Source: Psychroserpens mesophilus
GTDB taxonomy: Bacteria; Bacteroidota; Bacteroidia; Flavobacteriales; Flavobacteriaceae
Assembly (NCBI RefSeq): GCF_000826645.1
Contig: NZ_JXJP01000001.1
Location: forward strand, 372,001 to 436,000
Direction of reading: 5' to 3'
DNA: 64,000 nt
Position numbers and translations under genes: made by a program. Position 1 is the stretch's first letter; every line of letters begins with the position of its first letter. Positions 1 to 64,000 of this stretch are shown piece by piece. The notes below the pieces were generated by a model. The model had not been told where the DNA came from. It saw only the letters and a list, made by a program, of their open reading frames with translations, and ran no database searches.

Positions 1-976
1 GTATTTGAAATTAATGAATGAAGCTGGCGTTGAGTTTTGTTTTATGGAAGTAAGCTCGCATGGTATTCATCAAAAACGCTCTGAAGGTTTGCAGTTTGAA
101 GGTGGAGTGTTTACCAATTTATCTCATGATCATTTAGATTATCATGAAACCTTTGCTGAATACAGAGATGTAAAAAAATCATTTTTTGATCACTTACCAA
201 AGCAAGCTTTTGCTTTAGTGAATATTGATGATAAAAATGGTCTAGTGATGTTGCAAAATACACAGGCAAAAAAATATACTTATGCCTTAAAAACCTATGC
301 AGATTTCAAAGCGCAAGTTCTTGAAAATGAATTAAGCGGATTGCTATTGAAACTTAATGATAGTGAATTGTGGACAAGGCTTATAGGAACATTCAATGCG
401 TATAATGTCGCTGCTATTTATGGAGCTGCTGAATTGTTAGGTCTTGAAAAAGTAGAAATCCTAAGATTGATTAGTGAGTTAGAAAGTGTAAGTGGTCGTT
501 TTCAATATTTAATATCCGAGGAGAAAATCACTGCAATTGTAGATTATGCTCACACGCCTGATGCGTTGAAAAATGTGCTGGAAACCATTAATAGCATTCG
601 TACAAAAAATGAAGAATTAATAACGGTCGTTGGTTGTGGAGGAGATAGAGATGCTACAAAGCGCCCGAAAATGGGGCATATCGCCTCGGCTCTAAGTAAT
701 AAGGTGATTTTTACAAGTGATAATCCAAGAAGTGAAAAACCAGAAGCTATTATTGAAGATATAGAAAAAGGTGTTGAACCTCAAAATTTTAAGAAAGTAG
801 TTTCAATTACAGATAGAAGGCAAGCCATAAAAACAGCTTGTCAAATGGCCAATCCAAACGATATCATTTTAATCGCTGGGAAAGGTCATGAAACCTACCA
901 GGAAATTAAAGGTGAACGATTTGATTTTGATGATTACCAAATCGTTCAGGAATTTTTAAAACAGTTACAGAAATAA
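1..976 (+). CDS. murE: UDP-N-acetylmuramoyl-tripeptide synthetase MurE, 3' part
   Basis: The gene enters from the left edge; about 324 C-terminal codons are visible of an enzyme usually near 490 residues. MurE is the cytoplasmic Mur ligase that adds the third amino acid to UDP-MurNAc-L-Ala-D-Glu. Seen: the central-domain motif MEVSSHG, the C-terminal-domain motifs DYAHTPDAL and GCGGDRD, and DNPR at visible residues 239-242 followed by SEKPE. DNPR is the established signature of meso-diaminopimelate-adding MurE, so the peptidoglycan is inferred to be the DAP type. The ATP-binding N-terminal part lies outside the window. mraY follows 8 bp later in the same operon. Confidence 0.96.
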   Translation, partial: YLKLMNEAGVEFCFMEVSSHGIHQKRSEGLQFEGGVFTNLSHDHLDYHETFAEYRDVKKSFFDHLPKQAFALVNIDDKNGLVMLQNTQAKKYTYALKTYADFKAQVLENELSGLLLKLNDSELWTRLIGTFNAYNVAAIYGAAELLGLEKVEILRLISELESVSGRFQYLISEEKITAIVDYAHTPDALKNVLETINSIRTKNEELITVVGCGGDRDATKRPKMGHIASALSNKVIFTSDNPRSEKPEAIIEDIEKGVEPQNFKKVVSITDRRQAIKTACQMANPNDIILIAGKGHETYQEIKGERFDFDDYQIVQEFLKQLQK

Positions 977-984
977 ATTAACCC

Positions 985-2220
985 ATGTTATATTATCTTT
1001 TCGAATATTTAGAACAACAGTACCAATTGCCAGGAGCGAGTGTGTTTCAGTTCATCACATTTAGAGCTGCTTTGGCAATAATTTTGTCATTATTGTTCTC
1101 TACCATCTTCGGAAAGAAAATCATCACCTTTCTACAAAAACAACAAGTAGGAGAAACGGTGAGAGATTTAGGTTTAGCAGGTCAAGTTGAAAAAGCAGGA
1201 ACACCAACAATGGGTGGAATCATTATCATCATAGCCACATTGGTTCCCGTGATTTTGCTCTCCAGATTAGATAATATATATGTTATTATGCTTATTGTAA
1301 CGACCATTTGGATGGGACTTATTGGTTTTATTGATGACTACATTAAAGTCTTCAAAAAAGACAAGGAAGGTCTAAAAGGACGATTCAAGGTTTTAGGGCA
1401 AGTTGGTTTAGGGATTTTTGTTGGAGCTGTTATGTATTTCCATCCTGGAGTTACCATTAAGCAAGAAAAAATTAATCCACAGTTTTCTAATGAATTAATT
1501 ACACAGAATTCTCCTGGAGAGTTTTATGCAGAAGAAAATAGGTCATTAAAAACAACCATTCCATTCGTAAAAGATAATGAATTTGATTATGCAACATTGG
1601 TATCTTGGATAGGCGATGGATATAAAAATTATGCATGGTTGGTATTTATTCCAATTGTAATTTTTATTGTAACAGCAGTTTCAAATGGCGCAAATCTTAC
1701 AGACGGTATCGATGGTTTAGCAGCAGGTAGTTCGGCAATAATCGTATTTGCTCTGGCTATTTTCGCTTTCATCTCTGGTAACATCGTGTTTTCCGATTAT
1801 CTCAATGTGATGTTTATTCCGAGATTGGGTGAAGTTGTGGTTTTTATTGCAGCATTTGTTGGAGCACTCATAGGATTCTTATGGTATAATACCTATCCAG
1901 CACAAGTATTTATGGGAGATACAGGAAGTTTAACCATTGGAGGTGTTATCGCTGTAATTGCGATTGCAGTTCGTAAGGAATTGCTTATTCCATTGCTTTG
2001 CGGAATTTTCTTCGCAGAATCTCTATCTGTGATTTTACAAGTAAGTTGGTTTAAGTATACAAAAAAGAAATATGGTGAAGGCAGACGCATATTTAAAATG
2101 TCGCCTTTGCATCATCATTATCAGAAGTCAGGATATCACGAAAGTAAAATTGTTACCAGATTTTGGATTGTTGGAATTTTTCTCGCAATCCTATCTATAG
2201 TGACACTCAAGTTGAGATAG
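985..2220 (+). CDS. mraY: Phospho-N-acetylmuramoyl-pentapeptide-transferase MraY
   Basis: A polytopic inner-membrane enzyme that transfers phospho-MurNAc-pentapeptide to undecaprenyl phosphate, forming lipid I. The 411 residues carry the family motifs GTPTMGG (72-78), the catalytic Asp pair in FIDDY (115-119), [17 protein letters not shown] and the C-terminal HHHYQ. Compared with the usual ~360 residues there is an extra hydrophilic stretch at about 151-205, an insertion typical of Bacteroidota MraY. It lies between murE and murD, as in most dcw clusters. A REP-like element separates it from murD. Confidence 0.97.
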
Positions 2221-2223
2221 GTT

Positions 2224-2294
2224 TTGTCATTCCGTAATTGATACGGAATCCAATAGAAAGTAAATAGATTCTGTATGGTAGTGCAGAATGACAA
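2224..2294. repeat. REP-like inverted-repeat element between mraY and murD
   Basis: The 79-bp gap between mraY and murD is almost filled by an element bounded by inverted ends, TTGTCATTCCG at 2224-2234 and CAGAATGACAA at 2284-2294. An internal small hairpin has arms CCGTA/TACGG near 2232-2247. Similar ends occur at 3646-3714. Short dispersed elements with GTCATTC / GAATGAC ends are seen in Flavobacteriaceae intergenic regions. In the transcript it would fold into a long stem, which could affect mRNA stability or readthrough inside the operon. Confidence 0.6.
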
Positions 2295-2299
2295 TATAA

Positions 2300-3637
2300 A
2301 TGAAGAACGAAAAATTAGTCATACTAGGAGGAGGAGAAAGTGGTGTTGGTACAGCACTTTTAGGAAAAGAGAAAGGCTATGAAGTTTTTGTTTCTGATAA
2401 AGGAATAATTAAAGAGAAGTACAAAAAAGTTCTTATACATAATGAGATTGAATTTGAAGATGGTCAGCACACGGAAGCTAAAATTCTAAATGCAGATTTG
2501 GTAATGAAGAGTCCTGGAATTCCAGATAAAGTTGCTTTGGTAAAACAAATAAGAGCACAAGGAATTACGGTCGTTTCTGAAATTGAGTTTGCGTCAAATT
2601 TTACAGACGCCACGTTGGTTGCTATTACAGGTAGTAATGGTAAAACAACAACTGCTAGTTTAACCTATCATCTGCTAAAACAAGAATTAAATGTTGGATT
2701 AGCAGGTAATATAGGTGATAGTTTTGCTAAGCAAATATTGGAGAAAAACCATTCAAACTATGTGCTAGAAGTAAGCAGTTTTCAGTTAGATGATATTATA
2801 GAGTTTAAACCAAAAGTTGCAGTATTACTGAATATTACACCAGATCATCTGGATCGATATGATTACGTTTTTGAAAATTATATCGCTTCAAAATTCAGAA
2901 TTGTTGAAAATCAAACTAAAGAAGATTATTTCATCTACGATGCCGATGATGATGTCATTCAATCTTGGTTAAAACAGCATCCTATTCAATCCACATTATT
3001 GCCATTTTCATTAACAAAACACATTGAAAACGGAGCGTATTTAGATAAAGACAATATAAAAATAACAATAGATAACAACCAGATAATTATGCCAACAAAA
3101 AATTTAGCATTAGAGGGTAAACACAATATTAAAAATGCAATGGCAGCTTCAACAGTTGCGCACTTATTAAAAATAAGAAAGCAAACGATTCGTGAAAGTT
3201 TAGAAAATTTTCAAGGTGTAGAGCATCGATTAGAGCACGTGCTTAAAATTAACAAAGTTCAGTACATCAACGATTCAAAAGCGACTAATGTCAATGCGAC
3301 ATACTATGCTTTAGAGAGTATGGATGCACCAACTGTTTGGATTGTTGGCGGACAAGATAAAGGGAATGATTATCAGGAGCTGTTTCAGTTTGTAAATGAA
3401 AAAGTGAAGGCCATCATTTGTTTGGGAGTTGATAATGAAAAGCTGATGAAAAACTTCGGAAATATGGTCGATATTATTGTTGAAACGCAATATATGAGTG
3501 AAGCTGTTAAAATCGCTTATAAAATTGCTGAAGCTGGTGAAAACGTGTTGCTATCGCCAGCATGTGCAAGTTTTGATTTGTTTGAAAACTATGAAGATAG
3601 AGGTCGTCAATTTAAAGATGCTGTAAGAAATTTATAA
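2300..3637 (+). CDS. murD: UDP-N-acetylmuramoylalanine--D-glutamate ligase MurD
   Basis: A cytoplasmic Mur ligase that adds D-glutamate to UDP-MurNAc-L-Ala. The 445 residues have an N-terminal Rossmann motif GGGESGVG (10-17), the P-loop GSNGKTTT (111-118), LEVSSFQLD in the central domain, NITPDHLDRY, and NDSKATNVNAT with GGQDKG in the C-terminal domain. The length is normal. It is in dcw order between mraY and ftsW and is flanked on both sides by REP-like elements. Confidence 0.97.
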   Translation: MKNEKLVILGGGESGVGTALLGKEKGYEVFVSDKGIIKEKYKKVLIHNEIEFEDGQHTEAKILNADLVMKSPGIPDKVALVKQIRAQGITVVSEIEFASNFTDATLVAITGSNGKTTTASLTYHLLKQELNVGLAGNIGDSFAKQILEKNHSNYVLEVSSFQLDDIIEFKPKVAVLLNITPDHLDRYDYVFENYIASKFRIVENQTKEDYFIYDADDDVIQSWLKQHPIQSTLLPFSLTKHIENGAYLDKDNIKITIDNNQIIMPTKNLALEGKHNIKNAMAASTVAHLLKIRKQTIRESLENFQGVEHRLEHVLKINKVQYINDSKATNVNATYYALESMDAPTVWIVGGQDKGNDYQELFQFVNEKVKAIICLGVDNEKLMKNFGNMVDIIVETQYMSEAVKIAYKIAEAGENVLLSPACASFDLFENYEDRGRQFKDAVRNL

Positions 3638-3645
3638 ATATAAAA

Positions 3646-3714
3646 ATGCCATTCAGAAGAAAGTTCGACTGAAGAATCTAATTTTTAGATTCATCGCTTT
3701 ACTCTGAATGACAT
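3646..3714. repeat. REP-like inverted-repeat element between murD and ftsW
   Basis: The element is bounded by ATGCCATTCAGA (3646-3657) and its near-complement TCTGAATGACAT (3703-3714). An internal hairpin has arms GAATCTAA (3674-3681) and TTAGATTC (3685-3692). Its ends resemble those of the element at 2224-2294. It fills most of the 100-bp murD-ftsW gap, the largest gap of the early dcw operon. Confidence 0.6.
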
Positions 3715-3737
3715 CATGAGAATGATTTAGCAATAAA

Positions 3738-4931
3738 ATGCAAACACTATTTAAAAACATAAAAGGAGATCGGTTAATATGGGCAATTGCTGCATTGTTG
3801 GCAATTTTCTCATTCCTTCCTGTGTATAGTGCTGCAAGTAATTTAGCTTATGTTGGTGGTGCAGGAAATACCTTCGGATTTTTCATTAAACATTTTATGC
3901 ATCTCTTTTTAGGGTTTGCAATTATGTATGGAGTTCATAAAATTCCATATCGCTATTTCAGAGGATTATCAATGGTGATGATTCCAATTGTATTGGTGTT
4001 GCTTGTTGTAACAATGCTTCAGGGAACTACTATCGATGGTGCTAATGCGAGTCGTTGGATTCAAATTCCTTTTGTTGGCATGTCTTTTCAAACATCAACA
4101 CTTGCAGCTGTTGTTTTAATGGTGTATGTGGCAAGATACTTATCAAAAATTCAAGATAGGCAAGTTACATTTACTGAAACCTTATTGCCCCTATGGGCTC
4201 CTGTGTTTTTTGTGTTGATACTTATTCTTCCTGCTAATTTTTCAACAACAGCCATTATGTTTTTGATGGTTATGATGTTGGCATTTATTGGAGGTTATCC
4301 CATTAAATATTTGGCTGTGGTTATAGGGACAGGAATTGTTGCACTATCACTTTTTATATTGGTTGCTAAGGCTTTTCCAGATGCTATGCCTAATCGAATA
4401 GATACATGGATGAGTCGTATTGAAAATTTCACAAATGGAGAAGACACTGAAGCCGATTATCAAATTGAAAAAGCAAAAATAGCAATTGCGTCAGGAGGTA
4501 TTCAAGGTGTTGGACCTGGGAAAAGTGTTCAAAAGAACTTTTTACCACAATCCTCTTCAGATTTTATTTTCGCTATTATAATTGAAGAATACGGATTAAT
4601 AGGCGGTTTGTTTTTATTAGTTATGTATTCGTGGTTATTATTCAGAATTGTCATTGTATCCCAAAAATCAGATACCGTTTTCGGAAAATTACTGGTCTTA
4701 GGTGTTGGTTTGCCCATCGTATTTCAAGCCTTGATTAACATGGCTGTTGCAGTCGAATTATTTCCGGTGACCGGACAAACATTACCATTAATTAGTAGTG
4801 GTGGGACATCAATCTGGATGACTTGTTTGGCTATAGGAATTATATTAAGTGTAAGTGCAAAACGAGAAGAAATAAAAGAACAAGAAATTAATGAAGATAA
4901 TCCACTTGAAATTTTAAGTGAAACCATTTAA
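3738..4931 (+). CDS. ftsW: Peptidoglycan glycosyltransferase FtsW (SEDS family)
   Basis: A polytopic inner-membrane protein of the SEDS family that polymerises septal peptidoglycan glycan strands with its partner transpeptidase. The 397 residues show about ten hydrophobic segments. SEDS landmarks visible are GANASRWI near residue 101, the periplasmic loop with [13 protein letters not shown] and [19 protein letters not shown], and the C-terminal SSGGTS segment. The stop codon overlaps the murG ATG by one base, which suggests translational coupling. Confidence 0.95.
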
Positions 4932-6025
4932 TGAGTAACTATAAAATCATATTGTCTGGAGGCGGAACAGGAGGTCATATCTATCCTGCAATTGCGATTG
5001 CAAATGAGTTAAAATCTCGTTTTCCAGATGCTGAGTTTTTATTTGTTGGTGCTTCCGATCGCATGGAAATGGAAAAAGTACCTCAAGCTGGTTACGCTAT
5101 TGAGGGGTTATGGATTTCCGGACTTCAACGAAAGCTGACTCTTAAGAATGTAATGTTTCCATTCAAATTGATAGCGAGTTTATTAAAATCTCGAAAAATC
5201 ATAAATACGTTTAAGCCTGATGTCGCTATCGGAACAGGAGGTTTTGCAAGCGGTCCGTTATTGAAAGTAGCTTCTTCAAAAGGTATTCCTAGTTTGATTC
5301 AAGAGCAAAATTCTTATCCTGGAATTACAAATAAACTTTTGGGTAAAAAGGTAAATACGATTTGTGTGGCTTATGAAGGTTTAGAGAAATATTTTCCGAA
5401 AGAGAAAATCAAATTAACTGGAAACCCAATTAGGAAGGATTTACTGGATGTTGAATATAAGCATATTCAAGGAAAAGATGAATTTAAGTTGATTCACAGT
5501 AAGCATACACTGCTAATTTTAGGAGGTAGTTTAGGTGCTGGACGAATTAATGAATTGATAGAAAGTAAGCTGGACTATTTTGAATCACTTAATGTACAGT
5601 TGATTTGGCAATGTGGTAAGTTGTACTATCAGCATTATAAGAAATATAATCAGTTAGATCATGTTCAAGTGCATGCGTTTTTAAATACTATGGACATGGC
5701 GTATGCTGCTTCAGATATCATTATTTCAAGAGCTGGAGCGAGTTCTGTATCTGAACTTTGTGTGGTTGGAAAACCAGTCATTTTTATTCCATCACCAAAT
5801 GTAGCAGAAGACCATCAAACTAAAAATGCTAAGGCTATTGCAGATAAAAATGCTGCTGTTTTAATAAAGGAAAGTGATTTAGAAGTTCAGTTTGATAATG
5901 CCTTTTCGGAATTACTGAATTCTAAAGAAAAAAGAGACGAGTTAAGTACACATATAAAAGCATTGGCATTAGTAAATGCTACAAAAGATATAGCAGACGA
6001 AGTAGAAAAATTATTAAAACAATAA
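4931..6025 (+). CDS. murG: UDP-GlcNAc transferase MurG (lipid II synthesis)
   Basis: A GT28 enzyme at the inner face of the cytoplasmic membrane that adds GlcNAc to lipid I to make lipid II. The 364 residues include the N-terminal glycine-rich loop [11 protein letters not shown] (10-20), the second loop [10 protein letters not shown], and the UDP-GlcNAc-binding region [12 protein letters not shown] followed by [14 protein letters not shown]. The ATG overlaps the ftsW stop by one base and murC begins immediately after its stop codon. Confidence 0.97.
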
Positions 6026-7378
6026 ATGAATTTGAAACATATAAATAGCGTTTATTTTATAGGTATTGGAGGTATTGGAATGAGTGCCTTAGCACGCTAT
6101 TTTGTAGCTAAAGGTTTGAAAGTTGGTGGTTACGATAAAACTAAAACTGACATTACTGATGCGCTCGAAGATTTAGGTATTTTAATTCATTTTGAAGATA
6201 ATTTAGAGGCTATTTCAGATGTGTTCTTAGATAAGGAAAACACGCTTATTGTTTACACACCTGCAATTCCAAAAGATCATACCGAATTAAATTACTTCAT
6301 GTCAAATGGTTTTGAAGTTTTAAAACGATCAACAGTTTTAGGAGACATTACAAAGCAAACTTTCTGCATGGCTGTTGCTGGCACTCACGGAAAAACCACA
6401 ACAACAAGTATATTAGGACATTTGCTTAGTGCATGTGATATAAAAGTTACAGCATTTTTAGGAGGTATAAGTGAGAACTATAATTCAAATCTTATCCTTA
6501 ATGGCACAGACGTAACTGTTGTTGAAGCTGATGAATTTGATCGTTCTTTTTTAACGTTATCACCAGATTATGCTTGTATAACATCTATGGATGCTGATCA
6601 CTTAGATATTTACGGAGATGCTTCAGCATTAGTGAAATCTTTTGAAGATTTTTCAAAAAAAATGAAACCAAACGGAAAACTATTCGTTAAAAACGGATTG
6701 CCAATTAAAGGGATTACCTATGGCATCGAAGACGATTCAGATTATTCTGTTCAAAATATTAAAATAGTAAATGGTAGCTATGTGTTTGATGTTAAAACAC
6801 CAAATGCACTACTCAAAGATTTTAAATTTAGCCTACCTGGTAGACACAATCTGTCGAATGCTTTAATTGCCTTGGCGATGACTGTAGAATACGGAATCCC
6901 TAAACCGCAGCTCGCCAAAGCTTTAGCATCCTATAACGGCGTAAAACGCAGATTTACTTATCAGATTAAAAGTGAAAATTTAGTGTTTATTGATGATTAT
7001 GCACATCATCCTGAAGAAATAAATGCTGTTCATCATGCAATTAGAGAAATGTATCCAGACAAAAAAGTGCTGGCAATTTTTCAACCCCATTTATTCAGCA
7101 GAACAAAAGATTTTGGAGATGAATTTGCTAAGAGTTTATCGCAATTTGATGAAGTGCTCTTATTAGATATATATCCTGCCAGAGAATTACCAATTGAAGG
7201 GATTACTTCTGATTGGCTTTTAAATAAAATTGATAACACACACAAGAAAGTAATTCAGAAATCAGAATTAGTTCAATATATAAAAACATCTTCAGCTCCA
7301 ATTATATTAACCATTGGTGCAGGAGATATTGGAGAGGAAGTGAAACATATAAAAAAAGCACTTAGCATTGCGAGTTAA
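6026..7378 (+). CDS. murC: UDP-N-acetylmuramate--L-alanine ligase MurC
   Basis: A cytoplasmic ligase that attaches L-alanine to UDP-MurNAc, the first step of stem-peptide synthesis. The 450 residues include the Rossmann loop GIGGIGMSALA (13-23), the P-loop GTHGKTTTT (119-127), VEADEFDRSF, the central DADHLDIYGD and the C-terminal DDYAHHPEEI and FQPHLFSRT motifs. It directly abuts murG. Its 3' end overlaps the ftsQ start by 11 bp. Confidence 0.97.
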   Translation: MNLKHINSVYFIGIGGIGMSALARYFVAKGLKVGGYDKTKTDITDALEDLGILIHFEDNLEAISDVFLDKENTLIVYTPAIPKDHTELNYFMSNGFEVLKRSTVLGDITKQTFCMAVAGTHGKTTTTSILGHLLSACDIKVTAFLGGISENYNSNLILNGTDVTVVEADEFDRSFLTLSPDYACITSMDADHLDIYGDASALVKSFEDFSKKMKPNGKLFVKNGLPIKGITYGIEDDSDYSVQNIKIVNGSYVFDVKTPNALLKDFKFSLPGRHNLSNALIALAMTVEYGIPKPQLAKALASYNGVKRRFTYQIKSENLVFIDDYAHHPEEINAVHHAIREMYPDKKVLAIFQPHLFSRTKDFGDEFAKSLSQFDEVLLLDIYPARELPIEGITSDWLLNKIDNTHKKVIQKSELVQYIKTSSAPIILTIGAGDIGEEVKHIKKALSIAS

Positions 7379-8087
7379 TTACAATTACATAAAGGTCTCT
7401 TTTCTAGTACTGTTAGTGGGTTTCTTATTTGCGTTTTCGTCGATTAGAAATTCAACTCGAACAGTAGGCACTCCTTTAATACAATTTGTTGGAAGTGATA
7501 ACCTATTTGTTACACAAGAGACTGTTAGTAAATTGTTAATACAAAATCAACAGAGTGTTACAAATAAGCCTAAAGATATTATAGATTTGAACGCGTTGGA
7601 AACTGCCCTAAACTCCAACCCAATGATTAAGAAAGCACAAGTGTTTATGAGTGTTGATGGCTCAATCACTGCAAGTATTGAACAAAAAAAACCTATAGCA
7701 AGAGTTAGTACAAATGCGTCCTATTACATCGACGAGCAAGGGTCTTTTATGCCTTTATCAACAAATTACACTGCGCGTGTACCTTTAGTAACAGGAGCAA
7801 TTGAAAAAAATGACTTGTCGAATGTATTTACTGTAGCCCAAAAGGTTAAAGTGGATGAGTTTTTAAAAAAACACGTTGTTGAGATTCATCAAAATGAAGA
7901 TCAATCTATCGATTTGAGATTACGTAATGTGGATTTTAAAGTACACTTAGGAAGTTTAAACCTATTGGATAAAAAAATTAACAATCTCAAGGCGTTTTAT
8001 TTGAAAGCAATTAAAGATAAAACATTAGACAGTTATAGCGTCGTGAATTTAAAGTTTGATAAGCAAGTTATTTGCACCAAAAAATAA
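7368..8087 (+). CDS. ftsQ: Cell division protein FtsQ (POTRA domain)
   Basis: A bitopic inner-membrane divisome protein. The 239 residues have a short cytoplasmic tail, one membrane segment at about 8-25, then a periplasmic POTRA/FtsQ region with a Bacteroidota-like ITASIEQKKPIARV segment and YYIDEQGSFMP. The start is a TTG inside the end of murC; no ATG gives a full membrane segment, so the TTG is preferred. The position between murC and ftsA supports the call. As is common in this phylum, no ddl gene lies between them. Confidence 0.88.
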   Translation: MRVNYNYIKVSFLVLLVGFLFAFSSIRNSTRTVGTPLIQFVGSDNLFVTQETVSKLLIQNQQSVTNKPKDIIDLNALETALNSNPMIKKAQVFMSVDGSITASIEQKKPIARVSTNASYYIDEQGSFMPLSTNYTARVPLVTGAIEKNDLSNVFTVAQKVKVDEFLKKHVVEIHQNEDQSIDLRLRNVDFKVHLGSLNLLDKKINNLKAFYLKAIKDKTLDSYSVVNLKFDKQVICTKK

Positions 8088-8090
8088 GTA

Positions 8091-9425
8091 ATGGAGAACA
8101 ATAAAATTTCAGTAGGATTAGACATCGGAACCACAAAAATTGTGGCAATGATTGGTCGTAAGAATGAATATGGAAAGGCAGAAATTTTGGGTATTGGTAA
8201 ATCCAAAAGCTTAGGTGTGCATAGAGGTGTCGTTAACAATATCACACAGACAATACAATCCATTCAGCAAGCTGTGCAAGAAGCAGAAGCAGAAGCAGGC
8301 TTAAAAATTGAAGACGTAACCGTAGGGATTGCTGGTCAGCACATTAGAAGTTTACAGCATAGTGATTATATCACTAGAGCCAATTCTGAATTGGTTATAG
8401 ATGAAGATGATATAGACAGATTGATTAATCAGGTGCATAAATTGGTCATGTTGCCAGGTGAAGAAATTATTCATGTCTTACCACAAGAATACAAAATTGA
8501 TGGGCAACCAGAAATCAAAGAACCAATTGGTATGTATGGCGGACGTTTAGAAGCTAATTTTCACGTGGTTGTCGGACAAGTATCATCAATTAGAAATATT
8601 GGTCGCTGTGTGAAAAGTTCAGGACTAGAACTGGAAGGCATCACATTAGAACCATTGGCATCTGCAAATGCTGTGTTGAGTCAGGAAGAGAAAGAAGCAG
8701 GAGTTGCTTTAATCGATATAGGTGGAGGGACAACAGATTTAGCAGTGTTTAAAGATGGCATTATACGTCACACTGCTGTGATTCCTTTTGGAGGAAACGT
8801 GGTTACGGAAGACATTAAGGAAGGCTGTTCAATCATTGAAAAGCAGGCAGAATTACTTAAAGTAAAATTTGGTTCTGCATGGCCTGGAGAAAATAAAGAC
8901 AACGAGATTGTATCAATTCCTGGTTTACGTGGTCGTGAGCCAAAAGAGATTACGTTGAAAAACTTGTCAAAGATCATTCATGCAAGAGTTGTAGAAATTA
9001 TTGAACAGGTGTATGTAGAGATCAAGAATTATGGCCACGAAGAACAAAAAAAGAAACTAATTGCAGGTATCGTTTTAACAGGTGGAGGAAGCCAGTTAAA
9101 GCATTTAAAGCAATTGGTTGAATACATCACAGGAATGGATACCAGAATAGGTTATCCTAATGAGCATCTAGCAGGAAATAGTGATGACGAAATTGCTAGT
9201 CCGTTATATGCAACAGCTGTAGGGCTAGTGATGGATGGCTTAAAACGTCAGGAACGTAAGCGTGTTGAAAAAGAAGTTGAAGAGATGGAACTTGCTATGG
9301 AAGAACATTCTGAAGAACCTATTAGTCAAGAAGAAGAACCTGTTCAACCACCTAAAAAAGAACGTAAATCGTTCTTAGATAAACTAACTGAGCGAGTCAA
9401 AGATTTTTTAGACAATGCTGAGTAA
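8091..9425 (+). CDS. ftsA: Cell division protein FtsA (actin-like)
   Basis: An actin-fold ATPase that tethers FtsZ to the membrane and recruits division proteins. The 444 residues show the phosphate-1 motif GLDIGTTKIVAMIG (9-22), the SHS2/1C region, phosphate-2 DIGGGTTDLAVF, and the adenosine motif GIVLTGGGSQLKHL. The C-terminus is an acidic, Glu-rich stretch ending in a basic amphipathic segment (SFLDKLTERVKDFL), consistent with a membrane-targeting helix. It sits 3 bp after ftsQ and 67 bp before ftsZ. Confidence 0.97.
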   Translation: MENNKISVGLDIGTTKIVAMIGRKNEYGKAEILGIGKSKSLGVHRGVVNNITQTIQSIQQAVQEAEAEAGLKIEDVTVGIAGQHIRSLQHSDYITRANSELVIDEDDIDRLINQVHKLVMLPGEEIIHVLPQEYKIDGQPEIKEPIGMYGGRLEANFHVVVGQVSSIRNIGRCVKSSGLELEGITLEPLASANAVLSQEEKEAGVALIDIGGGTTDLAVFKDGIIRHTAVIPFGGNVVTEDIKEGCSIIEKQAELLKVKFGSAWPGENKDNEIVSIPGLRGREPKEITLKNLSKIIHARVVEIIEQVYVEIKNYGHEEQKKKLIAGIVLTGGGSQLKHLKQLVEYITGMDTRIGYPNEHLAGNSDDEIASPLYATAVGLVMDGLKRQERKRVEKEVEEMELAMEEHSEEPISQEEEPVQPPKKERKSFLDKLTERVKDFLDNAE

Positions 9426-9492
9426 TTAGATTTAAATCTATTGAATAATAAATATATAAAGTACAAAACAACAACCAGTAAAAAGACTATTT

Positions 9493-11412
9493 ATGAGCAA
9501 CAACATTGAATTAGGCGATATTGCATTCGATTTACCTAAAAACCAATCAAACGTCATCAAAGTGATTGGAGTTGGTGGAGGTGGAAGCAATGCCATTAAT
9601 CACATGTTTCAACAAGGGATTAAAGGTGTTGACTTCGTGATTTGTAATACAGATGCCCAAGCACTACAAAATAGTGGTGTCCCAAACAAGATCCAATTAG
9701 GAGTGAATTTAACTGAAGGGTTAGGAGCAGGAGCAAACCCTGAAGTAGGAGAACAAGCAGCCGTTGAAAGTCTGGAAGATTTAAGACGTATGTTAGGAAC
9801 AAATACGAAAATGGTATTCATCACAGCCGGAATGGGTGGAGGTACAGGAACTGGAGCTGCACCAATCATCGCTAAACTTTCTAAAGAGATGGATATTTTA
9901 ACTGTTGGTATTGTAACGATGCCATTTCAGTTTGAAGGAAAAACAAGAAATGAGCAAGCGCAGAAAGGAATTGAAACGCTTCGTTCACATGTAGATTCTT
10001 TGGTAGTCATCAATAACAATAAACTTCGTGAGGTTTACGGAAATTTAGGGTTCAAAGCTGGTTTCTCTAAAGCCGATGAAGTGCTTTCAACAGCATCTCG
10101 TGGTATTGCTGAAGTCATTACACATCACTACACGCAAAATATTGATTTACGTGATGCAAAAACAGTATTAAGTAATAGCGGAACTGCAATTATGGGATCT
10201 TCTACAGCTTCAGGTAAAACCAGAGCTCAGGAAGCCATTATGAAAGCTTTAGATTCGCCATTATTGAATGATAATAAAATTACTGGAGCTAAAAACGTAT
10301 TGTTGCTCATCGTTTCAGGTTCTCAGGAAATTACTATTGACGAAATAGGAGAAATTAATGACCACATTCAAAATGAAGCAGGTCATGGTGCAAACATTAT
10401 TATGGGTGTTGGTGAAGATGATTCTTTAGAAGAGTCTATCTCTGTGACAATTATCGCTACTGGTTTCGATATAGATCAACAACACGAGATTTCTAATACA
10501 GAGCAAACTAAGGTTGTTCATGCTTTAGAAGACGATAGAAATGACGTACATGTTAAAGAAAGTGATCCGGCAATAATAACGCCAGACATTGTTCTTGAAA
10601 AAGAAAATCCTAAGCAAGATGTCGTGATACATACACTTGTAGAAGAAGATGATATAGAAGCGGTTACTGAAGATTTTGAAACAGATTTAATCACGACTAC
10701 TGATATCATCAGAAATATGAATGTCGTGTATGATGAAGTTTTAGATCATCAAACAATCGATGAGGATTTTATTATTACTCCTGTTCAGGAAGTGAAAGAA
10801 GATAGAATTGAAGCTGTTGAAGAAGAGCAGATTACATTAACTTTTGACTTGCCACTATCTTTTGGTCAGGAAGAAGAGGAGACGCCTCAGGTTGATGAAA
10901 AAACAGTATTTACATTAGATGAAGAGGTTAAAGATTTAGATGTTACAGACCATATTGAAATTGTTCCAGTAACTGAAGCAAATGAAGAAGGCGAAAAGCG
11001 TTATGCTCTAGATGATTTCATGACGTATGAGTCTTCAATTAATGAGACAAGTACGAAAGTTCAGCCAGAAGTAGAAGAAGAAATTGTATTTGAGAAAAAG
11101 ACAATAGAATCTGAGGTTTATGAAGAAGAGGTAAAAGAAGAAATTGACCCAATGAACAGTCCAATTTCAGATTTGCTTAAAGAAAGAGCTGATGAGCGCA
11201 GACGTAAGATGAAAGACTTTAATTACAAGTTCAATACCGCAAAAATTGATGATATTGAAAAAGAACCTGCATATAAAAGACAAGGTGTGAATTTAGAAGA
11301 ATCTCAGCATTCTTCAGATACCAAGGCTTCCAGAACTTCGGTTACAACTGATGATAACGACGATATTCAATTAAGAAGCAATAATTCATTTTTACACGAC
11401 AACGTAGATTAA
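9493..11412 (+). CDS. ftsZ: Cell division protein FtsZ with extended acidic tail
   Basis: A tubulin-like GTPase that forms the Z ring. The GTPase body covers about residues 15-335, with GVGGGGSNA and the tubulin signature GGGTGTG (115-121) followed by AAPIIAKLSKE. After it comes a roughly 300-residue Glu/Asp/Val-rich linker and a C-terminal part with basic segments (KERADERRRKMKDF) and the end SNNSFLHDNVD. At 639 residues it is far longer than the ~380 of Escherichia coli; long linkers are usual in Flavobacteriaceae. It is the last gene of the dcw operon and is followed by a strong terminator. Confidence 0.97.
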   Translation: MSNNIELGDIAFDLPKNQSNVIKVIGVGGGGSNAINHMFQQGIKGVDFVICNTDAQALQNSGVPNKIQLGVNLTEGLGAGANPEVGEQAAVESLEDLRRMLGTNTKMVFITAGMGGGTGTGAAPIIAKLSKEMDILTVGIVTMPFQFEGKTRNEQAQKGIETLRSHVDSLVVINNNKLREVYGNLGFKAGFSKADEVLSTASRGIAEVITHHYTQNIDLRDAKTVLSNSGTAIMGSSTASGKTRAQEAIMKALDSPLLNDNKITGAKNVLLLIVSGSQEITIDEIGEINDHIQNEAGHGANIIMGVGEDDSLEESISVTIIATGFDIDQQHEISNTEQTKVVHALEDDRNDVHVKESDPAIITPDIVLEKENPKQDVVIHTLVEEDDIEAVTEDFETDLITTTDIIRNMNVVYDEVLDHQTIDEDFIITPVQEVKEDRIEAVEEEQITLTFDLPLSFGQEEEETPQVDEKTVFTLDEEVKDLDVTDHIEIVPVTEANEEGEKRYALDDFMTYESSINETSTKVQPEVEEEIVFEKKTIESEVYEEEVKEEIDPMNSPISDLLKERADERRRKMKDFNYKFNTAKIDDIEKEPAYKRQGVNLEESQHSSDTKASRTSVTTDDNDDIQLRSNNSFLHDNVD

Positions 11413-11446
11413 TAGCAAATTTAGTTTAGTGTTTCACACTTTGTTA

Positions 11447-11486
11447 AACCCGAAAAGTTGAAATTAACTTTTCGGGTTTTTTATAT
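11447..11486 (+). terminator. Rho-independent terminator after ftsZ
   Basis: A perfect 13-bp stem, AACCCGAAAAGTT (11447-11459) and AACTTTTCGGGTT (11466-11478), with a 6-nt loop and followed by a T-rich tract. It lies 34 bp after the ftsZ stop and marks the end of the dcw operon. Confidence 0.9.
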
Positions 11487-11528
11487 CTGAATAATTTCAG
11501 TCTTTCTAAAAAACACTTAGATTTTCAT

Positions 11529-11536
11529 TACCTTTG
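11529..11536 (+). promoter_or_regulatory. Candidate -7 element for yqeY
   Basis: TACCTTTG matches the Bacteroidota -7 consensus TAnnTTTG and ends 22 bp before the yqeY ATG. No clean TTTG -33 box is visible at the usual distance, so this is a moderate call. It fits the terminator just upstream, which means yqeY needs its own promoter. Confidence 0.4.
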
Positions 11537-11558
11537 CATTTTAAATACAAGATGAAAT

Positions 11559-12005
11559 ATGAGTTTGCAACAACAGATAATGACAGCCATGAAGTCTGCA
11601 ATGAAAGAAAAAGACCAAACAGCTTTAGCAGCATTAAGAGCTGTTAAGTCTGAACTTTTATTGGCTCAAACTTCAGGTTCGGCAGAAGGCATAACAGAAG
11701 ACGAAGAAATAAAAATTCTGTCTAAGTTAGTAAAGCAAAGAAAGGATAGTGCATCAATTTATACAGAACAGAATCGTAATGATTTAGCTGAACCAGAATT
11801 AGCTCAAGCTGAAATTATTTCTCAGTTTTTGCCAGCCCAGCTTAGTGAGGAAGACATTGAAAAGGTGGTTGTTGATACTATTGAAAAAGTAGGAGCAGAA
11901 GGCATGAAAGATATGGGTAAAGTGATGGGAATGGTAAATCAACAATTAGCAGGACAAGCTGACGGAAAAACCATTTCTATGATTGTTAAAGCTAAATTAT
12001 CTTAA
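11559..12005 (+). CDS. GatB/YqeY domain protein
   Basis: A 148-residue protein of the YqeY family, related to the tail domain of the GatB subunit of the tRNA-dependent amidotransferase; its exact role is not settled. Seen: KDQTALAALRAVKSELL near the N-terminus, the helical SKLVKQRKDSASIY segment, the EPELAQAEIISQFLPAQLSEEDI core and the KDMGKVMGMVNQQLAGQADG end. Length and layout are normal. It is monocistronic between the ftsZ terminator and tRNA-Arg. Confidence 0.9.
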   Translation: MSLQQQIMTAMKSAMKEKDQTALAALRAVKSELLLAQTSGSAEGITEDEEIKILSKLVKQRKDSASIYTEQNRNDLAEPELAQAEIISQFLPAQLSEEDIEKVVVDTIEKVGAEGMKDMGKVMGMVNQQLAGQADGKTISMIVKAKLS

Positions 12006-12024
12006 TAATTTTAAACATAAATAG

Positions 12025-12058
12025 GATGTCACCTTGAACGCAGTCGAAAGGTCGCATC
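12025..12058. repeat. Short inverted repeat upstream of tRNA-Arg
   Basis: GATGTCACCTT (12025-12035) and AAGGTCGCATC (12048-12058) are imperfect inverted arms (9 of 11 positions) around an 12-base loop. The element looks like a truncated relative of the REP-like elements of the dcw operon and lies just 10 bp before the tRNA gene. Confidence 0.45.
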
Positions 12059-12068
12059 GTGTTATAAT

Positions 12069-12142
12069 GGCCTCGTAGTTCAACTGGATAGAATATCAGA
12101 TTTCGGCTCTGAGGGTTGGAGGTTCGAATCCTCTCGAGGTCA
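12069..12142 (+). tRNA. tRNA-Arg (anticodon TCG)
   Basis: The cloverleaf can be drawn directly. The acceptor stem is GGCCTCG with CGAGGTC (one G-T pair). The D arm contains AACTGGATAGAA. The anticodon stem TCAGA/TCTGA encloses the loop TTTCGGC, giving anticodon TCG at 34-36. The T arm is GAGG-TTCGAAT-CCTC. The discriminator base is A and no CCA is encoded. The gene is 74 nt including base 73. Confidence 0.95.
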
Positions 12143-12162
12143 CGAATAAATACTAAAAAAAG

Positions 12163-12193
12163 AAAAATGCCAAGCTCGCTTGAGCATTTTTTT
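12163..12193 (+). terminator. Terminator after tRNA-Arg
   Basis: AAAAATGC (12163-12170) pairs with GCATTTTT (12184-12191), with the inner CAAG/CTTG stem and one bulged A, followed by more T. It ends the tRNA transcript 20 bp after the tRNA. Confidence 0.75.
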
Positions 12194-12200
12194 GTTTTTA

Positions 12201-12325
12201 GTATTTTCAAAGCGGAGCGCATGAGGAATAGCGCATGTCAATGAGCTAATCCTGTATTTTCAAAGCGGAGCGCATGAGGAATAGCGCATGTCAATGAGCT
12301 AATCCTGTATTTTCAAAGCGGAGCG
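12201..12325. repeat. 53-bp tandem repeat, about 2.4 copies
   Basis: Two identical 53-bp units (12201-12253 and 12254-12306) begin with GTATTTTCAAAGCGGAGCG, and a third partial unit of 19 bp (12307-12325) follows, ending 14 bp before the lysR stop codon. The two full units are identical by eye, so the duplication is recent or is kept homogenised. The unit has no evident open reading frame; within it GCGCATG occurs twice. No function is assigned. Confidence 0.9.
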
Positions 12326-12339
12326 TTTATAATGAAGAT

Positions 12340-13266
12340 TTAGTCGTATTTATTAAACCAGTTAAAATGGTTTTTCATAATCTGTGATTTATTATCATTG
12401 ATATGATCAACTAAATGCTTGGCAATGGTAGAAAGGTTTTTTGATTTTAACCAAATTAAGTTCCAATTGGTAGTCATGGGTAATCCCTTCATTGGTATAA
12501 TTTGTAAATCACCATTATTAAGTTCGTTCTTAATGCCGATTAAAGGCATTATCGAGTAACCTAAGCCTGCTACAACAGCTTGTTTGAGTGCTTCATTTGA
12601 TTTTAGTTCCATCTTTTTGTATGTAGAGATATTTTGTGAAGCAATAAAGTACTCCATTTGTTTTCGAGTAGCAGATCCTTCTTCCCTGTAAATAAGTGGT
12701 AGTTTTTCAAATTTTGTTTTTGACAATTTTTTATTGATAGATTTAAATTGTTTTCCTCCTACTAGGTATAATTTGTTTTCCATAAGCTCTATACGATCTA
12801 ACTTCAAATGTTCAGGTATAACGGAAACCATGGCAAAATCGACTCGATTTTCCTCTAGAGATTTTACCACTTCGGACTTATTTGTAACATCCATATTTAA
12901 TGCAACACCATTATGCTTAGACATAAAGTCTGTAAGAAAATATGGAATTACATATTTTGCTGTAGACACAATTGCAATTTTTAGTTTTCCTGATAATTCA
13001 CCTCGAAATGAGAGCGCTTTATAATTTATTGCATTTACTTCACTAAGTATTTTTTCCGCTGCTAAAGCTATTTCTTCACCAAATTCGGTAATGTAAATTT
13101 TTCGTCCTACAACCTCAAATAGGGGAATTTCAAATTGATCCTGAAATTTTTTTAGTTGTATTGATACCGCTGGTTGAGTCAAAAATAACTCCTCTGAAGC
13201 TTTTGTAACACTTTTAAGTTGAGACACTTTGAGGAAAATTTCTAATTGATGTAATGTATAATGCAT
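12340..13266 (-). CDS. LysR-family transcriptional regulator
   Basis: A 308-residue DNA-binding regulator. The N-terminal winged helix-turn-helix is clear at residues 1-65 (HQLEIFLKVSQLKSVTKASE, then LTQPAVSIQLKKF), followed by a linker helix and a LysR substrate-binding domain to about residue 300. The domain resembles the CbbR/CysB-like group, but the effector cannot be read from the sequence. It is divergent from the small membrane protein and bicarbonate permease genes, 83 bp away, which suggests that it regulates them and perhaps senses carbon or nitrogen status. An upstream dyad fits autoregulation. Confidence 0.9.
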   Translation of the reverse strand: MHYTLHQLEIFLKVSQLKSVTKASEELFLTQPAVSIQLKKFQDQFEIPLFEVVGRKIYITEFGEEIALAAEKILSEVNAINYKALSFRGELSGKLKIAIVSTAKYVIPYFLTDFMSKHNGVALNMDVTNKSEVVKSLEENRVDFAMVSVIPEHLKLDRIELMENKLYLVGGKQFKSINKKLSKTKFEKLPLIYREEGSATRKQMEYFIASQNISTYKKMELKSNEALKQAVVAGLGYSIMPLIGIKNELNNGDLQIIPMKGLPMTTNWNLIWLKSKNLSTIAKHLVDHINDNKSQIMKNHFNWFNKYD

Positions 13267-13275
13267 AAATAATAG

Positions 13276-13290
13276 TTATGAATATTATAA
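13276..13290. promoter_or_regulatory. Candidate LysR operator (T-N11-A dyad)
   Basis: TTATGAATATTATAA is a dyad containing the T-N11-A core typical of LysR-type boxes. It lies 10 bp upstream of the lysR start and 60 bp upstream of the divergent gene at 13350. The divergent side also has a weak -7-like box near 13325-13333 and no clear -33 box, as expected for an activator-dependent promoter. The region is very AT-rich, so a chance dyad is possible. Confidence 0.4.
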
Positions 13291-13349
13291 TAAATATAAA
13301 TAAAAATATATAAAAATTACATCTAATATTTGCATTAAAATTAAAACAA

Positions 13350-13604
13350 ATGAATGATTTAATATTAAACAAACAACGCAATCAAAGCCTCAAAAGAGAA
13401 GCGCTTGATAAATCGATTAAGAGAAAACGACTAATTTTGATTAAACCTCTCTTAATGCTAGCTGTTCTCAGTACATTCATTATTCTTTCAATCAAGAATA
13501 ATAATTTATTCCTTTCTGAATTATTAATTTCTGGAGGAATTCTAATGCTAATTTTTATAGTCTATCTGTTTTCGCAGAAGGAAGCTAATCGTAATAATTT
13601 GTAG
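13350..13604 (+). CDS. Small two-span membrane protein of unknown function
   Basis: An 84-residue protein that I do not recognise. The first 28 residues are strongly basic (NKQRNQSLKREALDKSIKRK), then two hydrophobic segments at about 29-48 and 53-73 are separated by a short loop, with a short hydrophilic end. The predicted form is an inner-membrane hairpin with the N-terminus in the cytoplasm. It ends 7 bp before the bicarbonate permease gene and is presumably cotranscribed and possibly functionally linked with it. Confidence 0.7.
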   Translation: MNDLILNKQRNQSLKREALDKSIKRKRLILIKPLLMLAVLSTFIILSIKNNNLFLSELLISGGILMLIFIVYLFSQKEANRNNL

Positions 13605-13611
13605 ACGTGTA

Positions 13612-14580
13612 ATGGATTTTCATCTGCTTATTGATAACCTCACAAACCCAGCATTACTATTTTTCTTTTTAGGTGTAATAGCAGTCCAGTTAAAAAGTGA
13701 TTTAAGTATTCCAGAAAACTCTTCGAAATTTATTTCTTTTTATCTTCTATTGTCTATTGGCTTTAAAGGTGGTCAAGAACTAGCACATAGTGAGTTTAAT
13801 ATGGAAATTTTATGGGCTTTGCTCTTCGGAATTGTTTTGGCCTTGGTGGTTCCTGTGTATACCTATTTTATCCTCAGAAAAAAATTTAGTGTAGAAAATG
13901 CAGGAGCAATTGCAGCGGCTTACGGCTCTGTAAGTGCGGTAACATTTGTTACAACTATCTCCTTTTTAGAGCTGGAGCAGATTCCTTTTAGTGGCCACAT
14001 GGTCGCTGTTATGGCTCTTATGGAAGCACCTTCTATAATGGTTGGTTTACTTTTAATGACGTTTTATAAAAAGAAAAATAAAGAGAATAGTCAGGTACCA
14101 ATGAAGAAAGTATTACATCATGCTCTCACTAACGGAAGTGTGCTTATAATCATTGGTAGTTTGGTAATTGGCTTGTTGGCAAGTGAGGCTCAAGCTGAAG
14201 GGATTAAGCCATTTACCACAGATATCTTTAAAGGTTTTCTTGCCGTTTTTCTATTAGATATGGGAATCGTAAGTGGCAGGAAATTATCTGATTTTGTTAA
14301 GAAAGGTTGGTTTGCTTTAGTGTTTGCTATCTTAATTCCAATTATAAATGGGTCTTTGGTTGCAATTATAAGTGGTGTTTTGACTACTAGCAATGGAAAT
14401 AGACTATTATTTGCTATTCTTGCTGCAAGTGCATCATATATTGCTGTTCCAGCTGCTATGAAGATTGCAGCTCCAAGAGCTAATCCGAGTTTATATATAC
14501 CAATGGCTTTAGCCATAACTTTTCCATTCAATATTACCCTCGGGATGCCTTTATACCTCTGTATTATAAATTTAACCTAA
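13612..14580 (+). CDS. SbtA-like sodium-dependent bicarbonate permease
   Basis: A 322-residue membrane protein with about ten hydrophobic segments that resembles the SbtA family (PF05982), single-subunit Na+/bicarbonate symporters best known from cyanobacteria. Family-like segments are the N-terminal NPALLFFFLGVIAVQLKSDL, YLLLSIGFKGGQEL near 45-58, AAAYGSVSAVTFVTTISFLE near 102-121, and LLDMGIVSGRK. In marine Flavobacteriia such permeases are thought to support anaplerotic CO2 fixation. A lysR gene is divergent upstream and a 99-aa unknown is downstream, where cyanobacteria carry the regulator SbtB. Confidence 0.85.
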   Translation: MDFHLLIDNLTNPALLFFFLGVIAVQLKSDLSIPENSSKFISFYLLLSIGFKGGQELAHSEFNMEILWALLFGIVLALVVPVYTYFILRKKFSVENAGAIAAAYGSVSAVTFVTTISFLELEQIPFSGHMVAVMALMEAPSIMVGLLLMTFYKKKNKENSQVPMKKVLHHALTNGSVLIIIGSLVIGLLASEAQAEGIKPFTTDIFKGFLAVFLLDMGIVSGRKLSDFVKKGWFALVFAILIPIINGSLVAIISGVLTTSNGNRLLFAILAASASYIAVPAAMKIAAPRANPSLYIPMALAITFPFNITLGMPLYLCIINLT

Positions 14581-14628
14581 ATAAAATATTACTTCAACTT
14601 TATATCACAAATAAAACAATTTAAAATC

Positions 14629-14928
14629 ATGGAAACTTTAGAAGCAATTAAGAAACAACAAAAGATAAATCTAATTGATGGGTGCTACAATGCATCGGAA
14701 GCATCTCAGATAATTAATGCTGTATTGAATGTCAAAATTAACTTTCATAAATTGCAAAGATTATCTATTACCGAAGGGAATCATAAGGATAAGTGTGAAA
14801 TTGACAATGGTCGAATAAACGAATTAATGAACGAACAAGTCCTAGCCAAGGAATTCTTTTCTCAAGCGCGATTAGAAGGAAAAAAGCTAAAAATGCGTAG
14901 TACGATTTATATTGAAATAGAAGATTAA
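14629..14928 (+). CDS. Conserved-looking 99-aa protein downstream of sbtA
   Basis: A 99-residue soluble protein with no signal peptide or membrane span. The order is a helical N-terminus (LEAIKKQQKINL), a segment DGCYNASEASQIINAVLNVK, a central HKLQRLSITEGNH, and a charged helix followed by a possible strand (KMRSTIYIEIED). It lacks the PII-type features of cyanobacterial SbtB, although it holds the same position 48 bp after the permease. I do not recognise a defined family. A regulator of the permease is a positional inference only. Confidence 0.7.
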   Translation: METLEAIKKQQKINLIDGCYNASEASQIINAVLNVKINFHKLQRLSITEGNHKDKCEIDNGRINELMNEQVLAKEFFSQARLEGKKLKMRSTIYIEIED

Positions 14929-14964
14929 TCTTGAATGTATAAGTTGCATTGTAGGTTGATATTT

Positions 14965-15018
14965 TTTAAAACTCAAATGTGTAATTAGGCTTACTAGTTA
15001 TATTATTTGAGTTTTAAA
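14965..15018 (+). terminator. Long inverted repeat, probable terminator of the sbtA unit
   Basis: A perfect 14-bp inverted repeat, TTTAAAACTCAAAT (14965-14978) and ATTTGAGTTTTAAA (15005-15018), has a 26-nt loop and is followed by TTTTAG. It occupies most of the 108-bp gap between the 99-aa gene and the peptidase gene. The low GC and large loop make it weaker than the ftsZ terminator. Confidence 0.55.
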
Positions 15019-15036
15019 TTTTAGTATATTTAGTAC

Positions 15037-15927
15037 ATGCTAAATCCCCTAATATTAATTTTCATCCTACAAAAGAATATAGAAGACTCAATAATTTTTC
15101 ATTGGGTATTTTTATTACTTACAAGTATTCTAACTTTAGGTGCTATCCTTATAATTGTAAGAGGGTTGTTTAATTTCTTTGAGATGGCTTATGTAGAATA
15201 TGTCGAGAAAAAGTTGTTTTACAATCATATATATATTTATAAAAACAAACTTCAACCTGGGCAAAAAAGTATCTTAAAACAGAATTTTCGATTCTATGAA
15301 AGACTACCATTCAAACAAAAAATTCATTTTGAACATCGTGTATCTAAGCTTTTAAAAGATAAAGAATTTATTGGTAAAGAAATTGATGTTACTGAAGAAA
15401 TGAAGCTTATTATTGCTGCAACTCAAACTAAGCTAACGTTTGGGCTAAGGGATTATAGAATTAGTACCGTCGAACGGATTATCTTTTATCCAACTGAATT
15501 TTATTCTCAAACGAACAAAACCTACCATAAGGGAGAATTTAACCTAGGTTATAAGGCATTGGTGTTTTCTTGGAAGGATATATTGCATGGTTACGAAGTG
15601 CACAATGACAATATGAATCTGGCAATACACGAGTTTATACATGCCATTCATTTTTACTATTTAAGTGCCAGAAGGAAAAGTACGAGTGCCGCTATATTTA
15701 TCGATTCATATGTTGAATTGACAGAAGCATTAGACAAGAATAATGCACTAAAGAAAAAATTGATTGATTCAAAGTACTTAAGAGATTACGCCTATACTAA
15801 CCAATTCGAGTTTTTAGCAGTAATAATAGAGACCTTTATTGAAACACCACAAGAATTTAAATCCCAGTTTCCAGAGATTTATATAAAAGTAAAAGGAATG
15901 CTAAATTTTAATTTTCCTGGATATTGA
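15037..15927 (+). CDS. MtfA-like M90 zinc peptidase, membrane-anchored
   Basis: A 296-residue protein with an N-terminal membrane segment at about 22-45 and a domain resembling the MtfA (M90) peptidases. Seen: the HEFIH zinc motif at residues 198-202, with a downstream QFEFLAVIIETF segment whose Glu at about 258 corresponds to the third zinc ligand in the ECFAV-like motif of MtfA. Escherichia coli MtfA is a soluble peptidase that binds the repressor Mlc; the partner here is unknown. The gene converges with the outer-membrane protein gene, their stops only 3 bp apart. The ATG at 15037 gives the membrane anchor. Confidence 0.82.
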   Translation: MLNPLILIFILQKNIEDSIIFHWVFLLLTSILTLGAILIIVRGLFNFFEMAYVEYVEKKLFYNHIYIYKNKLQPGQKSILKQNFRFYERLPFKQKIHFEHRVSKLLKDKEFIGKEIDVTEEMKLIIAATQTKLTFGLRDYRISTVERIIFYPTEFYSQTNKTYHKGEFNLGYKALVFSWKDILHGYEVHNDNMNLAIHEFIHAIHFYYLSARRKSTSAAIFIDSYVELTEALDKNNALKKKLIDSKYLRDYAYTNQFEFLAVIIETFIETPQEFKSQFPEIYIKVKGMLNFNFPGY

Positions 15928-15930
15928 TGC

Positions 15931-16533
15931 TTAGAGTTTAAAAACTACCTGTAGCATATATTGAAAATGGTTATTATCAAATTGTCTATCTTTTGCATTG
16001 ACAGCAAATTTTGCAACACCTTGAAGACGTACGCCTATATTGTCTGAAACCCAAAGAGTTCCACCAAAAGCAAGGTTACCTGAAGAGTTAAGCTCATTAA
16101 CTGAGAAAATACCAAATCCTGCACCAGCATAAAGATCTATCCAATCAGCGTTGAACAGGACATCAGAAAAATAGTACTTAATGTAAGTATTCGTTGAGAT
16201 GTACGTATAATCTTTTTTTAATACGCCACCATCAATTTCATTTTTAACTTCATACCCATTAATAGTAACATCTTGCTCTATGGCAAAATATTTTGACCAC
16301 TTGTGTTCTATCGCAATAGCAAATGGGTTTTTAAATTGAAACTCATCTAGGCGAGCAAAAGGTTGTCTTGTTCCTAGACTTCCAACAGCATTTACTCCAA
16401 CACTAAGTTTCCATGGTGAATCTATAAAATCGCTTTCCGAAGCAGTATCATATCTAGTATTAGAAGTGGTTTGTGATTGACTATCAAAAGTAAATAATGA
16501 TACTAGAATTAAAAATAAAACTAAATTTCTCAT
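15931..16533 (-). CDS. Outer-membrane beta-barrel protein
   Basis: A 200-residue protein with a signal peptide (about residues 1-20, ending FDSQSQ) and alternating strands rich in aromatic residues (SVGVNAVGSLG, FAIAIEHKW, NTYIKYYF, DLYAGAGFGIF, GVRLQGVAKFA). The C-terminus is YMLQVVFKL, as in small 8-strand barrels. No enzymatic motif is seen. It has its own well-formed promoter at 16554-16584, so it need not be part of the nucleotidyltransferase operon upstream. Confidence 0.8.
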   Translation of the reverse strand: MRNLVLFLILVSLFTFDSQSQTTSNTRYDTASESDFIDSPWKLSVGVNAVGSLGTRQPFARLDEFQFKNPFAIAIEHKWSKYFAIEQDVTINGYEVKNEIDGGVLKKDYTYISTNTYIKYYFSDVLFNADWIDLYAGAGFGIFSVNELNSSGNLAFGGTLWVSDNIGVRLQGVAKFAVNAKDRQFDNNHFQYMLQVVFKL

Positions 16534-16553
16534 AGTAAAACAATAAGTTAATC

Positions 16554-16584
16554 CAAATATATGCTTTAAGCACTAATTTACAAA
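16554..16584 (-). promoter_or_regulatory. Bacteroidota promoter of the outer-membrane protein gene
   Basis: Read on the minus strand: TTTG (16584-16581), a 19-bp spacer, then TATATTTG (16561-16554). This matches the consensus TTTG-N19-TAnnTTTG exactly. The -7 box ends 20 bp before the ATG at 16533. Confidence 0.7.
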
Positions 16585-16629
16585 GAAACAGTAAACATAT
16601 TACATTTAAAAATTAAGGCTTAAGAATTT

Positions 16630-17691
16630 TTAAGCTTTGTTCAGCCTAGAATTTTTTCCATATGCTTTAATAATATCCTTTCTGTAGTTTTTGTTGTGTA
16701 TAAAGTGCCATATTCTAGTTGTCAGTAAAGTTTTGAAAAATACAAATTTTGTAATAAAACCATCTATAATTTTCTTCAACCAAGGATGTTTTAATTTTAA
16801 TAAAAATAAGGTATTTATAAAAGAGTTAGACTTATGATTATTAAAATCACTAAAGAAAATTTTAGCTATTGAAAAGTATTTTCTGAAATATGAGCCCTTA
16901 TAAATTTCTTCAAAGTTGTAATTGTATTTTCTGTTAAGAATTAATAAGTCATAAATAGATCTCATGCTGATTCTACTAAATAAATGCCCAGAGTCATTAG
17001 CTTGAAAATTAAGGATAGAATGGGATAATAGGTGTTTGTCTGAGGGTACAAAAATTTGTTGAACAGTTTCTTTCGTGTTTAAAATGTCTGTGACCTCTAA
17101 ATAACCTTTATAAGGATTTAACAGTACTTTATTATGGATTTCAACTGCTGCTAAATTGACATCAGATTGAAGTCTGGGTAAATGCTTGTTATTGAAATAT
17201 TTAGCGCTAATTCCTTGTTTAGTACTTTTGTAATTATGATTTAGCAATAATTGATAGCTTTCATTGATTTGGCTTTCTTGAACTAAAACATCTATATCTC
17301 CTAACATGCGTTCTCCAAAATCTTCAAAATGGTTTTTAACTAAGTAAGCAGCACCTTTTAAAAAAACATAGTTTATTTTGTTTTGATTAAATATGGTTGC
17401 AATCGATTTAATTTCATTCAACAAGGTGATATTTCGATTTCTGTTAATACCAGTGATTTCTTCTAAGTATAACTCTAATTCTTTAGGGATATACTCCAAT
17501 AATTGCTTTTCTTTTAATCTGCAGTAGCACGTCGTTAAAACAAGAAAGTCACTAGCAACAAATACAAATTGTTCCCAATCTATAGCATTGGACACCATTT
17601 TTTGTTTAAGAGCATCTGTTGAGTTTTCAAAACTCAATATATCAGCAATTATCTGTAAAGTGTATTTATATGATTTTTGATGTGAAGACAA
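16630..17691 (-). CDS. PF14907-type nucleotidyltransferase-fold protein
   Basis: A 353-residue protein of the uncharacterised nucleotidyltransferase family. Seen: YVFLKGAAYL (109-117) followed by ERMLGDIDVLV (127-137), the metal-binding DxD pattern of polymerase-beta-like nucleotidyltransferases. A mostly helical, basic C-terminal half contains the histidine/asparagine-rich segment DKHLLSHSILNFQAND. Members of this family often occur with HPr-kinase-like proteins in peptide-modification clusters such as some lasso peptide loci. It is 36 bp downstream of the kinase gene on the same strand, so it is likely cotranscribed. The substrate is unknown. Confidence 0.82.
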   Translation of the reverse strand: MSSHQKSYKYTLQIIADILSFENSTDALKQKMVSNAIDWEQFVFVASDFLVLTTCYCRLKEKQLLEYIPKELELYLEEITGINRNRNITLLNEIKSIATIFNQNKINYVFLKGAAYLVKNHFEDFGERMLGDIDVLVQESQINESYQLLLNHNYKSTKQGISAKYFNNKHLPRLQSDVNLAAVEIHNKVLLNPYKGYLEVTDILNTKETVQQIFVPSDKHLLSHSILNFQANDSGHLFSRISMRSIYDLLILNRKYNYNFEEIYKGSYFRKYFSIAKIFFSDFNNHKSNSFINTLFLLKLKHPWLKKIIDGFITKFVFFKTLLTTRIWHFIHNKNYRKDIIKAYGKNSRLNKA

Positions 17692-17727
17692 TTGTTTTTA
17701 TTAAGTACTTAAAAGTAAGTAAAAACT

Positions 17728-18882
17728 TTATGAATCTTCGAATAGATCTTTAAATTTTGAAATAGCAAAGTTATTATTGCTGTAATTTAACTGATAACAG
17801 TCAATCTTCTTGAACCAATTGATAAACTTCACAGCATGTGCCTCTTTAGGCGATATCCATGAATCTGGAATCAAGGTTTCAAGAATTTTTTCTGAAGAGA
17901 CTAAATCAAGACTATCCTTTTTTGAAGTATCATATTTTACATAAACAATTTTGTGACATGGAAAACTCGAGGCCTGACTCTCAAAATTTAAAATAGGAGG
18001 TACGTATTTAATATTGACTTTTTTGGGTCCGTTTGTATGAGTTTTTAAATCATCAATACCGTTTAAGTATGGTTTTAAAGCTTCAAAAGCTCCTTTTTTA
18101 ATAGATGTAGCCGCTGGATAACGATACAATTCGAGGTTGTTTTCATAAAGCGGCGTAAAATCATCACATAATATGTCATAACCATGTGCCATTAACAATA
18201 CTGAAAGTGTGCTTTTGCCATTTCCAGAGTCTCCAATGATCATTATGGATTCTTTTCCGTTTGAGATGGTTGAAGCATGAAATGTGGCAATCCAATTTTC
18301 TATAATGGTATTATGAATAACATTTGTTAATTCCAATGCAAATTTTCCCTGTAGAAAGTGGAAAGATTTAGTTTTAAAGCTACCTATTGCTGTGCCATTT
18401 TTAATTAGATGCAAATCATCATTTTGTTTGAAAACTTCAAATACCACATCATGATTAGTACTATTGTTTACTGAATGATGTTCAATTTGAGGATGAATTA
18501 AACCTTTTATGACATCTGATTCATAGCGAATAGTTACGATTTTATCATTAAACTTATAAGAATCTTCAATGAAGTTAGATAATGCTTTGTTAGATGAGTC
18601 AATACTACTTATTGATTCGTTTTCTATATTGACATCTTCTAAAAAAGTAGAAATATCATTAGCAAGTGAATTTGCTTCATCTCTTTTTAATTGAAAGTCA
18701 CATGAGATGTTAGTAACAAATGAATCCCGACTTTCGTCAGGATTCAAATATAGTTCTATAAGTTTACTATTAATTTTAGATGTGACTACGTATCTGTTTG
18801 ATTTCTCAAACCAAAGTAAAACAGTATCTTCATTAATATCATGAATTAACTTTGGAGCCAGATTAGCAGCTTTCAAATCCAA
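17728..18882 (-). CDS. HPr-kinase-like protein with PqqD-like N-terminal domain
   Basis: A 384-residue protein in two parts. Residues about 8-88 read like a PqqD-like winged helix (RiPP recognition element): LLWFEKSNRYVVTSKINSKL, then LIELYLN, and a helix DEANSLANDISTFLEDV. Residues about 185-350 form an HprK-like P-loop kinase, with HAST at 202-205, Walker A GDSGNGKST at 217-225 and CDDFTPL (Asp 240/241), the usual family order. In paeninodin-type lasso clusters such kinases phosphorylate a precursor serine. It lies 13 bp downstream of the small peptide gene and upstream of the nucleotidyltransferase gene. Peptide recognition is an inference; no search was run. Confidence 0.8.
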   Translation of the reverse strand: MDLKAANLAPKLIHDINEDTVLLWFEKSNRYVVTSKINSKLIELYLNPDESRDSFVTNISCDFQLKRDEANSLANDISTFLEDVNIENESISSIDSSNKALSNFIEDSYKFNDKIVTIRYESDVIKGLIHPQIEHHSVNNSTNHDVVFEVFKQNDDLHLIKNGTAIGSFKTKSFHFLQGKFALELTNVIHNTIIENWIATFHASTISNGKESIMIIGDSGNGKSTLSVLLMAHGYDILCDDFTPLYENNLELYRYPAATSIKKGAFEALKPYLNGIDDLKTHTNGPKKVNIKYVPPILNFESQASSFPCHKIVYVKYDTSKKDSLDLVSSEKILETLIPDSWISPKEAHAVKFINWFKKIDCYQLNYSNNNFAISKFKDLFEDS

Positions 18883-18895
18883 AAAATATATAGAT

Positions 18896-19057
18896 TTAAT
18901 CGAAAGGGTTTCCTCCTGGATCAGGTGGAGATGAAGCTTGCGCTTGCTTAGGGTTCAAAATAATGAATGTACCAATAGCTGTTAATGCAGCATACTTACT
19001 CATTTTCTTAATTGCCTCCTTACGAGTGATTTGATTTTCGGTATTAATTTTTTTCAT
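18896..19057 (-). CDS. 53-aa exported peptide, candidate precursor (copy 1)
   Basis: The frame is open from 19081 but the ATG at 19057 (MKKINTENQ) is chosen because copy 2 starts at the matching place. The peptide has a basic N-region with TRKEAIKKM (a degenerate Tat-like or Sec signal), a hydrophobic stretch AALTAIGTFIIL, a probable signal-peptidase site AQA|SS, and a 12-residue tail SSPPDPGGNPFD rich in Pro, Gly, Ser and Asp. No family is recognised. It is 76 bp downstream of the 2084-aa T9SS gene and 13 bp upstream of the kinase gene. The hypothesis is that the tail is the product and the first 41 residues are the leader. Confidence 0.75.
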   Translation of the reverse strand: MKKINTENQITRKEAIKKMSKYAALTAIGTFIILNPKQAQASSPPDPGGNPFD

Positions 19058-19072
19058 ACTTATTGTTATGAT

Positions 19073-19122
19073 AAAGGCCAAAAATAATAAAATTATTTTA
19101 ATGTCATTAATTTTTGACCTTT
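19073..19122 (-). other. Hairpin between the T9SS gene and the peptide gene
   Basis: On the minus strand a 13-bp stem (19122-19110 with 19085-19073; one G-T pair) encloses a 24-nt loop. It lies immediately downstream of the 2084-aa T9SS stop codon and 16 bp before the peptide ATG. No T tract follows directly, so it may be an attenuator, a processing site or a weak terminator rather than a full terminator. Confidence 0.5.
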
Positions 19123-19133
19123 AATTTTTAAAA

Positions 19134-22100
19134 TTAGTCTATTATAACCTTCTTAGTTTTTTCCTGACTGTCATTTTGAACAGTTACAATATATACACCA
19201 GAGTTAATGCTTGATACATCAATTCGGTTTTGTAAAAGAGCACTATCAAGTTTTGTACTTAATACCAATCTACCAGCTATATCATAAAGATTTAGCATAG
19301 TGTTGTTAGCTAATAGTTGTCCATTTACTACAAGTTCATCTGAAGCTTTTAGCGTATAGATATCTAAATAGTCTAGACCATTCTCTATTGTTGATAATGC
19401 GTCTTCCGAAGTTCTAAGGAAGAAGCGTCCAGTTCCAGATAAATCTGAAGCAGGTGTTATCACATAATCAGAATCATTTAACAATGTAGTTGTGTTAGCA
19501 ACTGTGTCATCTAAGAATACTTGAACATTTGCAGGTAATGTAGACTCTGCAATACTAAATCTAAGTTCCTCACCAGCTACTGCATTTACTCCTAATGGAA
19601 TAGTAACATCGCTAACGTCAATTGAATTCAAAGTCTGTAATGTTAACTTATCTCCAGTATTATTTTCTACTAATGAAGAGTAGATTGAGAATGCAGGAAG
19701 TGTATCACCGTAATGACCAGCGTCATATCCTAAATCGAATCCTAAACTTGCATTCGGATTGAAGAAGAAATCTGTTCCATAGGCATTACCATTTGAAGTC
19801 AATTTAAGCTTCATGTAAACTAACTCTGCATTTCTTCCTACGATGTAATCGTCTGATGTACCAACTGTTCTCCAACTTGGATCAAATTGAATATTACCAT
19901 TGGCAGCAGCACTTACAAAGAAACCTTGACCTGGAGTAACTAATGGATTCAATGCTGCATTAGCTAAGTTTACTAACGTCCAGCCATTTATTGCTGAACC
20001 ATCATAACCCCAAATACCAGCTGTAGTTGGATCAAATGTAGATAAGTTTGTTTGAACAAAGTTAAATGAATCCATATAAGAAGGGTAAGGGTTACCAACT
20101 AAATTCCATTCTTGTTGAACTGGACCACCATTTACAACAGGTGTTGCTATAGCACCATTCTGTGCTGTTCCAGTAAACGTTACTGACCCATTATCAGAAG
20201 TTGCAGCTCTGTATCCTACACCAGGATCTAGTGTTGACGACTCAGTACCTGCCCAAGTTACAAATTGACCAAGTGCTTTATCATAAGGACCGAATAGGAA
20301 TAATGAACCATTATTGAAAATGTTAGGGTTAGCAGAAGCAACAGCACTAAATGCTTGTCCTGTCAAAGGAGCAGACACTAAATCATTACTACCTGTTGTT
20401 CCGGAACCATTAACATTAACATGACGCTCATAACTCATTGTACCATTCACAGTACCATCAAGGATTAAACTTGAATACGAAGTTGATGAAGATTCCATTA
20501 ACATTCCAGCAGCAGTAGTTACTGAAGCTCCTGAAGGAACTGTAACTCCACCACCTGGTCTTACTGTAAATGTATTACAGTCTGTGTCACCTGTCATAAC
20601 AGCATTACCTGTTGCGACAACAATATCACCAGGAACTGTAGTTCCTGTTGGATCACTTGGAACCCAAGTTCCATCGTAATACACAAACGACTCATCACCT
20701 GTACAAGTTATATCCATTTGGAATAATCCAGTATCTCCAGAGTTATAACCTTCAACAGAAATCCAGTATTGAACTCCAGCAACTGCAGTAAATGTAACTT
20801 CAGCTAAGTATTCAGGAGCACCAGATTCATCGTAACCAGCAGCAACAAAATTTAAGTTACCAGAAGTTCCTGTGAATATAAGTATTTCAGTATCAAAATC
20901 AGACCCAGCATTAATTGTACTTAGTGTCACATCTTGACCAGTTCCTAGGAATCCATACCAAACATTTGGTGAATCTGTATCTGAATTAAATCCAGGAGCA
21001 TCAGGAGCATCATCTTCATCTAAAGTAGCATTCTCTGTATTTCCACTAACAGAACCATCTGCACAAGTAATTGTAATAGCATTAGCAAAATCATCATTTG
21101 CAGGAGGACAACCTGTAGCAAAGTTACCTAATGCAACATTACAATTAGTATCTACTGCAATAATTTCTAAAGTTACAATATCACCTACGTTGTATGTTCC
21201 TGTTGTGTTTGTGCCAGCAGTTAATGGGTAGGTATTTGTACCATCACTAATAACGCTTCCTGGATCACCTGCATCAGCTACTTCAACATCTACAGTAAAT
21301 GTACCAGCACCACAATTATCTACTACTGTTGATCCCGAAACATCTGCAGGAGTACAAAGTGGAGGGTAAGATAAACAAATGTCAAAAACACCTGTACTAA
21401 AAGTTTCTGTCCAAATTTGTAAGTAATATGTTGTTGATGGTGATAAACCAGCAATTGTGTTTAAACCTGCTGCTAATCCACTATCACAATAAATTTCGCT
21501 TCCTCCACATGCATCATATAATGCTATTTCTAAACTTCCAGGAGTTCCTGAAGTTACTTCAATATTTATAGCAGTTGAAACTGCGTCAGTAGCAACGGTA
21601 AACCATACGTCTTGTTCTGTAGTTGCAGGACTTGATAATTCACAACTTCCAATAGTACCACTATTAGTCGCTCCGCCATTATCAAATGATGTCGTTGCAC
21701 ATGAACCAAAAGCACCAATTGGAGCTGCTATAGCTGTAGCACATGTATCATTTGCTGGTGGTGGTGGTTGAGTACCAATACACACTTCAAATGAACTAGT
21801 TTGCCCAGTTGTTGACGTCCAAGAATAAACTCTTAAGGTGTATTCTGTACCAATTGTTAAACCAGTAGCAGTACTCGAGTTTGGATCACTACATAATAAG
21901 TTTACTAATGAACCACAAGTGCCTTCCCATAGTGAATGGTAAAGATCTGTTGTGCCACCTGTAATATTTATTAAATCTATAGTGTGTTCTGTTGCTGTTG
22001 CGGTGAACTTAAACCATACATCATCATCTTCTGTTCCACTACACGTAGCGTCACTTTCTCCAGAAGCTGTAGCACTTTCAATTGTTCCAGCTGTTACTGA

Positions 22101-25100
22101 ACCACAATTGTAATCTGAATTTACTGTAAGTGTAATAGCATCAACACACTCATCATTCACAGGAGGAGCAGGAGGTGTACCAATACATACATCAAAAGTA
22201 GTTGTTTGTCCGGCTGTTGCTGTCCAAGTATAAACTCTTAAAGTGTATTGTACTCCTATCGTTAATCCCGTAGCTACACTAGAGTTAGGATCGCTACATA
22301 ACAAATTCGTTAAAGAACCACAAGTACCTTCCCATAATGAATGGTAAAGATCTGTTGTGCTTCCTGCAGCGTTTAATAAATCTATAGTATGTGAAGTAGA
22401 TGTTGCAGTAAATGTAAACCAAACATCATCATCTTCAGTTCCAAAACAAACAGTATCACTTTCTCCAGAAGCTGTTGCACCTTCAATGGTAGCAGACGTT
22501 GTTGCTGTACAACTATCATCAGCGTTAACTGTTAATGCTATTGCATCAGCACATTCATCATTTTCTGGAGGACAAATGGCTAAGCCGAAATCACCGAGAG
22601 AAACTTCACAAGACACATCTATATTGTCTATATCAAGTGTTACGGTTGTTCCAATAGCATAATCTATTGTAGAATACGTTCCAGCTCCAGCAGTAATATC
22701 AATAACATTGGTACCATCTGTAATCTGTGTAGCCGTTCCAGAATCAGCAACTACAATATCTATTCTAAACGTATCTGTTCCACCAGGACCACAATCATTA
22801 ACTATAGTTGTGCTCGTAATTGAAGCTGGACTACAACTAAGACAAGTAACATCATAAGCAATCGCAGTTTGATCAAATTCAGCACATGAATTAGAACCAT
22901 CTGCATCAAGTACCACAAAAAGATTACCACTAGGTGAAACTACAGTTAATCCTGTTAAGGCTCCTATACCTGTAGCATCACTATCATAGAGTAGTGTACC
23001 TGTATTATCTAAACCATCATATATTCTTAAATCATCATAAGTTGTACCAGCGAATGTATTTTGTTCAATAGTACCTGCTGTAAATTCAATAGATAATGAA
23101 CTTCCATCAGATGAGCTGTATGAATTTTCAATTAAATCATTACTGTCATAACAAAAGCCATCAGAAACTATTCCAGTACCAGCACAATCAACTACAACAG
23201 GGCAAGTATCGATAAAGCTTCCTAAATCGATATTACAACTTGTAGTTGCGCCGTGAACTACAGTTAAATTAACAGGAGTTCCTGTAGCGAAAGGTCCTGC
23301 AACAGCAGTTGTTCCAGAAAAAGGATATGTAGTTGTTCCATCTGATACACCAGTTGCATCGGCTACATCAGAAAGTACTACTGCTACTTCATATTGTGAA
23401 GTACCACAAAGGTTTGTTACTGTAGCAGTATCCAATGTGGCAGGTAAACATTCTATATCAGAAATACATAATTCATACGGACCATCATTAAAAGTTTCGT
23501 TCCATAGTTGTAAATAATATGTTGTACTAGGAGCTAAACCATAATACGAGTTTATACCAGTTGCTAATCCTGAATCACAAATAACTTCAGTTCCACCACA
23601 TGCGTCATAAATAGCTAATTCCACATTTCCAGGAGTACCAGAGGTTACTTCTATATTTATACCTGCAACTGCATTAGTAGTAAACTCATACCACACGTCT
23701 TGTTCAGTAGTTGCTGGACTTGATAATTCACAGCTTCCAATAGTTCCACTGTTTGTTGCTAGTGTTGTATCATAAGCTAAAGTTTCACAAGAACCAAAAG
23801 CACCAACAAGTGCTGTTAAAGCTCCTGCACACGTATCATTATCTAAAGGACATGCATCTTGAAAAGGACCTTGGTTATAGTCACAAACTGGACTTGTATG
23901 AGAAACTGCATATTCAGCCGGAGTTCCTTTAGCATATCCTGAAAAAGTATATGTTAATGTTCCAGGTACAACAAGTTCAAAAGGGAACGTAACGTTATCT
24001 GCTAAAGGAGTTGTTCCTACTATAACAAGTGCATCTCCAAGATCGGTAAATGTAATTTCTAAATCATATAAACCATTGCCACAGTCTTCAATAACAGTAT
24101 TACTTGCAATTACCGACGGTGCACAGGTTAAACATTCAACATTCCAATCCCATTGTGCTGTACAACATGTACTACTAGCGGCACAACTTACTGAGCCATC
24201 AGAATCTACAGCAACCGTAATTGTATCACCACTAGAGGAGAATACCAAACCAGATAAATCACCACCATTACCTCCTCTGAACAATTCAGTTGTACCGTCA
24301 GAATCAAAAATAACTAAGTCATCACAACAGCTTTCAATGCCACCAGCGTTAAATGTCACTCTTAAAGGAGAACCATCAGTACTTTGGTATATGAAACTGG
24401 TTGTGTCGCTATCTCCATAACAATACGTTGTATTAATAGGTGCAGCTGCACAATCAACAGTTGTTGGAGTTGGAGTTGTTGTAAAATTTTGAGGGCCTAC
24501 CCAAGCACCATAATCTGTACCACCGCAATAAGCTCTTACAAAAACTTCATAATCTGTTAAAGGAAGAAGAGAACCCACTGTATAAGGTGGAGCAGAGTCT
24601 GTAGTTGCATTAATTGCTGTACCAGAATCTCCAGGACCTGGATTAGCAACCGCAACTTCTTGAACAATAATTTCCCAATCGGTTTCAGCAGAACCACTAG
24701 GTGTCCAGCTTACTGTAACCTCAGTATCAGTAAAACTATCAACAGTTAAACCTGTTACGTTAAGACAAGCAGGTGGAATACCATCAATATAATTAAATTG
24801 AACGTTTGGTCTGTTACCATTTGTAGTGGTTGTGTTATTAGCACATGCTGTACCACCATCTACTCTGTAGTGTCGAGAACCACTAGTTTGAGTAGTTGTT
24901 CTTACTTGACCATAAGGACTTGTAAAAGGATTTGATCCATCAGAACAAACCTCTACAAGCACGTTATCAACACCATTCCATACAAAATTGGTGTCAAAAG
25001 CAATCATATCAAAAACACCTGCAGTAGTTACTGTAGGGTTATAATCGAATGCATTTTTAACAACAGTGGTTGGAGACGCATCATGCGCAGCCGAGTTCGT

Positions 25101-25388
25101 TGCTGTTGTGTGACCCATTTTAATGGTATAGCCTAACAGTGCACCTCCACCATAATCACCAGCAATAGACCAGCCTAATGCTGTAATTTCGTCATTTGGT
25201 GTTAAAGAAGCACTTAGTTCAGCAGCTGTATAAACAGCCTGATATCTAAATGCATTGTAGTAACCGTGAATTGGATCTGCTCCAGTACTTGATGTCGTAC
25301 TAGTTCCTGTTCCAATTACGATTGATTGCGCATCAGATTGCCAACAAAAGACAAGTAATGCGATGAGAAAGAATGTAACTTTTTTCAT
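19134..25388 (-). CDS. Giant T9SS-secreted multidomain surface protein (A)
   Basis: A 2084-residue protein. In order: signal peptide (1-20, ending QSDAQS); a ~180-residue N-terminal domain; a fibronectin type III domain (about 205-305); two CUB-like domains (about 315-420 and 740-855); at least four prepeptidase-C-terminal-like domains starting NDxC/NDEC, two of them a recent tandem copy; then the shared ~500-residue C-terminal module and a type A T9SS sorting domain ending GVYIVTVQNDSQEKTKKVII. It is therefore exported by Sec, then T9SS, and anchored at the surface. No catalytic motif is seen, and adhesion or binding is the likely role. The peptide-kinase genes follow it. Confidence 0.88.
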   Translation of the reverse strand: MKKVTFFLIALLVFCWQSDAQSIVIGTGTSTTSSTGADPIHGYYNAFRYQAVYTAAELSASLTPNDEITALGWSIAGDYGGGALLGYTIKMGHTTATNSAAHDASPTTVVKNAFDYNPTVTTAGVFDMIAFDTNFVWNGVDNVLVEVCSDGSNPFTSPYGQVRTTTQTSGSRHYRVDGGTACANNTTTTNGNRPNVQFNYIDGIPPACLNVTGLTVDSFTDTEVTVSWTPSGSAETDWEIIVQEVAVANPGPGDSGTAINATTDSAPPYTVGSLLPLTDYEVFVRAYCGGTDYGAWVGPQNFTTTPTPTTVDCAAAPINTTYCYGDSDTTSFIYQSTDGSPLRVTFNAGGIESCCDDLVIFDSDGTTELFRGGNGGDLSGLVFSSSGDTITVAVDSDGSVSCAASSTCCTAQWDWNVECLTCAPSVIASNTVIEDCGNGLYDLEITFTDLGDALVIVGTTPLADNVTFPFELVVPGTLTYTFSGYAKGTPAEYAVSHTSPVCDYNQGPFQDACPLDNDTCAGALTALVGAFGSCETLAYDTTLATNSGTIGSCELSSPATTEQDVWYEFTTNAVAGINIEVTSGTPGNVELAIYDACGGTEVICDSGLATGINSYYGLAPSTTYYLQLWNETFNDGPYELCISDIECLPATLDTATVTNLCGTSQYEVAVVLSDVADATGVSDGTTTYPFSGTTAVAGPFATGTPVNLTVVHGATTSCNIDLGSFIDTCPVVVDCAGTGIVSDGFCYDSNDLIENSYSSSDGSSLSIEFTAGTIEQNTFAGTTYDDLRIYDGLDNTGTLLYDSDATGIGALTGLTVVSPSGNLFVVLDADGSNSCAEFDQTAIAYDVTCLSCSPASITSTTIVNDCGPGGTDTFRIDIVVADSGTATQITDGTNVIDITAGAGTYSTIDYAIGTTVTLDIDNIDVSCEVSLGDFGLAICPPENDECADAIALTVNADDSCTATTSATIEGATASGESDTVCFGTEDDDVWFTFTATSTSHTIDLLNAAGSTTDLYHSLWEGTCGSLTNLLCSDPNSSVATGLTIGVQYTLRVYTWTATAGQTTTFDVCIGTPPAPPVNDECVDAITLTVNSDYNCGSVTAGTIESATASGESDATCSGTEDDDVWFKFTATATEHTIDLINITGGTTDLYHSLWEGTCGSLVNLLCSDPNSSTATGLTIGTEYTLRVYSWTSTTGQTSSFEVCIGTQPPPPANDTCATAIAAPIGAFGSCATTSFDNGGATNSGTIGSCELSSPATTEQDVWFTVATDAVSTAINIEVTSGTPGSLEIALYDACGGSEIYCDSGLAAGLNTIAGLSPSTTYYLQIWTETFSTGVFDICLSYPPLCTPADVSGSTVVDNCGAGTFTVDVEVADAGDPGSVISDGTNTYPLTAGTNTTGTYNVGDIVTLEIIAVDTNCNVALGNFATGCPPANDDFANAITITCADGSVSGNTENATLDEDDAPDAPGFNSDTDSPNVWYGFLGTGQDVTLSTINAGSDFDTEILIFTGTSGNLNFVAAGYDESGAPEYLAEVTFTAVAGVQYWISVEGYNSGDTGLFQMDITCTGDESFVYYDGTWVPSDPTGTTVPGDIVVATGNAVMTGDTDCNTFTVRPGGGVTVPSGASVTTAAGMLMESSSTSYSSLILDGTVNGTMSYERHVNVNGSGTTGSNDLVSAPLTGQAFSAVASANPNIFNNGSLFLFGPYDKALGQFVTWAGTESSTLDPGVGYRAATSDNGSVTFTGTAQNGAIATPVVNGGPVQQEWNLVGNPYPSYMDSFNFVQTNLSTFDPTTAGIWGYDGSAINGWTLVNLANAALNPLVTPGQGFFVSAAANGNIQFDPSWRTVGTSDDYIVGRNAELVYMKLKLTSNGNAYGTDFFFNPNASLGFDLGYDAGHYGDTLPAFSIYSSLVENNTGDKLTLQTLNSIDVSDVTIPLGVNAVAGEELRFSIAESTLPANVQVFLDDTVANTTTLLNDSDYVITPASDLSGTGRFFLRTSEDALSTIENGLDYLDIYTLKASDELVVNGQLLANNTMLNLYDIAGRLVLSTKLDSALLQNRIDVSSINSGVYIVTVQNDSQEKTKKVIID
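21752..22561 (-). repeat. 405-bp tandem duplication inside gene A
   Basis: Two in-frame units of 405 bp (135 codons), 21752-22156 and 22157-22561, encode near-identical PPC-like domains starting NDEC and containing ATASGESD, TEDDDVWF and LYHSLWEGTCGSL. Landmark stretches such as GTACCAATACA repeat exactly 405 bp apart (21772 and 22177). Confidence 0.85.
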
Positions 25389-25510
25389 AATTTTAGTTTA
25401 GTTAATAGCTCAATGTTTGCACGAATGCATAGATAACATAGACAGGTGTAGATAGAATTGGGAGAGGATCTAGCTTAAAATAGGGTTAATTTTATGTTAA
25501 ATCTGAAAAA

Positions 25511-25540
25511 CAAATATAACAAAACTTAACAATTATCAAA
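25511..25540 (-). promoter_or_regulatory. Promoter of T9SS gene A with long leader
   Basis: On the minus strand, TTTG (25540-25537), an 18-bp spacer and TATATTTG (25518-25511) match the Bacteroidota consensus. The box lies about 122 bp upstream of the ATG, giving a leader of over 100 nt, parts of which resemble the leader of gene B. The 303-bp gap 25389-25691 otherwise holds only AT-rich sequence and the terminator of gene B. Confidence 0.6.
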
Positions 25541-25629
25541 CGTTTTGTTAAAAAAAGGTCAGATTTTTTTTAAAAAACTGCTTTTTCTTGAGATTTTGTT
25601 TATTTTTTTTTGAATTTTTTTACATATAA

Positions 25630-25663
25630 AAAAGCGCACTAATTTTTATTTTAGTGCGCTTTT
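25630..25663 (-). terminator. Terminator of T9SS gene B
   Basis: A perfect 13-bp stem, AAAAGCGCACTAA (25630-25642) and TTAGTGCGCTTTT (25651-25663), with an 8-nt loop, lies 28 bp after the gene B stop on the minus strand and has a T run on that strand. Confidence 0.88.
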
Positions 25664-25691
25664 AAAAATTGTTAATTTAAATACTAAGTTT

Positions 25692-28600
25692 CTATTTAAT
25701 AATCACTTTTTGTGTTTTTTGTTGACCATTATTTAAAACAGTTACCACATAAACACCTCCACTTAAATTAGACACATCAATACGATTTTCAATAGAGTTG
25801 TTATCAAGTTTCGTTGTTAACACTTTTCTACCTTGAATATCAAAAAGATCTAACACAGTATTTTCTTTTAATTGTCCGCTAACTACTAATTCTTTAGAAT
25901 TGTTTAAAGCGAAAATATTAATAGCAACAAGACTGTTTTCAATAGTTGATAACGCATCTTCAGAAGTTCTCAAGAAGAAACGTCCTGTACCAGATAAATT
26001 AGTATTTGGTGTCATCACATAATCAGAATTGTTTAACAATGTAGTTGTGTTAGCAACAACATCATCAAGATATACATTAACAGATGTTGGTAATGTAGTA
26101 TCAGCAATACTAAATGTCAATTGTTCACCTTGATTAGCGTTTACACCTAAAGGAATAGTTACATCAGATAAATCAGATGTATTTAATGCCTGAAGCGCCA
26201 TTGAAAGACCAGTGTTATCTTGAACTAAGTGTGAGTAGATTCCAAAATCAGGAGCAGCACTACCCCAAATTTCAGCATCATAACCAAAGTCAAAACCAAG
26301 ACTAGCATTGTTGTTGAAATAGAAATCAGTTGCGTATGACTTTGTATTTGTGGTTGCGCTAACTTTCAGATAAGTCAATTCAGCATTACGACTAGGTATG
26401 AAATCATCAGCAGTTCCAGTAGAGCGCATAGCAGGCGTAAATTCTAAATCGTAAAGTGGTGCATTCGTTGCATCAGCACTTACAAAGAATCCCTGACCAG
26501 GAGCCATGACGGTAGAAGCAGTAGTTGTTGCTAAATTGTAAATAGTCCAACCATTTGAAGCATCACCATCATAACCATAGATTGCAGCAGTTCCACCATC
26601 AAACAATTGAAGGTTAGTTACTCCACCAACATCATGAAGTAAGAATGTTTGCACATTTAAATAAGAAGGGTAAGGATTTCCAACTAAGTTCCATTTTGCG
26701 AACTCTGAACCACTATTAATGATGTCATTAGTAATCGTTCCGTTCTCAGCAGTACCAGTAAACGTTACTACAGAATTATCTGAAGTTGCAGCTCTATAGC
26801 CTACACCAGCATCAAGTGTTGTAGTTTCAGTACCAGCCCAAGTAACATAACTACCTGTGACTTTTTCAAACGGTCCAAATAAATATAAAGTTCCATTATT
26901 TAGAATATTTGGATTAGCTCCAGCAAACAAGTTAAATGCTTGACCTGTTAAAGGTGCAGACACTAAATCGTTACTACCAGTTGTTCCAGAGCCATTAATA
27001 TTAATGTGACGCTCATAATTTATAGTACCAGATACCGTTCCATCAAGAATTAAACTTGAATAACTTGTTGAGCTAGACTCCAAAGTTGTACCAGCAACAG
27101 TAGTGAGTGTCGCTCCTGTATCAATCGTAAGACCAGCGCCAGCACTTATAGTCATCGAATTGCACGATAAATCACTATTCATTACCAAATCTCCAGATGC
27201 AATAATAATATCGTCATCAGAAGACGCAATACCCATTGGGTTATATGGTGCCCAAGTACCACTTGTATACGTAAATGTAGTTGGAACATTATCATAAATT
27301 ACGACATCATCAAGAAAGAAGTTGTCACCATCATCATTTGTCATAACGAATGCCACATAAACCGTAGAATCAGTATTGTATGCAGATAAATCAACTGCGA
27401 ATTGTGAATAACCATCTGTTCCAACGATAGGTAAATCAGCTTCTGTATATGTCTGTACTGTTGTAAACGATGCATGATCTGTATCTGTTGTTGATACTCT
27501 AATTGTATATACTGATCCGAAAGAACCAGTAAATTGTTGCGCAGCAAAGAATGTCAATTCAGGGTTAGCTGTAACGCTCAGGTCTAAAGCAGGAGTTACT
27601 AACCAATCCTCTGCACCAGTTGCGACATTTTCATATCTCACAAATGCTGATGAAGAACCAGTATTTGCTGTAGCAGAAGTTGTCCAATCGTATACTGTAC
27701 CTTCACCATTTGTTCCTCTAAAGCTTGTCCAACATTGAGGAGGAACTCCGCTTTCAAATCCTTCTTGAAAAGGAAAGGAAGTCACGGCAGAAGCACAAGG
27801 ATCGTCTAAAGTAGTTTCGCTAGCAGAAGGTATTGTTCCATCGGTTTTAAAATCGATTAAAGCACCAGAGTTTGCGTATGGATAAATTTCAAAGTCGTAT
27901 AAGGTACTTGCAGTTAAACCAGTAACAGTATACGTTTCAACTCCAGAACCTACTTTTACTTCAAATTCATCATCAGACCAATCTGTTTCATCAGCTGGAT
28001 CTACAGTGTCACTCGGTGAATAGAATGAAGCAGCACCAGTTTTACCAACAATTAAAAATCCGTCTGCTGCTTGAGCACCATCATTATCGGTCCATGTTAA
28101 TGTAATTTCAGTATCTGAATCAGCAGTAGCACTAAAAGATGTCACATGATTAGTTGGTTCTCCAGCAGGATTAACCGTTAACACACCTGAGACAAAACTT
28201 GAACCATCCCAAGAATCACCACCATCACCATCAGAGATATCATTACCACCATAAACATAAGGACCACCATCTACACTAAAACGACTTACATAGTAGTATG
28301 TTCCAGGTGCCAGAGCAGCGCCAATAGCTAATGCATATTCATCATTACTTCCAACCTCGCCCAAGTAAGGTGCAGTAGTCCATGTCCAATCTACAGTTTC
28401 AAAATCAGCAACTTCAGCAGCATCAACTGCACTAATACCGATTTCGGCTGTAATATTTGTTCCAGCACCTGGAGCGTTAGTATTTCCTGCTTCAAAAATT
28501 TGTGCATATACTGTAGCCGTATTGCCAGCCGTTATTGTTGCAGTTCCTGGAAACTGTAAGTTAACATAGTCAGGTAAGTTTGGAGTACTTGCGTTAATAA

Positions 28601-30833
28601 CAATGTTTCCAGTTGCTGTTGTAGAACTTGTAGTTGCATTAAATGCTGTTGCACCAAATGTTATGTTGAATGCTCCAGAAGCAATATAGTATGTTCCAGC
28701 AGGTAGTCCTAATTCTGTTAGAGAACCTAAATTTCCAGTTCCACCATCATCATCATTACCTACTAAATTTCCTACATTATCATAGATACCTATTTCAGTA
28801 TCTGTTACGCCTGTTGTTGTTTCGTTGTCTACAGTGATTTCGGTGCAACCACCATCATATATCAATTCTACCCAAACTATACCGTCTACACCAGCATCAT
28901 AAGTACCACTATAAGTATCTGAATCACCACAGCCACTAATGTTGAATGTTGCCACTGTTGTTGGGGCAGGAGGAATGACATCTAACTGTCCAGAAACAAA
29001 GCTTGACCCATCCCAGAAATTACCACCATCACCATCAGTGATATCGTTACCACCATAGGCGAAAACACCATTATCAACTCTAAATCTACTTACATAGTAG
29101 TAGCTACCAGCAGCTAATGCTGAACCAAATTCAACACTGTATTCATCATCATTACCATATTGAGCATTCCAAGATGCAGGTACCCATGTCCAGTTTGGAG
29201 TTTCAAAATCTGCGGTAACTGCAGCGTCAACAGTACTGTATCCTATCCAAGCTTCAACATCAGGATTTGCTCCACCGGCTTCTGTAAAGCCAAGGTCGTA
29301 TATTCTAGCAAAAGCAGTAAAGGTTCCACCTTCAGAAATTGATCCACTTGCCGGGAATTGTAAATTACAATAATCTACAGTTTCGGTTGAAGGAATAACA
29401 TTCACATTAAATTTACCAACATGGAAATCGTAATCTTGACTTCCTCCTGTAGCTCCATCAGAAGCCCATATAGCGAATTGAACGTTACCTGTGTAAGCTG
29501 TTAAGTCTTCTATATAATCTGTTCCGGCTGCGTCTGGTTCGTTTCCAGCATTCCATGTTGTTAGGTTAGACCAAGTTGATCCACCATCTGTACTAATGAG
29601 TAATTGTACTTCATCATCAGAATCCATAGTTCCATCTATAGTTGTAGTTCCAGAGAAGGCGTAATCTGTAACGGCTACATTAACTTCTAATTGGAAAGGG
29701 CCACCAGTTGATAAATCAAACGTTGGTGATAACAACCATTCTCTATCTGTATTAGTCTGGTAGATATTCATAGCATTACTAGGTCCATAAGCATATGCTC
29801 TGTTTTGTCTCCAATCTGAAGCACCAAAACCTCCTGGACCAGCAGCAACTTCACCACTACCAGCTTCATCCCAACATGAATCAGGAACATTTACTGACAT
29901 ATTAGCGACATAATCTGGAGTAATTGCAGCACAAGGTGTTGTAAAATCTAATGGGCCAACCCATCCTCCAAAATCAGTTCCTGCGGTACATTCTGCTCTA
30001 ACATATACTTCATAAGCTGTATTTGCAGATAACCCACCTTCAGTATGAGGATTCGTTGTTGTATTAGCTCCAGAATTATCAGCAGCGCCAGGAATGCCCG
30101 TGCCATCAGCTTGAACAGCTATTTCCCAAGCAGTTTCACCAGATGCAGAAGCTGTCCAACTAATTGTTGCAGAAGTGGCTGTTGAACTATCAAGATTTAA
30201 CCCTGATACATCAAGACAACTTGGAGGAAACCAATTAATACAAGTTACACCTCCTAAGACAGTGTCTGTAGAGTAAACATAAGCGCCATTAGCACCTACA
30301 ACTCTAATTCCTGCAGAGGCCGCATCATTGCCAATATTTCCAGCACCAAAATCTGTGTCTTGGTATAAAAATGTTATTTCATTTGAAGTTTCATACAGTA
30401 TAATTTCAAAAGTACCCCCAGAAGCTGAATTGCTATAACGTGGTCTGTTATTCCACATGATTACAGCTCTCCTTGTCGGAGCCGTTCCAAGAACTTCCCA
30501 ACGAATGTCTCCATAATCAGAATCTAAATCATCTGAAAACGCATAAAATCCAGGAGCTGTTGGCGTAGAAGACGTACCAACGTTTCCACTAGTAACTCCA
30601 AATAATATACCACCATTATCTCCTACTCTTAAAGCTGAAGAAGATACTCCATCTAAAGTAAAAGAAAAGGGTAAGGTAATGTTTGATTCACCATCATCTC
30701 CAATAACCAGAACTGTTCCAGTTGCACTAATATCATCAAAAGATGTGGTGCACGCGTTGTCGAAAGATAATTGTGCTTGTGATTGCCAACTCATAGCCAG
30801 CAATGCGAATACAATTAAAGTAAATTTTTTCAT
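25692..30833 (-). CDS. Large T9SS-secreted multidomain surface protein (B)
   Basis: A 1713-residue protein. In order: signal peptide (1-20, QSQAQ); an N-terminal domain to about 205; fibronectin type III (about 208-300); a MAM-like/jelly-roll region (305-480); two homologous ~138-residue domains (487-625 and about 757-895, each with WDGSSFVSG at its end) around a PPC-like domain; fibronectin type III (about 900-1000); a cleaved-adhesin-like domain (about 1010-1190, FPFQEGFESG); then the shared C-terminal module and a type A T9SS sorting domain ending GVYVVTVLNNGQQKTQKVII. It is a predicted surface protein without a catalytic motif. Its terminator and upstream promoter make it a separate transcript. 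Confidence 0.88.
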   Translation of the reverse strand: MKKFTLIVFALLAMSWQSQAQLSFDNACTTSFDDISATGTVLVIGDDGESNITLPFSFTLDGVSSSALRVGDNGGILFGVTSGNVGTSSTPTAPGFYAFSDDLDSDYGDIRWEVLGTAPTRRAVIMWNNRPRYSNSASGGTFEIILYETSNEITFLYQDTDFGAGNIGNDAASAGIRVVGANGAYVYSTDTVLGGVTCINWFPPSCLDVSGLNLDSSTATSATISWTASASGETAWEIAVQADGTGIPGAADNSGANTTTNPHTEGGLSANTAYEVYVRAECTAGTDFGGWVGPLDFTTPCAAITPDYVANMSVNVPDSCWDEAGSGEVAAGPGGFGASDWRQNRAYAYGPSNAMNIYQTNTDREWLLSPTFDLSTGGPFQLEVNVAVTDYAFSGTTTIDGTMDSDDEVQLLISTDGGSTWSNLTTWNAGNEPDAAGTDYIEDLTAYTGNVQFAIWASDGATGGSQDYDFHVGKFNVNVIPSTETVDYCNLQFPASGSISEGGTFTAFARIYDLGFTEAGGANPDVEAWIGYSTVDAAVTADFETPNWTWVPASWNAQYGNDDEYSVEFGSALAAGSYYYVSRFRVDNGVFAYGGNDITDGDGGNFWDGSSFVSGQLDVIPPAPTTVATFNISGCGDSDTYSGTYDAGVDGIVWVELIYDGGCTEITVDNETTTGVTDTEIGIYDNVGNLVGNDDDGGTGNLGSLTELGLPAGTYYIASGAFNITFGATAFNATTSSTTATGNIVINASTPNLPDYVNLQFPGTATITAGNTATVYAQIFEAGNTNAPGAGTNITAEIGISAVDAAEVADFETVDWTWTTAPYLGEVGSNDEYALAIGAALAPGTYYYVSRFSVDGGPYVYGGNDISDGDGGDSWDGSSFVSGVLTVNPAGEPTNHVTSFSATADSDTEITLTWTDNDGAQAADGFLIVGKTGAASFYSPSDTVDPADETDWSDDEFEVKVGSGVETYTVTGLTASTLYDFEIYPYANSGALIDFKTDGTIPSASETTLDDPCASAVTSFPFQEGFESGVPPQCWTSFRGTNGEGTVYDWTTSATANTGSSSAFVRYENVATGAEDWLVTPALDLSVTANPELTFFAAQQFTGSFGSVYTIRVSTTDTDHASFTTVQTYTEADLPIVGTDGYSQFAVDLSAYNTDSTVYVAFVMTNDDGDNFFLDDVVIYDNVPTTFTYTSGTWAPYNPMGIASSDDDIIIASGDLVMNSDLSCNSMTISAGAGLTIDTGATLTTVAGTTLESSSTSYSSLILDGTVSGTINYERHININGSGTTGSNDLVSAPLTGQAFNLFAGANPNILNNGTLYLFGPFEKVTGSYVTWAGTETTTLDAGVGYRAATSDNSVVTFTGTAENGTITNDIINSGSEFAKWNLVGNPYPSYLNVQTFLLHDVGGVTNLQLFDGGTAAIYGYDGDASNGWTIYNLATTTASTVMAPGQGFFVSADATNAPLYDLEFTPAMRSTGTADDFIPSRNAELTYLKVSATTNTKSYATDFYFNNNASLGFDFGYDAEIWGSAAPDFGIYSHLVQDNTGLSMALQALNTSDLSDVTIPLGVNANQGEQLTFSIADTTLPTSVNVYLDDVVANTTTLLNNSDYVMTPNTNLSGTGRFFLRTSEDALSTIENSLVAINIFALNNSKELVVSGQLKENTVLDLFDIQGRKVLTTKLDNNSIENRIDVSNLSGGVYVVTVLNNGQQKTQKVIIK

Positions 30834-30957
30834 AAAATTTTATTATTAATTTAAAAAGATTAATCTATACCATTTATTATAAATAGATGTAGAGACAAGC
30901 AGAATTGAGGGCAAAAGACCGATTGGAAAATAGGTTAATTTCCATAAAGCCTAATAA

Positions 30958-30965
30958 CAAATATA
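30958..30965 (-). promoter_or_regulatory. Candidate -7 element for T9SS gene B
   Basis: TATATTTG on the minus strand lies 124 bp upstream of the gene B ATG, almost the same distance as in gene A, and similar bases between box and ATG are shared. No TTTG -33 box is visible. The 285-bp gap 30834-31118 otherwise carries the terminator of gene C. Confidence 0.4.
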
Positions 30966-31059
30966 TAAAAATAACGGTATTAATTACCTTATTGTTAAGA
31001 AATTATGTTCTTTGGGTAGCTGTTAGTAATTTTTTGGGTGTATGTGTTACTTTTACATA

Positions 31060-31093
31060 AAAAAGCGCTCTAATTATTATTAGAGCGCTTTTT
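31060..31093 (-). terminator. Terminator of T9SS gene C
   Basis: A perfect 14-bp stem, AAAAAGCGCTCTAA (31060-31073) and TTAGAGCGCTTTTT (31080-31093), with a 6-nt loop, lies 25 bp downstream of the gene C stop on the minus strand, with T residues following. It is closely similar to the terminator at 25630-25663. Confidence 0.88.
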
Positions 31094-31118
31094 AAAAGTA
31101 TAAGGTTAATAGTAATAA

Positions 31119-33350
31119 TTATTTAATAATCACTTTTTGTGTTTTTTCTTGACCGTTATTTTGAACATTCACCACATATACTCCAGCACTTAGATTAGAC
31201 ACGTCGATACGATTTTCAAGGGTAATATGATCAAGTTTAGTTGCCCATATTTTTCTACCTTGGATATCAAAAAGCTCTAACATGGTATTGTCTTTTAAAT
31301 GTCCGCTAACCACTAATTCTCTAGAATTGTTTAAAGCGAAAATATTAATAGCATCAAAACTGTTTTCAATAGTTGATAACGCATCTTCAGAAGTTCTCAG
31401 GAAGAAACGCCCAGTGCCAGATAAATTTGTAGCTGGTGTAATTATATAATCAGAGTTGTTTAATAATGTTGTTGTATTAGCAACCACATCATCAAGATAT
31501 ACATTTACAGACTCGGGTAAAGTTGAATCTAAAATACTGAAGGTTAATTGTTCTCCTTGACTCGCATTTACTCCTAATGGAATTGTTACTTCACTTAAAT
31601 CTGAAGAATTTAAAGATTGAATAGCTAATTCTGATCCAGTATTATCTTCAACTAAGTGAGAATAAATAGAAAAACTTGGTGCAACATAACCCCAAACAGA
31701 AGTGTCATACCCAGCATCTAATCCAAGTGTTGCATTAGCATTAAAGTAAAAATCAGTTTTAAAATTTGATGTATTTGTACTTAACTGAAGCATTAAATAT
31801 ACTAGTTCTGCGTTTCTTCCTACAATAAAGTCTTCAGTACTACCTGTTCTTCTCATTGTTGTTGTAAACTCAATATTACCAGAGCTTTCAGCTGCTACAA
31901 AAAAACCTTGCCCTGGAGTAATTAGCGTAGAAGGAGTAGTGTTTGAAAGATTGTAAATAGTCCAGCCGTTTGAAGCATCTCCATCGTAACCATAAATACC
32001 AACACTTGTTTCATCTAATAATGCAGCATTTGCCGTATTGTTTAGGAAATCTTGAACGTTAAGATATGCAGGGTAAGGATTACCAATAAGGTTCCATTCT
32101 TCAAATTCAGGACCAGCTATGGAAATAGCTATAGTTGTTGTCGTTAAAGGTGATTCAGGACCAGTAAATGCTAAGGTTGTACCAGCATCTGTTGCCACGC
32201 GATAGCCTCTTCCACCATCAATATTAGTTACCGTAGCATCGGTATAATTTTCAAAGTCTCCAGTGGTTTTGTCAAAAGGTGCAAAAGCATAAGTAGTTGG
32301 GCCAACATTGCCATCATCTAATAGTGCAGCGGCATTTGCTGGTGTCAAAAATGTTGACCAAGCACCACCACCTCCAACAGGTGCTGAAATTAAGTCATTA
32401 CCATTCGCATTAGAATTGACAAACCTATTATACGTAATATTACCAAAAGAACCTCCATTAGTTATTAGACTTGGATACTGTGTGCTAGTCGAAGTTAAAT
32501 TTAAATCTCCAGAAACAAGTAGGAGACCTGAAACCGTTAGGTTACTCGTCGAAGGGACATTTACAGTACTTCCACTTTCGATATTTAAATAAGGTGCAGT
32601 AGTATCTCCTGAAACACTCACAGTGCTATTGCCAGCAACTGTATATGTACTATTGAATTCTAAAGAGTTCAAATATAGATTTCGTTGACCGCTTCCACCA
32701 TCACCATTTGTTCCAGCACTCACATTGTAAAATCGTATATTTTCAATAGTTCCTGGGCTAATTGCAGCTATGGTTCCACTTTCAGAACCTGATAAACCTC
32801 CTGATCGCACTGCAGTCCATGAAACATCACTAGCATTTTGTGTAAATGTAAATTTAATTACCGTATTTGCGTCATAAGCATTTCCGTAGAGTCCAGGTGT
32901 ACCTGTAATATTGTATTGGTCGCCACCAACATTAAAATTGATAATTGTTGCATCTGAAGCATCTCTCAAATCAAAACCTTTGTTTCCATCTCTAAAATTC
33001 ACACCAACAGACACAGAAAACGAATCGCCTTCCTCTAATGCTTTTGGCATGTCAACTGCAGCACCAGAAACTGCTCCATTACCACTATTTGCAAACATAC
33101 CAAATGAGTTGCCACTCACATCTAAAGCCGCGGAGAATGACGCAATGAAACGTCCCGAAAATCCACCTTCTGGAAGTGCTGTGTCAAAAGTCCAATCGCT
33201 AAAGCCAGTTCCTGCGTTGGTCGTAGTCCAGCTTGCGCCTGGATAATTATTTGCATTGTCTTCACCTAATTCAAAGGTGTCCACACCTAATTGTGCCTGA
33301 ACACTAGATGACAACAAAGCAGTAATAAGTAGAATGTATAAATTCTTCAT
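31119..33350 (-). CDS. T9SS-secreted surface protein (C)
   Basis: A 743-residue protein: signal peptide (1-19, SSSVQAQ), a single N-terminal beta-rich domain (about 20-235) resembling a lectin/LamG-like fold, then the shared ~500-residue C-terminal module and a type A T9SS sorting domain ending GVYVVNVQNNGQEKTQKVII. It is the simplest member of the tandem family: one variable domain plus the constant module. Its promoter region contains a 20-bp perfect palindrome. No enzymatic motif is visible, and a binding or adhesive role is inferred. Confidence 0.87.
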   Translation of the reverse strand: MKNLYILLITALLSSSVQAQLGVDTFELGEDNANNYPGASWTTTNAGTGFSDWTFDTALPEGGFSGRFIASFSAALDVSGNSFGMFANSGNGAVSGAAVDMPKALEEGDSFSVSVGVNFRDGNKGFDLRDASDATIINFNVGGDQYNITGTPGLYGNAYDANTVIKFTFTQNASDVSWTAVRSGGLSGSESGTIAAISPGTIENIRFYNVSAGTNGDGGSGQRNLYLNSLEFNSTYTVAGNSTVSVSGDTTAPYLNIESGSTVNVPSTSNLTVSGLLLVSGDLNLTSTSTQYPSLITNGGSFGNITYNRFVNSNANGNDLISAPVGGGGAWSTFLTPANAAALLDDGNVGPTTYAFAPFDKTTGDFENYTDATVTNIDGGRGYRVATDAGTTLAFTGPESPLTTTTIAISIAGPEFEEWNLIGNPYPAYLNVQDFLNNTANAALLDETSVGIYGYDGDASNGWTIYNLSNTTPSTLITPGQGFFVAAESSGNIEFTTTMRRTGSTEDFIVGRNAELVYLMLQLSTNTSNFKTDFYFNANATLGLDAGYDTSVWGYVAPSFSIYSHLVEDNTGSELAIQSLNSSDLSEVTIPLGVNASQGEQLTFSILDSTLPESVNVYLDDVVANTTTLLNNSDYIITPATNLSGTGRFFLRTSEDALSTIENSFDAINIFALNNSRELVVSGHLKDNTMLELFDIQGRKIWATKLDHITLENRIDVSNLSAGVYVVNVQNNGQEKTQKVIIK

Positions 33351-33416
33351 AGAATAACAATTTTAATTTAAATGTAATTAGTTGGGTAAATATATAAAAG
33401 TAATTATGTACTAAAC

Positions 33417-33436
33417 ACACGAAAACGTTTTCGTGT
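33417..33436. promoter_or_regulatory. 20-bp perfect palindrome, LacI-family-like operator
   Basis: ACACGAAAACGTTTTCGTGT is a perfect palindrome with the CG-centred GAAAACGTTTTC core typical of LacI/GalR-family operators. It lies 67 bp upstream of the gene C ATG, just beyond the TATATTTA -7-like box (33394-33387). It has no T tract and no loop, so it is not a terminator. The regulator is not in the window. Confidence 0.5.
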
Positions 33437-33488
33437 TGATAAATTGATAAAAGATGACTTTTTCAAGCATTATTAAATTGTTAAAACA

Positions 33489-33520
33489 AAAAAACACACA
33501 AATTTACTTGTGTGTTTTTT
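33489..33520 (-). terminator. Terminator after peptide copy 2
   Basis: AAAAAACACACAA (33489-33501) and TTGTGTGTTTTTT (33508-33520) form a 13-bp stem with a 6-nt loop, 23 bp downstream of the peptide stop on the minus strand and rich in T on that strand. It ends the transcript of gene D plus peptide copy 2. Confidence 0.85.
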
Positions 33521-33543
33521 GATTTAAAATATTCTGATTATAA

Positions 33544-33705
33544 TTAATCAAAAGGGTTTCCTCCCGGATCAGGTGGAGAAGATGCTTGAGCTTGTTTAGG
33601 GTTTAATATAATAAATGTACCTAATGCTGTTAGTGCAGCATACTTGCCCATTTTTTTAATGGCATCCTTTCTCGTTATGTTATCTTGATGTGTGTTTATC
33701 TTCAT
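33544..33705 (-). CDS. 53-aa exported peptide, candidate precursor (copy 2)
   Basis: A second copy of the small peptide. The ATG at 33705 (MKINTHQDN) is chosen; the open frame runs further up into the end of gene D but that part is not conserved with copy 1. The last 33 residues differ from copy 1 at one position only (Leu for Ile), whereas 12 of the 33 codons differ, so the protein sequence is under strong selection. The signal-like N-terminal part and the AQA|SSPPDPGGNPFD end are the same. It begins 10 bp after the gene D stop, and no kinase or nucleotidyltransferase gene follows it; a terminator does. Confidence 0.78.
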   Translation of the reverse strand: MKINTHQDNITRKDAIKKMGKYAALTALGTFIILNPKQAQASSPPDPGGNPFD

Positions 33706-33715
33706 TTTGAATATA

Positions 33716-36700
33716 TTATTTAATGATAACTTTTTGTGATTTCTGTTGTTCGTTATTTTGAACATTAGCAACATATACACCAGCACTTAACGATGACATA
33801 TCAATACGATTTTCAGAAACTGTATTGTCAAGTTTTGTGCTTAATACTAATCGACCTTGAATATCATAAAGATTAAGCATTGTATTGTTCTTTAATTGCC
33901 CATTAATAACTAACTCTTTAGATTGGTTTAACATAGAAATTGTTAAGTTGTCAAGAGTATTCTCAATTGTAGATAATGATGTATCATTAGTTCTAAGAAA
34001 GAAGCGTCCAGTTCCAGACAATGCTGAGGAAGGAGTAAACACATAATCAGAATTCGTTAATAACGTTGATGTGTTCGCTACTGTGTCATCTAGAAATATC
34101 TCTACGGTTGATGGTAATGAATTGACCAAAATTGAAATCGTTATCTGTTCACCCTGATTTGCATTAATTCCTATTGGAATGGTAGTATTATCCAAGTTTG
34201 TTGTATTTAGTGCTTGTAATGCAATAGCTTCTCCTTCATTATCTTCAACTAGATGTGAGTAAATTGAAAAAGCAGGAGGTGCGCCAAATAATTCGGCATC
34301 AAAACCTAAATCAAATCCAGCACTCGCATTAGGGTTAAAATAAAAATCGGTACTATATGAATTTCCACCTGCGCTAGCATTAAGAGTAAAATAGATTAAT
34401 CCACCATCACCATTACGACCAACAATAAAATCATCAGTAGTTCCAGTAGATCGCATAGCTGGAGTAAACTCTAAGTCGTAAAGTGGAGCATTTGTAGCAT
34501 CGGCACTTACAAAGAATCCTTGACCAGGAGCGATAACTGTAGACGGAGTAGTAGTCGCTAGGTTGTATATCGTCCATCCATTAGTTGCACTACCATCGTA
34601 ACCATAAATAGCAGCAGATCCAGCATCAAACAAGTTTAGATTTGTTACACCACCAACATCATGATTTAAAAACGATTGTACATTTAAATATGAAGGGTAA
34701 GGATTACCTACAAGGTTCCATTCTGCAGAGACTGAGCCACCATTGATGATGTCATTTGTAATGGTTCCATTTTCAGCTACACCAGAAAATGTTACTACAG
34801 AGTTATCTGAAGTTGCAGCTCTATATCCAACACCAGCATCGAGTGTTGCTGTTTCAGTGCCAGCCCAAGTTACAAATGTACCACCAGTTTTTTCAAATGG
34901 TCCAAATAAATATAATGTGCCATTATTAAAAATGTTTGGGTTACCAGCAGCAAGATCGCTAAAAGGCTGACCTGTCAATGGTGCAGAAATTAAATCATTA
35001 CTTCCTGTAGTACCCAAACCATTAATATTAATATGGCGATCATAAAGAATACTTCCAGCAACTGTTCCATCTAAGATTAAACTAGAATAGCTAGTTGAGC
35101 TAGATTGTAATTGCAAAATATCGGTTGGTGTAAGCGTTACTCCAGAAGACACAGTAATGCTTGCGCCAGGTAAAACATCGATTCTGTTACAAGTAGTATT
35201 CGAATTAAAAGTTGCATCACCTGATACTATAACAATATCATCACCAGCTGTTGCTACACCGTTTGGATCACTAGGAGACCAAGTGCCATTAAATGTATAA
35301 GTCACAGGAGCTACATATGCAGCACCAGGAGTACCACCTGAATAATTTCCTGAAGCTACCCAATTTGCAGCATCTGTATTGTCGAATGTTACATCGATTA
35401 ATTCTAATGAAGGACCATTACCATCTGCAGCAGTTGGCCAAGGTGATCCGTCATCATAGGTAACAGTATCAATAGAAATATTTGCACCACTAGGATCAAA
35501 TAAGAGTTCTATGGTTGCAGTACTATTAATTAAATTATTACTATCATTTGTAGTTTCAACAGGAGTAGCGATAGCACTTACATCAGGCGTAAATGGGTTG
35601 TCGTTATTATAAGTTCCATCACCATTACTACCTAAAGCGATTGTTAAATAGCTTCCAGCTGTAATAACTGTCCCTCCAAAATCAAAAGTGCTTCCGTCAT
35701 AACTTAGTCTCCAGTTAGAATCAAGAGTAATATCTGCTCCTGAAGCATTGTAGATTTCAATCCATTCATCATCGGAACCAGATGAATTGTACATGATTTC
35801 AGAAATAACGATATCTCCTGGTAATGGTGTACCACCATCATTATCTTGAATGTCTAAATTAAATGTAGTATTAAGACCAACAGTAGCATTGTTACCACCT
35901 GCAACGTTTTGAATCTCAAAAGTCATGGTTTCAATTGGTTCAACCAAAGCATCATCTGTAATGGTAACTGTAACCGTTTGATTTGCTGAAGTTCCTGCTG
36001 GGAATGTTACGGTTTGAGTCACGTATGAATCAATGTCTGCAGCATCACCTGACGTTAATACGACATCAAATGTAGTATCATTTATTGCATCTTCGAAAGT
36101 AATTTCGAAAGTTAAGTCGTAAGTTCCGGCATTTTCAATCACTGAATCAGAAGTGGACGTAAACTGAACAGATGTGTCTGCAGTACCTTCAACAACTAAG
36201 AATTCAGAAACGCTGTAACCTTGTCCACCACCATTCTCAGAAAATTCGAAACCAACTTCTAATGTTGTTGCTCCTGAAACATCCAAAGAAAGTACTGAGT
36301 AATTTACAGGATCACCATTGCTAGATGCAAAAGCGGTCTCTACTCGTGTTCCACCATCTAATATGTAGAAATATGAAAAATTATTTTCATTAGCACCTAC
36401 GTTCACACCAGTAGCAGTGATGTCTACAACATTAATTCCTGTAACATCAATGACCTGACTTGTGAAAATACCTTGTCCGCCCCAATCATCACTTAATAAC
36501 TCACCGGCAATAACTTCCCATGAATTAGAAGAGCTGTCTGTTAATGGTGCAGTATCGTAAGAAACTGTCCATTGGTTTGGAGCAGTTCCAAATGGTCCAG
36601 CAGATGCAGGTCCTGCGGCTGGAGGTGAAGCCGATGAGTGCGCTGGAAAGCCATCACCATCATTAGAAAAATCAGCATCATATAAAGTTCCTGGTAAAAC

Positions 36701-38509
36701 AGGTTCGTCATTCGCTAAAATTGTTAGGTCGAATGAACTATTTGCCCCAACAGCTGCAGCATTTCCACCAGCAACGTTTTGAATTTCAAACGTTAAGATT
36801 TCATCTGTTTCTTCAAGAGCATCATCTGTGATGGTGATTGTTAAAGTCTGATCTGCAGAAGTGCCCGCAGGAAAAGTAACTGTTTGAGTTGTATATGAAT
36901 CAATATCGGCAGCATCACCAGATGTTAAAACAACATCAAAAGTCGTTGCATTTGTAGCGTCTTCATTGGCGATAGAAAATACTAAATCGTAAGTCCCAGA
37001 ATCTTCAGCAACACTTACTGCAGTTCCAACAACGTTTACTTCAGTAGCAAGTGCACCTTCCTGAATGATAATTTCAGTGATGTTCCATTCTTCTGGACCA
37101 GAACCTGCAGCTGCATCATAAAAGAAGGCAAGGTATGCTGTACCAGTGATTCCAGAAGCATCTACTGATGTCACTGAATCTGGAGAAGCTCCAAAACCAG
37201 TTGATGTATTATTAGGGTCAAATGCTAAAGCAGTCCATGTAGCAGTTGTTGGATCTCCAAAACCAGGGTAATCTGTAGAGTATCGTAATTCAAATTCTTC
37301 AAAATCATTAATATCATCTCCAAATTCTTCTGATGTCGTAACTGCAATAGTTTCATTACTCGTTAAATCAAAATCAATACTAAAGTTAGAGATTAACCAG
37401 TCAACATCATCAGGATTAGGAAAACCATTCATAGTATAAGCACCAGGAGCACAAGTCCAAGAATTACTACCCACTTCACTAAATGCAACCCATTGCGCAG
37501 TTCCACAATCTGAAAAATCTTCAGAATAAGGAAGAACAATTGTTGGAGGAGCATCATTGTTAGTGATGGTTAAATCAAAAGTGCTAGGAATTCCTGCAAC
37601 AGCACTACTTCCACCAGTTACATTTTGTATTTCGAAAGTTAATGTTTCGTCAGCTTCAAACAAGGCATCATCTGTAATCGTTATGGTAAGCGATTGATCT
37701 GCAGCTGAACCTCCTGGGAAGGTAACCGTTCCGGTAACATAATTATCAATATCTGTATTATCACCAACTGTTAACACTACATCAAAACTTGTTGCTGCAG
37801 CATCTTCATTTAAAATTGTGAATTCCAAATCAAATGTGCCTACACCTTCTGATACTGATGAAGATGTTCCAATAAAACTAACTTCAGTATCAGTACTTGG
37901 ACCAGAAGCACCAATCCAACTACCTGGATCGAAATCAGCAGGAGCAGATTGAGCAGCATTTGTGTGATTTGTGCAGCCTCCTACGGTTGAATCAGCCCAA
38001 ACATTCCATTCGGCTTCATTCCAAGTTGCGTTTCCAGATGTTACTGAAGAAGCTCTCTCAGCTCTACCATCTTCAAACTCATGACAAGTTCCAGAACCAT
38101 CTTCACCAGGCACTCCAAAAATATCTACGATTGTTGAGGTGTTATCAACTAAAGCAATTTGGTCATCTCCGTTACTATCAACTGGTCCACCTGTACCAAG
38201 TTGAATAACTGTTCCACTGAAACTTGCAAATGTTCCTGAAAAGGTAGCACTATTGGCAGCAAAAATAATAAATCCTCCTGCTGGAATAGTACCACTTAAG
38301 GCTACATCACTTTGAGGTGTAGCATTATTATTTGTCCATCTTCTGAGGGCCCAAGTGGATAAATCAACAGAAGCGCCTCCTGCATTGTAAAGCTCTACAT
38401 ATCTAGATCCAGCACTATTGTCAGGATCTGCAAGCTCTGTAATGAAAACTTGGCCAAACCCTAAACCTGTCATCATTAGGGCGATTAAAAGTGTGTAAAT
38501 GTTTTTCAT
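33716..38509 (-). CDS. Giant T9SS-secreted protein with lamin-tail and Calx-beta domains (D)
   Basis: A 1597-residue protein. In order: signal peptide (1-19); lamin-tail domain (about 20-160, VFITELADPDNSAGSRYVEL); three Calx-beta domains (starting about 205, 500 and 750), each with the DSxGTYDL-like start and ITITDDALxExxETLTFEIQN end; interspersed jelly-roll-like regions; a second lamin-tail domain (GDIVISEIMYNSSGSDDEWI); then the shared C-terminal module and a type A T9SS sorting domain ending GVYVANVQNNEQQKSQKVII. It is a predicted calcium-binding surface adhesin, with no catalytic motif. Peptide copy 2 follows directly. Confidence 0.88.
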   Translation of the reverse strand: MKNIYTLLIALMMTGLGFGQVFITELADPDNSAGSRYVELYNAGGASVDLSTWALRRWTNNNATPQSDVALSGTIPAGGFIIFAANSATFSGTFASFSGTVIQLGTGGPVDSNGDDQIALVDNTSTIVDIFGVPGEDGSGTCHEFEDGRAERASSVTSGNATWNEAEWNVWADSTVGGCTNHTNAAQSAPADFDPGSWIGASGPSTDTEVSFIGTSSSVSEGVGTFDLEFTILNEDAAATSFDVVLTVGDNTDIDNYVTGTVTFPGGSAADQSLTITITDDALFEADETLTFEIQNVTGGSSAVAGIPSTFDLTITNNDAPPTIVLPYSEDFSDCGTAQWVAFSEVGSNSWTCAPGAYTMNGFPNPDDVDWLISNFSIDFDLTSNETIAVTTSEEFGDDINDFEEFELRYSTDYPGFGDPTTATWTALAFDPNNTSTGFGASPDSVTSVDASGITGTAYLAFFYDAAAGSGPEEWNITEIIIQEGALATEVNVVGTAVSVAEDSGTYDLVFSIANEDATNATTFDVVLTSGDAADIDSYTTQTVTFPAGTSADQTLTITITDDALEETDEILTFEIQNVAGGNAAAVGANSSFDLTILANDEPVLPGTLYDADFSNDGDGFPAHSSASPPAAGPASAGPFGTAPNQWTVSYDTAPLTDSSSNSWEVIAGELLSDDWGGQGIFTSQVIDVTGINVVDITATGVNVGANENNFSYFYILDGGTRVETAFASSNGDPVNYSVLSLDVSGATTLEVGFEFSENGGGQGYSVSEFLVVEGTADTSVQFTSTSDSVIENAGTYDLTFEITFEDAINDTTFDVVLTSGDAADIDSYVTQTVTFPAGTSANQTVTVTITDDALVEPIETMTFEIQNVAGGNNATVGLNTTFNLDIQDNDGGTPLPGDIVISEIMYNSSGSDDEWIEIYNASGADITLDSNWRLSYDGSTFDFGGTVITAGSYLTIALGSNGDGTYNNDNPFTPDVSAIATPVETTNDSNNLINSTATIELLFDPSGANISIDTVTYDDGSPWPTAADGNGPSLELIDVTFDNTDAANWVASGNYSGGTPGAAYVAPVTYTFNGTWSPSDPNGVATAGDDIVIVSGDATFNSNTTCNRIDVLPGASITVSSGVTLTPTDILQLQSSSTSYSSLILDGTVAGSILYDRHININGLGTTGSNDLISAPLTGQPFSDLAAGNPNIFNNGTLYLFGPFEKTGGTFVTWAGTETATLDAGVGYRAATSDNSVVTFSGVAENGTITNDIINGGSVSAEWNLVGNPYPSYLNVQSFLNHDVGGVTNLNLFDAGSAAIYGYDGSATNGWTIYNLATTTPSTVIAPGQGFFVSADATNAPLYDLEFTPAMRSTGTTDDFIVGRNGDGGLIYFTLNASAGGNSYSTDFYFNPNASAGFDLGFDAELFGAPPAFSIYSHLVEDNEGEAIALQALNTTNLDNTTIPIGINANQGEQITISILVNSLPSTVEIFLDDTVANTSTLLTNSDYVFTPSSALSGTGRFFLRTNDTSLSTIENTLDNLTISMLNQSKELVINGQLKNNTMLNLYDIQGRLVLSTKLDNTVSENRIDMSSLSAGVYVANVQNNEQQKSQKVIIK

Positions 38510-38811
38510 TGTGAATTTAAATAGTTTTAAAAATTATATATTAATAGCAAATGGTAATCACAGATTGCAAATATAAAGCAAAGTTACTTACGTAAAGGTC
38601 TTAAAATATTAACAAACGGTTAAATTGAGGTAAATGTTAACAAATTAGTTAATATCTTTTTGACCCTAATTTTATCCAAAAGTCACTTTTGCTAAGCTTG
38701 TAAAAAACCGCAAATCTTTTACTATTCTTGTTTTACTGGAGTTATTTATTGAAATATCTGAAATTCAAATACGCTTTCTGTAATAATTCAGATATTCAGA
38801 AGAATGATTTT
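38510..38811. other. 302-bp spacer between T9SS genes D and E
   Basis: AT-rich, with no open reading frame of note. It holds a TATATTTG -7-like box on the minus strand (38568-38575, 59 bp upstream of the gene D start) without a clear -33 box. An imperfect hairpin downstream of gene E has 10-bp arms AATATCTGAA (38753-38762) and TTCAGATATT (38787-38796) around a 24-nt loop and no T tract, so it is a weak terminator candidate. Confidence 0.45.
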
Positions 38812-40986
38812 TTAATTGATAATAACTTTTTGAGTTTTTTGTTGTGTATTGTTGTAAATGTTAACAATATAGACCCCTTTTTGTAACGATGTTACATCAA
38901 TATGATTTTGTAATACAGCGTTATCAAGTTTTACGCGCATAACTAATCTACCTTGAATATCGTGCAGATCTAATTGCGTATGGTTTTCTAACCGACCATT
39001 AACAACAATGTCGTTGGAGTTATTTATTGCGTAAATGGTCAATTTGCTTAAGTTGTTTTCAAATGTTGACAAGGCATCTTCAGAAGTTCTGAGGAAGAAA
39101 CGTCCAGTTCCAGATAAATTAGTATTTGGTGTCATTACATAATCGGAATTATTTAATAATGTGGATGTATTAGCAACAACGTCATCGAGATAGATATTAA
39201 CAGATTCTGGCAGCGTAGAATTTGCAATGCTAAAGGTTAATTGCTCACCTTGATTTGCATGGATGCCTAACGGAATACTGGTGTCAGCTAAGTCAGATAT
39301 ATTTAATGCCTGAAGTGCTATTGAAAGTCCAGCGTTATCTTCAACCAGGTGCGAATAAATCCCGAATTCAGGAACTACTCCACCCCAGACTTGGGCATCA
39401 TAACCCAAATCGAATCCCGCACTGGCATTCGTATTAAAGTAAAAATCTGTTGAAAATGATTCGGCAGTAGCGTTTAGATTTAATTTTAAATATGTCAATT
39501 GGCTGTTACGACCTGCAATAAAATCGTCTGAAGTTCCCGCTGAACGCATTTCAGGAGTGAACTCTAAATTATAAAGACTTGAATTAGTGGCATCTGCGCT
39601 CACAAAAAATCCTTGACCAGGCGCAATAACTGTTGAAGCTGTTATCGTTGCTAGATTGTAAATAGTCCAGCCATTTAGCGCACTTCCGTCATAGCCGTAG
39701 ATAGCAGCCGTTGGAGCATCAAACAATTGAAAATTAGCCACACCACCTACATCATGAAGAAGGAATTGTTGCACATTTAAATATGCAGGATAAGGATTGC
39801 CAATTAAGTTCCATTCTGCATTGTTTGGACCAGAATTCACAATGTCAATACTAACATCATTTAGGTTGTCTAAACCAACAAATGTAAACGTATTGTTATC
39901 ATTAGATGCTGCTCTGTATCCAACACCTGGTTCTAGTGTTGCTGTTTCTGTATTTGAATACGTGAGGTAGGTTCCAGTTGCTTTATCAAATGGTCCAAAT
40001 AAATACAATGTGTTTTCAGTATTGCTTAAAATATTAGAGTTAGCTGCCGCAAAAGCATTGAATGGCTGCCCTGTAAATGGTGCAGATATGAGATCGTTGC
40101 TTCCCGTTGAGCCTGATCCATTAATATTAACGTGACGCTCGTAAGATAATGTTCCGTTAACTAATCCATTTCGAATTAGACTGGAGTAACTTGTTGAGTT
40201 GGATTTTAATTGCAGTCCGTTATTGGCTGTGAGCGTAACATCAGAATTAATGGTTAGGCTTGTTCCAGGATTGACAGTAACTGTGTTGACAGATAAATCT
40301 GAAGCTAACGTTAGGTCTCCTGATGCCACAATAATATCATCAATAGCTGTAGCTATTCCAATAGGATTATTTGGTGTCCAGACACCATCAGTATACGTGT
40401 AAGTTACAGAAGGTAAAGAGGTTCTTAGGAAAAATCGTCCTGTTCCAGATAAATTAGTTGTAGGTGTGATAACATAATTTGAAGTATTCAATAATGTTGA
40501 TGTGTTTTCAGTCGTGTCGTCTAGGAAAATATTAATAGAATCTGGTAAAGTAGAATTCGTTAATGCAAACGTTATTTGTTGACCTTGATTTGCATTCACA
40601 CCAATAGGTATACTTACGCCGAACACGTCATTGGAATTAACTGCTTGAAGGACTAAAGGTAAGCCAGTATTGTCTTCAACGAGTTCAGAAAATATTACAA
40701 ATTCGGGAAGCGCACCAAAGAACGAAGCATCATAACCTAAATCAAATCCTAGAGTAGCATTAGCATTGAAAAACACGTCAGTACTATAAGAGGCGTTACT
40801 GGTATTTGCTCTTAATGTCATATAAACTAATTCTGTGTTTTGCTCAGTAACAACATCATTTGAAGTCTCATCAAAATCAGTATGAATTGCTGAATTATTA
40901 GAATCAACATTATGTATTATTTGCTGACTAAAACTCATTCCAGAAAGCAGCAAAAAGACTACGAGAGAGGTGTAAATTTGTTTCAT
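38812..40986 (-). CDS. T9SS-secreted protein with duplicated module fragment (E)
   Basis: A 724-residue protein: signal peptide (1-20), a short linker, a lone copy of part of the C-terminal module (about 50-190, from TELVYMTLRANTS to SGTGRFFLRTS), then a complete module and a type A T9SS sorting domain ending GVYIVNIYNNTQQKTQKVII. A second copy of the same segment lies at about 495-635. It has no variable N-terminal domains like its neighbours, so it looks like a recombination product or minimal member of the family. It may still be expressed, since the frame is intact and a TATATTTG box lies at 41050-41057. Confidence 0.85.
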   Translation of the reverse strand: MKQIYTSLVVFLLLSGMSFSQQIIHNVDSNNSAIHTDFDETSNDVVTEQNTELVYMTLRANTSNASYSTDVFFNANATLGFDLGYDASFFGALPEFVIFSELVEDNTGLPLVLQAVNSNDVFGVSIPIGVNANQGQQITFALTNSTLPDSINIFLDDTTENTSTLLNTSNYVITPTTNLSGTGRFFLRTSLPSVTYTYTDGVWTPNNPIGIATAIDDIIVASGDLTLASDLSVNTVTVNPGTSLTINSDVTLTANNGLQLKSNSTSYSSLIRNGLVNGTLSYERHVNINGSGSTGSNDLISAPFTGQPFNAFAAANSNILSNTENTLYLFGPFDKATGTYLTYSNTETATLEPGVGYRAASNDNNTFTFVGLDNLNDVSIDIVNSGPNNAEWNLIGNPYPAYLNVQQFLLHDVGGVANFQLFDAPTAAIYGYDGSALNGWTIYNLATITASTVIAPGQGFFVSADATNSSLYNLEFTPEMRSAGTSDDFIAGRNSQLTYLKLNLNATAESFSTDFYFNTNASAGFDLGYDAQVWGGVVPEFGIYSHLVEDNAGLSIALQALNISDLADTSIPLGIHANQGEQLTFSIANSTLPESVNIYLDDVVANTSTLLNNSDYVMTPNTNLSGTGRFFLRTSEDALSTFENNLSKLTIYAINNSNDIVVNGRLENHTQLDLHDIQGRLVMRVKLDNAVLQNHIDVTSLQKGVYIVNIYNNTQQKTQKVIIN
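39082..40839 (-). repeat. Internal duplication of the module fragment in gene E
   Basis: The segment at about residues 50-190 (roughly 40839-40417) is homologous to residues 495-635 (roughly 39504-39082). Shared landmarks are FDLGYDA, LVEDN, NANQGxQxTF and SGTGRFFLRTS. The copies are clearly divergent at the protein level, so the duplication is not the most recent event in the array. Confidence 0.75.
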
Positions 40987-41673
40987 ACTTTAATGAAATA
41001 AACTGTTTAAAATAAAAACTATAGTTAAGTTGCTGAGAATAAGGGTGGGCAAATATATTAAATAAATTAGTTGCAGTGATTGAAAAGCTTGAAATTAAAG
41101 AAATCATGAGAGTTCAACTATTCAATCATCTTTTACACGTTTAATAGAGAATTTTAATCTTTAATCCGTTTTAAAATGTGATAAGAAATTTGAAAAAAGT
41201 ACTAAAACAATCTTAAAATGGCTTAGATTTTTAAGTAGACTGGTGTCAATTAACCCAATTAATATTTTTAATAGAGAGTACTGAGATTTTAAATTTTAAC
41301 AAATCAACAATTCTGGGTAGATTTTTCAATAAATAGTTATTAAAAAAACACGATATCTAGTATGTTGCTGATTTTATCTAAATTTCTTTGGGTTTTTTTT
41401 TGTTTAACGGAAAATAGCTTATGTTTGAATTCTTAATAAAACAGATAAAAATTGGCTCTATTGCATAAAAATTTAACCATCTAAGTAGTATCTTTTTTAG
41501 GACTATATTCACCAAAATAAGCCGATGATAAGCAATAATTTTTTTAAGAAAATAATAGATCTTATGATGTTAATATGCATGGAATTTTTTGTAATTCTTT
41601 AGCATATTCGATTAAAAAAAATGCTTAAAAGCTAAACCATTAATTATGTTACTTCCTATCAAGAAATAAATTT
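40987..41673. other. 687-bp divergent spacer between gene E and the polysaccharide locus
   Basis: This is very AT-rich non-coding sequence. Seen: a minus-strand TATATTTG box at 41050-41057, 64 bp upstream of gene E, and no clear TTTG-N19-TAnnTTTG promoter for the flippase. There is no tRNA, no long open frame and no clear inverted repeat. It is presumably the promoter and leader region of the polysaccharide locus. Confidence 0.5.
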
Positions 41674-43047
41674 ATGCTCAATATATCTGGTCTTATTGAT
41701 AATATAAAAAAGTACTTTGTTAAAGGGCACTCACGAGATAAGTTAATTAAGAAAAATATCCTTTTTTCTTATGTCTATAAAGCTCTTGATATTTGTTTAG
41801 GTTTTTTGCTTGTTCCTTTAGTATTAAGCTATTTGAATGAAGAACAATATGGAGTATGGCTATTATTGTTCTCTTTAACAGGATATTTTAGTTTTATGGA
41901 CGTTGGTTTGAGTCATGGTTTAAGAAATAAATTTGCCGAGGCTAAAGCAAAAGATGAAGTTGAAAAATTACGATATTATGTCAGTACGACGTATGCATTA
42001 TTAGCAATTATTGGGTCTGTTTTTTTTATTGTTTTTTTTATTGTGAATTCTTTTGTGAATTGGGAAAGGATTTTAAATACTAAAATCATTTTAAATGATG
42101 ATTTGGCAACACTATCATTATTTGTTTTTGGTGCATTTTCTTTACAATTTGTTTTCAAGATTATTCTTACGATTTTAACTGCAGATCAAAGGCCTTCCAT
42201 TATAAACTTGCAAGGATTTTTGATAAAATGTTTACAGGTTGCAACGATACTTGTTTTAATAAAATTTACTGAAGGTTCTTTATTGATACTAGGTGCGGCA
42301 TTTAGTATGATTCCTATTGTTAGTTTAATAGGTTTAACAATTTATTATTTTAATAAAGATTACAAATATATAAGGCCTAAAATGGCTTACATTGATTTTT
42401 CTTATCTAAAAGACATTATGAACGTTGGGATTAAGTTTTTCTTTATAACAGTCGCAGCCATAGTTCTTTTTTCAACAGATAATTTAATCATTACGCAGCT
42501 CTATGGTCCTGAACAGGTAACACCTTATCAAATTGCTAATAAGTATTTTGGTATGTCTTTAATGTTGTTTGCGATAATTGTACAGCCGCTTTGGTCAGCT
42601 GTAACTGATGCCTTTCACAAAGATGATTTTGACTGGATTAAAAATACCATGAAAAAAATGACCAAAATCTGGTTGCTTTTTTCCGCTGGAACATTATTCA
42701 TGCTTATCATATCTCCATATTTTTTCAAAATTTGGTTAGGTGATAAGGTTCATATTTCTTTGACATTATCTTTTTTCTGGTTTGTTTTTATTGTCATACA
42801 ATCTTACAATATGATATATACCTATTTTATAAATGGAGTTGGAAAACTTAAGGTTCAATTGTATATTACACTTTTTTCAATTTTATTTAATATACCTGCA
42901 TCTATTTTTTTAGCGAAAACATTAAATATGGGTGTGTCTGGAGTGATAATGGCGACAACTATATCAATGCTGTTGAGTGCAGTAGTAAAAACAATACAAT
43001 ACAACAAGATCATCAACTTAAGGGCACATGGTGTATGGAACAAATAA
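41674..43047 (+). CDS. Polysaccharide flippase (Wzx-like, MOP superfamily)
   Basis: A 457-residue membrane protein with about 12-14 hydrophobic segments. The N-terminal region (YVYKALDICLGFLLVPLVLS, then YLNEEQYGVWLLLFSLTGYF) is typical of polysaccharide transporters that flip undecaprenyl-linked repeat units across the inner membrane. It is the first gene of the polysaccharide locus, after a 687-bp spacer. The downstream sulfotransferase start overlaps its 3' end by 13 bp, which indicates cotranscription. The substrate cannot be read from the sequence. Confidence 0.88.
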   Translation: MLNISGLIDNIKKYFVKGHSRDKLIKKNILFSYVYKALDICLGFLLVPLVLSYLNEEQYGVWLLLFSLTGYFSFMDVGLSHGLRNKFAEAKAKDEVEKLRYYVSTTYALLAIIGSVFFIVFFIVNSFVNWERILNTKIILNDDLATLSLFVFGAFSLQFVFKIILTILTADQRPSIINLQGFLIKCLQVATILVLIKFTEGSLLILGAAFSMIPIVSLIGLTIYYFNKDYKYIRPKMAYIDFSYLKDIMNVGIKFFFITVAAIVLFSTDNLIITQLYGPEQVTPYQIANKYFGMSLMLFAIIVQPLWSAVTDAFHKDDFDWIKNTMKKMTKIWLLFSAGTLFMLIISPYFFKIWLGDKVHISLTLSFFWFVFIVIQSYNMIYTYFINGVGKLKVQLYITLFSILFNIPASIFLAKTLNMGVSGVIMATTISMLLSAVVKTIQYNKIINLRAHGVWNK

Positions 43048-43772
43048 AAAAACTATTTTACAGTAGATTCATTTGGAAACTACCCTATAACCTTAGGTAT
43101 TATTTTTTTAAATTTAAACAGCCTAAGGGATTTAGACAGAAGCAAGCCTTACGTAAGATTGATACTAAAGGTGATCATATGTCATTAAAAGGCTTTGACG
43201 ATTTAAAATGTATCTTTGTGCATATTCCCAAAGCTGCAGGAGTTTCAGTAAACAAAGCCCTATTTGGAAATTATGGTGGAAGTCACCTTAAACTAAAAGA
43301 TTATCAATTAATCTTTAATAAAAAAGAGTTCTATAAATACTATAAATTTACCTTTGTTAGGAATCCATGGGATCGATTAGTGTCAACCTATTTTTTTTTA
43401 AAAAATGGAGGTTTTCATGAAAATGATAAAGCTTGGTTTGATGATAATTTATCACAATTTGAAGATTTTGAAGATTTTGTTTTAAACTGGTTAAACGATG
43501 AAAATAGTTACAAATGGATTCATTTTATTCCGCAATATGAATTTATAACGTTAAATAACAAAGTGCTTGTTGATGATATATTTAAGTTAGAAGATATTAA
43601 TGAGAGTATAAAAATTATATCTAAAAAACTTAACATACCAATTGAATTGAAGCATGAAAATCAAAATCCAAACAGGGACAGTAAATACCGTGAGTATTAC
43701 ACACCAGAAATGAAAGACATTGTAGGTTTGGTCTATAAAAAAGATATAGAGCTATTCGATTATCAATTTTAA
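43035..43772 (+). CDS. Sulfotransferase family 2-like protein
   Basis: A 245-residue protein with the PAPS-binding motifs FVHIPKAAGVSVNKALFG (5'-phosphosulfate loop) and FTFVRNPWDRLVSTYFF (3'-phosphate site), as in family 2 carbohydrate sulfotransferases. It probably transfers sulfate from PAPS to a sugar of the repeat unit, in the cytoplasm. The start overlaps the flippase gene, and a 24-bp gap separates it from the next glycosyltransferase. PAPS synthesis genes are not in the window. Confidence 0.85.
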   Translation: MEQIKKLFYSRFIWKLPYNLRYYFFKFKQPKGFRQKQALRKIDTKGDHMSLKGFDDLKCIFVHIPKAAGVSVNKALFGNYGGSHLKLKDYQLIFNKKEFYKYYKFTFVRNPWDRLVSTYFFLKNGGFHENDKAWFDDNLSQFEDFEDFVLNWLNDENSYKWIHFIPQYEFITLNNKVLVDDIFKLEDINESIKIISKKLNIPIELKHENQNPNRDSKYREYYTPEMKDIVGLVYKKDIELFDYQF

Positions 43773-43796
43773 AACACAACGAATTAAAATCAGTAC

Positions 43797-45047
43797 ATGA
43801 AAATATTATGGCTTTCAAATAATCCATGCTATGCTATTGAAAAGCTTTCACCAAAGACTCAGTCTGGTGGTTGGCTAAAGGCTCTAAATTATCATATAGT
43901 TAATCAAGACGATATAGAACTTAGTGTTTGTTTTTACTGGCCGGTTGCTCTGGAGCCTTTTGAATTTCATAATACAATGTACTATCCCATAGTGACTTCG
44001 AAACCAAAAAGTTTTTTTAAAAAGATTGGTCATAAAATTTCCGGAGATAATAATCAGAATGCAGAGATTAAAAAAATATATGACATTGTAAATAAAGTAA
44101 ATCCAGATCTAATTCATGTTCACGGTACCGAATTAAATCTTGGTTTAATTCAATATGAAACCTCAATTCCAGTCGTCATTTCTATTCAGGGAATTTTAAG
44201 TCCTTATTATGAAAAATATTTTTCTGGTATTCCGGAAAAATATTTGAAACGAGTCAAGAAGTGGAATTTCATGTCGCTTTTTAAAGCACTTAACAGTGCC
44301 TTTAAATTGAATGCAGAAAGAGAACGACACATTCTTAAAGTAGCTCATTATATTATGGGTCGCACAGACTGGGATAAAAGAGTAACACGATTATTAGCTC
44401 CAAAAAGCACCTACTTTGTTGGTAATGAAATTCTTCGTAAAGCGTTTTATAATACCAACCATATATGGAATAAATCGAATTTTGATACACCTTTAAAATT
44501 AGTGACAACTTGTGGTGATGTAGCTTATAAGGGTTTTGAATTGATAGTTAAAACTGCAAAACTATTACATGATTACGGCATAGAGATAGAGTGGTATGTT
44601 ATTGGTTTAAATGAACATAATGTAACTACAAAAGCTGTTAAGAGCTGGTTAAAACATGATCTTGACCATGTTGGAATTAAATTACTTGGTGTGATGAATG
44701 AAAATGAACTCGTGAAAACATTATTAGAATCAGATATCTATTGTCAGGTGAGCCATATTGAAAATAGTCCGAATAGTTTATGCGAAGCCATGATGTTAGG
44801 AATGCCGCTTGTAGCAACCAATGTAGGAGGAACCTCTTCAATGATGAAAAGTAATGTTGAAGGCATACTGGTTCAGGAAGGTGAACCTTATGAACTGGCA
44901 GGTGCTATTCTTGAATTGAAAAATGATTTTAAAAAGGCCAAAGCTTATGGTTTGAATGGAAGAAAAAGAGCTTTGGAACGACATAAGCCTTCAAAAGTGG
45001 TTGAGGAAGTTATAACAACGTATAACACAATTATTCAAAAATCTTAA
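43797..45047 (+). CDS. Glycosyltransferase family 4
   Basis: A 416-residue GT-B enzyme that transfers a sugar from a nucleotide donor to a growing lipid-linked glycan. Seen: an N-terminal acceptor domain with DLIHVHGTELNLG near 105-117, and the donor-binding C-terminal part with ENSPNSLCEAMMLGMPLVAT (EX7E-like) followed by NVGG. It lies in the polysaccharide operon; the next gene starts 3 bp after its stop. The donor and linkage are unknown. Confidence 0.87.
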   Translation: MKILWLSNNPCYAIEKLSPKTQSGGWLKALNYHIVNQDDIELSVCFYWPVALEPFEFHNTMYYPIVTSKPKSFFKKIGHKISGDNNQNAEIKKIYDIVNKVNPDLIHVHGTELNLGLIQYETSIPVVISIQGILSPYYEKYFSGIPEKYLKRVKKWNFMSLFKALNSAFKLNAERERHILKVAHYIMGRTDWDKRVTRLLAPKSTYFVGNEILRKAFYNTNHIWNKSNFDTPLKLVTTCGDVAYKGFELIVKTAKLLHDYGIEIEWYVIGLNEHNVTTKAVKSWLKHDLDHVGIKLLGVMNENELVKTLLESDIYCQVSHIENSPNSLCEAMMLGMPLVATNVGGTSSMMKSNVEGILVQEGEPYELAGAILELKNDFKKAKAYGLNGRKRALERHKPSKVVEEVITTYNTIIQKS

Positions 45048-45050
45048 ATC

Positions 45051-45644
45051 ATGCGTTTTATTTTGAAAAAAATATTGGTTTTAACTAATAAGTTGAATTT
45101 TATTTGGAATAAACTTGTTGTGAAAATGGTATTTCTTAGAGAGAATGTTCAAATAAAACATTACAATATCAACGGAATATTATTTATCAAGAATGAAGGT
45201 GAGATTTCAATAGGTGATGGTTTTAAAGCAAAATCAGGTCTTTCTTTTACACCAATAGGTGGTGATACTAAATTAAAAATAATTGTAACCAAAAATGCTG
45301 TGTTAGACATAGGAAGCAATGTTGGGATGTCTAATAGTACGATTTATTGCACAAATAAAATAAGCATTGGTAACTATGTTCTCATAGGTAATAGTTGTAA
45401 AATTTGGGATACAAATTTCCATAGTATTGATCCAGAAGAGCGCTGCTTTAATGGAGATCGAGAAATTCTAAGCGCTCCCGTAATCATAGAAGATAAGGCT
45501 TTTGTTGGTGGAGGTGTGACCATTCTGAAAGGCGTTACTATTGGGGAAAATTCTATAATTGCAGCTGGTAGCGTCGTTACAAAGTCTGTTCCACCAAATC
45601 AAATTTGGGGAGGAAATCCAGCACAATTTATTCGAAACTTATAA
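45051..45644 (+). CDS. Hexapeptide-repeat acyltransferase (LbH)
   Basis: A 197-residue protein with left-handed beta-helix repeats: ISIGDGF, LDIGSNVG, ISIGNYVLIGN, then IIEDKAFVGGGVTILKG and VTIGENSIIAAGSVV, ending with the WGGNPAQFI tail. It resembles the colanic-acid/maltose O-acetyltransferase group and presumably adds acetyl or another short acyl group to a sugar. It is 3 bp after the upstream glycosyltransferase and 4 bp before the GT2 gene, so tightly cotranscribed. Confidence 0.88.
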   Translation: MRFILKKILVLTNKLNFIWNKLVVKMVFLRENVQIKHYNINGILFIKNEGEISIGDGFKAKSGLSFTPIGGDTKLKIIVTKNAVLDIGSNVGMSNSTIYCTNKISIGNYVLIGNSCKIWDTNFHSIDPEERCFNGDREILSAPVIIEDKAFVGGGVTILKGVTIGENSIIAAGSVVTKSVPPNQIWGGNPAQFIRNL

Positions 45645-45648
45645 TGAA

Positions 45649-46395
45649 ATGAAACAACCATTAATATCTATAATAACTGTAGTATTCAATAGGGAGAAAA
45701 CCATAGAAAAAGCCTTAAAGAGTGTTATTAATCAAACCTATAATAATATTGAATATATTGTTATTGATGGTGGTTCCACCGACAAAACTGTTGAGATCAT
45801 TAAAAAGTATTCTGATAGGATTGATTTTTTCGAATCAAAAAAAGATGACGGGATGTATTACGCCCTAAATCGAGGAATTGAAGTTGCTAAAGGCGATCTC
45901 ATTGGGGTGTGTCATTCAGACGATTGGTTATACAACGATGACGTTATAGAAAAGGTAGCTAAGATGCATTGTGAGCAAAATAGCGATGTGTATTACGGCA
46001 GTATGGTCTCTTTTCACAACAATACCTTAAGTGATGAATTGGCTCCTAATGAAGCGTTAGAAAATACTATTAGGAAATTTTATCACCCAGCAACATTTAT
46101 CAGTAAACATGCCTTTAATACTTTTGGAACATACAATACAAAATATAAAAGTGCATCAGACTACGAACTATTACTTAGGCTTAAAGTGAATGGCTGTAAG
46201 TTTCATCAATTGCAATTTCCTGTTTGTGTGATGACTCAAGGTACCGATGATCGGGTAAGTGCCAATTGTTACAGTCATAAAGAGGCTTTTAGTTTTCATA
46301 AAACCCATAAAACTGGGAATCATTTTAAATACGTGTATAGTTATTGGTATTGTAGTCTAAATAAGTTTGTTAAGAAAATCATTGGGCGTACATAA
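45649..46395 (+). CDS. Glycosyltransferase family 2
   Basis: A 248-residue GT-A enzyme. The ATG at 45649 (MKQPLISIITVVF) is chosen; the frame is open further upstream inside the preceding gene, but the N-terminal beta-strand and ISIITVVFNRE motif start here. Seen: VIDGGSTDKTVEI near the nucleotide-binding site, ALNRGIEVAKGDLIG, and the metal-binding HSDDWLY. It is a short GT2, probably cytoplasmic or membrane-associated and active in repeat-unit assembly. Confidence 0.88.
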   Translation: MKQPLISIITVVFNREKTIEKALKSVINQTYNNIEYIVIDGGSTDKTVEIIKKYSDRIDFFESKKDDGMYYALNRGIEVAKGDLIGVCHSDDWLYNDDVIEKVAKMHCEQNSDVYYGSMVSFHNNTLSDELAPNEALENTIRKFYHPATFISKHAFNTFGTYNTKYKSASDYELLLRLKVNGCKFHQLQFPVCVMTQGTDDRVSANCYSHKEAFSFHKTHKTGNHFKYVYSYWYCSLNKFVKKIIGRT

Positions 46396-46483
46396 TACAC
46401 AAATGTAAGTAGACTTAATAGTCTGTAATGGTGAAGGTAAAAAAAGCTGTACAACATAATTTAAACTAAAGAGAGTAAGAATA

Positions 46484-48037
46484 ATGAATAAAAATATTTT
46501 TGGTTTTTTCGATGATTCAAATTCCAGATATGGAAATAAAGTCGCATTGGTTGTCAATAATATCGAATATAAATATAGCGACTTATTATTCAGGGCTGGA
46601 CTGGTATCTGCGGTTCTAAAGAATTTTGAACAGAATCGTATTGGAGTTTTTGGATTAAGGTCACTTACCTGCTATCAAGGTATTTTAGGTACACTCGCAG
46701 TTGGAAAAACCTATGTTCCGTTAAATCCAAAATTTCCAACAGAGCGAAACAAGACAATTATAAACTTAGCAGATTTAGAAATATTCGTGGTTGACTACAA
46801 AGGCTTAGAACAAATTGGTAAAATGGCTGACTCTTTGAAAATGAGTACCGTGCTTATATGTCCAAATGTAAAAGAACAAGAGATTCCTGAAACTCTAAAA
46901 AACAAGTTCAAGATTTACACCTCCGAAACAATGATAAAAAGCAGCTCTGATTTTCAGGAGGTTGATAACAATCAATCAGCATATATCATGTTCACTTCTG
47001 GAAGTACAGGTGTTCCTAAGGGTGTTCCTGTTAGTCACAAAAATGTATCAAGCTATATTAATTACTTAAAAGAACGATATGACATTAACGCCAATGATAG
47101 ATTTTCACAGTCATTTGATTTAACATTTGATTTAAGTGTTCATGATATGTTTCTTTCATGGTCGGTTGGAGCATCCTTGTATGTAATACCTGAAGTGGCT
47201 TTGATGGCTCCTGCAAAATTTATAAAGCAGAATAAGTTATCAGTTTGGTTTTCAGTACCGTCATTAGCACAATTCATGAATAAGTTTAAAATGTTAAAGG
47301 AAAACACTTTTCCAAACTTACGTTATAGTCTTTTTTGTGGTGAAGCGTTGCCAAAATCAATTGTCATAGCTTGGCAAAAAGCAGCACCTAACTCAACTTT
47401 GGAAAACATTTATGGTCCTACAGAAACGACCATTGGTATATCTCATTACAAAGTACCATTTGATGAAAGTAAAATTTTGGATTATAATGGTTTAGTGTCC
47501 ATTGGAGATATATTCAGTACTCAAGATTATTGCTTAATTGATGAAGAAGGCAAAATCACAGTTGATTATGGGGAGCTTTGTTTAACAGGAACCCAAGTAA
47601 CCTCAGGATATTATAATAACATAGAGAAAACAGCAGAATCTTATTTTAAATTTCCAAATGATAATCAACTATGGTACAAAACAGGAGACATTGTAAAATT
47701 TGATACTAACAATCTGTTTTATGTGTCAAGAAAGGATTTTCAAGTTAAAATAAGAGGCTATAGAATAGAACTAGATGAAGTCAATCTTGCAATAAGAGAT
47801 TTTACAAATTGTGACTTAGTTTATACCATACCTTACTCGTCATCAGGTGGAGTTGCAGAAAATCTATATAGCTTTATTGATAATAATTGCACCGTTGAAA
47901 AATATCTTATTTTGAAGTATTTAAAAGACAAGTTACCTGAATACATGATTCCAAAAGACATTTTTTATTTAGAAGAGTTTCCATTGAATTCAAATGGTAA
48001 AATAGATATAAAAAAATTAGCATTAAAGATTGTTTAA
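46484..48037 (+). CDS. DltA-like adenylation enzyme (AMP-forming ligase)
   Basis: A 517-residue stand-alone adenylation protein. Motifs in order: YIMFTSGSTGVPKGV (A3), QSFDLTFDLSVHDMF (A4), SVPSLAQFM, FCGEALP, NIYGPTETT (A5), YKTGDI (A7), SRKDFQVKIRGYRIEL (A8) and NSNGKIDIKKL (A10, with the catalytic lysine). The FDLSV and GE.LP features and the LPEYMIPK end resemble D-alanine--carrier protein ligases, so an amino acid is the likely substrate. It would load the carrier protein encoded 304 bp downstream. The alternative is a fatty-acid- or amino-acid-activating enzyme of another pathway. Confidence 0.82.
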   Translation: MNKNIFGFFDDSNSRYGNKVALVVNNIEYKYSDLLFRAGLVSAVLKNFEQNRIGVFGLRSLTCYQGILGTLAVGKTYVPLNPKFPTERNKTIINLADLEIFVVDYKGLEQIGKMADSLKMSTVLICPNVKEQEIPETLKNKFKIYTSETMIKSSSDFQEVDNNQSAYIMFTSGSTGVPKGVPVSHKNVSSYINYLKERYDINANDRFSQSFDLTFDLSVHDMFLSWSVGASLYVIPEVALMAPAKFIKQNKLSVWFSVPSLAQFMNKFKMLKENTFPNLRYSLFCGEALPKSIVIAWQKAAPNSTLENIYGPTETTIGISHYKVPFDESKILDYNGLVSIGDIFSTQDYCLIDEEGKITVDYGELCLTGTQVTSGYYNNIEKTAESYFKFPNDNQLWYKTGDIVKFDTNNLFYVSRKDFQVKIRGYRIELDEVNLAIRDFTNCDLVYTIPYSSSGGVAENLYSFIDNNCTVEKYLILKYLKDKLPEYMIPKDIFYLEEFPLNSNGKIDIKKLALKIV

Positions 48038-48341
48038 AATGTTAAACGGTCATTTTTACAATTGATGCAGTATAATTTATCGAATTTTGAGATTGTTTAG
48101 TTTAAGTTTTTTCATAAAATTGAAAATGTTTTAATATTTTTGGCGAGGTTTTAAAGTAAAGAGGGATCATAAATTGGTACATCAACTAATGTTCCCTGTT
48201 AGAGATCTACAACTTTTATACTTGGGTAAAAATACCAAATATTAAATCTAAAATTTTCTTATTAATGTAATTGTATGTTAGTAAAAGTTTTAAAGGAATA
48301 AAAAATTGCCGAAAAATATTAATGGAGTAATTGACAAAAAA
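48038..48341. other. 304-bp gap between the ligase gene and the carrier protein gene
   Basis: AT-rich non-coding sequence, unusually long for this operon. No clear promoter, hairpin or open frame can be supported. If translation of the carrier starts at the TTG at 48306 instead of the ATG at 48342, the gap shrinks to 268 bp. Confidence 0.4.
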
Positions 48342-48593
48342 ATGGAGCAAAATAAAAATGAGATTAAAGATTTTATTAAAAATGAAATAAAAAAAAAATC
48401 GGAATTAATGCAAATTGAACTTGGAACCATTCAAGATGATTTCAGTCTTACGGGTTCTGGGGTATTTGACTCTATGGATTTTATGACTTTGATTGTTGAT
48501 GTAGAAAACGCCTTTCACAAAGAGGTTGACTTTTCAGATTCTGATCCTGAGCAATTTACGACGCTTGGTGGATTTGTTGATTGCGTAAAGTGA
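48342..48593 (+). CDS. Acyl/aminoacyl carrier protein
   Basis: An 83-residue carrier protein (DltC/ACP type) starting at the ATG at 48342; an in-frame TTG at 48306 would add 12 residues. The phosphopantetheine attachment serine is seen in GVFDSMDFMTLI, preceded by the helical region LELGTIQDDFSL-like and followed by acidic helix II and III (DVENAFHKEVDF, ITSDPEQF-like). It presumably carries the residue activated by the DltA-like ligase. The GNAT gene begins 5 bp after its stop. Confidence 0.85.
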   Translation: MEQNKNEIKDFIKNEIKKKSELMQIELGTIQDDFSLTGSGVFDSMDFMTLIVDVENAFHKEVDFSDSDPEQFTTLGGFVDCVK

Positions 48594-48598
48594 AAAAT

Positions 48599-49084
48599 AT
48601 GAAAGCTAATTATGAAGTTTTCGCCATCGAGGCAAATGATCCTAGAATGAGTCAGGTTGAACAACTGTATAAGGACTTATATGATTTGGAGAAGGAATTT
48701 GGTGTGAGTATTACCTTAGTTGAAGATGGTGAAAAAATATGGAGAAAATCTATTGAAAAAGTATTAGGAAAATTTGCTCAAATCATTGTGGTTTCACTTG
48801 GAGAGGAAATTGTTGGACTATGCTATGGCAACATAAAAATGTTGCCAGCTTATTTTGGTAGTATTAAATCAGGTTATTTAGACGCAATTATCATTAAAGC
48901 AGAACACAGAAAAAAAGGATTGGGAGATCAAATGATACAGCAATTGATAGATTGGTGGGTCGCAAATGATGTTGTTGTTTTTGAAGTAGAACGGCAAATA
49001 ACTAATGAAAATTCTGCTAAAAATTGGGAACGATTTGGTTTTAAAAAAGAACTCATCAGATACAGAAAGCGTGTAGTTATATGA
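48599..49084 (+). CDS. GNAT-family N-acetyltransferase
   Basis: A 161-residue protein starting at the ATG at 48599; the frame is open from a TTG at 48581 that overlaps the carrier gene. Seen: the acetyl-CoA-binding motif with AEHRKKGLGDQM and the C-terminal ENSAKNWERFGFKKELI, as in GNAT enzymes. In this position it may transfer an acyl or aminoacyl group from CoA or from the carrier to an amino sugar; which one is not visible. The following acyltransferase gene begins 11 bp later. Confidence 0.82.
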   Translation: MKANYEVFAIEANDPRMSQVEQLYKDLYDLEKEFGVSITLVEDGEKIWRKSIEKVLGKFAQIIVVSLGEEIVGLCYGNIKMLPAYFGSIKSGYLDAIIIKAEHRKKGLGDQMIQQLIDWWVANDVVVFEVERQITNENSAKNWERFGFKKELIRYRKRVVI

Positions 49085-49095
49085 AGTCATAATTT

Positions 49096-49650
49096 ATGAT
49101 TGAAAGATTTATAAGAGTACGGATATGGAAGTTAAGGGGTTTTGTTTTAAAATGCTATTTAATTTTGCATGGCTGTAAAGTAGGGAAAAACCTAACATGT
49201 AAACAGTGGCCAACGTTTAGGGCAATACCAAAAAACAATATTAGTATTGGTAATAATGTGAATATTGGTTATCGCATTACGCTTGAGGTTACACAATCAG
49301 GCAAATTAACACTATCCGATTATGTAAGTTTGACCCAGGATGTATTAATAAGTGCAGCAAATGATGTCTTTTTTGGAGAATACGCGGTGTGCGCTGAATT
49401 TGTTAGTATTAGGGATGGTGATCATGGAATAAGAAAAGGGATAGTTCCTCATTTTCAAGAAAGTCATACAGATCCTATAAGAATAGAAAGAGGCTGTGGT
49501 ATTGGTAGAGGAACTGCTATTTTTCGTGGAGTAAAAATTGAGGAAGATGTAATTATTGGAGCAAACTGTATATTAATGAGAAATTTCAGCTCCGTACCTA
49601 ATGGTATCTATTTTGGTAATCCACCGAAGCTTATAGGAAAAAGGTTTTAG
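49096..49650 (+). CDS. Hexapeptide-repeat acyltransferase (LbH)
   Basis: A 184-residue protein with left-handed helix repeats (ISIGNNVNIGY, LTLSDYVSLTQDVLIS, DPIRIERGCGIGRGTAIFRG, IEEDVIIGANCILM) and the IYFGNPPKLIG tail, resembling the colanic acid WcaF/WcaB group of O-acetyltransferases. It probably acetylates a sugar of the repeat unit. A 280-bp spacer (49651-49930) follows, containing no evident gene. Confidence 0.85.
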   Translation: MIERFIRVRIWKLRGFVLKCYLILHGCKVGKNLTCKQWPTFRAIPKNNISIGNNVNIGYRITLEVTQSGKLTLSDYVSLTQDVLISAANDVFFGEYAVCAEFVSIRDGDHGIRKGIVPHFQESHTDPIRIERGCGIGRGTAIFRGVKIEEDVIIGANCILMRNFSSVPNGIYFGNPPKLIGKRF

Positions 49651-49930
49651 TCAAAATTATAACAACATTTTTGATGTTATAATTTCCAATCTATTTCATT
49701 TAGATTTTTCTTATTTAAATTGAAAATCTATAAAGTAATTTTACATTAATAAACTATAATAGGTTTAATTTAAATAGCATTTTTGAAAGTAATTCATTAC
49801 ATCGGAAGACCAGGATTAGGTTGGGTAAAACATTTGATTACAATTTATTTTCGAACAGATAAAAAAAGTTTCAATTATTGTTATCATTGGTGTAGTAAAA
49901 TTTTCTGCGAATATTGAAGCCAAGAGGTCT

Positions 49931-51013
49931 ATGAATATATTACACTGTATCAGTAGTCCACACATTGGAGGTATTGAACGTCTGGTTATAGAAATGGCCA
50001 TTGCCCAAAAGGTTGCTGGCATGGAGGTGTCCATTATGCTCGATAGTTTTGAAGGCCAGTATTATGATTATCTCTTATTACAAGATATTCCTCTATTTAA
50101 ATCAGGCATCAAAGGCGGATTTGATTGGAATCCTAATACTTACAGAACGCTCAAACACACCTTTAACAGATTTGATATCGTGCACTTACATAATTTTTCA
50201 GCGCTTCGTTCAAAAGCTGCGAAAGATTCGAATGCAAGAGTGGTTCACACTATGCATGGCCTTTCTAAGGGTATTCGAAAAGAAAATAAAATTAAATATG
50301 TCATTAGAGAGTCCCTTAAAAAGCACTTTTTAAATAAAGTAGATGTCTTTATAGCAAATTCTAGACACACCTTAAATCTGGCAAAAGAGCATTATGGTTT
50401 AAAAAACATTTCAACTAAAGTTGTTTTAAACGGAATTCGCATAATGGATAAAGACTTAAACCCTAAAAACATAAATAATACTAAATTTACAATTGGGTTG
50501 GTGTCCCGATTTACGCATCGAAAGCGTATTGATCGTTTAATTAAAGCATTTAATATATTTTTGGAAAACGGGGGAAATGGACATTGCATATTGGTAGGTG
50601 ATGGAGCCGCATATGATACAGTGAACACACAAATAAAAAGTTTAGGATTAGAATCCCATATAACTTTGGCTGGTTATTCAAATGATGTAGACAAATATTA
50701 CAAACAGTTTGATGTTCTGGTACACCCTTCAGATAATGAAGGATTTGGGTTAATAGCTGTAGAAGCTTATTTACATGGCTTACCGGTTTTGGCATTTAAG
50801 GATTCGGGCGGCCTAAAAGAAGTGGTTGAACCGTTAGAACCAGAGAATATTGTACATAATGAAATGGAACTCGCCGACCGGTTACTGTTTTATTCGAAAC
50901 ATAAAACAAAACAAGCTGAGAATGCCATTAAAAGAATTAATTATGCAAAAGCTAATTTTAGTATTGAGCGTATGGAACAAGAGTACTATAAAATTTATAA
51001 GAACTTGTTATGA
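49931..51013 (+). CDS. Glycosyltransferase family 4
   Basis: A 360-residue GT-B enzyme. The N-terminal half has MNILHCISSPHIGGIERLVI and the FDIVHLHNF strand; the donor domain has GLVSRFTHRKRIDRLIKAF, LVGDGAAYDTV and the EX7E region PSDNEGFGLIAVEAYLHGLP. It transfers a sugar to the growing lipid-linked glycan. It starts after a 280-bp spacer and is followed by a 90-bp gap before the asnB gene. Confidence 0.87.
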   Translation: MNILHCISSPHIGGIERLVIEMAIAQKVAGMEVSIMLDSFEGQYYDYLLLQDIPLFKSGIKGGFDWNPNTYRTLKHTFNRFDIVHLHNFSALRSKAAKDSNARVVHTMHGLSKGIRKENKIKYVIRESLKKHFLNKVDVFIANSRHTLNLAKEHYGLKNISTKVVLNGIRIMDKDLNPKNINNTKFTIGLVSRFTHRKRIDRLIKAFNIFLENGGNGHCILVGDGAAYDTVNTQIKSLGLESHITLAGYSNDVDKYYKQFDVLVHPSDNEGFGLIAVEAYLHGLPVLAFKDSGGLKEVVEPLEPENIVHNEMELADRLLFYSKHKTKQAENAIKRINYAKANFSIERMEQEYYKIYKNLL

Positions 51014-51103
51014 TTGTAAAGTTACAACATGACATTCCAATAAGGCAGCAATCTTTGGTCTTTGCTACGAGGCTTTAACGACCCAAACAAAAAAACGAAA
51101 CAT

Positions 51104-53005
51104 ATGTGTGGTATTTTAGGATATTGGGGAGCGGACAGCTCTCAAGAGAACATCAAGCTCATGACCGAAAAGCTTAGGCATCGAGGTCCAGATTCCAATG
51201 GGACTTGGTCAGACCCTCAAGAGCCGTTGTATCTTGGTCATACGAGATTGTCCATTTTAGACCTTACAGAAAACGGAAATCAGCCTATGGTATCTTCCTG
51301 CGGACAGTTCGTCTTGGTCTTTAATGGTGAAATATATAACCATCTGGAAATAAGGAAACAACTCAGCCACAAATGGATTGGTCATTCAGATACTGAAACG
51401 CTTTTGGCGGCTATTACACGGTGGGGCATAGAAGTTACCCTTAAGAAGTTAGACGGTATGTTTGCCATAGCGGTTTGGGATCGAAAAACCCAAACACTTT
51501 CTTTGGCTCGTGACAGAATGGGTGAGAAACCCTTATATTTTGGAATCAACCAAGGTACTTTCTATTTTGCTTCAGAACTTAAGGTCTTTGAAACACATCC
51601 TCATTTTAAACCAACCATCAATCCCAGTGCCATAGATTTGTATTTAAAATACCTTTATATACCGTCGCCCTACAGTATTTATAACGGTGTATTTAAAATG
51701 AAACCAGGACATTATGTTCAGATTTCAAATCATGGAAGGGACGTTTCTCCTCAGCAATGTTACTGGGATATCAAATCAGTTGCAATGCAACCCAAAAATG
51801 AGCGACCTTTTAAGGAAGCTGTGGACGAGTTGGAGAGCTTATTATCATCGTCTGTTAAAAGACGACTTATGTCCGATGTACCTCTTGGCGTATTTTTATC
51901 TGGCGGCATAGACTCCTCAGTTATTGCAGCTCTGGCCCAAAAACAGAACAACCAGCCCATTAACACATTTTCAATAGGATTTAATGAAAAAAAATATAAT
52001 GAGGCACATTATGCCAAAGATGTAGCTCAATTTTTGGGTACCAATCACCATGAGCATTATTTTTCGGCCAATGATGCACTGGAGGTCATTCCCAAACTGG
52101 CCGATATTTGGGACGAACCCTTTTCAGATTCCTCTCAAATTCCCACCTATATGCTAAGTAAAATGACGGCACAGAAAGTTAAAGTGGCTCTTTCAGGTGA
52201 TGGGGGAGACGAGCTTTTTTACGGCTATACCAAATATCTATTAACCAACCAACTCTGGGATAGTATTCGTTCTATAGGTCCTAAAAAAGCTCAGCTCGCA
52301 GTGCCACTGTTAGCGATGGCCGACGGTATTTCTAGACCTCTGAGGACATTGATGCCTAAAAGTTCAAAAGCCTTTATTGCCTTGGAAAGGATTCCCAAGT
52401 TAAAACGATTAATACCTATGGTTAAGTCACAATACGATGCTTTTGATGTTTTTAATAGAAACTGGCATTTTGATATCATGCAATCTAATCCAACTTATGC
52501 CAATAATTTGGATGCTCTAAATGGTCATGTAAGACTAGATAATTTTAATGACTGGATGCAACTTACCGATTGCTTACATTTTTTATCTGATGATATCTTG
52601 ACTAAGGTTGATCGAGCCAGCATGCATAATGGTTTGGAATGTCGTGCTCCACTATTGGATCATAAAATTGTTGAATTCGCTTTTGGTCTACCAGTTCATC
52701 ATAAAATATTAGATGGCACTAATAAGCGAATCCTCAAAGAAGTTCTGTACCGTCATATTCCGGCTTCTTATTTTGACCGCAAAAAGGCTGGGTTCAGGGT
52801 TCCAATAGAAGAGTGGCTCAAAGGACCTTTAAAAGCCTGGAGTGGTGATTTGCTGCATAGCCAAGCCTTCAAAAACCAAAACTACCTAGACAGTGATAAG
52901 ATTATCAAAATGTGGGAGGAACATGTCCATTCTAAAAAACGTTGGCACAACCAATTGTGGAGCATTTTAATTTTTCAACAATGGTTACAAAACCGGACAC
53001 TATGA
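51104..53005 (+). CDS. Asparagine synthase (glutamine-hydrolysing)-like amidotransferase
   Basis: A 633-residue AsnB-type protein. The ATG at 51104 is chosen so that the catalytic cysteine is residue 2 (MCGILGYWG); earlier in-frame residues are non-homologous. Seen: the N-terminal class II glutaminase domain, RHRGPDS, then the ATP-pyrophosphatase domain with the PP-loop SGGIDSSVIAA and GDGGDELF. In polysaccharide loci such enzymes often amidate a uronic acid or similar group rather than make free asparagine; that is an inference here. Base composition appears richer in GC than most neighbours. Confidence 0.88.
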   Translation: MCGILGYWGADSSQENIKLMTEKLRHRGPDSNGTWSDPQEPLYLGHTRLSILDLTENGNQPMVSSCGQFVLVFNGEIYNHLEIRKQLSHKWIGHSDTETLLAAITRWGIEVTLKKLDGMFAIAVWDRKTQTLSLARDRMGEKPLYFGINQGTFYFASELKVFETHPHFKPTINPSAIDLYLKYLYIPSPYSIYNGVFKMKPGHYVQISNHGRDVSPQQCYWDIKSVAMQPKNERPFKEAVDELESLLSSSVKRRLMSDVPLGVFLSGGIDSSVIAALAQKQNNQPINTFSIGFNEKKYNEAHYAKDVAQFLGTNHHEHYFSANDALEVIPKLADIWDEPFSDSSQIPTYMLSKMTAQKVKVALSGDGGDELFYGYTKYLLTNQLWDSIRSIGPKKAQLAVPLLAMADGISRPLRTLMPKSSKAFIALERIPKLKRLIPMVKSQYDAFDVFNRNWHFDIMQSNPTYANNLDALNGHVRLDNFNDWMQLTDCLHFLSDDILTKVDRASMHNGLECRAPLLDHKIVEFAFGLPVHHKILDGTNKRILKEVLYRHIPASYFDRKKAGFRVPIEEWLKGPLKAWSGDLLHSQAFKNQNYLDSDKIIKMWEEHVHSKKRWHNQLWSILIFQQWLQNRTL

Positions 53006-54096
53006 CAAAATTATTATGGATTGCACCAAGCCTTAATTTTTATAAGGCTCGTTTTTTGAATTTGTTGTCTAAAGAGCTGGACTTGTTTGTTGTTGCCGGT
53101 AAATTACACACCAAGGATGGTCATGCACCTCTTGATGAGCAACTACAATTTAAAGTTATAAATGTCAATGCTGTAGAACGTCAGTTTTCCTGGAGTCCTC
53201 GGGTTATTTTTAAGACCGTTAAGGCTATAAGAAAAGAATGTCCGGATAAAGTGCTCATGCCAGCCGAGAAAAAACACTTGCCGCTCATCATGGTCTTGGC
53301 CTTACTTAAGCCATGGCTAGGTATTGAATTGATAAGCTATAACCACTCCCATTTAAGATCTAACAAAAGTCTAAAGCTAGATTTTTTCTTGAGTCGGTGG
53401 GTGTTTTCTTGGTACGATACCTTAGTGTTTTATACCCGGCATTGTTATGATTTTGCAATTAAACACCATTTAGTGAATAAAAATAAAGCCCACTGGGTTA
53501 GCAATACTTTAGACGATACAGAAATCAAGAGTCTTTATACGTTTAACTACCCACCTGCTAAGAACATGGGCTTGCTGTTTATTGGAAGGCTTGTAGAAAA
53601 GAAGCGCCTTGACATTTTGTTAAATTACTATAAGACGCTTTCACAGCATCTTCCTGATCTCATGCTCCACATCATTGGGGACGGCCCTATGGTCTCGATG
53701 GTACAAGAAGAAAGCAAGGCAAATCCAAGAATTATATGTTACGGTTCGCTTACCAACGAAAAAGAACTTTCTGAAATTTTTGCCCAAAGTGCCCTGGTGT
53801 TTGTGCCAGGCCATAGCGGACTGTCCATTAACCATGCGTTTTTCTATGGTAGACCTTATGTGACATTTAAAAGCGCAACCCAACCACCAGAATTTAATTA
53901 TATTGAAGATGATGTAAATGGACTGGTGCTGCAATATGGTCAGGACACCCAAAACCTTGAACGATTAAAAGAACTCTTAGGCCAACCTAAAAAGCTACAA
54001 AACTTTTGTGAAGAGGCCTATGCCAAGGGGAAACAGTTATCCATTGAAAACTGGGTCAAAAAAATGGCTACACTATTAACTACTTCAAAATCTTGA
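53002..54096 (+). CDS. Glycosyltransferase family 4-like
   Basis: A 364-residue GT-B enzyme. The ATG at 53002 (MTKLLWIAPSLNFYK) overlaps the asnB stop as ATGA, so coupling is likely. Seen: WIAPSLNFYKARFLN near the N-terminus, GLLFIGRLVEKKRLDILL and IIGDGPMVS in the donor domain, and a VPGHSGLSINHAFFYGRPYV segment in place of the usual EX7E box. It shares the higher GC of asnB, so the pair may have been acquired together. The donor and acceptor are unknown. Confidence 0.84.
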   Translation: MTKLLWIAPSLNFYKARFLNLLSKELDLFVVAGKLHTKDGHAPLDEQLQFKVINVNAVERQFSWSPRVIFKTVKAIRKECPDKVLMPAEKKHLPLIMVLALLKPWLGIELISYNHSHLRSNKSLKLDFFLSRWVFSWYDTLVFYTRHCYDFAIKHHLVNKNKAHWVSNTLDDTEIKSLYTFNYPPAKNMGLLFIGRLVEKKRLDILLNYYKTLSQHLPDLMLHIIGDGPMVSMVQEESKANPRIICYGSLTNEKELSEIFAQSALVFVPGHSGLSINHAFFYGRPYVTFKSATQPPEFNYIEDDVNGLVLQYGQDTQNLERLKELLGQPKKLQNFCEEAYAKGKQLSIENWVKKMATLLTTSKS

Positions 54097-54110
54097 AAAA
54101 CACGATTATT

Positions 54111-54995
54111 ATGGAATATTACTGGCCAAAACTTAGTGAAAAAGGAATAGATACAGGGTTAATTAGAATTGGCTATGCGCATGGTTTAGGGAATTTATTA
54201 AATGCCTGGGCAAGATGTTATGTGTATGCCCACAAGAACGGTAACGTTAAAAACATGATTGCACCAACTTGGCCTCAGTTCTCATTCAACCAATGGAGGC
54301 ATAATGATAAAGATAAACGCTTGTACGCAAATTTATTTACTAATAAGTACTATATAAATGGTTTGCGAAAGCAGTATATTTTGAATACCTATCCTAAATT
54401 TGAAGCTAGCGAAACTGATACTACAAAAAAACAGGTTAAAACCTTTGAGATTGATGGCAAATCTGGGTTTAATGCGTTTCTAAACGATCATCAATTAATT
54501 TATGATGAGTTAATTAAGATTACCAATCCTAAACATAAAAAGGGTTTAGATTTTGATTTCTCTAATTCGATTTGTATGCACATACGTTTTGGTGATTTTA
54601 AACGCTACTCAAGAAGTACAGAACTTTCATTTTTTGTAAATACCTTAACGGAAATAAGACAAAAATTAAATTCAAATTTAAAATGTTATATATTTTCCGA
54701 TGCCGAGGATGAAGAACTTAGAGATCTTCTGAAAATGGAAAATGTACAGCGTATATCATTTGGTAGTAGTATAGCCGATATCCTAGGATTAAGTAATTCC
54801 AAAGTTATTATTGCTTCAAAAGGAAGTACTTTTAACAAATGGGCTAGTTTTCTGGGAAGAATGCCAATCATATTTCCTGAAAGCAATTTTTTAAATCTTT
54901 ATTACGATACTCCTGAACGCGAACTGACGCTTCAAAAAGATGAAGACATACCAGAATATTTCATAAATGAAATTCGAGAAGCTTTAAATTTTTAG
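54111..54995 (+). CDS. GT11-like glycosyltransferase (fucosyltransferase-like)
   Basis: A 294-residue protein starting at the ATG at 54111; a TTG at 54093, overlapping the preceding stop, is the alternative. Seen: RIGYAHGLGNLLNAWARC near the N-terminus, CMHIRFGDFKRY resembling the HxRxGD box of GT11 alpha-1,2-fucosyltransferases, FSDAEDEELRDL, and IIASKGSTFNKWASFLG near the C-terminus, as in the same family. The donor is predicted to be a nucleotide sugar such as GDP-fucose, but the match is by motif only. Confidence 0.72.
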   Translation: MEYYWPKLSEKGIDTGLIRIGYAHGLGNLLNAWARCYVYAHKNGNVKNMIAPTWPQFSFNQWRHNDKDKRLYANLFTNKYYINGLRKQYILNTYPKFEASETDTTKKQVKTFEIDGKSGFNAFLNDHQLIYDELIKITNPKHKKGLDFDFSNSICMHIRFGDFKRYSRSTELSFFVNTLTEIRQKLNSNLKCYIFSDAEDEELRDLLKMENVQRISFGSSIADILGLSNSKVIIASKGSTFNKWASFLGRMPIIFPESNFLNLYYDTPERELTLQKDEDIPEYFINEIREALNF

Positions 54996-55021
54996 TTTTG
55001 TACTATGAAAATAACAATGTT

Positions 55022-56194
55022 ATGACTTTGACCAGTAAAAAAACAAAAATATTATTTATTGGTCCAACACCACCACCTTATTCTGGTCCTGAATTGAGTA
55101 TGCAACAGTTTTTGGAATCAGAAACCTTGAATGAAGCATTTGATATAAAATTCCTAAAAACAAATTTCAGAAGTGATAATACTAAAAAAGGGAAATTGGA
55201 TATTTCAATGTTAACCAACTTCTTTATTTTCTTTTCCAAACTATTGAAATTATTAATTGGTAATAAAATTCATTGTGTGTATTATCCTATTACGCCAACA
55301 CAAATAGGTTGGATTGGTCGGGATGTTTGGACCATCTTATTAAGCAAATTTTTTGGTGCTAAGGTTATTATTCATTTACGAGGAAGTCATTTTAAATTGA
55401 ATTTTCAACAATTTAATGGTCTGGTGAAAAAACTAATAGGGTTTAGTTTAAGAAAGGTAGATTGCGCGATAGTTCAAGCTAAATATCTTAAAGACCAATT
55501 TGCTCCTTACATAGATACTTCAAAAGTTAGTGTGCTTTATCAGGCTATGGATGTGAACCAATATTCTGATCAATTCGATGTGGAAGTTGAGCAAGGAAAG
55601 ATCCTTGTAATGGGACATATGACTAAAGCCAAAGGCTATACTGATATTTTAAAAATAATTCCTGACCTTTGCCGTGAGTTTCCTTATATAAAGTTTTATT
55701 TTGCAGGAAATATTAGAAGAGGAGAAAGAGGTGTGTTTTACAATCAGTATACAGGAGAAAAAATAGACTATGAAGATCCGTTCGAAGCTGAAAATAAGAT
55801 ATTGAATTCGGCTTATAAAGATAACTATAAAAATCTAGGTATTATTAGTGGAGATGATAAAATGAAGCATTTACAGTCTACAGATATTTTTTTAACAGCC
55901 TCATATTCTGAAGGCTTTTCGAGGTCTTTACTAGAGGCTATGGCCATTGGTAAACCTGCTGTGTTTACACCTGTGGGAGCTCATCGAGAAGTTTATGAAA
56001 ATGGGGTGCATGGATTTTCATTTATTCCAGGAGAATTAGAAAACTTAAAGGGCGCACTAAAAAAGCTATTGTCTAATCCAGACAAACGATCAGAAATTGG
56101 AGCTGAAAATAGAAGGAATGTAGTTTCAAATTTTTCTATAGAAAAGATTGCTCATGATTTTAAAACCATAATTTTAAAAACTTTAGATTCATGA
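55022..56194 (+). CDS. Glycosyltransferase family 4
   Basis: A 390-residue GT-B enzyme starting at the ATG at 55022 (MTLTSKKTKILFIGPTPPPY); an upstream TTG at 54998 would add eight non-conserved residues. Seen: the N-terminal FIGPTPPPYSGPE motif, HLRGSHFKLNF, GHMTKAKGYTDIL and the EX7E donor-binding region SYSEGFSRSLLEAMAIGKPA. It adds a sugar to the polysaccharide repeat unit. The gap to the next gene is 84 bp. Confidence 0.87.
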   Translation: MTLTSKKTKILFIGPTPPPYSGPELSMQQFLESETLNEAFDIKFLKTNFRSDNTKKGKLDISMLTNFFIFFSKLLKLLIGNKIHCVYYPITPTQIGWIGRDVWTILLSKFFGAKVIIHLRGSHFKLNFQQFNGLVKKLIGFSLRKVDCAIVQAKYLKDQFAPYIDTSKVSVLYQAMDVNQYSDQFDVEVEQGKILVMGHMTKAKGYTDILKIIPDLCREFPYIKFYFAGNIRRGERGVFYNQYTGEKIDYEDPFEAENKILNSAYKDNYKNLGIISGDDKMKHLQSTDIFLTASYSEGFSRSLLEAMAIGKPAVFTPVGAHREVYENGVHGFSFIPGELENLKGALKKLLSNPDKRSEIGAENRRNVVSNFSIEKIAHDFKTIILKTLDS

Positions 56195-56278
56195 AACGAG
56201 CATGCCAGAGATTTAAAAGCAAAGGGATGATGAATAGCGAACAGCATGTGTCGTTAAAAAAGTAATAGATATAAACAC

Positions 56279-56737
56279 ATGAAAATAATCATTCGAAAAA
56301 TGGTGCATTATTTAGGGAATCTACTTAGGTTTCTTCAAATGTCATTTCTCAGAGCCTCTGGAGCAAAAATTGGTAAAAACACAATGATTAGTCTTGGAGC
56401 AAAGATTGATGTGAGACGAGGTAAAGTTACCATAGGAGACCATTGTTTAATAACACATGGTTGTTATATATTATCACATGACGGAGCTGCACATATCATA
56501 AATTCAGAAGACAACGGAACAGGATATGTAACGATTGGTGATCATGTGTTTATTGGAGTTAACACCGTTGTAATGCGTAATGTCACCATAGGTAGTCATT
56601 CAATTATTGGCGCAGGATCTGTCGTAAATAAAGACATTCCCGAAGGTGTAGTTGCAGCTGGAAATCCAATTAAAATCTTAAAGGAATTAGAAAAGCCCTA
56701 TAGACCTTTACCAAAGAAACATACAAACGTCTCATGA
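56279..56737 (+). CDS. Hexapeptide-repeat acyltransferase (LbH)
   Basis: A 152-residue protein with repeated left-handed helix motifs (KIGKNTMISLG, KVTIGDHCLITHG, VTIGDHVFIGVNTVVM, VTIGSHSIIGAGSVV) and the VVAAGNPIKIL tail, similar to small sugar O-acetyltransferases. It follows a glycosyltransferase gene and overlaps the start of the polymerase gene by 4 bp, so it belongs to the same operon. The acyl donor and acceptor are unknown. Confidence 0.84.
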   Translation: MKIIIRKMVHYLGNLLRFLQMSFLRASGAKIGKNTMISLGAKIDVRRGKVTIGDHCLITHGCYILSHDGAAHIINSEDNGTGYVTIGDHVFIGVNTVVMRNVTIGSHSIIGAGSVVNKDIPEGVVAAGNPIKILKELEKPYRPLPKKHTNVS

Positions 56738-57969
56738 TTCTAATTCCATTTCTTATTTTTTTGGCGATGATCCTTGCCAGAACCCAAAAAGGGATGTTTG
56801 CCTGTTTGTTGATCATGGTAGCTACAAAATCGATAATCGATGCTTATTGGGATTATCGTTTTGGTCCACTAACTATAATGTCTATCCAAGGCGCTTTAAC
56901 TCCTGTGCTATTTTATAAGATTTTTTATTCAAGGAAAATGTTTCCAAGTATTTGGCTATCTACTGCAAAAATTCATTTTGCAGCCTTGACCTTAGGAGTA
57001 GTTTGGGCATTAGCTTCAAATCCAGTGCCTTCCGCAGAGATTGTAGCATTGAATTTAAATATATTTTTAGCATTCTTTTTAATTCCATTATTGGTAACAG
57101 ACAAAGCACGTCTTAAACAATTATTAATAGCGGTTATGATTTGTGGTATTTTCCCAATGGCTGTAAGTCTATTTCAATTACAAACAGGAGTGATTTTTAG
57201 AGAAAGAACTACAGTGGGTTTATCCCGTTATGTGGGTTTTTATCACGATGGTTTTCCTGTTCGCTTTTATGGTTTAATGTCAATCTTTGCAGTTTTGGTC
57301 TATCAATCAGTGTTTAAAACTAACAACCCTTATTTTAAAGCATTTTTGATTGCTTTGGCAGGAGGAGCTTCGATATCCGTATATTTGGCATTTAGTAAAG
57401 CAGCAGTTGGGATTGTTGTGTTATGGGTAATACTTATTTTATTCTTTTCTAAAACTAAATTAAAACAAGCTGTGCCAATTCTTATTGGTTTTAGTATCCT
57501 TATGCTAGCTTTTGGAAACGTGGTTTTCGATAATATTGAACAACTCTTTAGTAAGGAAACAGGTTACCAGACAGGAGAAGTAAAAGATGCGCGTTACACT
57601 TTGGCTGGTCGTGGTTATATCTGGGAACACTATTGGGACCAATGGCTAAATCACCAAAGTATGTTTTTCCAATGGTTTGGTGATGGTATTAATAGACCAG
57701 TCCACAATGAATTTTTTAGGGTTTTAGTTATTAATGGTATCATTGGTTTAGTCTTATTAATTTTTTTTATTTTTCGTATGTTAAAACATATTTTTCAAAT
57801 TAATAGTCATATTAGAGTTTTTGGGATGATGCTATTTGGAATGTATTTTTTCGACTGTATTGGTTTAGTTCCCGGATCCTATTATTACTATAATATTTTA
57901 GTTTGGGGTTTCTTTGGCTTGCTCTTACTAAGACCTCATTTATTTATGAAACAACAACAACACATTTAA
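56734..57969 (+). CDS. O-antigen polymerase/ligase-like membrane protein (Wzy candidate)
   Basis: A 411-residue polytopic protein with about ten to twelve hydrophobic segments and a large periplasmic loop near 275-320 (residues after GYQTGEVKDARYTLAGRGYI). This is the usual layout of Wzy polymerases and WaaL-type ligases. The segment RYVGFYHDGFPVRFYG in an outer loop is notable. It would link flipped repeat units in the periplasm. The sequence of such proteins is poorly conserved, so polymerase versus ligase cannot be decided. It ends immediately before the oxidoreductase gene. Confidence 0.75.
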   Translation: MILIPFLIFLAMILARTQKGMFACLLIMVATKSIIDAYWDYRFGPLTIMSIQGALTPVLFYKIFYSRKMFPSIWLSTAKIHFAALTLGVVWALASNPVPSAEIVALNLNIFLAFFLIPLLVTDKARLKQLLIAVMICGIFPMAVSLFQLQTGVIFRERTTVGLSRYVGFYHDGFPVRFYGLMSIFAVLVYQSVFKTNNPYFKAFLIALAGGASISVYLAFSKAAVGIVVLWVILILFFSKTKLKQAVPILIGFSILMLAFGNVVFDNIEQLFSKETGYQTGEVKDARYTLAGRGYIWEHYWDQWLNHQSMFFQWFGDGINRPVHNEFFRVLVINGIIGLVLLIFFIFRMLKHIFQINSHIRVFGMMLFGMYFFDCIGLVPGSYYYYNILVWGFFGLLLLRPHLFMKQQQHI

Positions 57970-60108
57970 ATGCAACAATTGACACAAAAATTAGGTTCTG
58001 GCGATATGATTATTCAAGATGTACCTTATCCACAACTTGGAAAAGGTATGGTTATCGTTAAGAATCACTATTCTATCATAAGTGCGGGAACAGAAGGTTC
58101 TACAGTGGTAGCCGCTCGTAAAAGTTTACTCGGAAAAGCTAAAGAACGGCCTCAGCAGGTAAAACAGGTTATTGATACTTTAAAAAAACAAGGTCCTGTT
58201 CAAACGTATAGAGCTGTGATGAAAAAACTGGATGCCTACTCACCATTAGGATACAGTTCAGCAGGTGAAGTTATTGAAGTTGGTGAAGGTGTTACAGAAT
58301 TTGAAGTCGGAGACAAAGTGGCTTGTGCTGGAGCTGGATATGCTAATCATGCTGAAATTGTTTCAGTACCTGTTAATCTATGTGTTAAACTGGATGTAAA
58401 CGCAAATCTTAAAGATGCAGCCTATAATACTTTAGGCGCGATTTCGATGCAAGGTGTTCGTCAGGCCGATTTGCGATTGGGCGAATCTTGTGTGATTATC
58501 GGACTCGGATTACTTGGTCAATTGGCTGCTTTAATTTTAAAAGCGTCTGGAGTAACTGTTATAGGAATCGATGTTTCCGAAGCTGCCGTTAAACAAGCTG
58601 TTGATCATAATGTAGTCGATTTAGGACTTACCCGAAACGCTGCAGGTGCTGAAGAGCAAATACAAAATGCGACGCATGGTTATGGTGCAGATGCTGTAAT
58701 CATTGCAGCTGCGACGTCTAGTCTGGATCCTATTAATTTTGCAGGTGCAATTGCTCGTAAAAAAGGTAAAGTGGTTGTATTAGGTGCTGTACCTACAGGT
58801 TTTGATCGTGATCCGTTCTGGTATCGTAAAGAACTAGAATTGAAAATGGCCTGCTCTTATGGTCCTGGTCGTTATGATTTAAATTACGAAGAAAAAGGAA
58901 TCGATTATCCGTTACCTTATGTACGCTGGACAGAAAAGCGCAACATGGAAGCCTTTCAAAATTTGATTGCAACCAAGCGTATTGATATTGATTACCTCAC
59001 AACACACGAATTTGAGTTTGAAAATGCCAAAGAAGCTTTCGATCTTGTGGTATCAAAAGCCGAACCGTTTACAGGTATTGCGCTTAAATATGATCTGGAT
59101 AAAACAGTTTCAAAATCTAAAATTTCTACGTCTGAAGCCACTCAACTCGGACAAATAAATATTTCTTTTATTGGTGCTGGAAGTTATGCACAGGGAAATT
59201 TGCTGCCTAATATACCAGAAAGTAACGACGTTGGTCGTGTTGGTGTTCTAACCAATACAGGCACAACCTCTAAGCGTGTGGCTGAAAAATTTAAATTTCA
59301 ATTTTGCGCTACAAATGAAGATGACGTTTTAGACGATAAAACAAATACAGTTTTTGTAGCAACACGTCATGATTCTCATGGACCATATGTTTTAAAAAGT
59401 TTAGAAGCGAATAAAAATGTATTCGTTGAAAAGCCTTTGTGTCTTTTAGAATCTGAACTGGAATCTATTATCGACTTACAATCAAAAACCAATAAAGCGG
59501 TTATGGTTGGCTTTAACAGACGGTTTTCTCCTTTAACTGAAAAAATAAAAAAGGCCGTTGGAAATAATCCAATGACCATGATTTATAGAATTAATGCAGG
59601 CGCAATTCCTGGAGATAACTGGATTCAGGATTTAGAAATTGGAGGCGGACGCGTTTTGGGAGAAGTATGTCATTTTATTGACTATTTAACGTATCTCAAC
59701 GGAAGCCTTCCAACAAAAATATCGGCTACAGCACTTCCTGATGCCAATCAATTAAATGATACCTTGAATATTTTAATTCAATTTGAAAATGGATCGTCTG
59801 GTGTTATTGGCTATTATGCTAATGGGTCAAAATCGCTTACTAAAGAATATGTTGAGGTCTTTTCAGCAGGAATGTCAGCAACGCTAAACGACTTTAAAGA
59901 ATTAAAAATTTACGGTAAGGGCAAGCCTAAGAAACATAAAATACTCAACCAGAATAAAGGTCAGAAAGAAATGGTTAACGCATTTGTCAATGGGTTGCTT
60001 ACAGATGGGAAAGCACCAATTCCTTTTGAAGACATCGTTGCTGTAACCAAAGCATCTTTTGGAGTTTTAGAATCTGTAAAACGTGGAGGACAGCAAGTTG
60101 ACATCTAA
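57970..60108 (+). CDS. Two-domain oxidoreductase (zinc alcohol dehydrogenase-like plus Gfo/Idh/MocA)
   Basis: A 712-residue fusion. Residues 1-about 370 form an MDR (medium-chain dehydrogenase) domain with GLGLLGQLAALILKASGV (NAD-binding) and VLGAVPTG. Residues about 395-700 form a Gfo/Idh/MocA domain with FIGAGSYAQGNLLPNI, VEKPLCL and GGRVLGEVCHFIDYL. Such bi-domain proteins occur in polysaccharide loci with heparinase-like or six-hairpin proteins. The substrate is unknown, probably a sugar or uronic acid derivative. It abuts the Wzy candidate gene and overlaps the following gene by 26 bp. Confidence 0.86.
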   Translation: MQQLTQKLGSGDMIIQDVPYPQLGKGMVIVKNHYSIISAGTEGSTVVAARKSLLGKAKERPQQVKQVIDTLKKQGPVQTYRAVMKKLDAYSPLGYSSAGEVIEVGEGVTEFEVGDKVACAGAGYANHAEIVSVPVNLCVKLDVNANLKDAAYNTLGAISMQGVRQADLRLGESCVIIGLGLLGQLAALILKASGVTVIGIDVSEAAVKQAVDHNVVDLGLTRNAAGAEEQIQNATHGYGADAVIIAAATSSLDPINFAGAIARKKGKVVVLGAVPTGFDRDPFWYRKELELKMACSYGPGRYDLNYEEKGIDYPLPYVRWTEKRNMEAFQNLIATKRIDIDYLTTHEFEFENAKEAFDLVVSKAEPFTGIALKYDLDKTVSKSKISTSEATQLGQINISFIGAGSYAQGNLLPNIPESNDVGRVGVLTNTGTTSKRVAEKFKFQFCATNEDDVLDDKTNTVFVATRHDSHGPYVLKSLEANKNVFVEKPLCLLESELESIIDLQSKTNKAVMVGFNRRFSPLTEKIKKAVGNNPMTMIYRINAGAIPGDNWIQDLEIGGGRVLGEVCHFIDYLTYLNGSLPTKISATALPDANQLNDTLNILIQFENGSSGVIGYYANGSKSLTKEYVEVFSAGMSATLNDFKELKIYGKGKPKKHKILNQNKGQKEMVNAFVNGLLTDGKAPIPFEDIVAVTKASFGVLESVKRGGQQVDI

Positions 60109-61303
60109 AATAAATACAAGTTTTTTAAAACTGAAAGCCTATTGTGAATCCGAAAACTTCAAAGGTTGGGATCCTTATGATGGCTTAAACTCTAAAATAT
60201 TTCAGGCCTTACCATTAAAGCACTGGGATTTAGCTCGATTAGCCTGGATTCAGGGTTTTAAAAGGAGTCCTATAAATTTCAGAAAGCTATTATTAGTTCC
60301 GAAAGAACACAATGCTAAAGGCATAGGCCTTTTTCTTTTAGGCTATTGTCGTTTATACAAATTAGCAGAAAGTGGCTGTGAAGATTTTGGAACCAAAGAA
60401 GAAATTCTTAAGCAAATAAATGAAATAACAGACTTATTATTAAGTTTAAGAAGTCAAGGGTATTCTGGTTCAGCTTGGGGTTATAATTTCGATTGGCAAG
60501 CACGACGTTTATTCTTGTTTCCTAAACATACACCAACTGTTGTAGCTACTTGTTTTTGTGTAGAAGCTTTACTCGAAAGCTATGAAATCACTAAAAATGA
60601 AACCGTTTTAAAAGAAACCTTATCTGCTGCAAATTTTGTGTTAAACGACTTGTCAAGAACACCACATGGTAACGGAATTATATTTTCGTACAGCATCAAA
60701 GATGGTAATAATACGGTTATTAATGCGTCTCTGCTTGGTGCGAAAATCTTAAGCTATTCGTATAAATACACTAAAAACCAGGAGCATGCAACTATGGCTA
60801 AGAAGGCTGTTGTTGCGGCTTGTGAATTGCAGGAAGATGATGGCTCCTGGATTTACGGATTACTTCCTGTACAATCCTGGAAAGATAGTTTTCATACAGG
60901 TTTTAATTTAGATGCTATTGAAACCTATCAGCAAAATACTAATGATCTTAGTTTTCAGACGTATATAGAAAAAGGAACAGCGTATTACTTAAAACACTTT
61001 TTCGAAGCGAACGGAATGCCAAAGTATTACCATAATAAAACCTATCCTATTGATATACATTGTCCTGCCCAGGTGATTGTGACCTTGTCTAAACTTAATG
61101 TGTTTCAAAGTCATGAAGCATTATTGTCAAAAGTTTTAGATTGGACAATTGATAACATGCAACACAAAAAAGGCTATTTTTATTACCAGTTAAAAAAGGG
61201 AATGAGTTCAAAAATATCCTATATGAGATGGAGTAATGCGTTTATGTTTAACGCTATGGCACATTTTTTATTAGAAACTAAAACTCAAAAACATGGAAGC
61301 TAA
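60083..61303 (+). CDS. (alpha/alpha)6-barrel-like protein of unknown function
   Basis: A 406-residue protein that begins with a GTG at 60083 (or TTG at 60098), overlapping the end of the oxidoreductase gene; no ATG is available nearby. It is largely helical, with recurring Trp/Tyr motifs (WDLARLAWIQGF, SGSAWGYNFDWQARR, DDGSWIYGLLPVQSW, KKGYFYYQLKKGM) resembling six-hairpin toroid proteins, as in glycoside-processing enzymes. A catalytic role is not demonstrable. It is adjacent to the two-domain oxidoreductase and the GT26 gene. Confidence 0.75.
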   Translation: MEDSKLTSKINTSFLKLKAYCESENFKGWDPYDGLNSKIFQALPLKHWDLARLAWIQGFKRSPINFRKLLLVPKEHNAKGIGLFLLGYCRLYKLAESGCEDFGTKEEILKQINEITDLLLSLRSQGYSGSAWGYNFDWQARRLFLFPKHTPTVVATCFCVEALLESYEITKNETVLKETLSAANFVLNDLSRTPHGNGIIFSYSIKDGNNTVINASLLGAKILSYSYKYTKNQEHATMAKKAVVAACELQEDDGSWIYGLLPVQSWKDSFHTGFNLDAIETYQQNTNDLSFQTYIEKGTAYYLKHFFEANGMPKYYHNKTYPIDIHCPAQVIVTLSKLNVFQSHEALLSKVLDWTIDNMQHKKGYFYYQLKKGMSSKISYMRWSNAFMFNAMAHFLLETKTQKHGS

Positions 61304-61991
61304 GTCGTTGAACGGAGTGATGACCTTTGCTCCAAAGTCTAGAGAAGAGCTTATGCAATATGCATTTGATCATCATAAAATTATGGTGGCTGTTAATGCC
61401 GAAAAAATTCTTCATGCAACAGATGATAGTAGAGCCTTAATTAATAGAAACCTCGGATATCCTGATGGCATTGGAGCAGTTTGGGCACTTCAGAAAAAAG
61501 GAGCTAAACATGTGGTTAAAATTCCAGGATGTGAACTTTGGTTAGATGTGGTTCAAAATTATTACAAGACCAAAACGTTTTATTTGGTTGGAGGAAAGCA
61601 AGAAGTTATTGATGCAACGGTAAAAAAATTACAGACGGAATTTAAAGGCATTAATATATGTAATTACAGAAACGGCTACATTAAAACGCAAGACGAAGAG
61701 CAAGCATTAATTGAAGATATTAAAAAACATAAACCAGATGTGGTTTTTGTGGCCATGGGTTCGCCTAAGCAAGAAAATTTGATGGAAAAAATCCAGCAAT
61801 CGCATCAGGCTGTGTATCAAGGTTTAGGTGGAAGTTATGATGTTTACACAGGTAATGTAAAACGAGCTCCGCAATGGTGGGTAAAAAATAATATGGAATG
61901 GACTTACAGATTGATAAGTCAGCCATCAAGAATAAAACGACAAATACACTTGGTAAGATTTTTTGTAAACTTGCACTTAGGTAAATATTAG
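61293..61991 (+). CDS. WecG/TagA/CpsF-family glycosyltransferase (GT26)
   Basis: A 232-residue protein with the family's ordered motifs: RNLGYPDGIGAVWAL, KIPGCELWLDVV, YLVGGKQEVIDATV, FVAMGSPKQENLM, and the C-terminal GGSYDVYTGNVKRAPQWW with the basic tail. Members transfer ManNAcA-type or GlcNAc-like sugars to a lipid-linked glycan. It overlaps the end of the previous gene by 11 bp and precedes the MBOAT gene by 22 bp. Confidence 0.88.
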   Translation: MEAKSLNGVMTFAPKSREELMQYAFDHHKIMVAVNAEKILHATDDSRALINRNLGYPDGIGAVWALQKKGAKHVVKIPGCELWLDVVQNYYKTKTFYLVGGKQEVIDATVKKLQTEFKGINICNYRNGYIKTQDEEQALIEDIKKHKPDVVFVAMGSPKQENLMEKIQQSHQAVYQGLGGSYDVYTGNVKRAPQWWVKNNMEWTYRLISQPSRIKRQIHLVRFFVNLHLGKY

Positions 61992-62013
61992 AAATTAAGA
62001 ATAGACCGAACAA

Positions 62014-63459
62014 ATGCTATTTAACTCAATTGACTTTGCAATTTTCTTACCGATAGTTTTTGTGCTCTATTGGTTTGTAGTTAATAAGAATTTAAAACTG
62101 CAAAACTTATTAATTGTCATAGCAAGTTATGTGTTTTACGGTTGGTGGGATTGGAGATTTTTGTCATTAATACTATTTAGTACTATAATTGATTATTTGG
62201 TTGGAAGGAGACTTAAAACTGAAAACAATAAAAAAAATAGATTAATATTATTATGGGTTAGTATCCTAGTAAATCTAGGATTTCTTGGCTTCTTTAAATA
62301 TTACAACTTCTTTCTCGACAACTTTGTTTCCGCTTTTTCTTTCTTTGGAACTGAAATCAATGCAAATTCATTAAATATTATTTTACCTGTTGGAATTAGT
62401 TTTTATACGTTTCAAACCTTGAGTTATACTATTGATGTTTATAAAAGAAGATTAGAGCCAACTAAGGACTTTGTAGCCTTTTCTGCGTTTGTCAGTTTCT
62501 TTCCACAATTGGTAGCTGGTCCCATAGAAAGAGCAACACATTTATTACCTCAGTTTTATAAAAAACGACAGTTTGATTATTATAAAGCTGTTGATGGTAT
62601 GCGTCAGATACTTTGGGGATTATTTAAAAAAGTTGTTATTGCCGATAACTGTGCCGAGTTTGCTAACCAAATTTTTAATAATTCAGCAGATTATTCCGGA
62701 AGCACTTTAGTTTTAGGAGCCTTATTTTTTACGTTTCAAATTTATGGTGATTTCTCTGGTTATTCTGATATTGCAATTGGTACATCTCGACTTTTTGGAT
62801 TTGACCTCATGCAGAATTTTAACTTTCCGTACTTTTCTAGAGATATAGCAGAGTTTTGGAGACGTTGGCATATTTCATTATCTACTTGGTTTAGAGATTA
62901 CTTATACATACCATTAGGAGGTAGTCGTGGAGGAACTTTAATGAAAGTAAGAAATACATTTATAATTTTTATAGTCAGTGGGTTTTGGCATGGTGCAAAT
63001 TGGACGTTTGTTGTTTGGGGAACCTTAAATGCAATATATTTTTTACCACTTTTGCTCACTAAGAGTAATAGAAGTAACTTAAATGTCGTTGCACAGGGCA
63101 AAATTTTACCTACTCTTAAGGAGTTTGCTTTAATGGGAATAACTTTTGTTTTAACTGTTTTCGCATGGATATTCTTTAGAGCTGAAAATATCAATCATGC
63201 ATTTCAATATATAGCAGGCATTTTTACACATCCAGAATCATTTTTAGCAATAAGTGTTTATTGGAAATATAAGACAATTCTTGTGCTATTGTCAATTTTT
63301 ATGTTAATAGAATGGGTTGGACGAGAAGGTCAATTCGCAATAGCTCATTTGGGTGAAAAATGGAAGCCAGCATTTAGATACGCAGCTTATTATCTTATAA
63401 TCATTGCTATATTCTGGTTTGGTGGAAAGGAACAACAGTTTATTTATTTTCAATTTTAG
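62014..63459 (+). CDS. MBOAT-family membrane O-acyltransferase (AlgI/DltB-like)
   Basis: A 481-residue polytopic membrane protein with about ten hydrophobic segments. Landmarks are YVFYGWWDWRF, FFKYYNFFLDNF, PVGISFYTFQTLSYTIDVYK, FVSFFPQLVAGPIERA, FSGYSDIAIGTSRLFG and the catalytic-histidine region SGFWHGANWTFVVWG. MBOATs transfer acyl groups from a cytoplasmic donor across the membrane to an extracytoplasmic polymer, as AlgI does for alginate and DltB for teichoic acid. It is followed by an SGNH-like gene, the usual partner of MBOATs. Confidence 0.92.
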   Translation: MLFNSIDFAIFLPIVFVLYWFVVNKNLKLQNLLIVIASYVFYGWWDWRFLSLILFSTIIDYLVGRRLKTENNKKNRLILLWVSILVNLGFLGFFKYYNFFLDNFVSAFSFFGTEINANSLNIILPVGISFYTFQTLSYTIDVYKRRLEPTKDFVAFSAFVSFFPQLVAGPIERATHLLPQFYKKRQFDYYKAVDGMRQILWGLFKKVVIADNCAEFANQIFNNSADYSGSTLVLGALFFTFQIYGDFSGYSDIAIGTSRLFGFDLMQNFNFPYFSRDIAEFWRRWHISLSTWFRDYLYIPLGGSRGGTLMKVRNTFIIFIVSGFWHGANWTFVVWGTLNAIYFLPLLLTKSNRSNLNVVAQGKILPTLKEFALMGITFVLTVFAWIFFRAENINHAFQYIAGIFTHPESFLAISVYWKYKTILVLLSIFMLIEWVGREGQFAIAHLGEKWKPAFRYAAYYLIIIAIFWFGGKEQQFIYFQF

Positions 63460-63465
63460 GTATTT

Positions 63466-64000
63466 ATGAAACGGTTTATAAAAAAAACATTGTTTTTTCC
63501 ATTTGGTTTGATCATATTATATGGAATAATATACTTTTGTTATAATACCTATTTGAATAATAAATTTAGTAATCAAAATGCAGTTTTTATTTGGGGAGAT
63601 TCTCAAGCTTATTACGGTATTGATGTAAAAGAATTATCAAATAAATTAGAAAAAAAGGTATATACTTCAGCAATTCCTGGAGCTGGTATTTACGATTTTT
63701 TATTATTTACTGAGCAGGTTCCAGAAAATTCTGAAGTTATTGTTTCAGTTTCAAAACTTGTTCAAATCCGGAGAAAAGAAAATGATTTTAATCGTACTGG
63801 ATTATCTTTCTGGGCATTAAAAAAAATGTATAATGAAGATTATTCAATTAATGAAATTTATTCAATTATTAAGCTAAACATAAAACCTAAACGAAATATT
63901 TCTGAAACGTCTGAGTTATTTGCTTATTCAGATTCTATGGAAATTGGCTTACCAATATCTCACTTTGAAGATTATTATCGAGAAGTCCCAACTTTTTTAG
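63466..64000 (+). CDS. SGNH/AlgJ-like partner of the MBOAT, 5' part
   Basis: The gene runs off the right edge, with 178 complete codons visible. There is an N-terminal basic start and one membrane segment (about 8-24), then an extracytoplasmic domain beginning VFIWGDSQAYYGIDVKEL. The GDS in that segment, soon after the anchor, fits the catalytic-serine block of SGNH hydrolase-like proteins encoded next to MBOATs (AlgJ/AlgX, DltD). The ATG at 63466 lies 6 bp after the MBOAT stop. The Asp-x-x-His end of the fold lies outside the window, so the call is moderate. Confidence 0.7.
   Translation, partial: MKRFIKKTLFFPFGLIILYGIIYFCYNTYLNNKFSNQNAVFIWGDSQAYYGIDVKELSNKLEKKVYTSAIPGAGIYDFLLFTEQVPENSEVIVSVSKLVQIRRKENDFNRTGLSFWALKKMYNEDYSINEIYSIIKLNIKPKRNISETSELFAYSDSMEIGLPISHFEDYYREVPTFL

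Follow-up and report, generated by a model that had tools for sequence, protein, structure and literature searches.

Gene content of the locus

On the minus strand of the 64-kb window (the whole stretch of DNA that was analysed), five genes follow one another in the order T9SS-sorted protein, short peptide, kinase, PF14907 protein and beta-barrel-like protein. The first encodes a secreted T9SS-sorted protein of 2084 aa (19134..25388; PF18962, 6.1e-11) and is located directly upstream of peptide gene 1 (18896..19057), a 53-aa frame identified by its translation, by the peptide profile A2 and by alignment column counts. Peptide 1 has the sequence MKKINTENQ...SSPPDPGGNPFD and can be divided, at a putative border set by its A-Q-A site, into a Tat-like signal or leader (residues 1-41, 19057-18935) and a tail (residues 42-53, 18934-18899). 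The peptide 1 stop is separated by 13 bases from the TTG-started frame of an HprK-like kinase of 384 aa (17728..18882, profile and residue evidence), in which a probable PqqD-like N-terminus (residues ~8-90) precedes a P-loop domain (~195-380). The next gene encodes a PF14907 nucleotidyltransferase-like protein of 353 aa (16630..17691), whose match to PF14907 (9.6e-30) lies above the cut-off; its residues 131-137 read GDIDVLV, and the D-x-D is kept in 35/35 aligned transferases. Behind the transferase, an outer-membrane beta-barrel-like protein is encoded (15931..16533, minus strand; PF13505, 0.0072, below cut-off), and a relative of this protein is present 3' of the transferase in 11 fetched loci. 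The trio of peptide, HprK-like kinase and PF14907 nucleotidyltransferase, which had been proposed in an earlier prediction for this DNA, is real and adjacent, as confirmed by translation and Pfam matches.

A second peptide gene (33544..33705, minus strand) also encodes 53 aa, is 88% identical to peptide 1 and has the same 12-residue tail. It is directly preceded by another gene for a T9SS-sorted protein (33716..38509, minus strand), and no kinase adjoins it at that locus within the window. A polysaccharide locus on the plus strand (41674..61303), encoding flippase-like proteins, glycosyltransferases, a sulfotransferase and hexapeptide transferases, is a possible partner of the system. Beyond the original prediction, the analysis found partner genes for T9SS-sorted proteins, a Tat-like signal, a second copy of the peptide and, as described below, relatives in Alphaproteobacteria.

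Conservation and signal of the peptide

The peptide is no chance open reading frame, since its genes have an excess of synonymous changes and its profile matches numerous genomes of the family. In 15 pairwise comparisons among six peptide genes, synonymous changes outnumbered non-synonymous ones in 13, equalled them in one and were fewer in one, while the profile matched 32 of 299 Flavobacteriaceae genomes at E <= 0.001. Nine more genomes, with best E values of 0.037 to 0.088, were dropped and were not recovered by the peptide profile search. Outside the family, weak peptide matches in G367 and G457 were rejected, being the N-termini of proteins of ~300 aa (TRKEF or SRREF).

R12 and A15 are invariant among the 32 peptides that cover both sites, T26, L34 and P36 are kept in 36/36 aligned peptides, and K21, Y22, A24, A27, G29 and T30 in 35/36. 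A plain signal peptide is seldom conserved as tightly as this N-terminal half, which suggests that the half is specifically recognised. The tail is variable in both length and sequence, and Ser43 (codon 18929..18931, minus strand), the candidate phosphate acceptor, is its best-conserved residue, with serine in 35 and tyrosine in one of the 36 aligned peptides. Serine occurs at position 42 in merely 10/36, so that of the two acceptors originally proposed, Ser42 and Ser43, the alignment retains the latter and discards the former.

RK (or RN) instead of RR makes a poor Tat motif. Among the 32 Bacteroidota peptides covering the motif site, RK is found in 30 and RN in 2, and RR is present in all 7 aligned alphaproteobacterial peptides. 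PF10518 matches two relatives below its cut-off, and in an NCBIfam scan of five peptides the one from Methylobacterium alone gave a match, to TIGR02811 formate_TAT (0.016, below cut-off). TatC was found in 48/49 genomes, carriers and non-carriers of the peptide alike, and is consequently no discriminator.

The kinase and its N-terminal region

The nearest named family of the kinase domain is that of the HPr-rel-A proteins (TIGR04352, TIGR04353), with scores far under the curated cut-offs. TIGR04352 HprK_rel_A matches the window kinase at 2.7e-13 and 49.7 bits, below its curated cut-off of 200, and in family genomes it reaches E <= 1e-10 in 7/41 and its cut-off in 0/41. A PDB search with the kinase family profile returned HPr kinases as its top four matches, and PF07475 was found in 22/23 kinase family members at E <= 1. 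H202, K223, D240 and D241 are invariant in 36/36 kinases; together with G217, G220, G222 and S224 they are spaced in the window kinase as the H148-G163-G166-G168-K169-S170-D186-D187 set of BsfK, a demonstrated precursor kinase (PMC10368454). Position 224 is either Ser or Thr, and G217 and G220 are each replaced in one relative. HPr itself (PF00381) had no match in 24/24 carrier genomes, in a search whose control was positive in 7/14 known genomes. An AlphaFold2 model of the kinase alone (pLDDT 34, pTM 0.20) was too poor to use.

The N-terminal region had originally been read as an RRE/PqqD-like domain, an assignment which is well founded for the alphaproteobacterial relatives and moderately at most for the family of the window kinase. 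PF05402 matches the Methylobacterium kinase relative at 4.9e-9, above its cut-off. In a profile comparison with 29 PqqD-like sequences, where the best of 16 decoys reached E 0.021, the alphaproteobacterial kinase N-termini scored 97.5% with E 8e-12, and those of the window kinase's own family 46% with E 2e-4; compared directly, the two sets of N-termini do not match (E 0.24). A weak match to TIGR04353 PqqD_rel_X (0.0022) was obtained for the alphaproteobacterial relative L069. The 25 Pfam families (of 51) listed for 23 kinase family members do not include PqqD, and a search of the window's own genome with PF05402 stayed empty at E <= 0.001. Judged by these comparisons, the N-terminus of the window kinase looks PqqD-like, though weakly so.

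Co-occurrence of kinase and peptide in Bacteroidota

Among the 299 family genomes, the kinase is present in 29 (profile, E <= 1e-15), the peptide in 32 and both in 28, with a Fisher p of 5.5e-34, a value which ignores kinship among the genomes. The kinase profile was seeded by 23 loci reached via the peptide, which constitutes a bias; six of the 29 kinase genomes (G040, G048, G055, G067, G123 and G149) are outside that profile. The kinase occurs without the peptide in G048, an assembly 82% complete, and the peptide without the kinase in G136, G275, G283 and G295, whose assemblies are 82-92% complete. In-frame stops are present in the peptide matches of two genomes, G151 and G295, and without both genomes the counts for the peptide and for the shared genomes become 30 and 27. 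The co-conservation of peptide and kinase, on which the original prediction had been made to depend, is hence borne out.

On a broader scale, four of 296 phylum genomes (G000, G131, G157 and G383) carry a full-length kinase, and clear peptide matches were found in the same four; 28 more match the kinase profile in its P-loop half only (E 4e-16 to 8e-7). The co-occurrence holds also where the genes are unlinked: in G123 a single contig carries the kinase and both peptides, at distances of ~370 and ~490 kb, and in G383 six peptides and one kinase are found on separate contigs. Weak kinase-like genes at 11 loci of other Bacteroidota (L201-L211) are accompanied by no such peptide under either peptide model, and were therefore not counted as members. 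No relative was found among viral contigs. At least three contig loci with the kinase pattern were set aside, two of them HPr-kinase-like beside PTS-type genes and one a stand-alone kinase-like gene.

T9SS-sorted proteins and polysaccharide genes near the peptide

A T9SS-sorted ORF is located upstream of 29 of the 37 peptide ORFs on the same strand, when ORFs of at least 70 aa ending no more than 405 nt upstream of the peptide are considered, and three of the eight remaining peptide ORFs are at contig edges. The peptide matches of L060, L064 and L065, which bear in-frame stops, gave no peptide ORF and were excluded from the 37. In G383, the four peptides inspected (of six) all stand directly behind a T9SS-sorted gene. 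The kinase follows 3' of the peptide within 250 bp in 22/37.

Furthermore, at least 10 of 11 genomes have a GT1 gene no more than 46 kb from the peptide, a limit set after the distances were known and applied to related genomes, against a background of at least 15-18% (three genomes); the binomial value for this difference is indicative at best. No near GT1 is found in G131 among 6 of its 13 matches listed. As related genomes share synteny, this proximity is suggestive only.

Relatives in Alphaproteobacteria

Kinase matches on plasmids amounted to 30 distinct records, of which 13 loci were opened by way of the kinase (L068-L071, L161-L165, L215 and L217-L219), near copies among them being L164/L165 and L071/L217. 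At 12 of the 13, a peptide and a PF14907-like gene are found close by, in variable order; at the Methylosinus locus L161 the kinase has neither peptide nor transferase nearby. The peptide ORFs of these 12 loci are small and combine an RR motif with a hydrophobic stretch and, close to a serine, an A-x-A-like site. The Bacteroidota peptide profile matches just two of nine alphaproteobacterial loci scanned (E 3e-4 and 0.01), and the other peptides in that scan were picked out of the small ORFs by their motif.

A separate alphaproteobacterial model was built from seven seeds, six chosen by motif or by eye and one (L071) reached via the Bacteroidota profile at E 0.01. This model recovers the kinase-adjacent peptide in six non-seed loci together with the peptide in three peptide-only loci, matches 31/37 Bacteroidota peptide ORFs (E 5e-5 to 0.035), and leaves all other ORFs of the 57 sequences scanned (56 loci and the window) without a match at E <= 1. 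Independent non-seed loci gave three matches out of four, with L215, L218 and L219 matched and L161 missed; L164 and L217, being near copies of seeds, stand outside this set, and L216 was kept out of both the 12/13 and the independent set because it was fetched by the peptide.

Under limits that differ, the Sinorhizobium-type peptide is matched in 92 plasmid records (E <= 0.01) and the kinase in 23 (E <= 1e-10). Three loci fetched by the peptide have no kinase or transferase within ~6 kb, in a collection made up of plasmids alone, and the Methylobacterium peptide, used as a plasmid query, recovered only itself. None of the annotated neighbours of the alphaproteobacterial trio carries the name of a T9SS protein. 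In Leisingera, a gene for a giant cadherin-like protein and one for polysaccharide export adjoin the trio.

Proposed mechanism and alternative explanations

The reading which we regard as probable is that of a linear ribosomal peptide, phosphorylated by the kinase at Ser43, decorated by the transferase and exported by means of its Tat-like signal. Binding by the kinase would involve the peptide's conserved N-terminal half and probably the PqqD-like domain, and Ser43, beside the signal-peptidase site, would be phosphorylated by the HprK-type P-loop domain while the peptide is still in the cytoplasm; we infer this serine phosphorylation from the homologues PadeK, PsmK, BsfK and LppK. By analogy with its own homologues, the PF14907 protein would then probably add a hexose or a nucleotide to the Ser43 phosphate. 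The comparison is with PsmN of pseudomycoidin, reported to place a hexose onto the kinase-phosphorylated serine, with nucleotidylation followed by a host glycosyltransferase as another possibility (PMC9266682, PMC8498205). The N-terminal half of the peptide may double as a Tat-like (R-R/K-x-x-I/L-K) signal, in which case export and leader removal, putatively by cleavage at A-x-A, would be left to the cell's general machinery, the Tat (or Sec) pathway together with signal peptidase I. A short Ser-Pro-Gly-rich phosphopeptide would remain outside the inner membrane, where it may work with the adjoining T9SS surface protein and perhaps with surface polysaccharide. As an extension, a Ser-phosphate-sugar peptide could prime or anchor surface polysaccharide and tie it to the T9SS protein, in both phyla, a role which we consider rather unlikely.

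The association with T9SS-sorted genes, found upstream of 29/37 peptide ORFs and of all those inspected in G383, is open to another explanation, in which the peptide is a small Tat/Sec-exported accessory of the T9SS surface protein, the kinase and transferase modify a different substrate, e.g. a polysaccharide or lipid intermediate, and the operon is held together by a shared surface structure. The GT1 genes near the peptide would fit such a substrate. However, kinase and peptide co-occur even where they are unlinked, the trio exists also in Alphaproteobacteria among neighbours none of which is annotated by name as a T9SS protein, Ser43 outranks all other tail residues in conservation, and kinases with the same motif are described as modifying precursor peptides (PMC10368454, PMC13381572). 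This explanation therefore appears unlikely.

The near-complete co-occurrence also bears on the simplest interpretation of an HprK-like domain, namely that the gene encodes an ordinary HPr(Ser) kinase or another metabolic regulator, with no relation to the peptide next to it; given in addition that HPr was matched in none of the 24 carrier genomes, with the control search positive in half of the 14 known ones, we hold this to be very improbable. A further alternative gives the main part to the transferase, which would nucleotidylate the serine, with the kinase preparing or trimming the group. The D-x-D kept in every aligned transferase and the description of PF14907 as an uncharacterised nucleotidyltransferase are consistent with this, but the nucleotidyltransferase homologue of pseudomycoidin is reported to act after the kinase, nucleotidylation being possible (PMC9266682), and no effect was visible in the LPP test when lppN was deleted (PMC13381572), so that a leading part for the transferase seems quite improbable.

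Relation to known phosphopeptide systems

The closest known system to the favoured reading of a phosphorylated, exported peptide is that of the LPPs (lppAKBSDN), linear polyphosphorylated peptides described by Popov et al. 2026 and stated to be restricted to Bacillota (PMC13381572). The window system shares with LPPs a linear precursor with a conserved N-terminus and a variable C-terminus, an HprK-like kinase together with an NTP transferase, a frequent location near polysaccharide loci, and a serine near a signal-peptidase-type site, which in LPPs is a phosphoserine in a core beginning with AQS (PMC13381572). Two of the features by which LPPs are recognised are found here, the H-K-D-D set in 36/36 kinases, with BsfK as the reference for its spacing, and an NTP transferase gene, represented by the PF14907 gene here and in relatives. 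LPPs have a leader with YxxP, an RRE that is a separate protein, an archaeal-type signal peptidase of their own and an exporter resembling MsbA (PMC13381572), whereas the window system features a leader that is a Tat-like signal peptide, a PqqD-like domain (if real) fused to the kinase, and T9SS genes alongside. YxxP is absent from both window peptides and from the A2 consensus, no discrete RRE gene is present between the neighbouring genes of the trio, and general models recognised no SpI-like peptidase or MsbA-like exporter among the neighbours scanned (15037-40986). Because the leader motif and the discrete RRE are lacking, the window system is not an LPP by membership; it probably works like one. 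The interpretation in the original prediction is supported in part and holds in its main lines. Its suggestion of a different class is only partly right, since linear phosphopeptides made with an HprK-like kinase, and with an NTP transferase in the same cluster, are already known from the 2026 LPPs (PMC13381572).

Judged by titles and the beginnings of abstracts, a scope outside which preprints and most subscription papers fall, none of the papers listed in literature searches deals with this trio. What is new here is the signal-peptide leader, the pairing with T9SS proteins and the occurrence in two phyla besides Bacillota. These features suggest a poorly known type of surface peptide that is tagged with phosphate and has a leader serving for export as well. 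If this holds, the leader in a RiPP-type modification would be an export signal of the general kind, with no need for a dedicated exporter or peptidase, and such systems would exist outside Bacillota. In turn, the kinase-transferase family would gain a concrete substrate and residue, and the surface role of phosphopeptide systems would become testable.

The phosphorylated lasso peptides paeninodin (PadeK), pseudomycoidin (PsmK/PsmN) and bsf (BsfK) likewise involve an HprK-like H-K-D-D kinase, and their clusters feature a PqqD-like RRE and, in some, a nucleotidyltransferase homologue (PMC9266682, PMC8498205, PMC10368454). Unlike in these, the serine of the window system sits in the tail that follows a signal peptide and not in a lasso; neither a macrolactam cyclase, an enzyme of asparagine synthetase-like type, nor a B2 protease was found among the neighbours scanned. 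An asparagine synthase-like gene is located 32 kb off, in the polysaccharide locus.

Genes encoding the peptide and its neighbours

Five consecutive genes whose products carry a type IX secretion sorting domain, located at 19134, 25692, 31119, 33716 and 38812 on the reverse strand, have a long C-terminal module in common (window 19134-40986), and a gene for the 53-aa peptide comes next after only two of the five. A sulfotransferase-family gene lies within the polysaccharide locus (43035-43772, forward strand); passages of PMC8498205 describe a putative sulfotransferase gene in some Firmicutes lasso clusters too.

Related genes in other genomes

In some other Bacteroidota, HprK-like genes are accompanied by PqqD-like genes at most a few kb away (L205-L211, loci with weak kinase-like genes). 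The 53-aa-type peptide was not found at these gene pairs, which are possibly other systems modifying peptides. Tat-like peptide copies also occur on Sinorhizobium replicons (L212, L213 and L214, opened by peptide match), with no kinase found within about 6 kb of any of them; near the L212 copy are genes for UDP-galactopyranose mutase and glycosyltransferase. In genome G040, the kinase is divided into two ORFs (locus L044, 8233-9367), beside which the peptide and the nucleotidyltransferase-like protein retain open frames.
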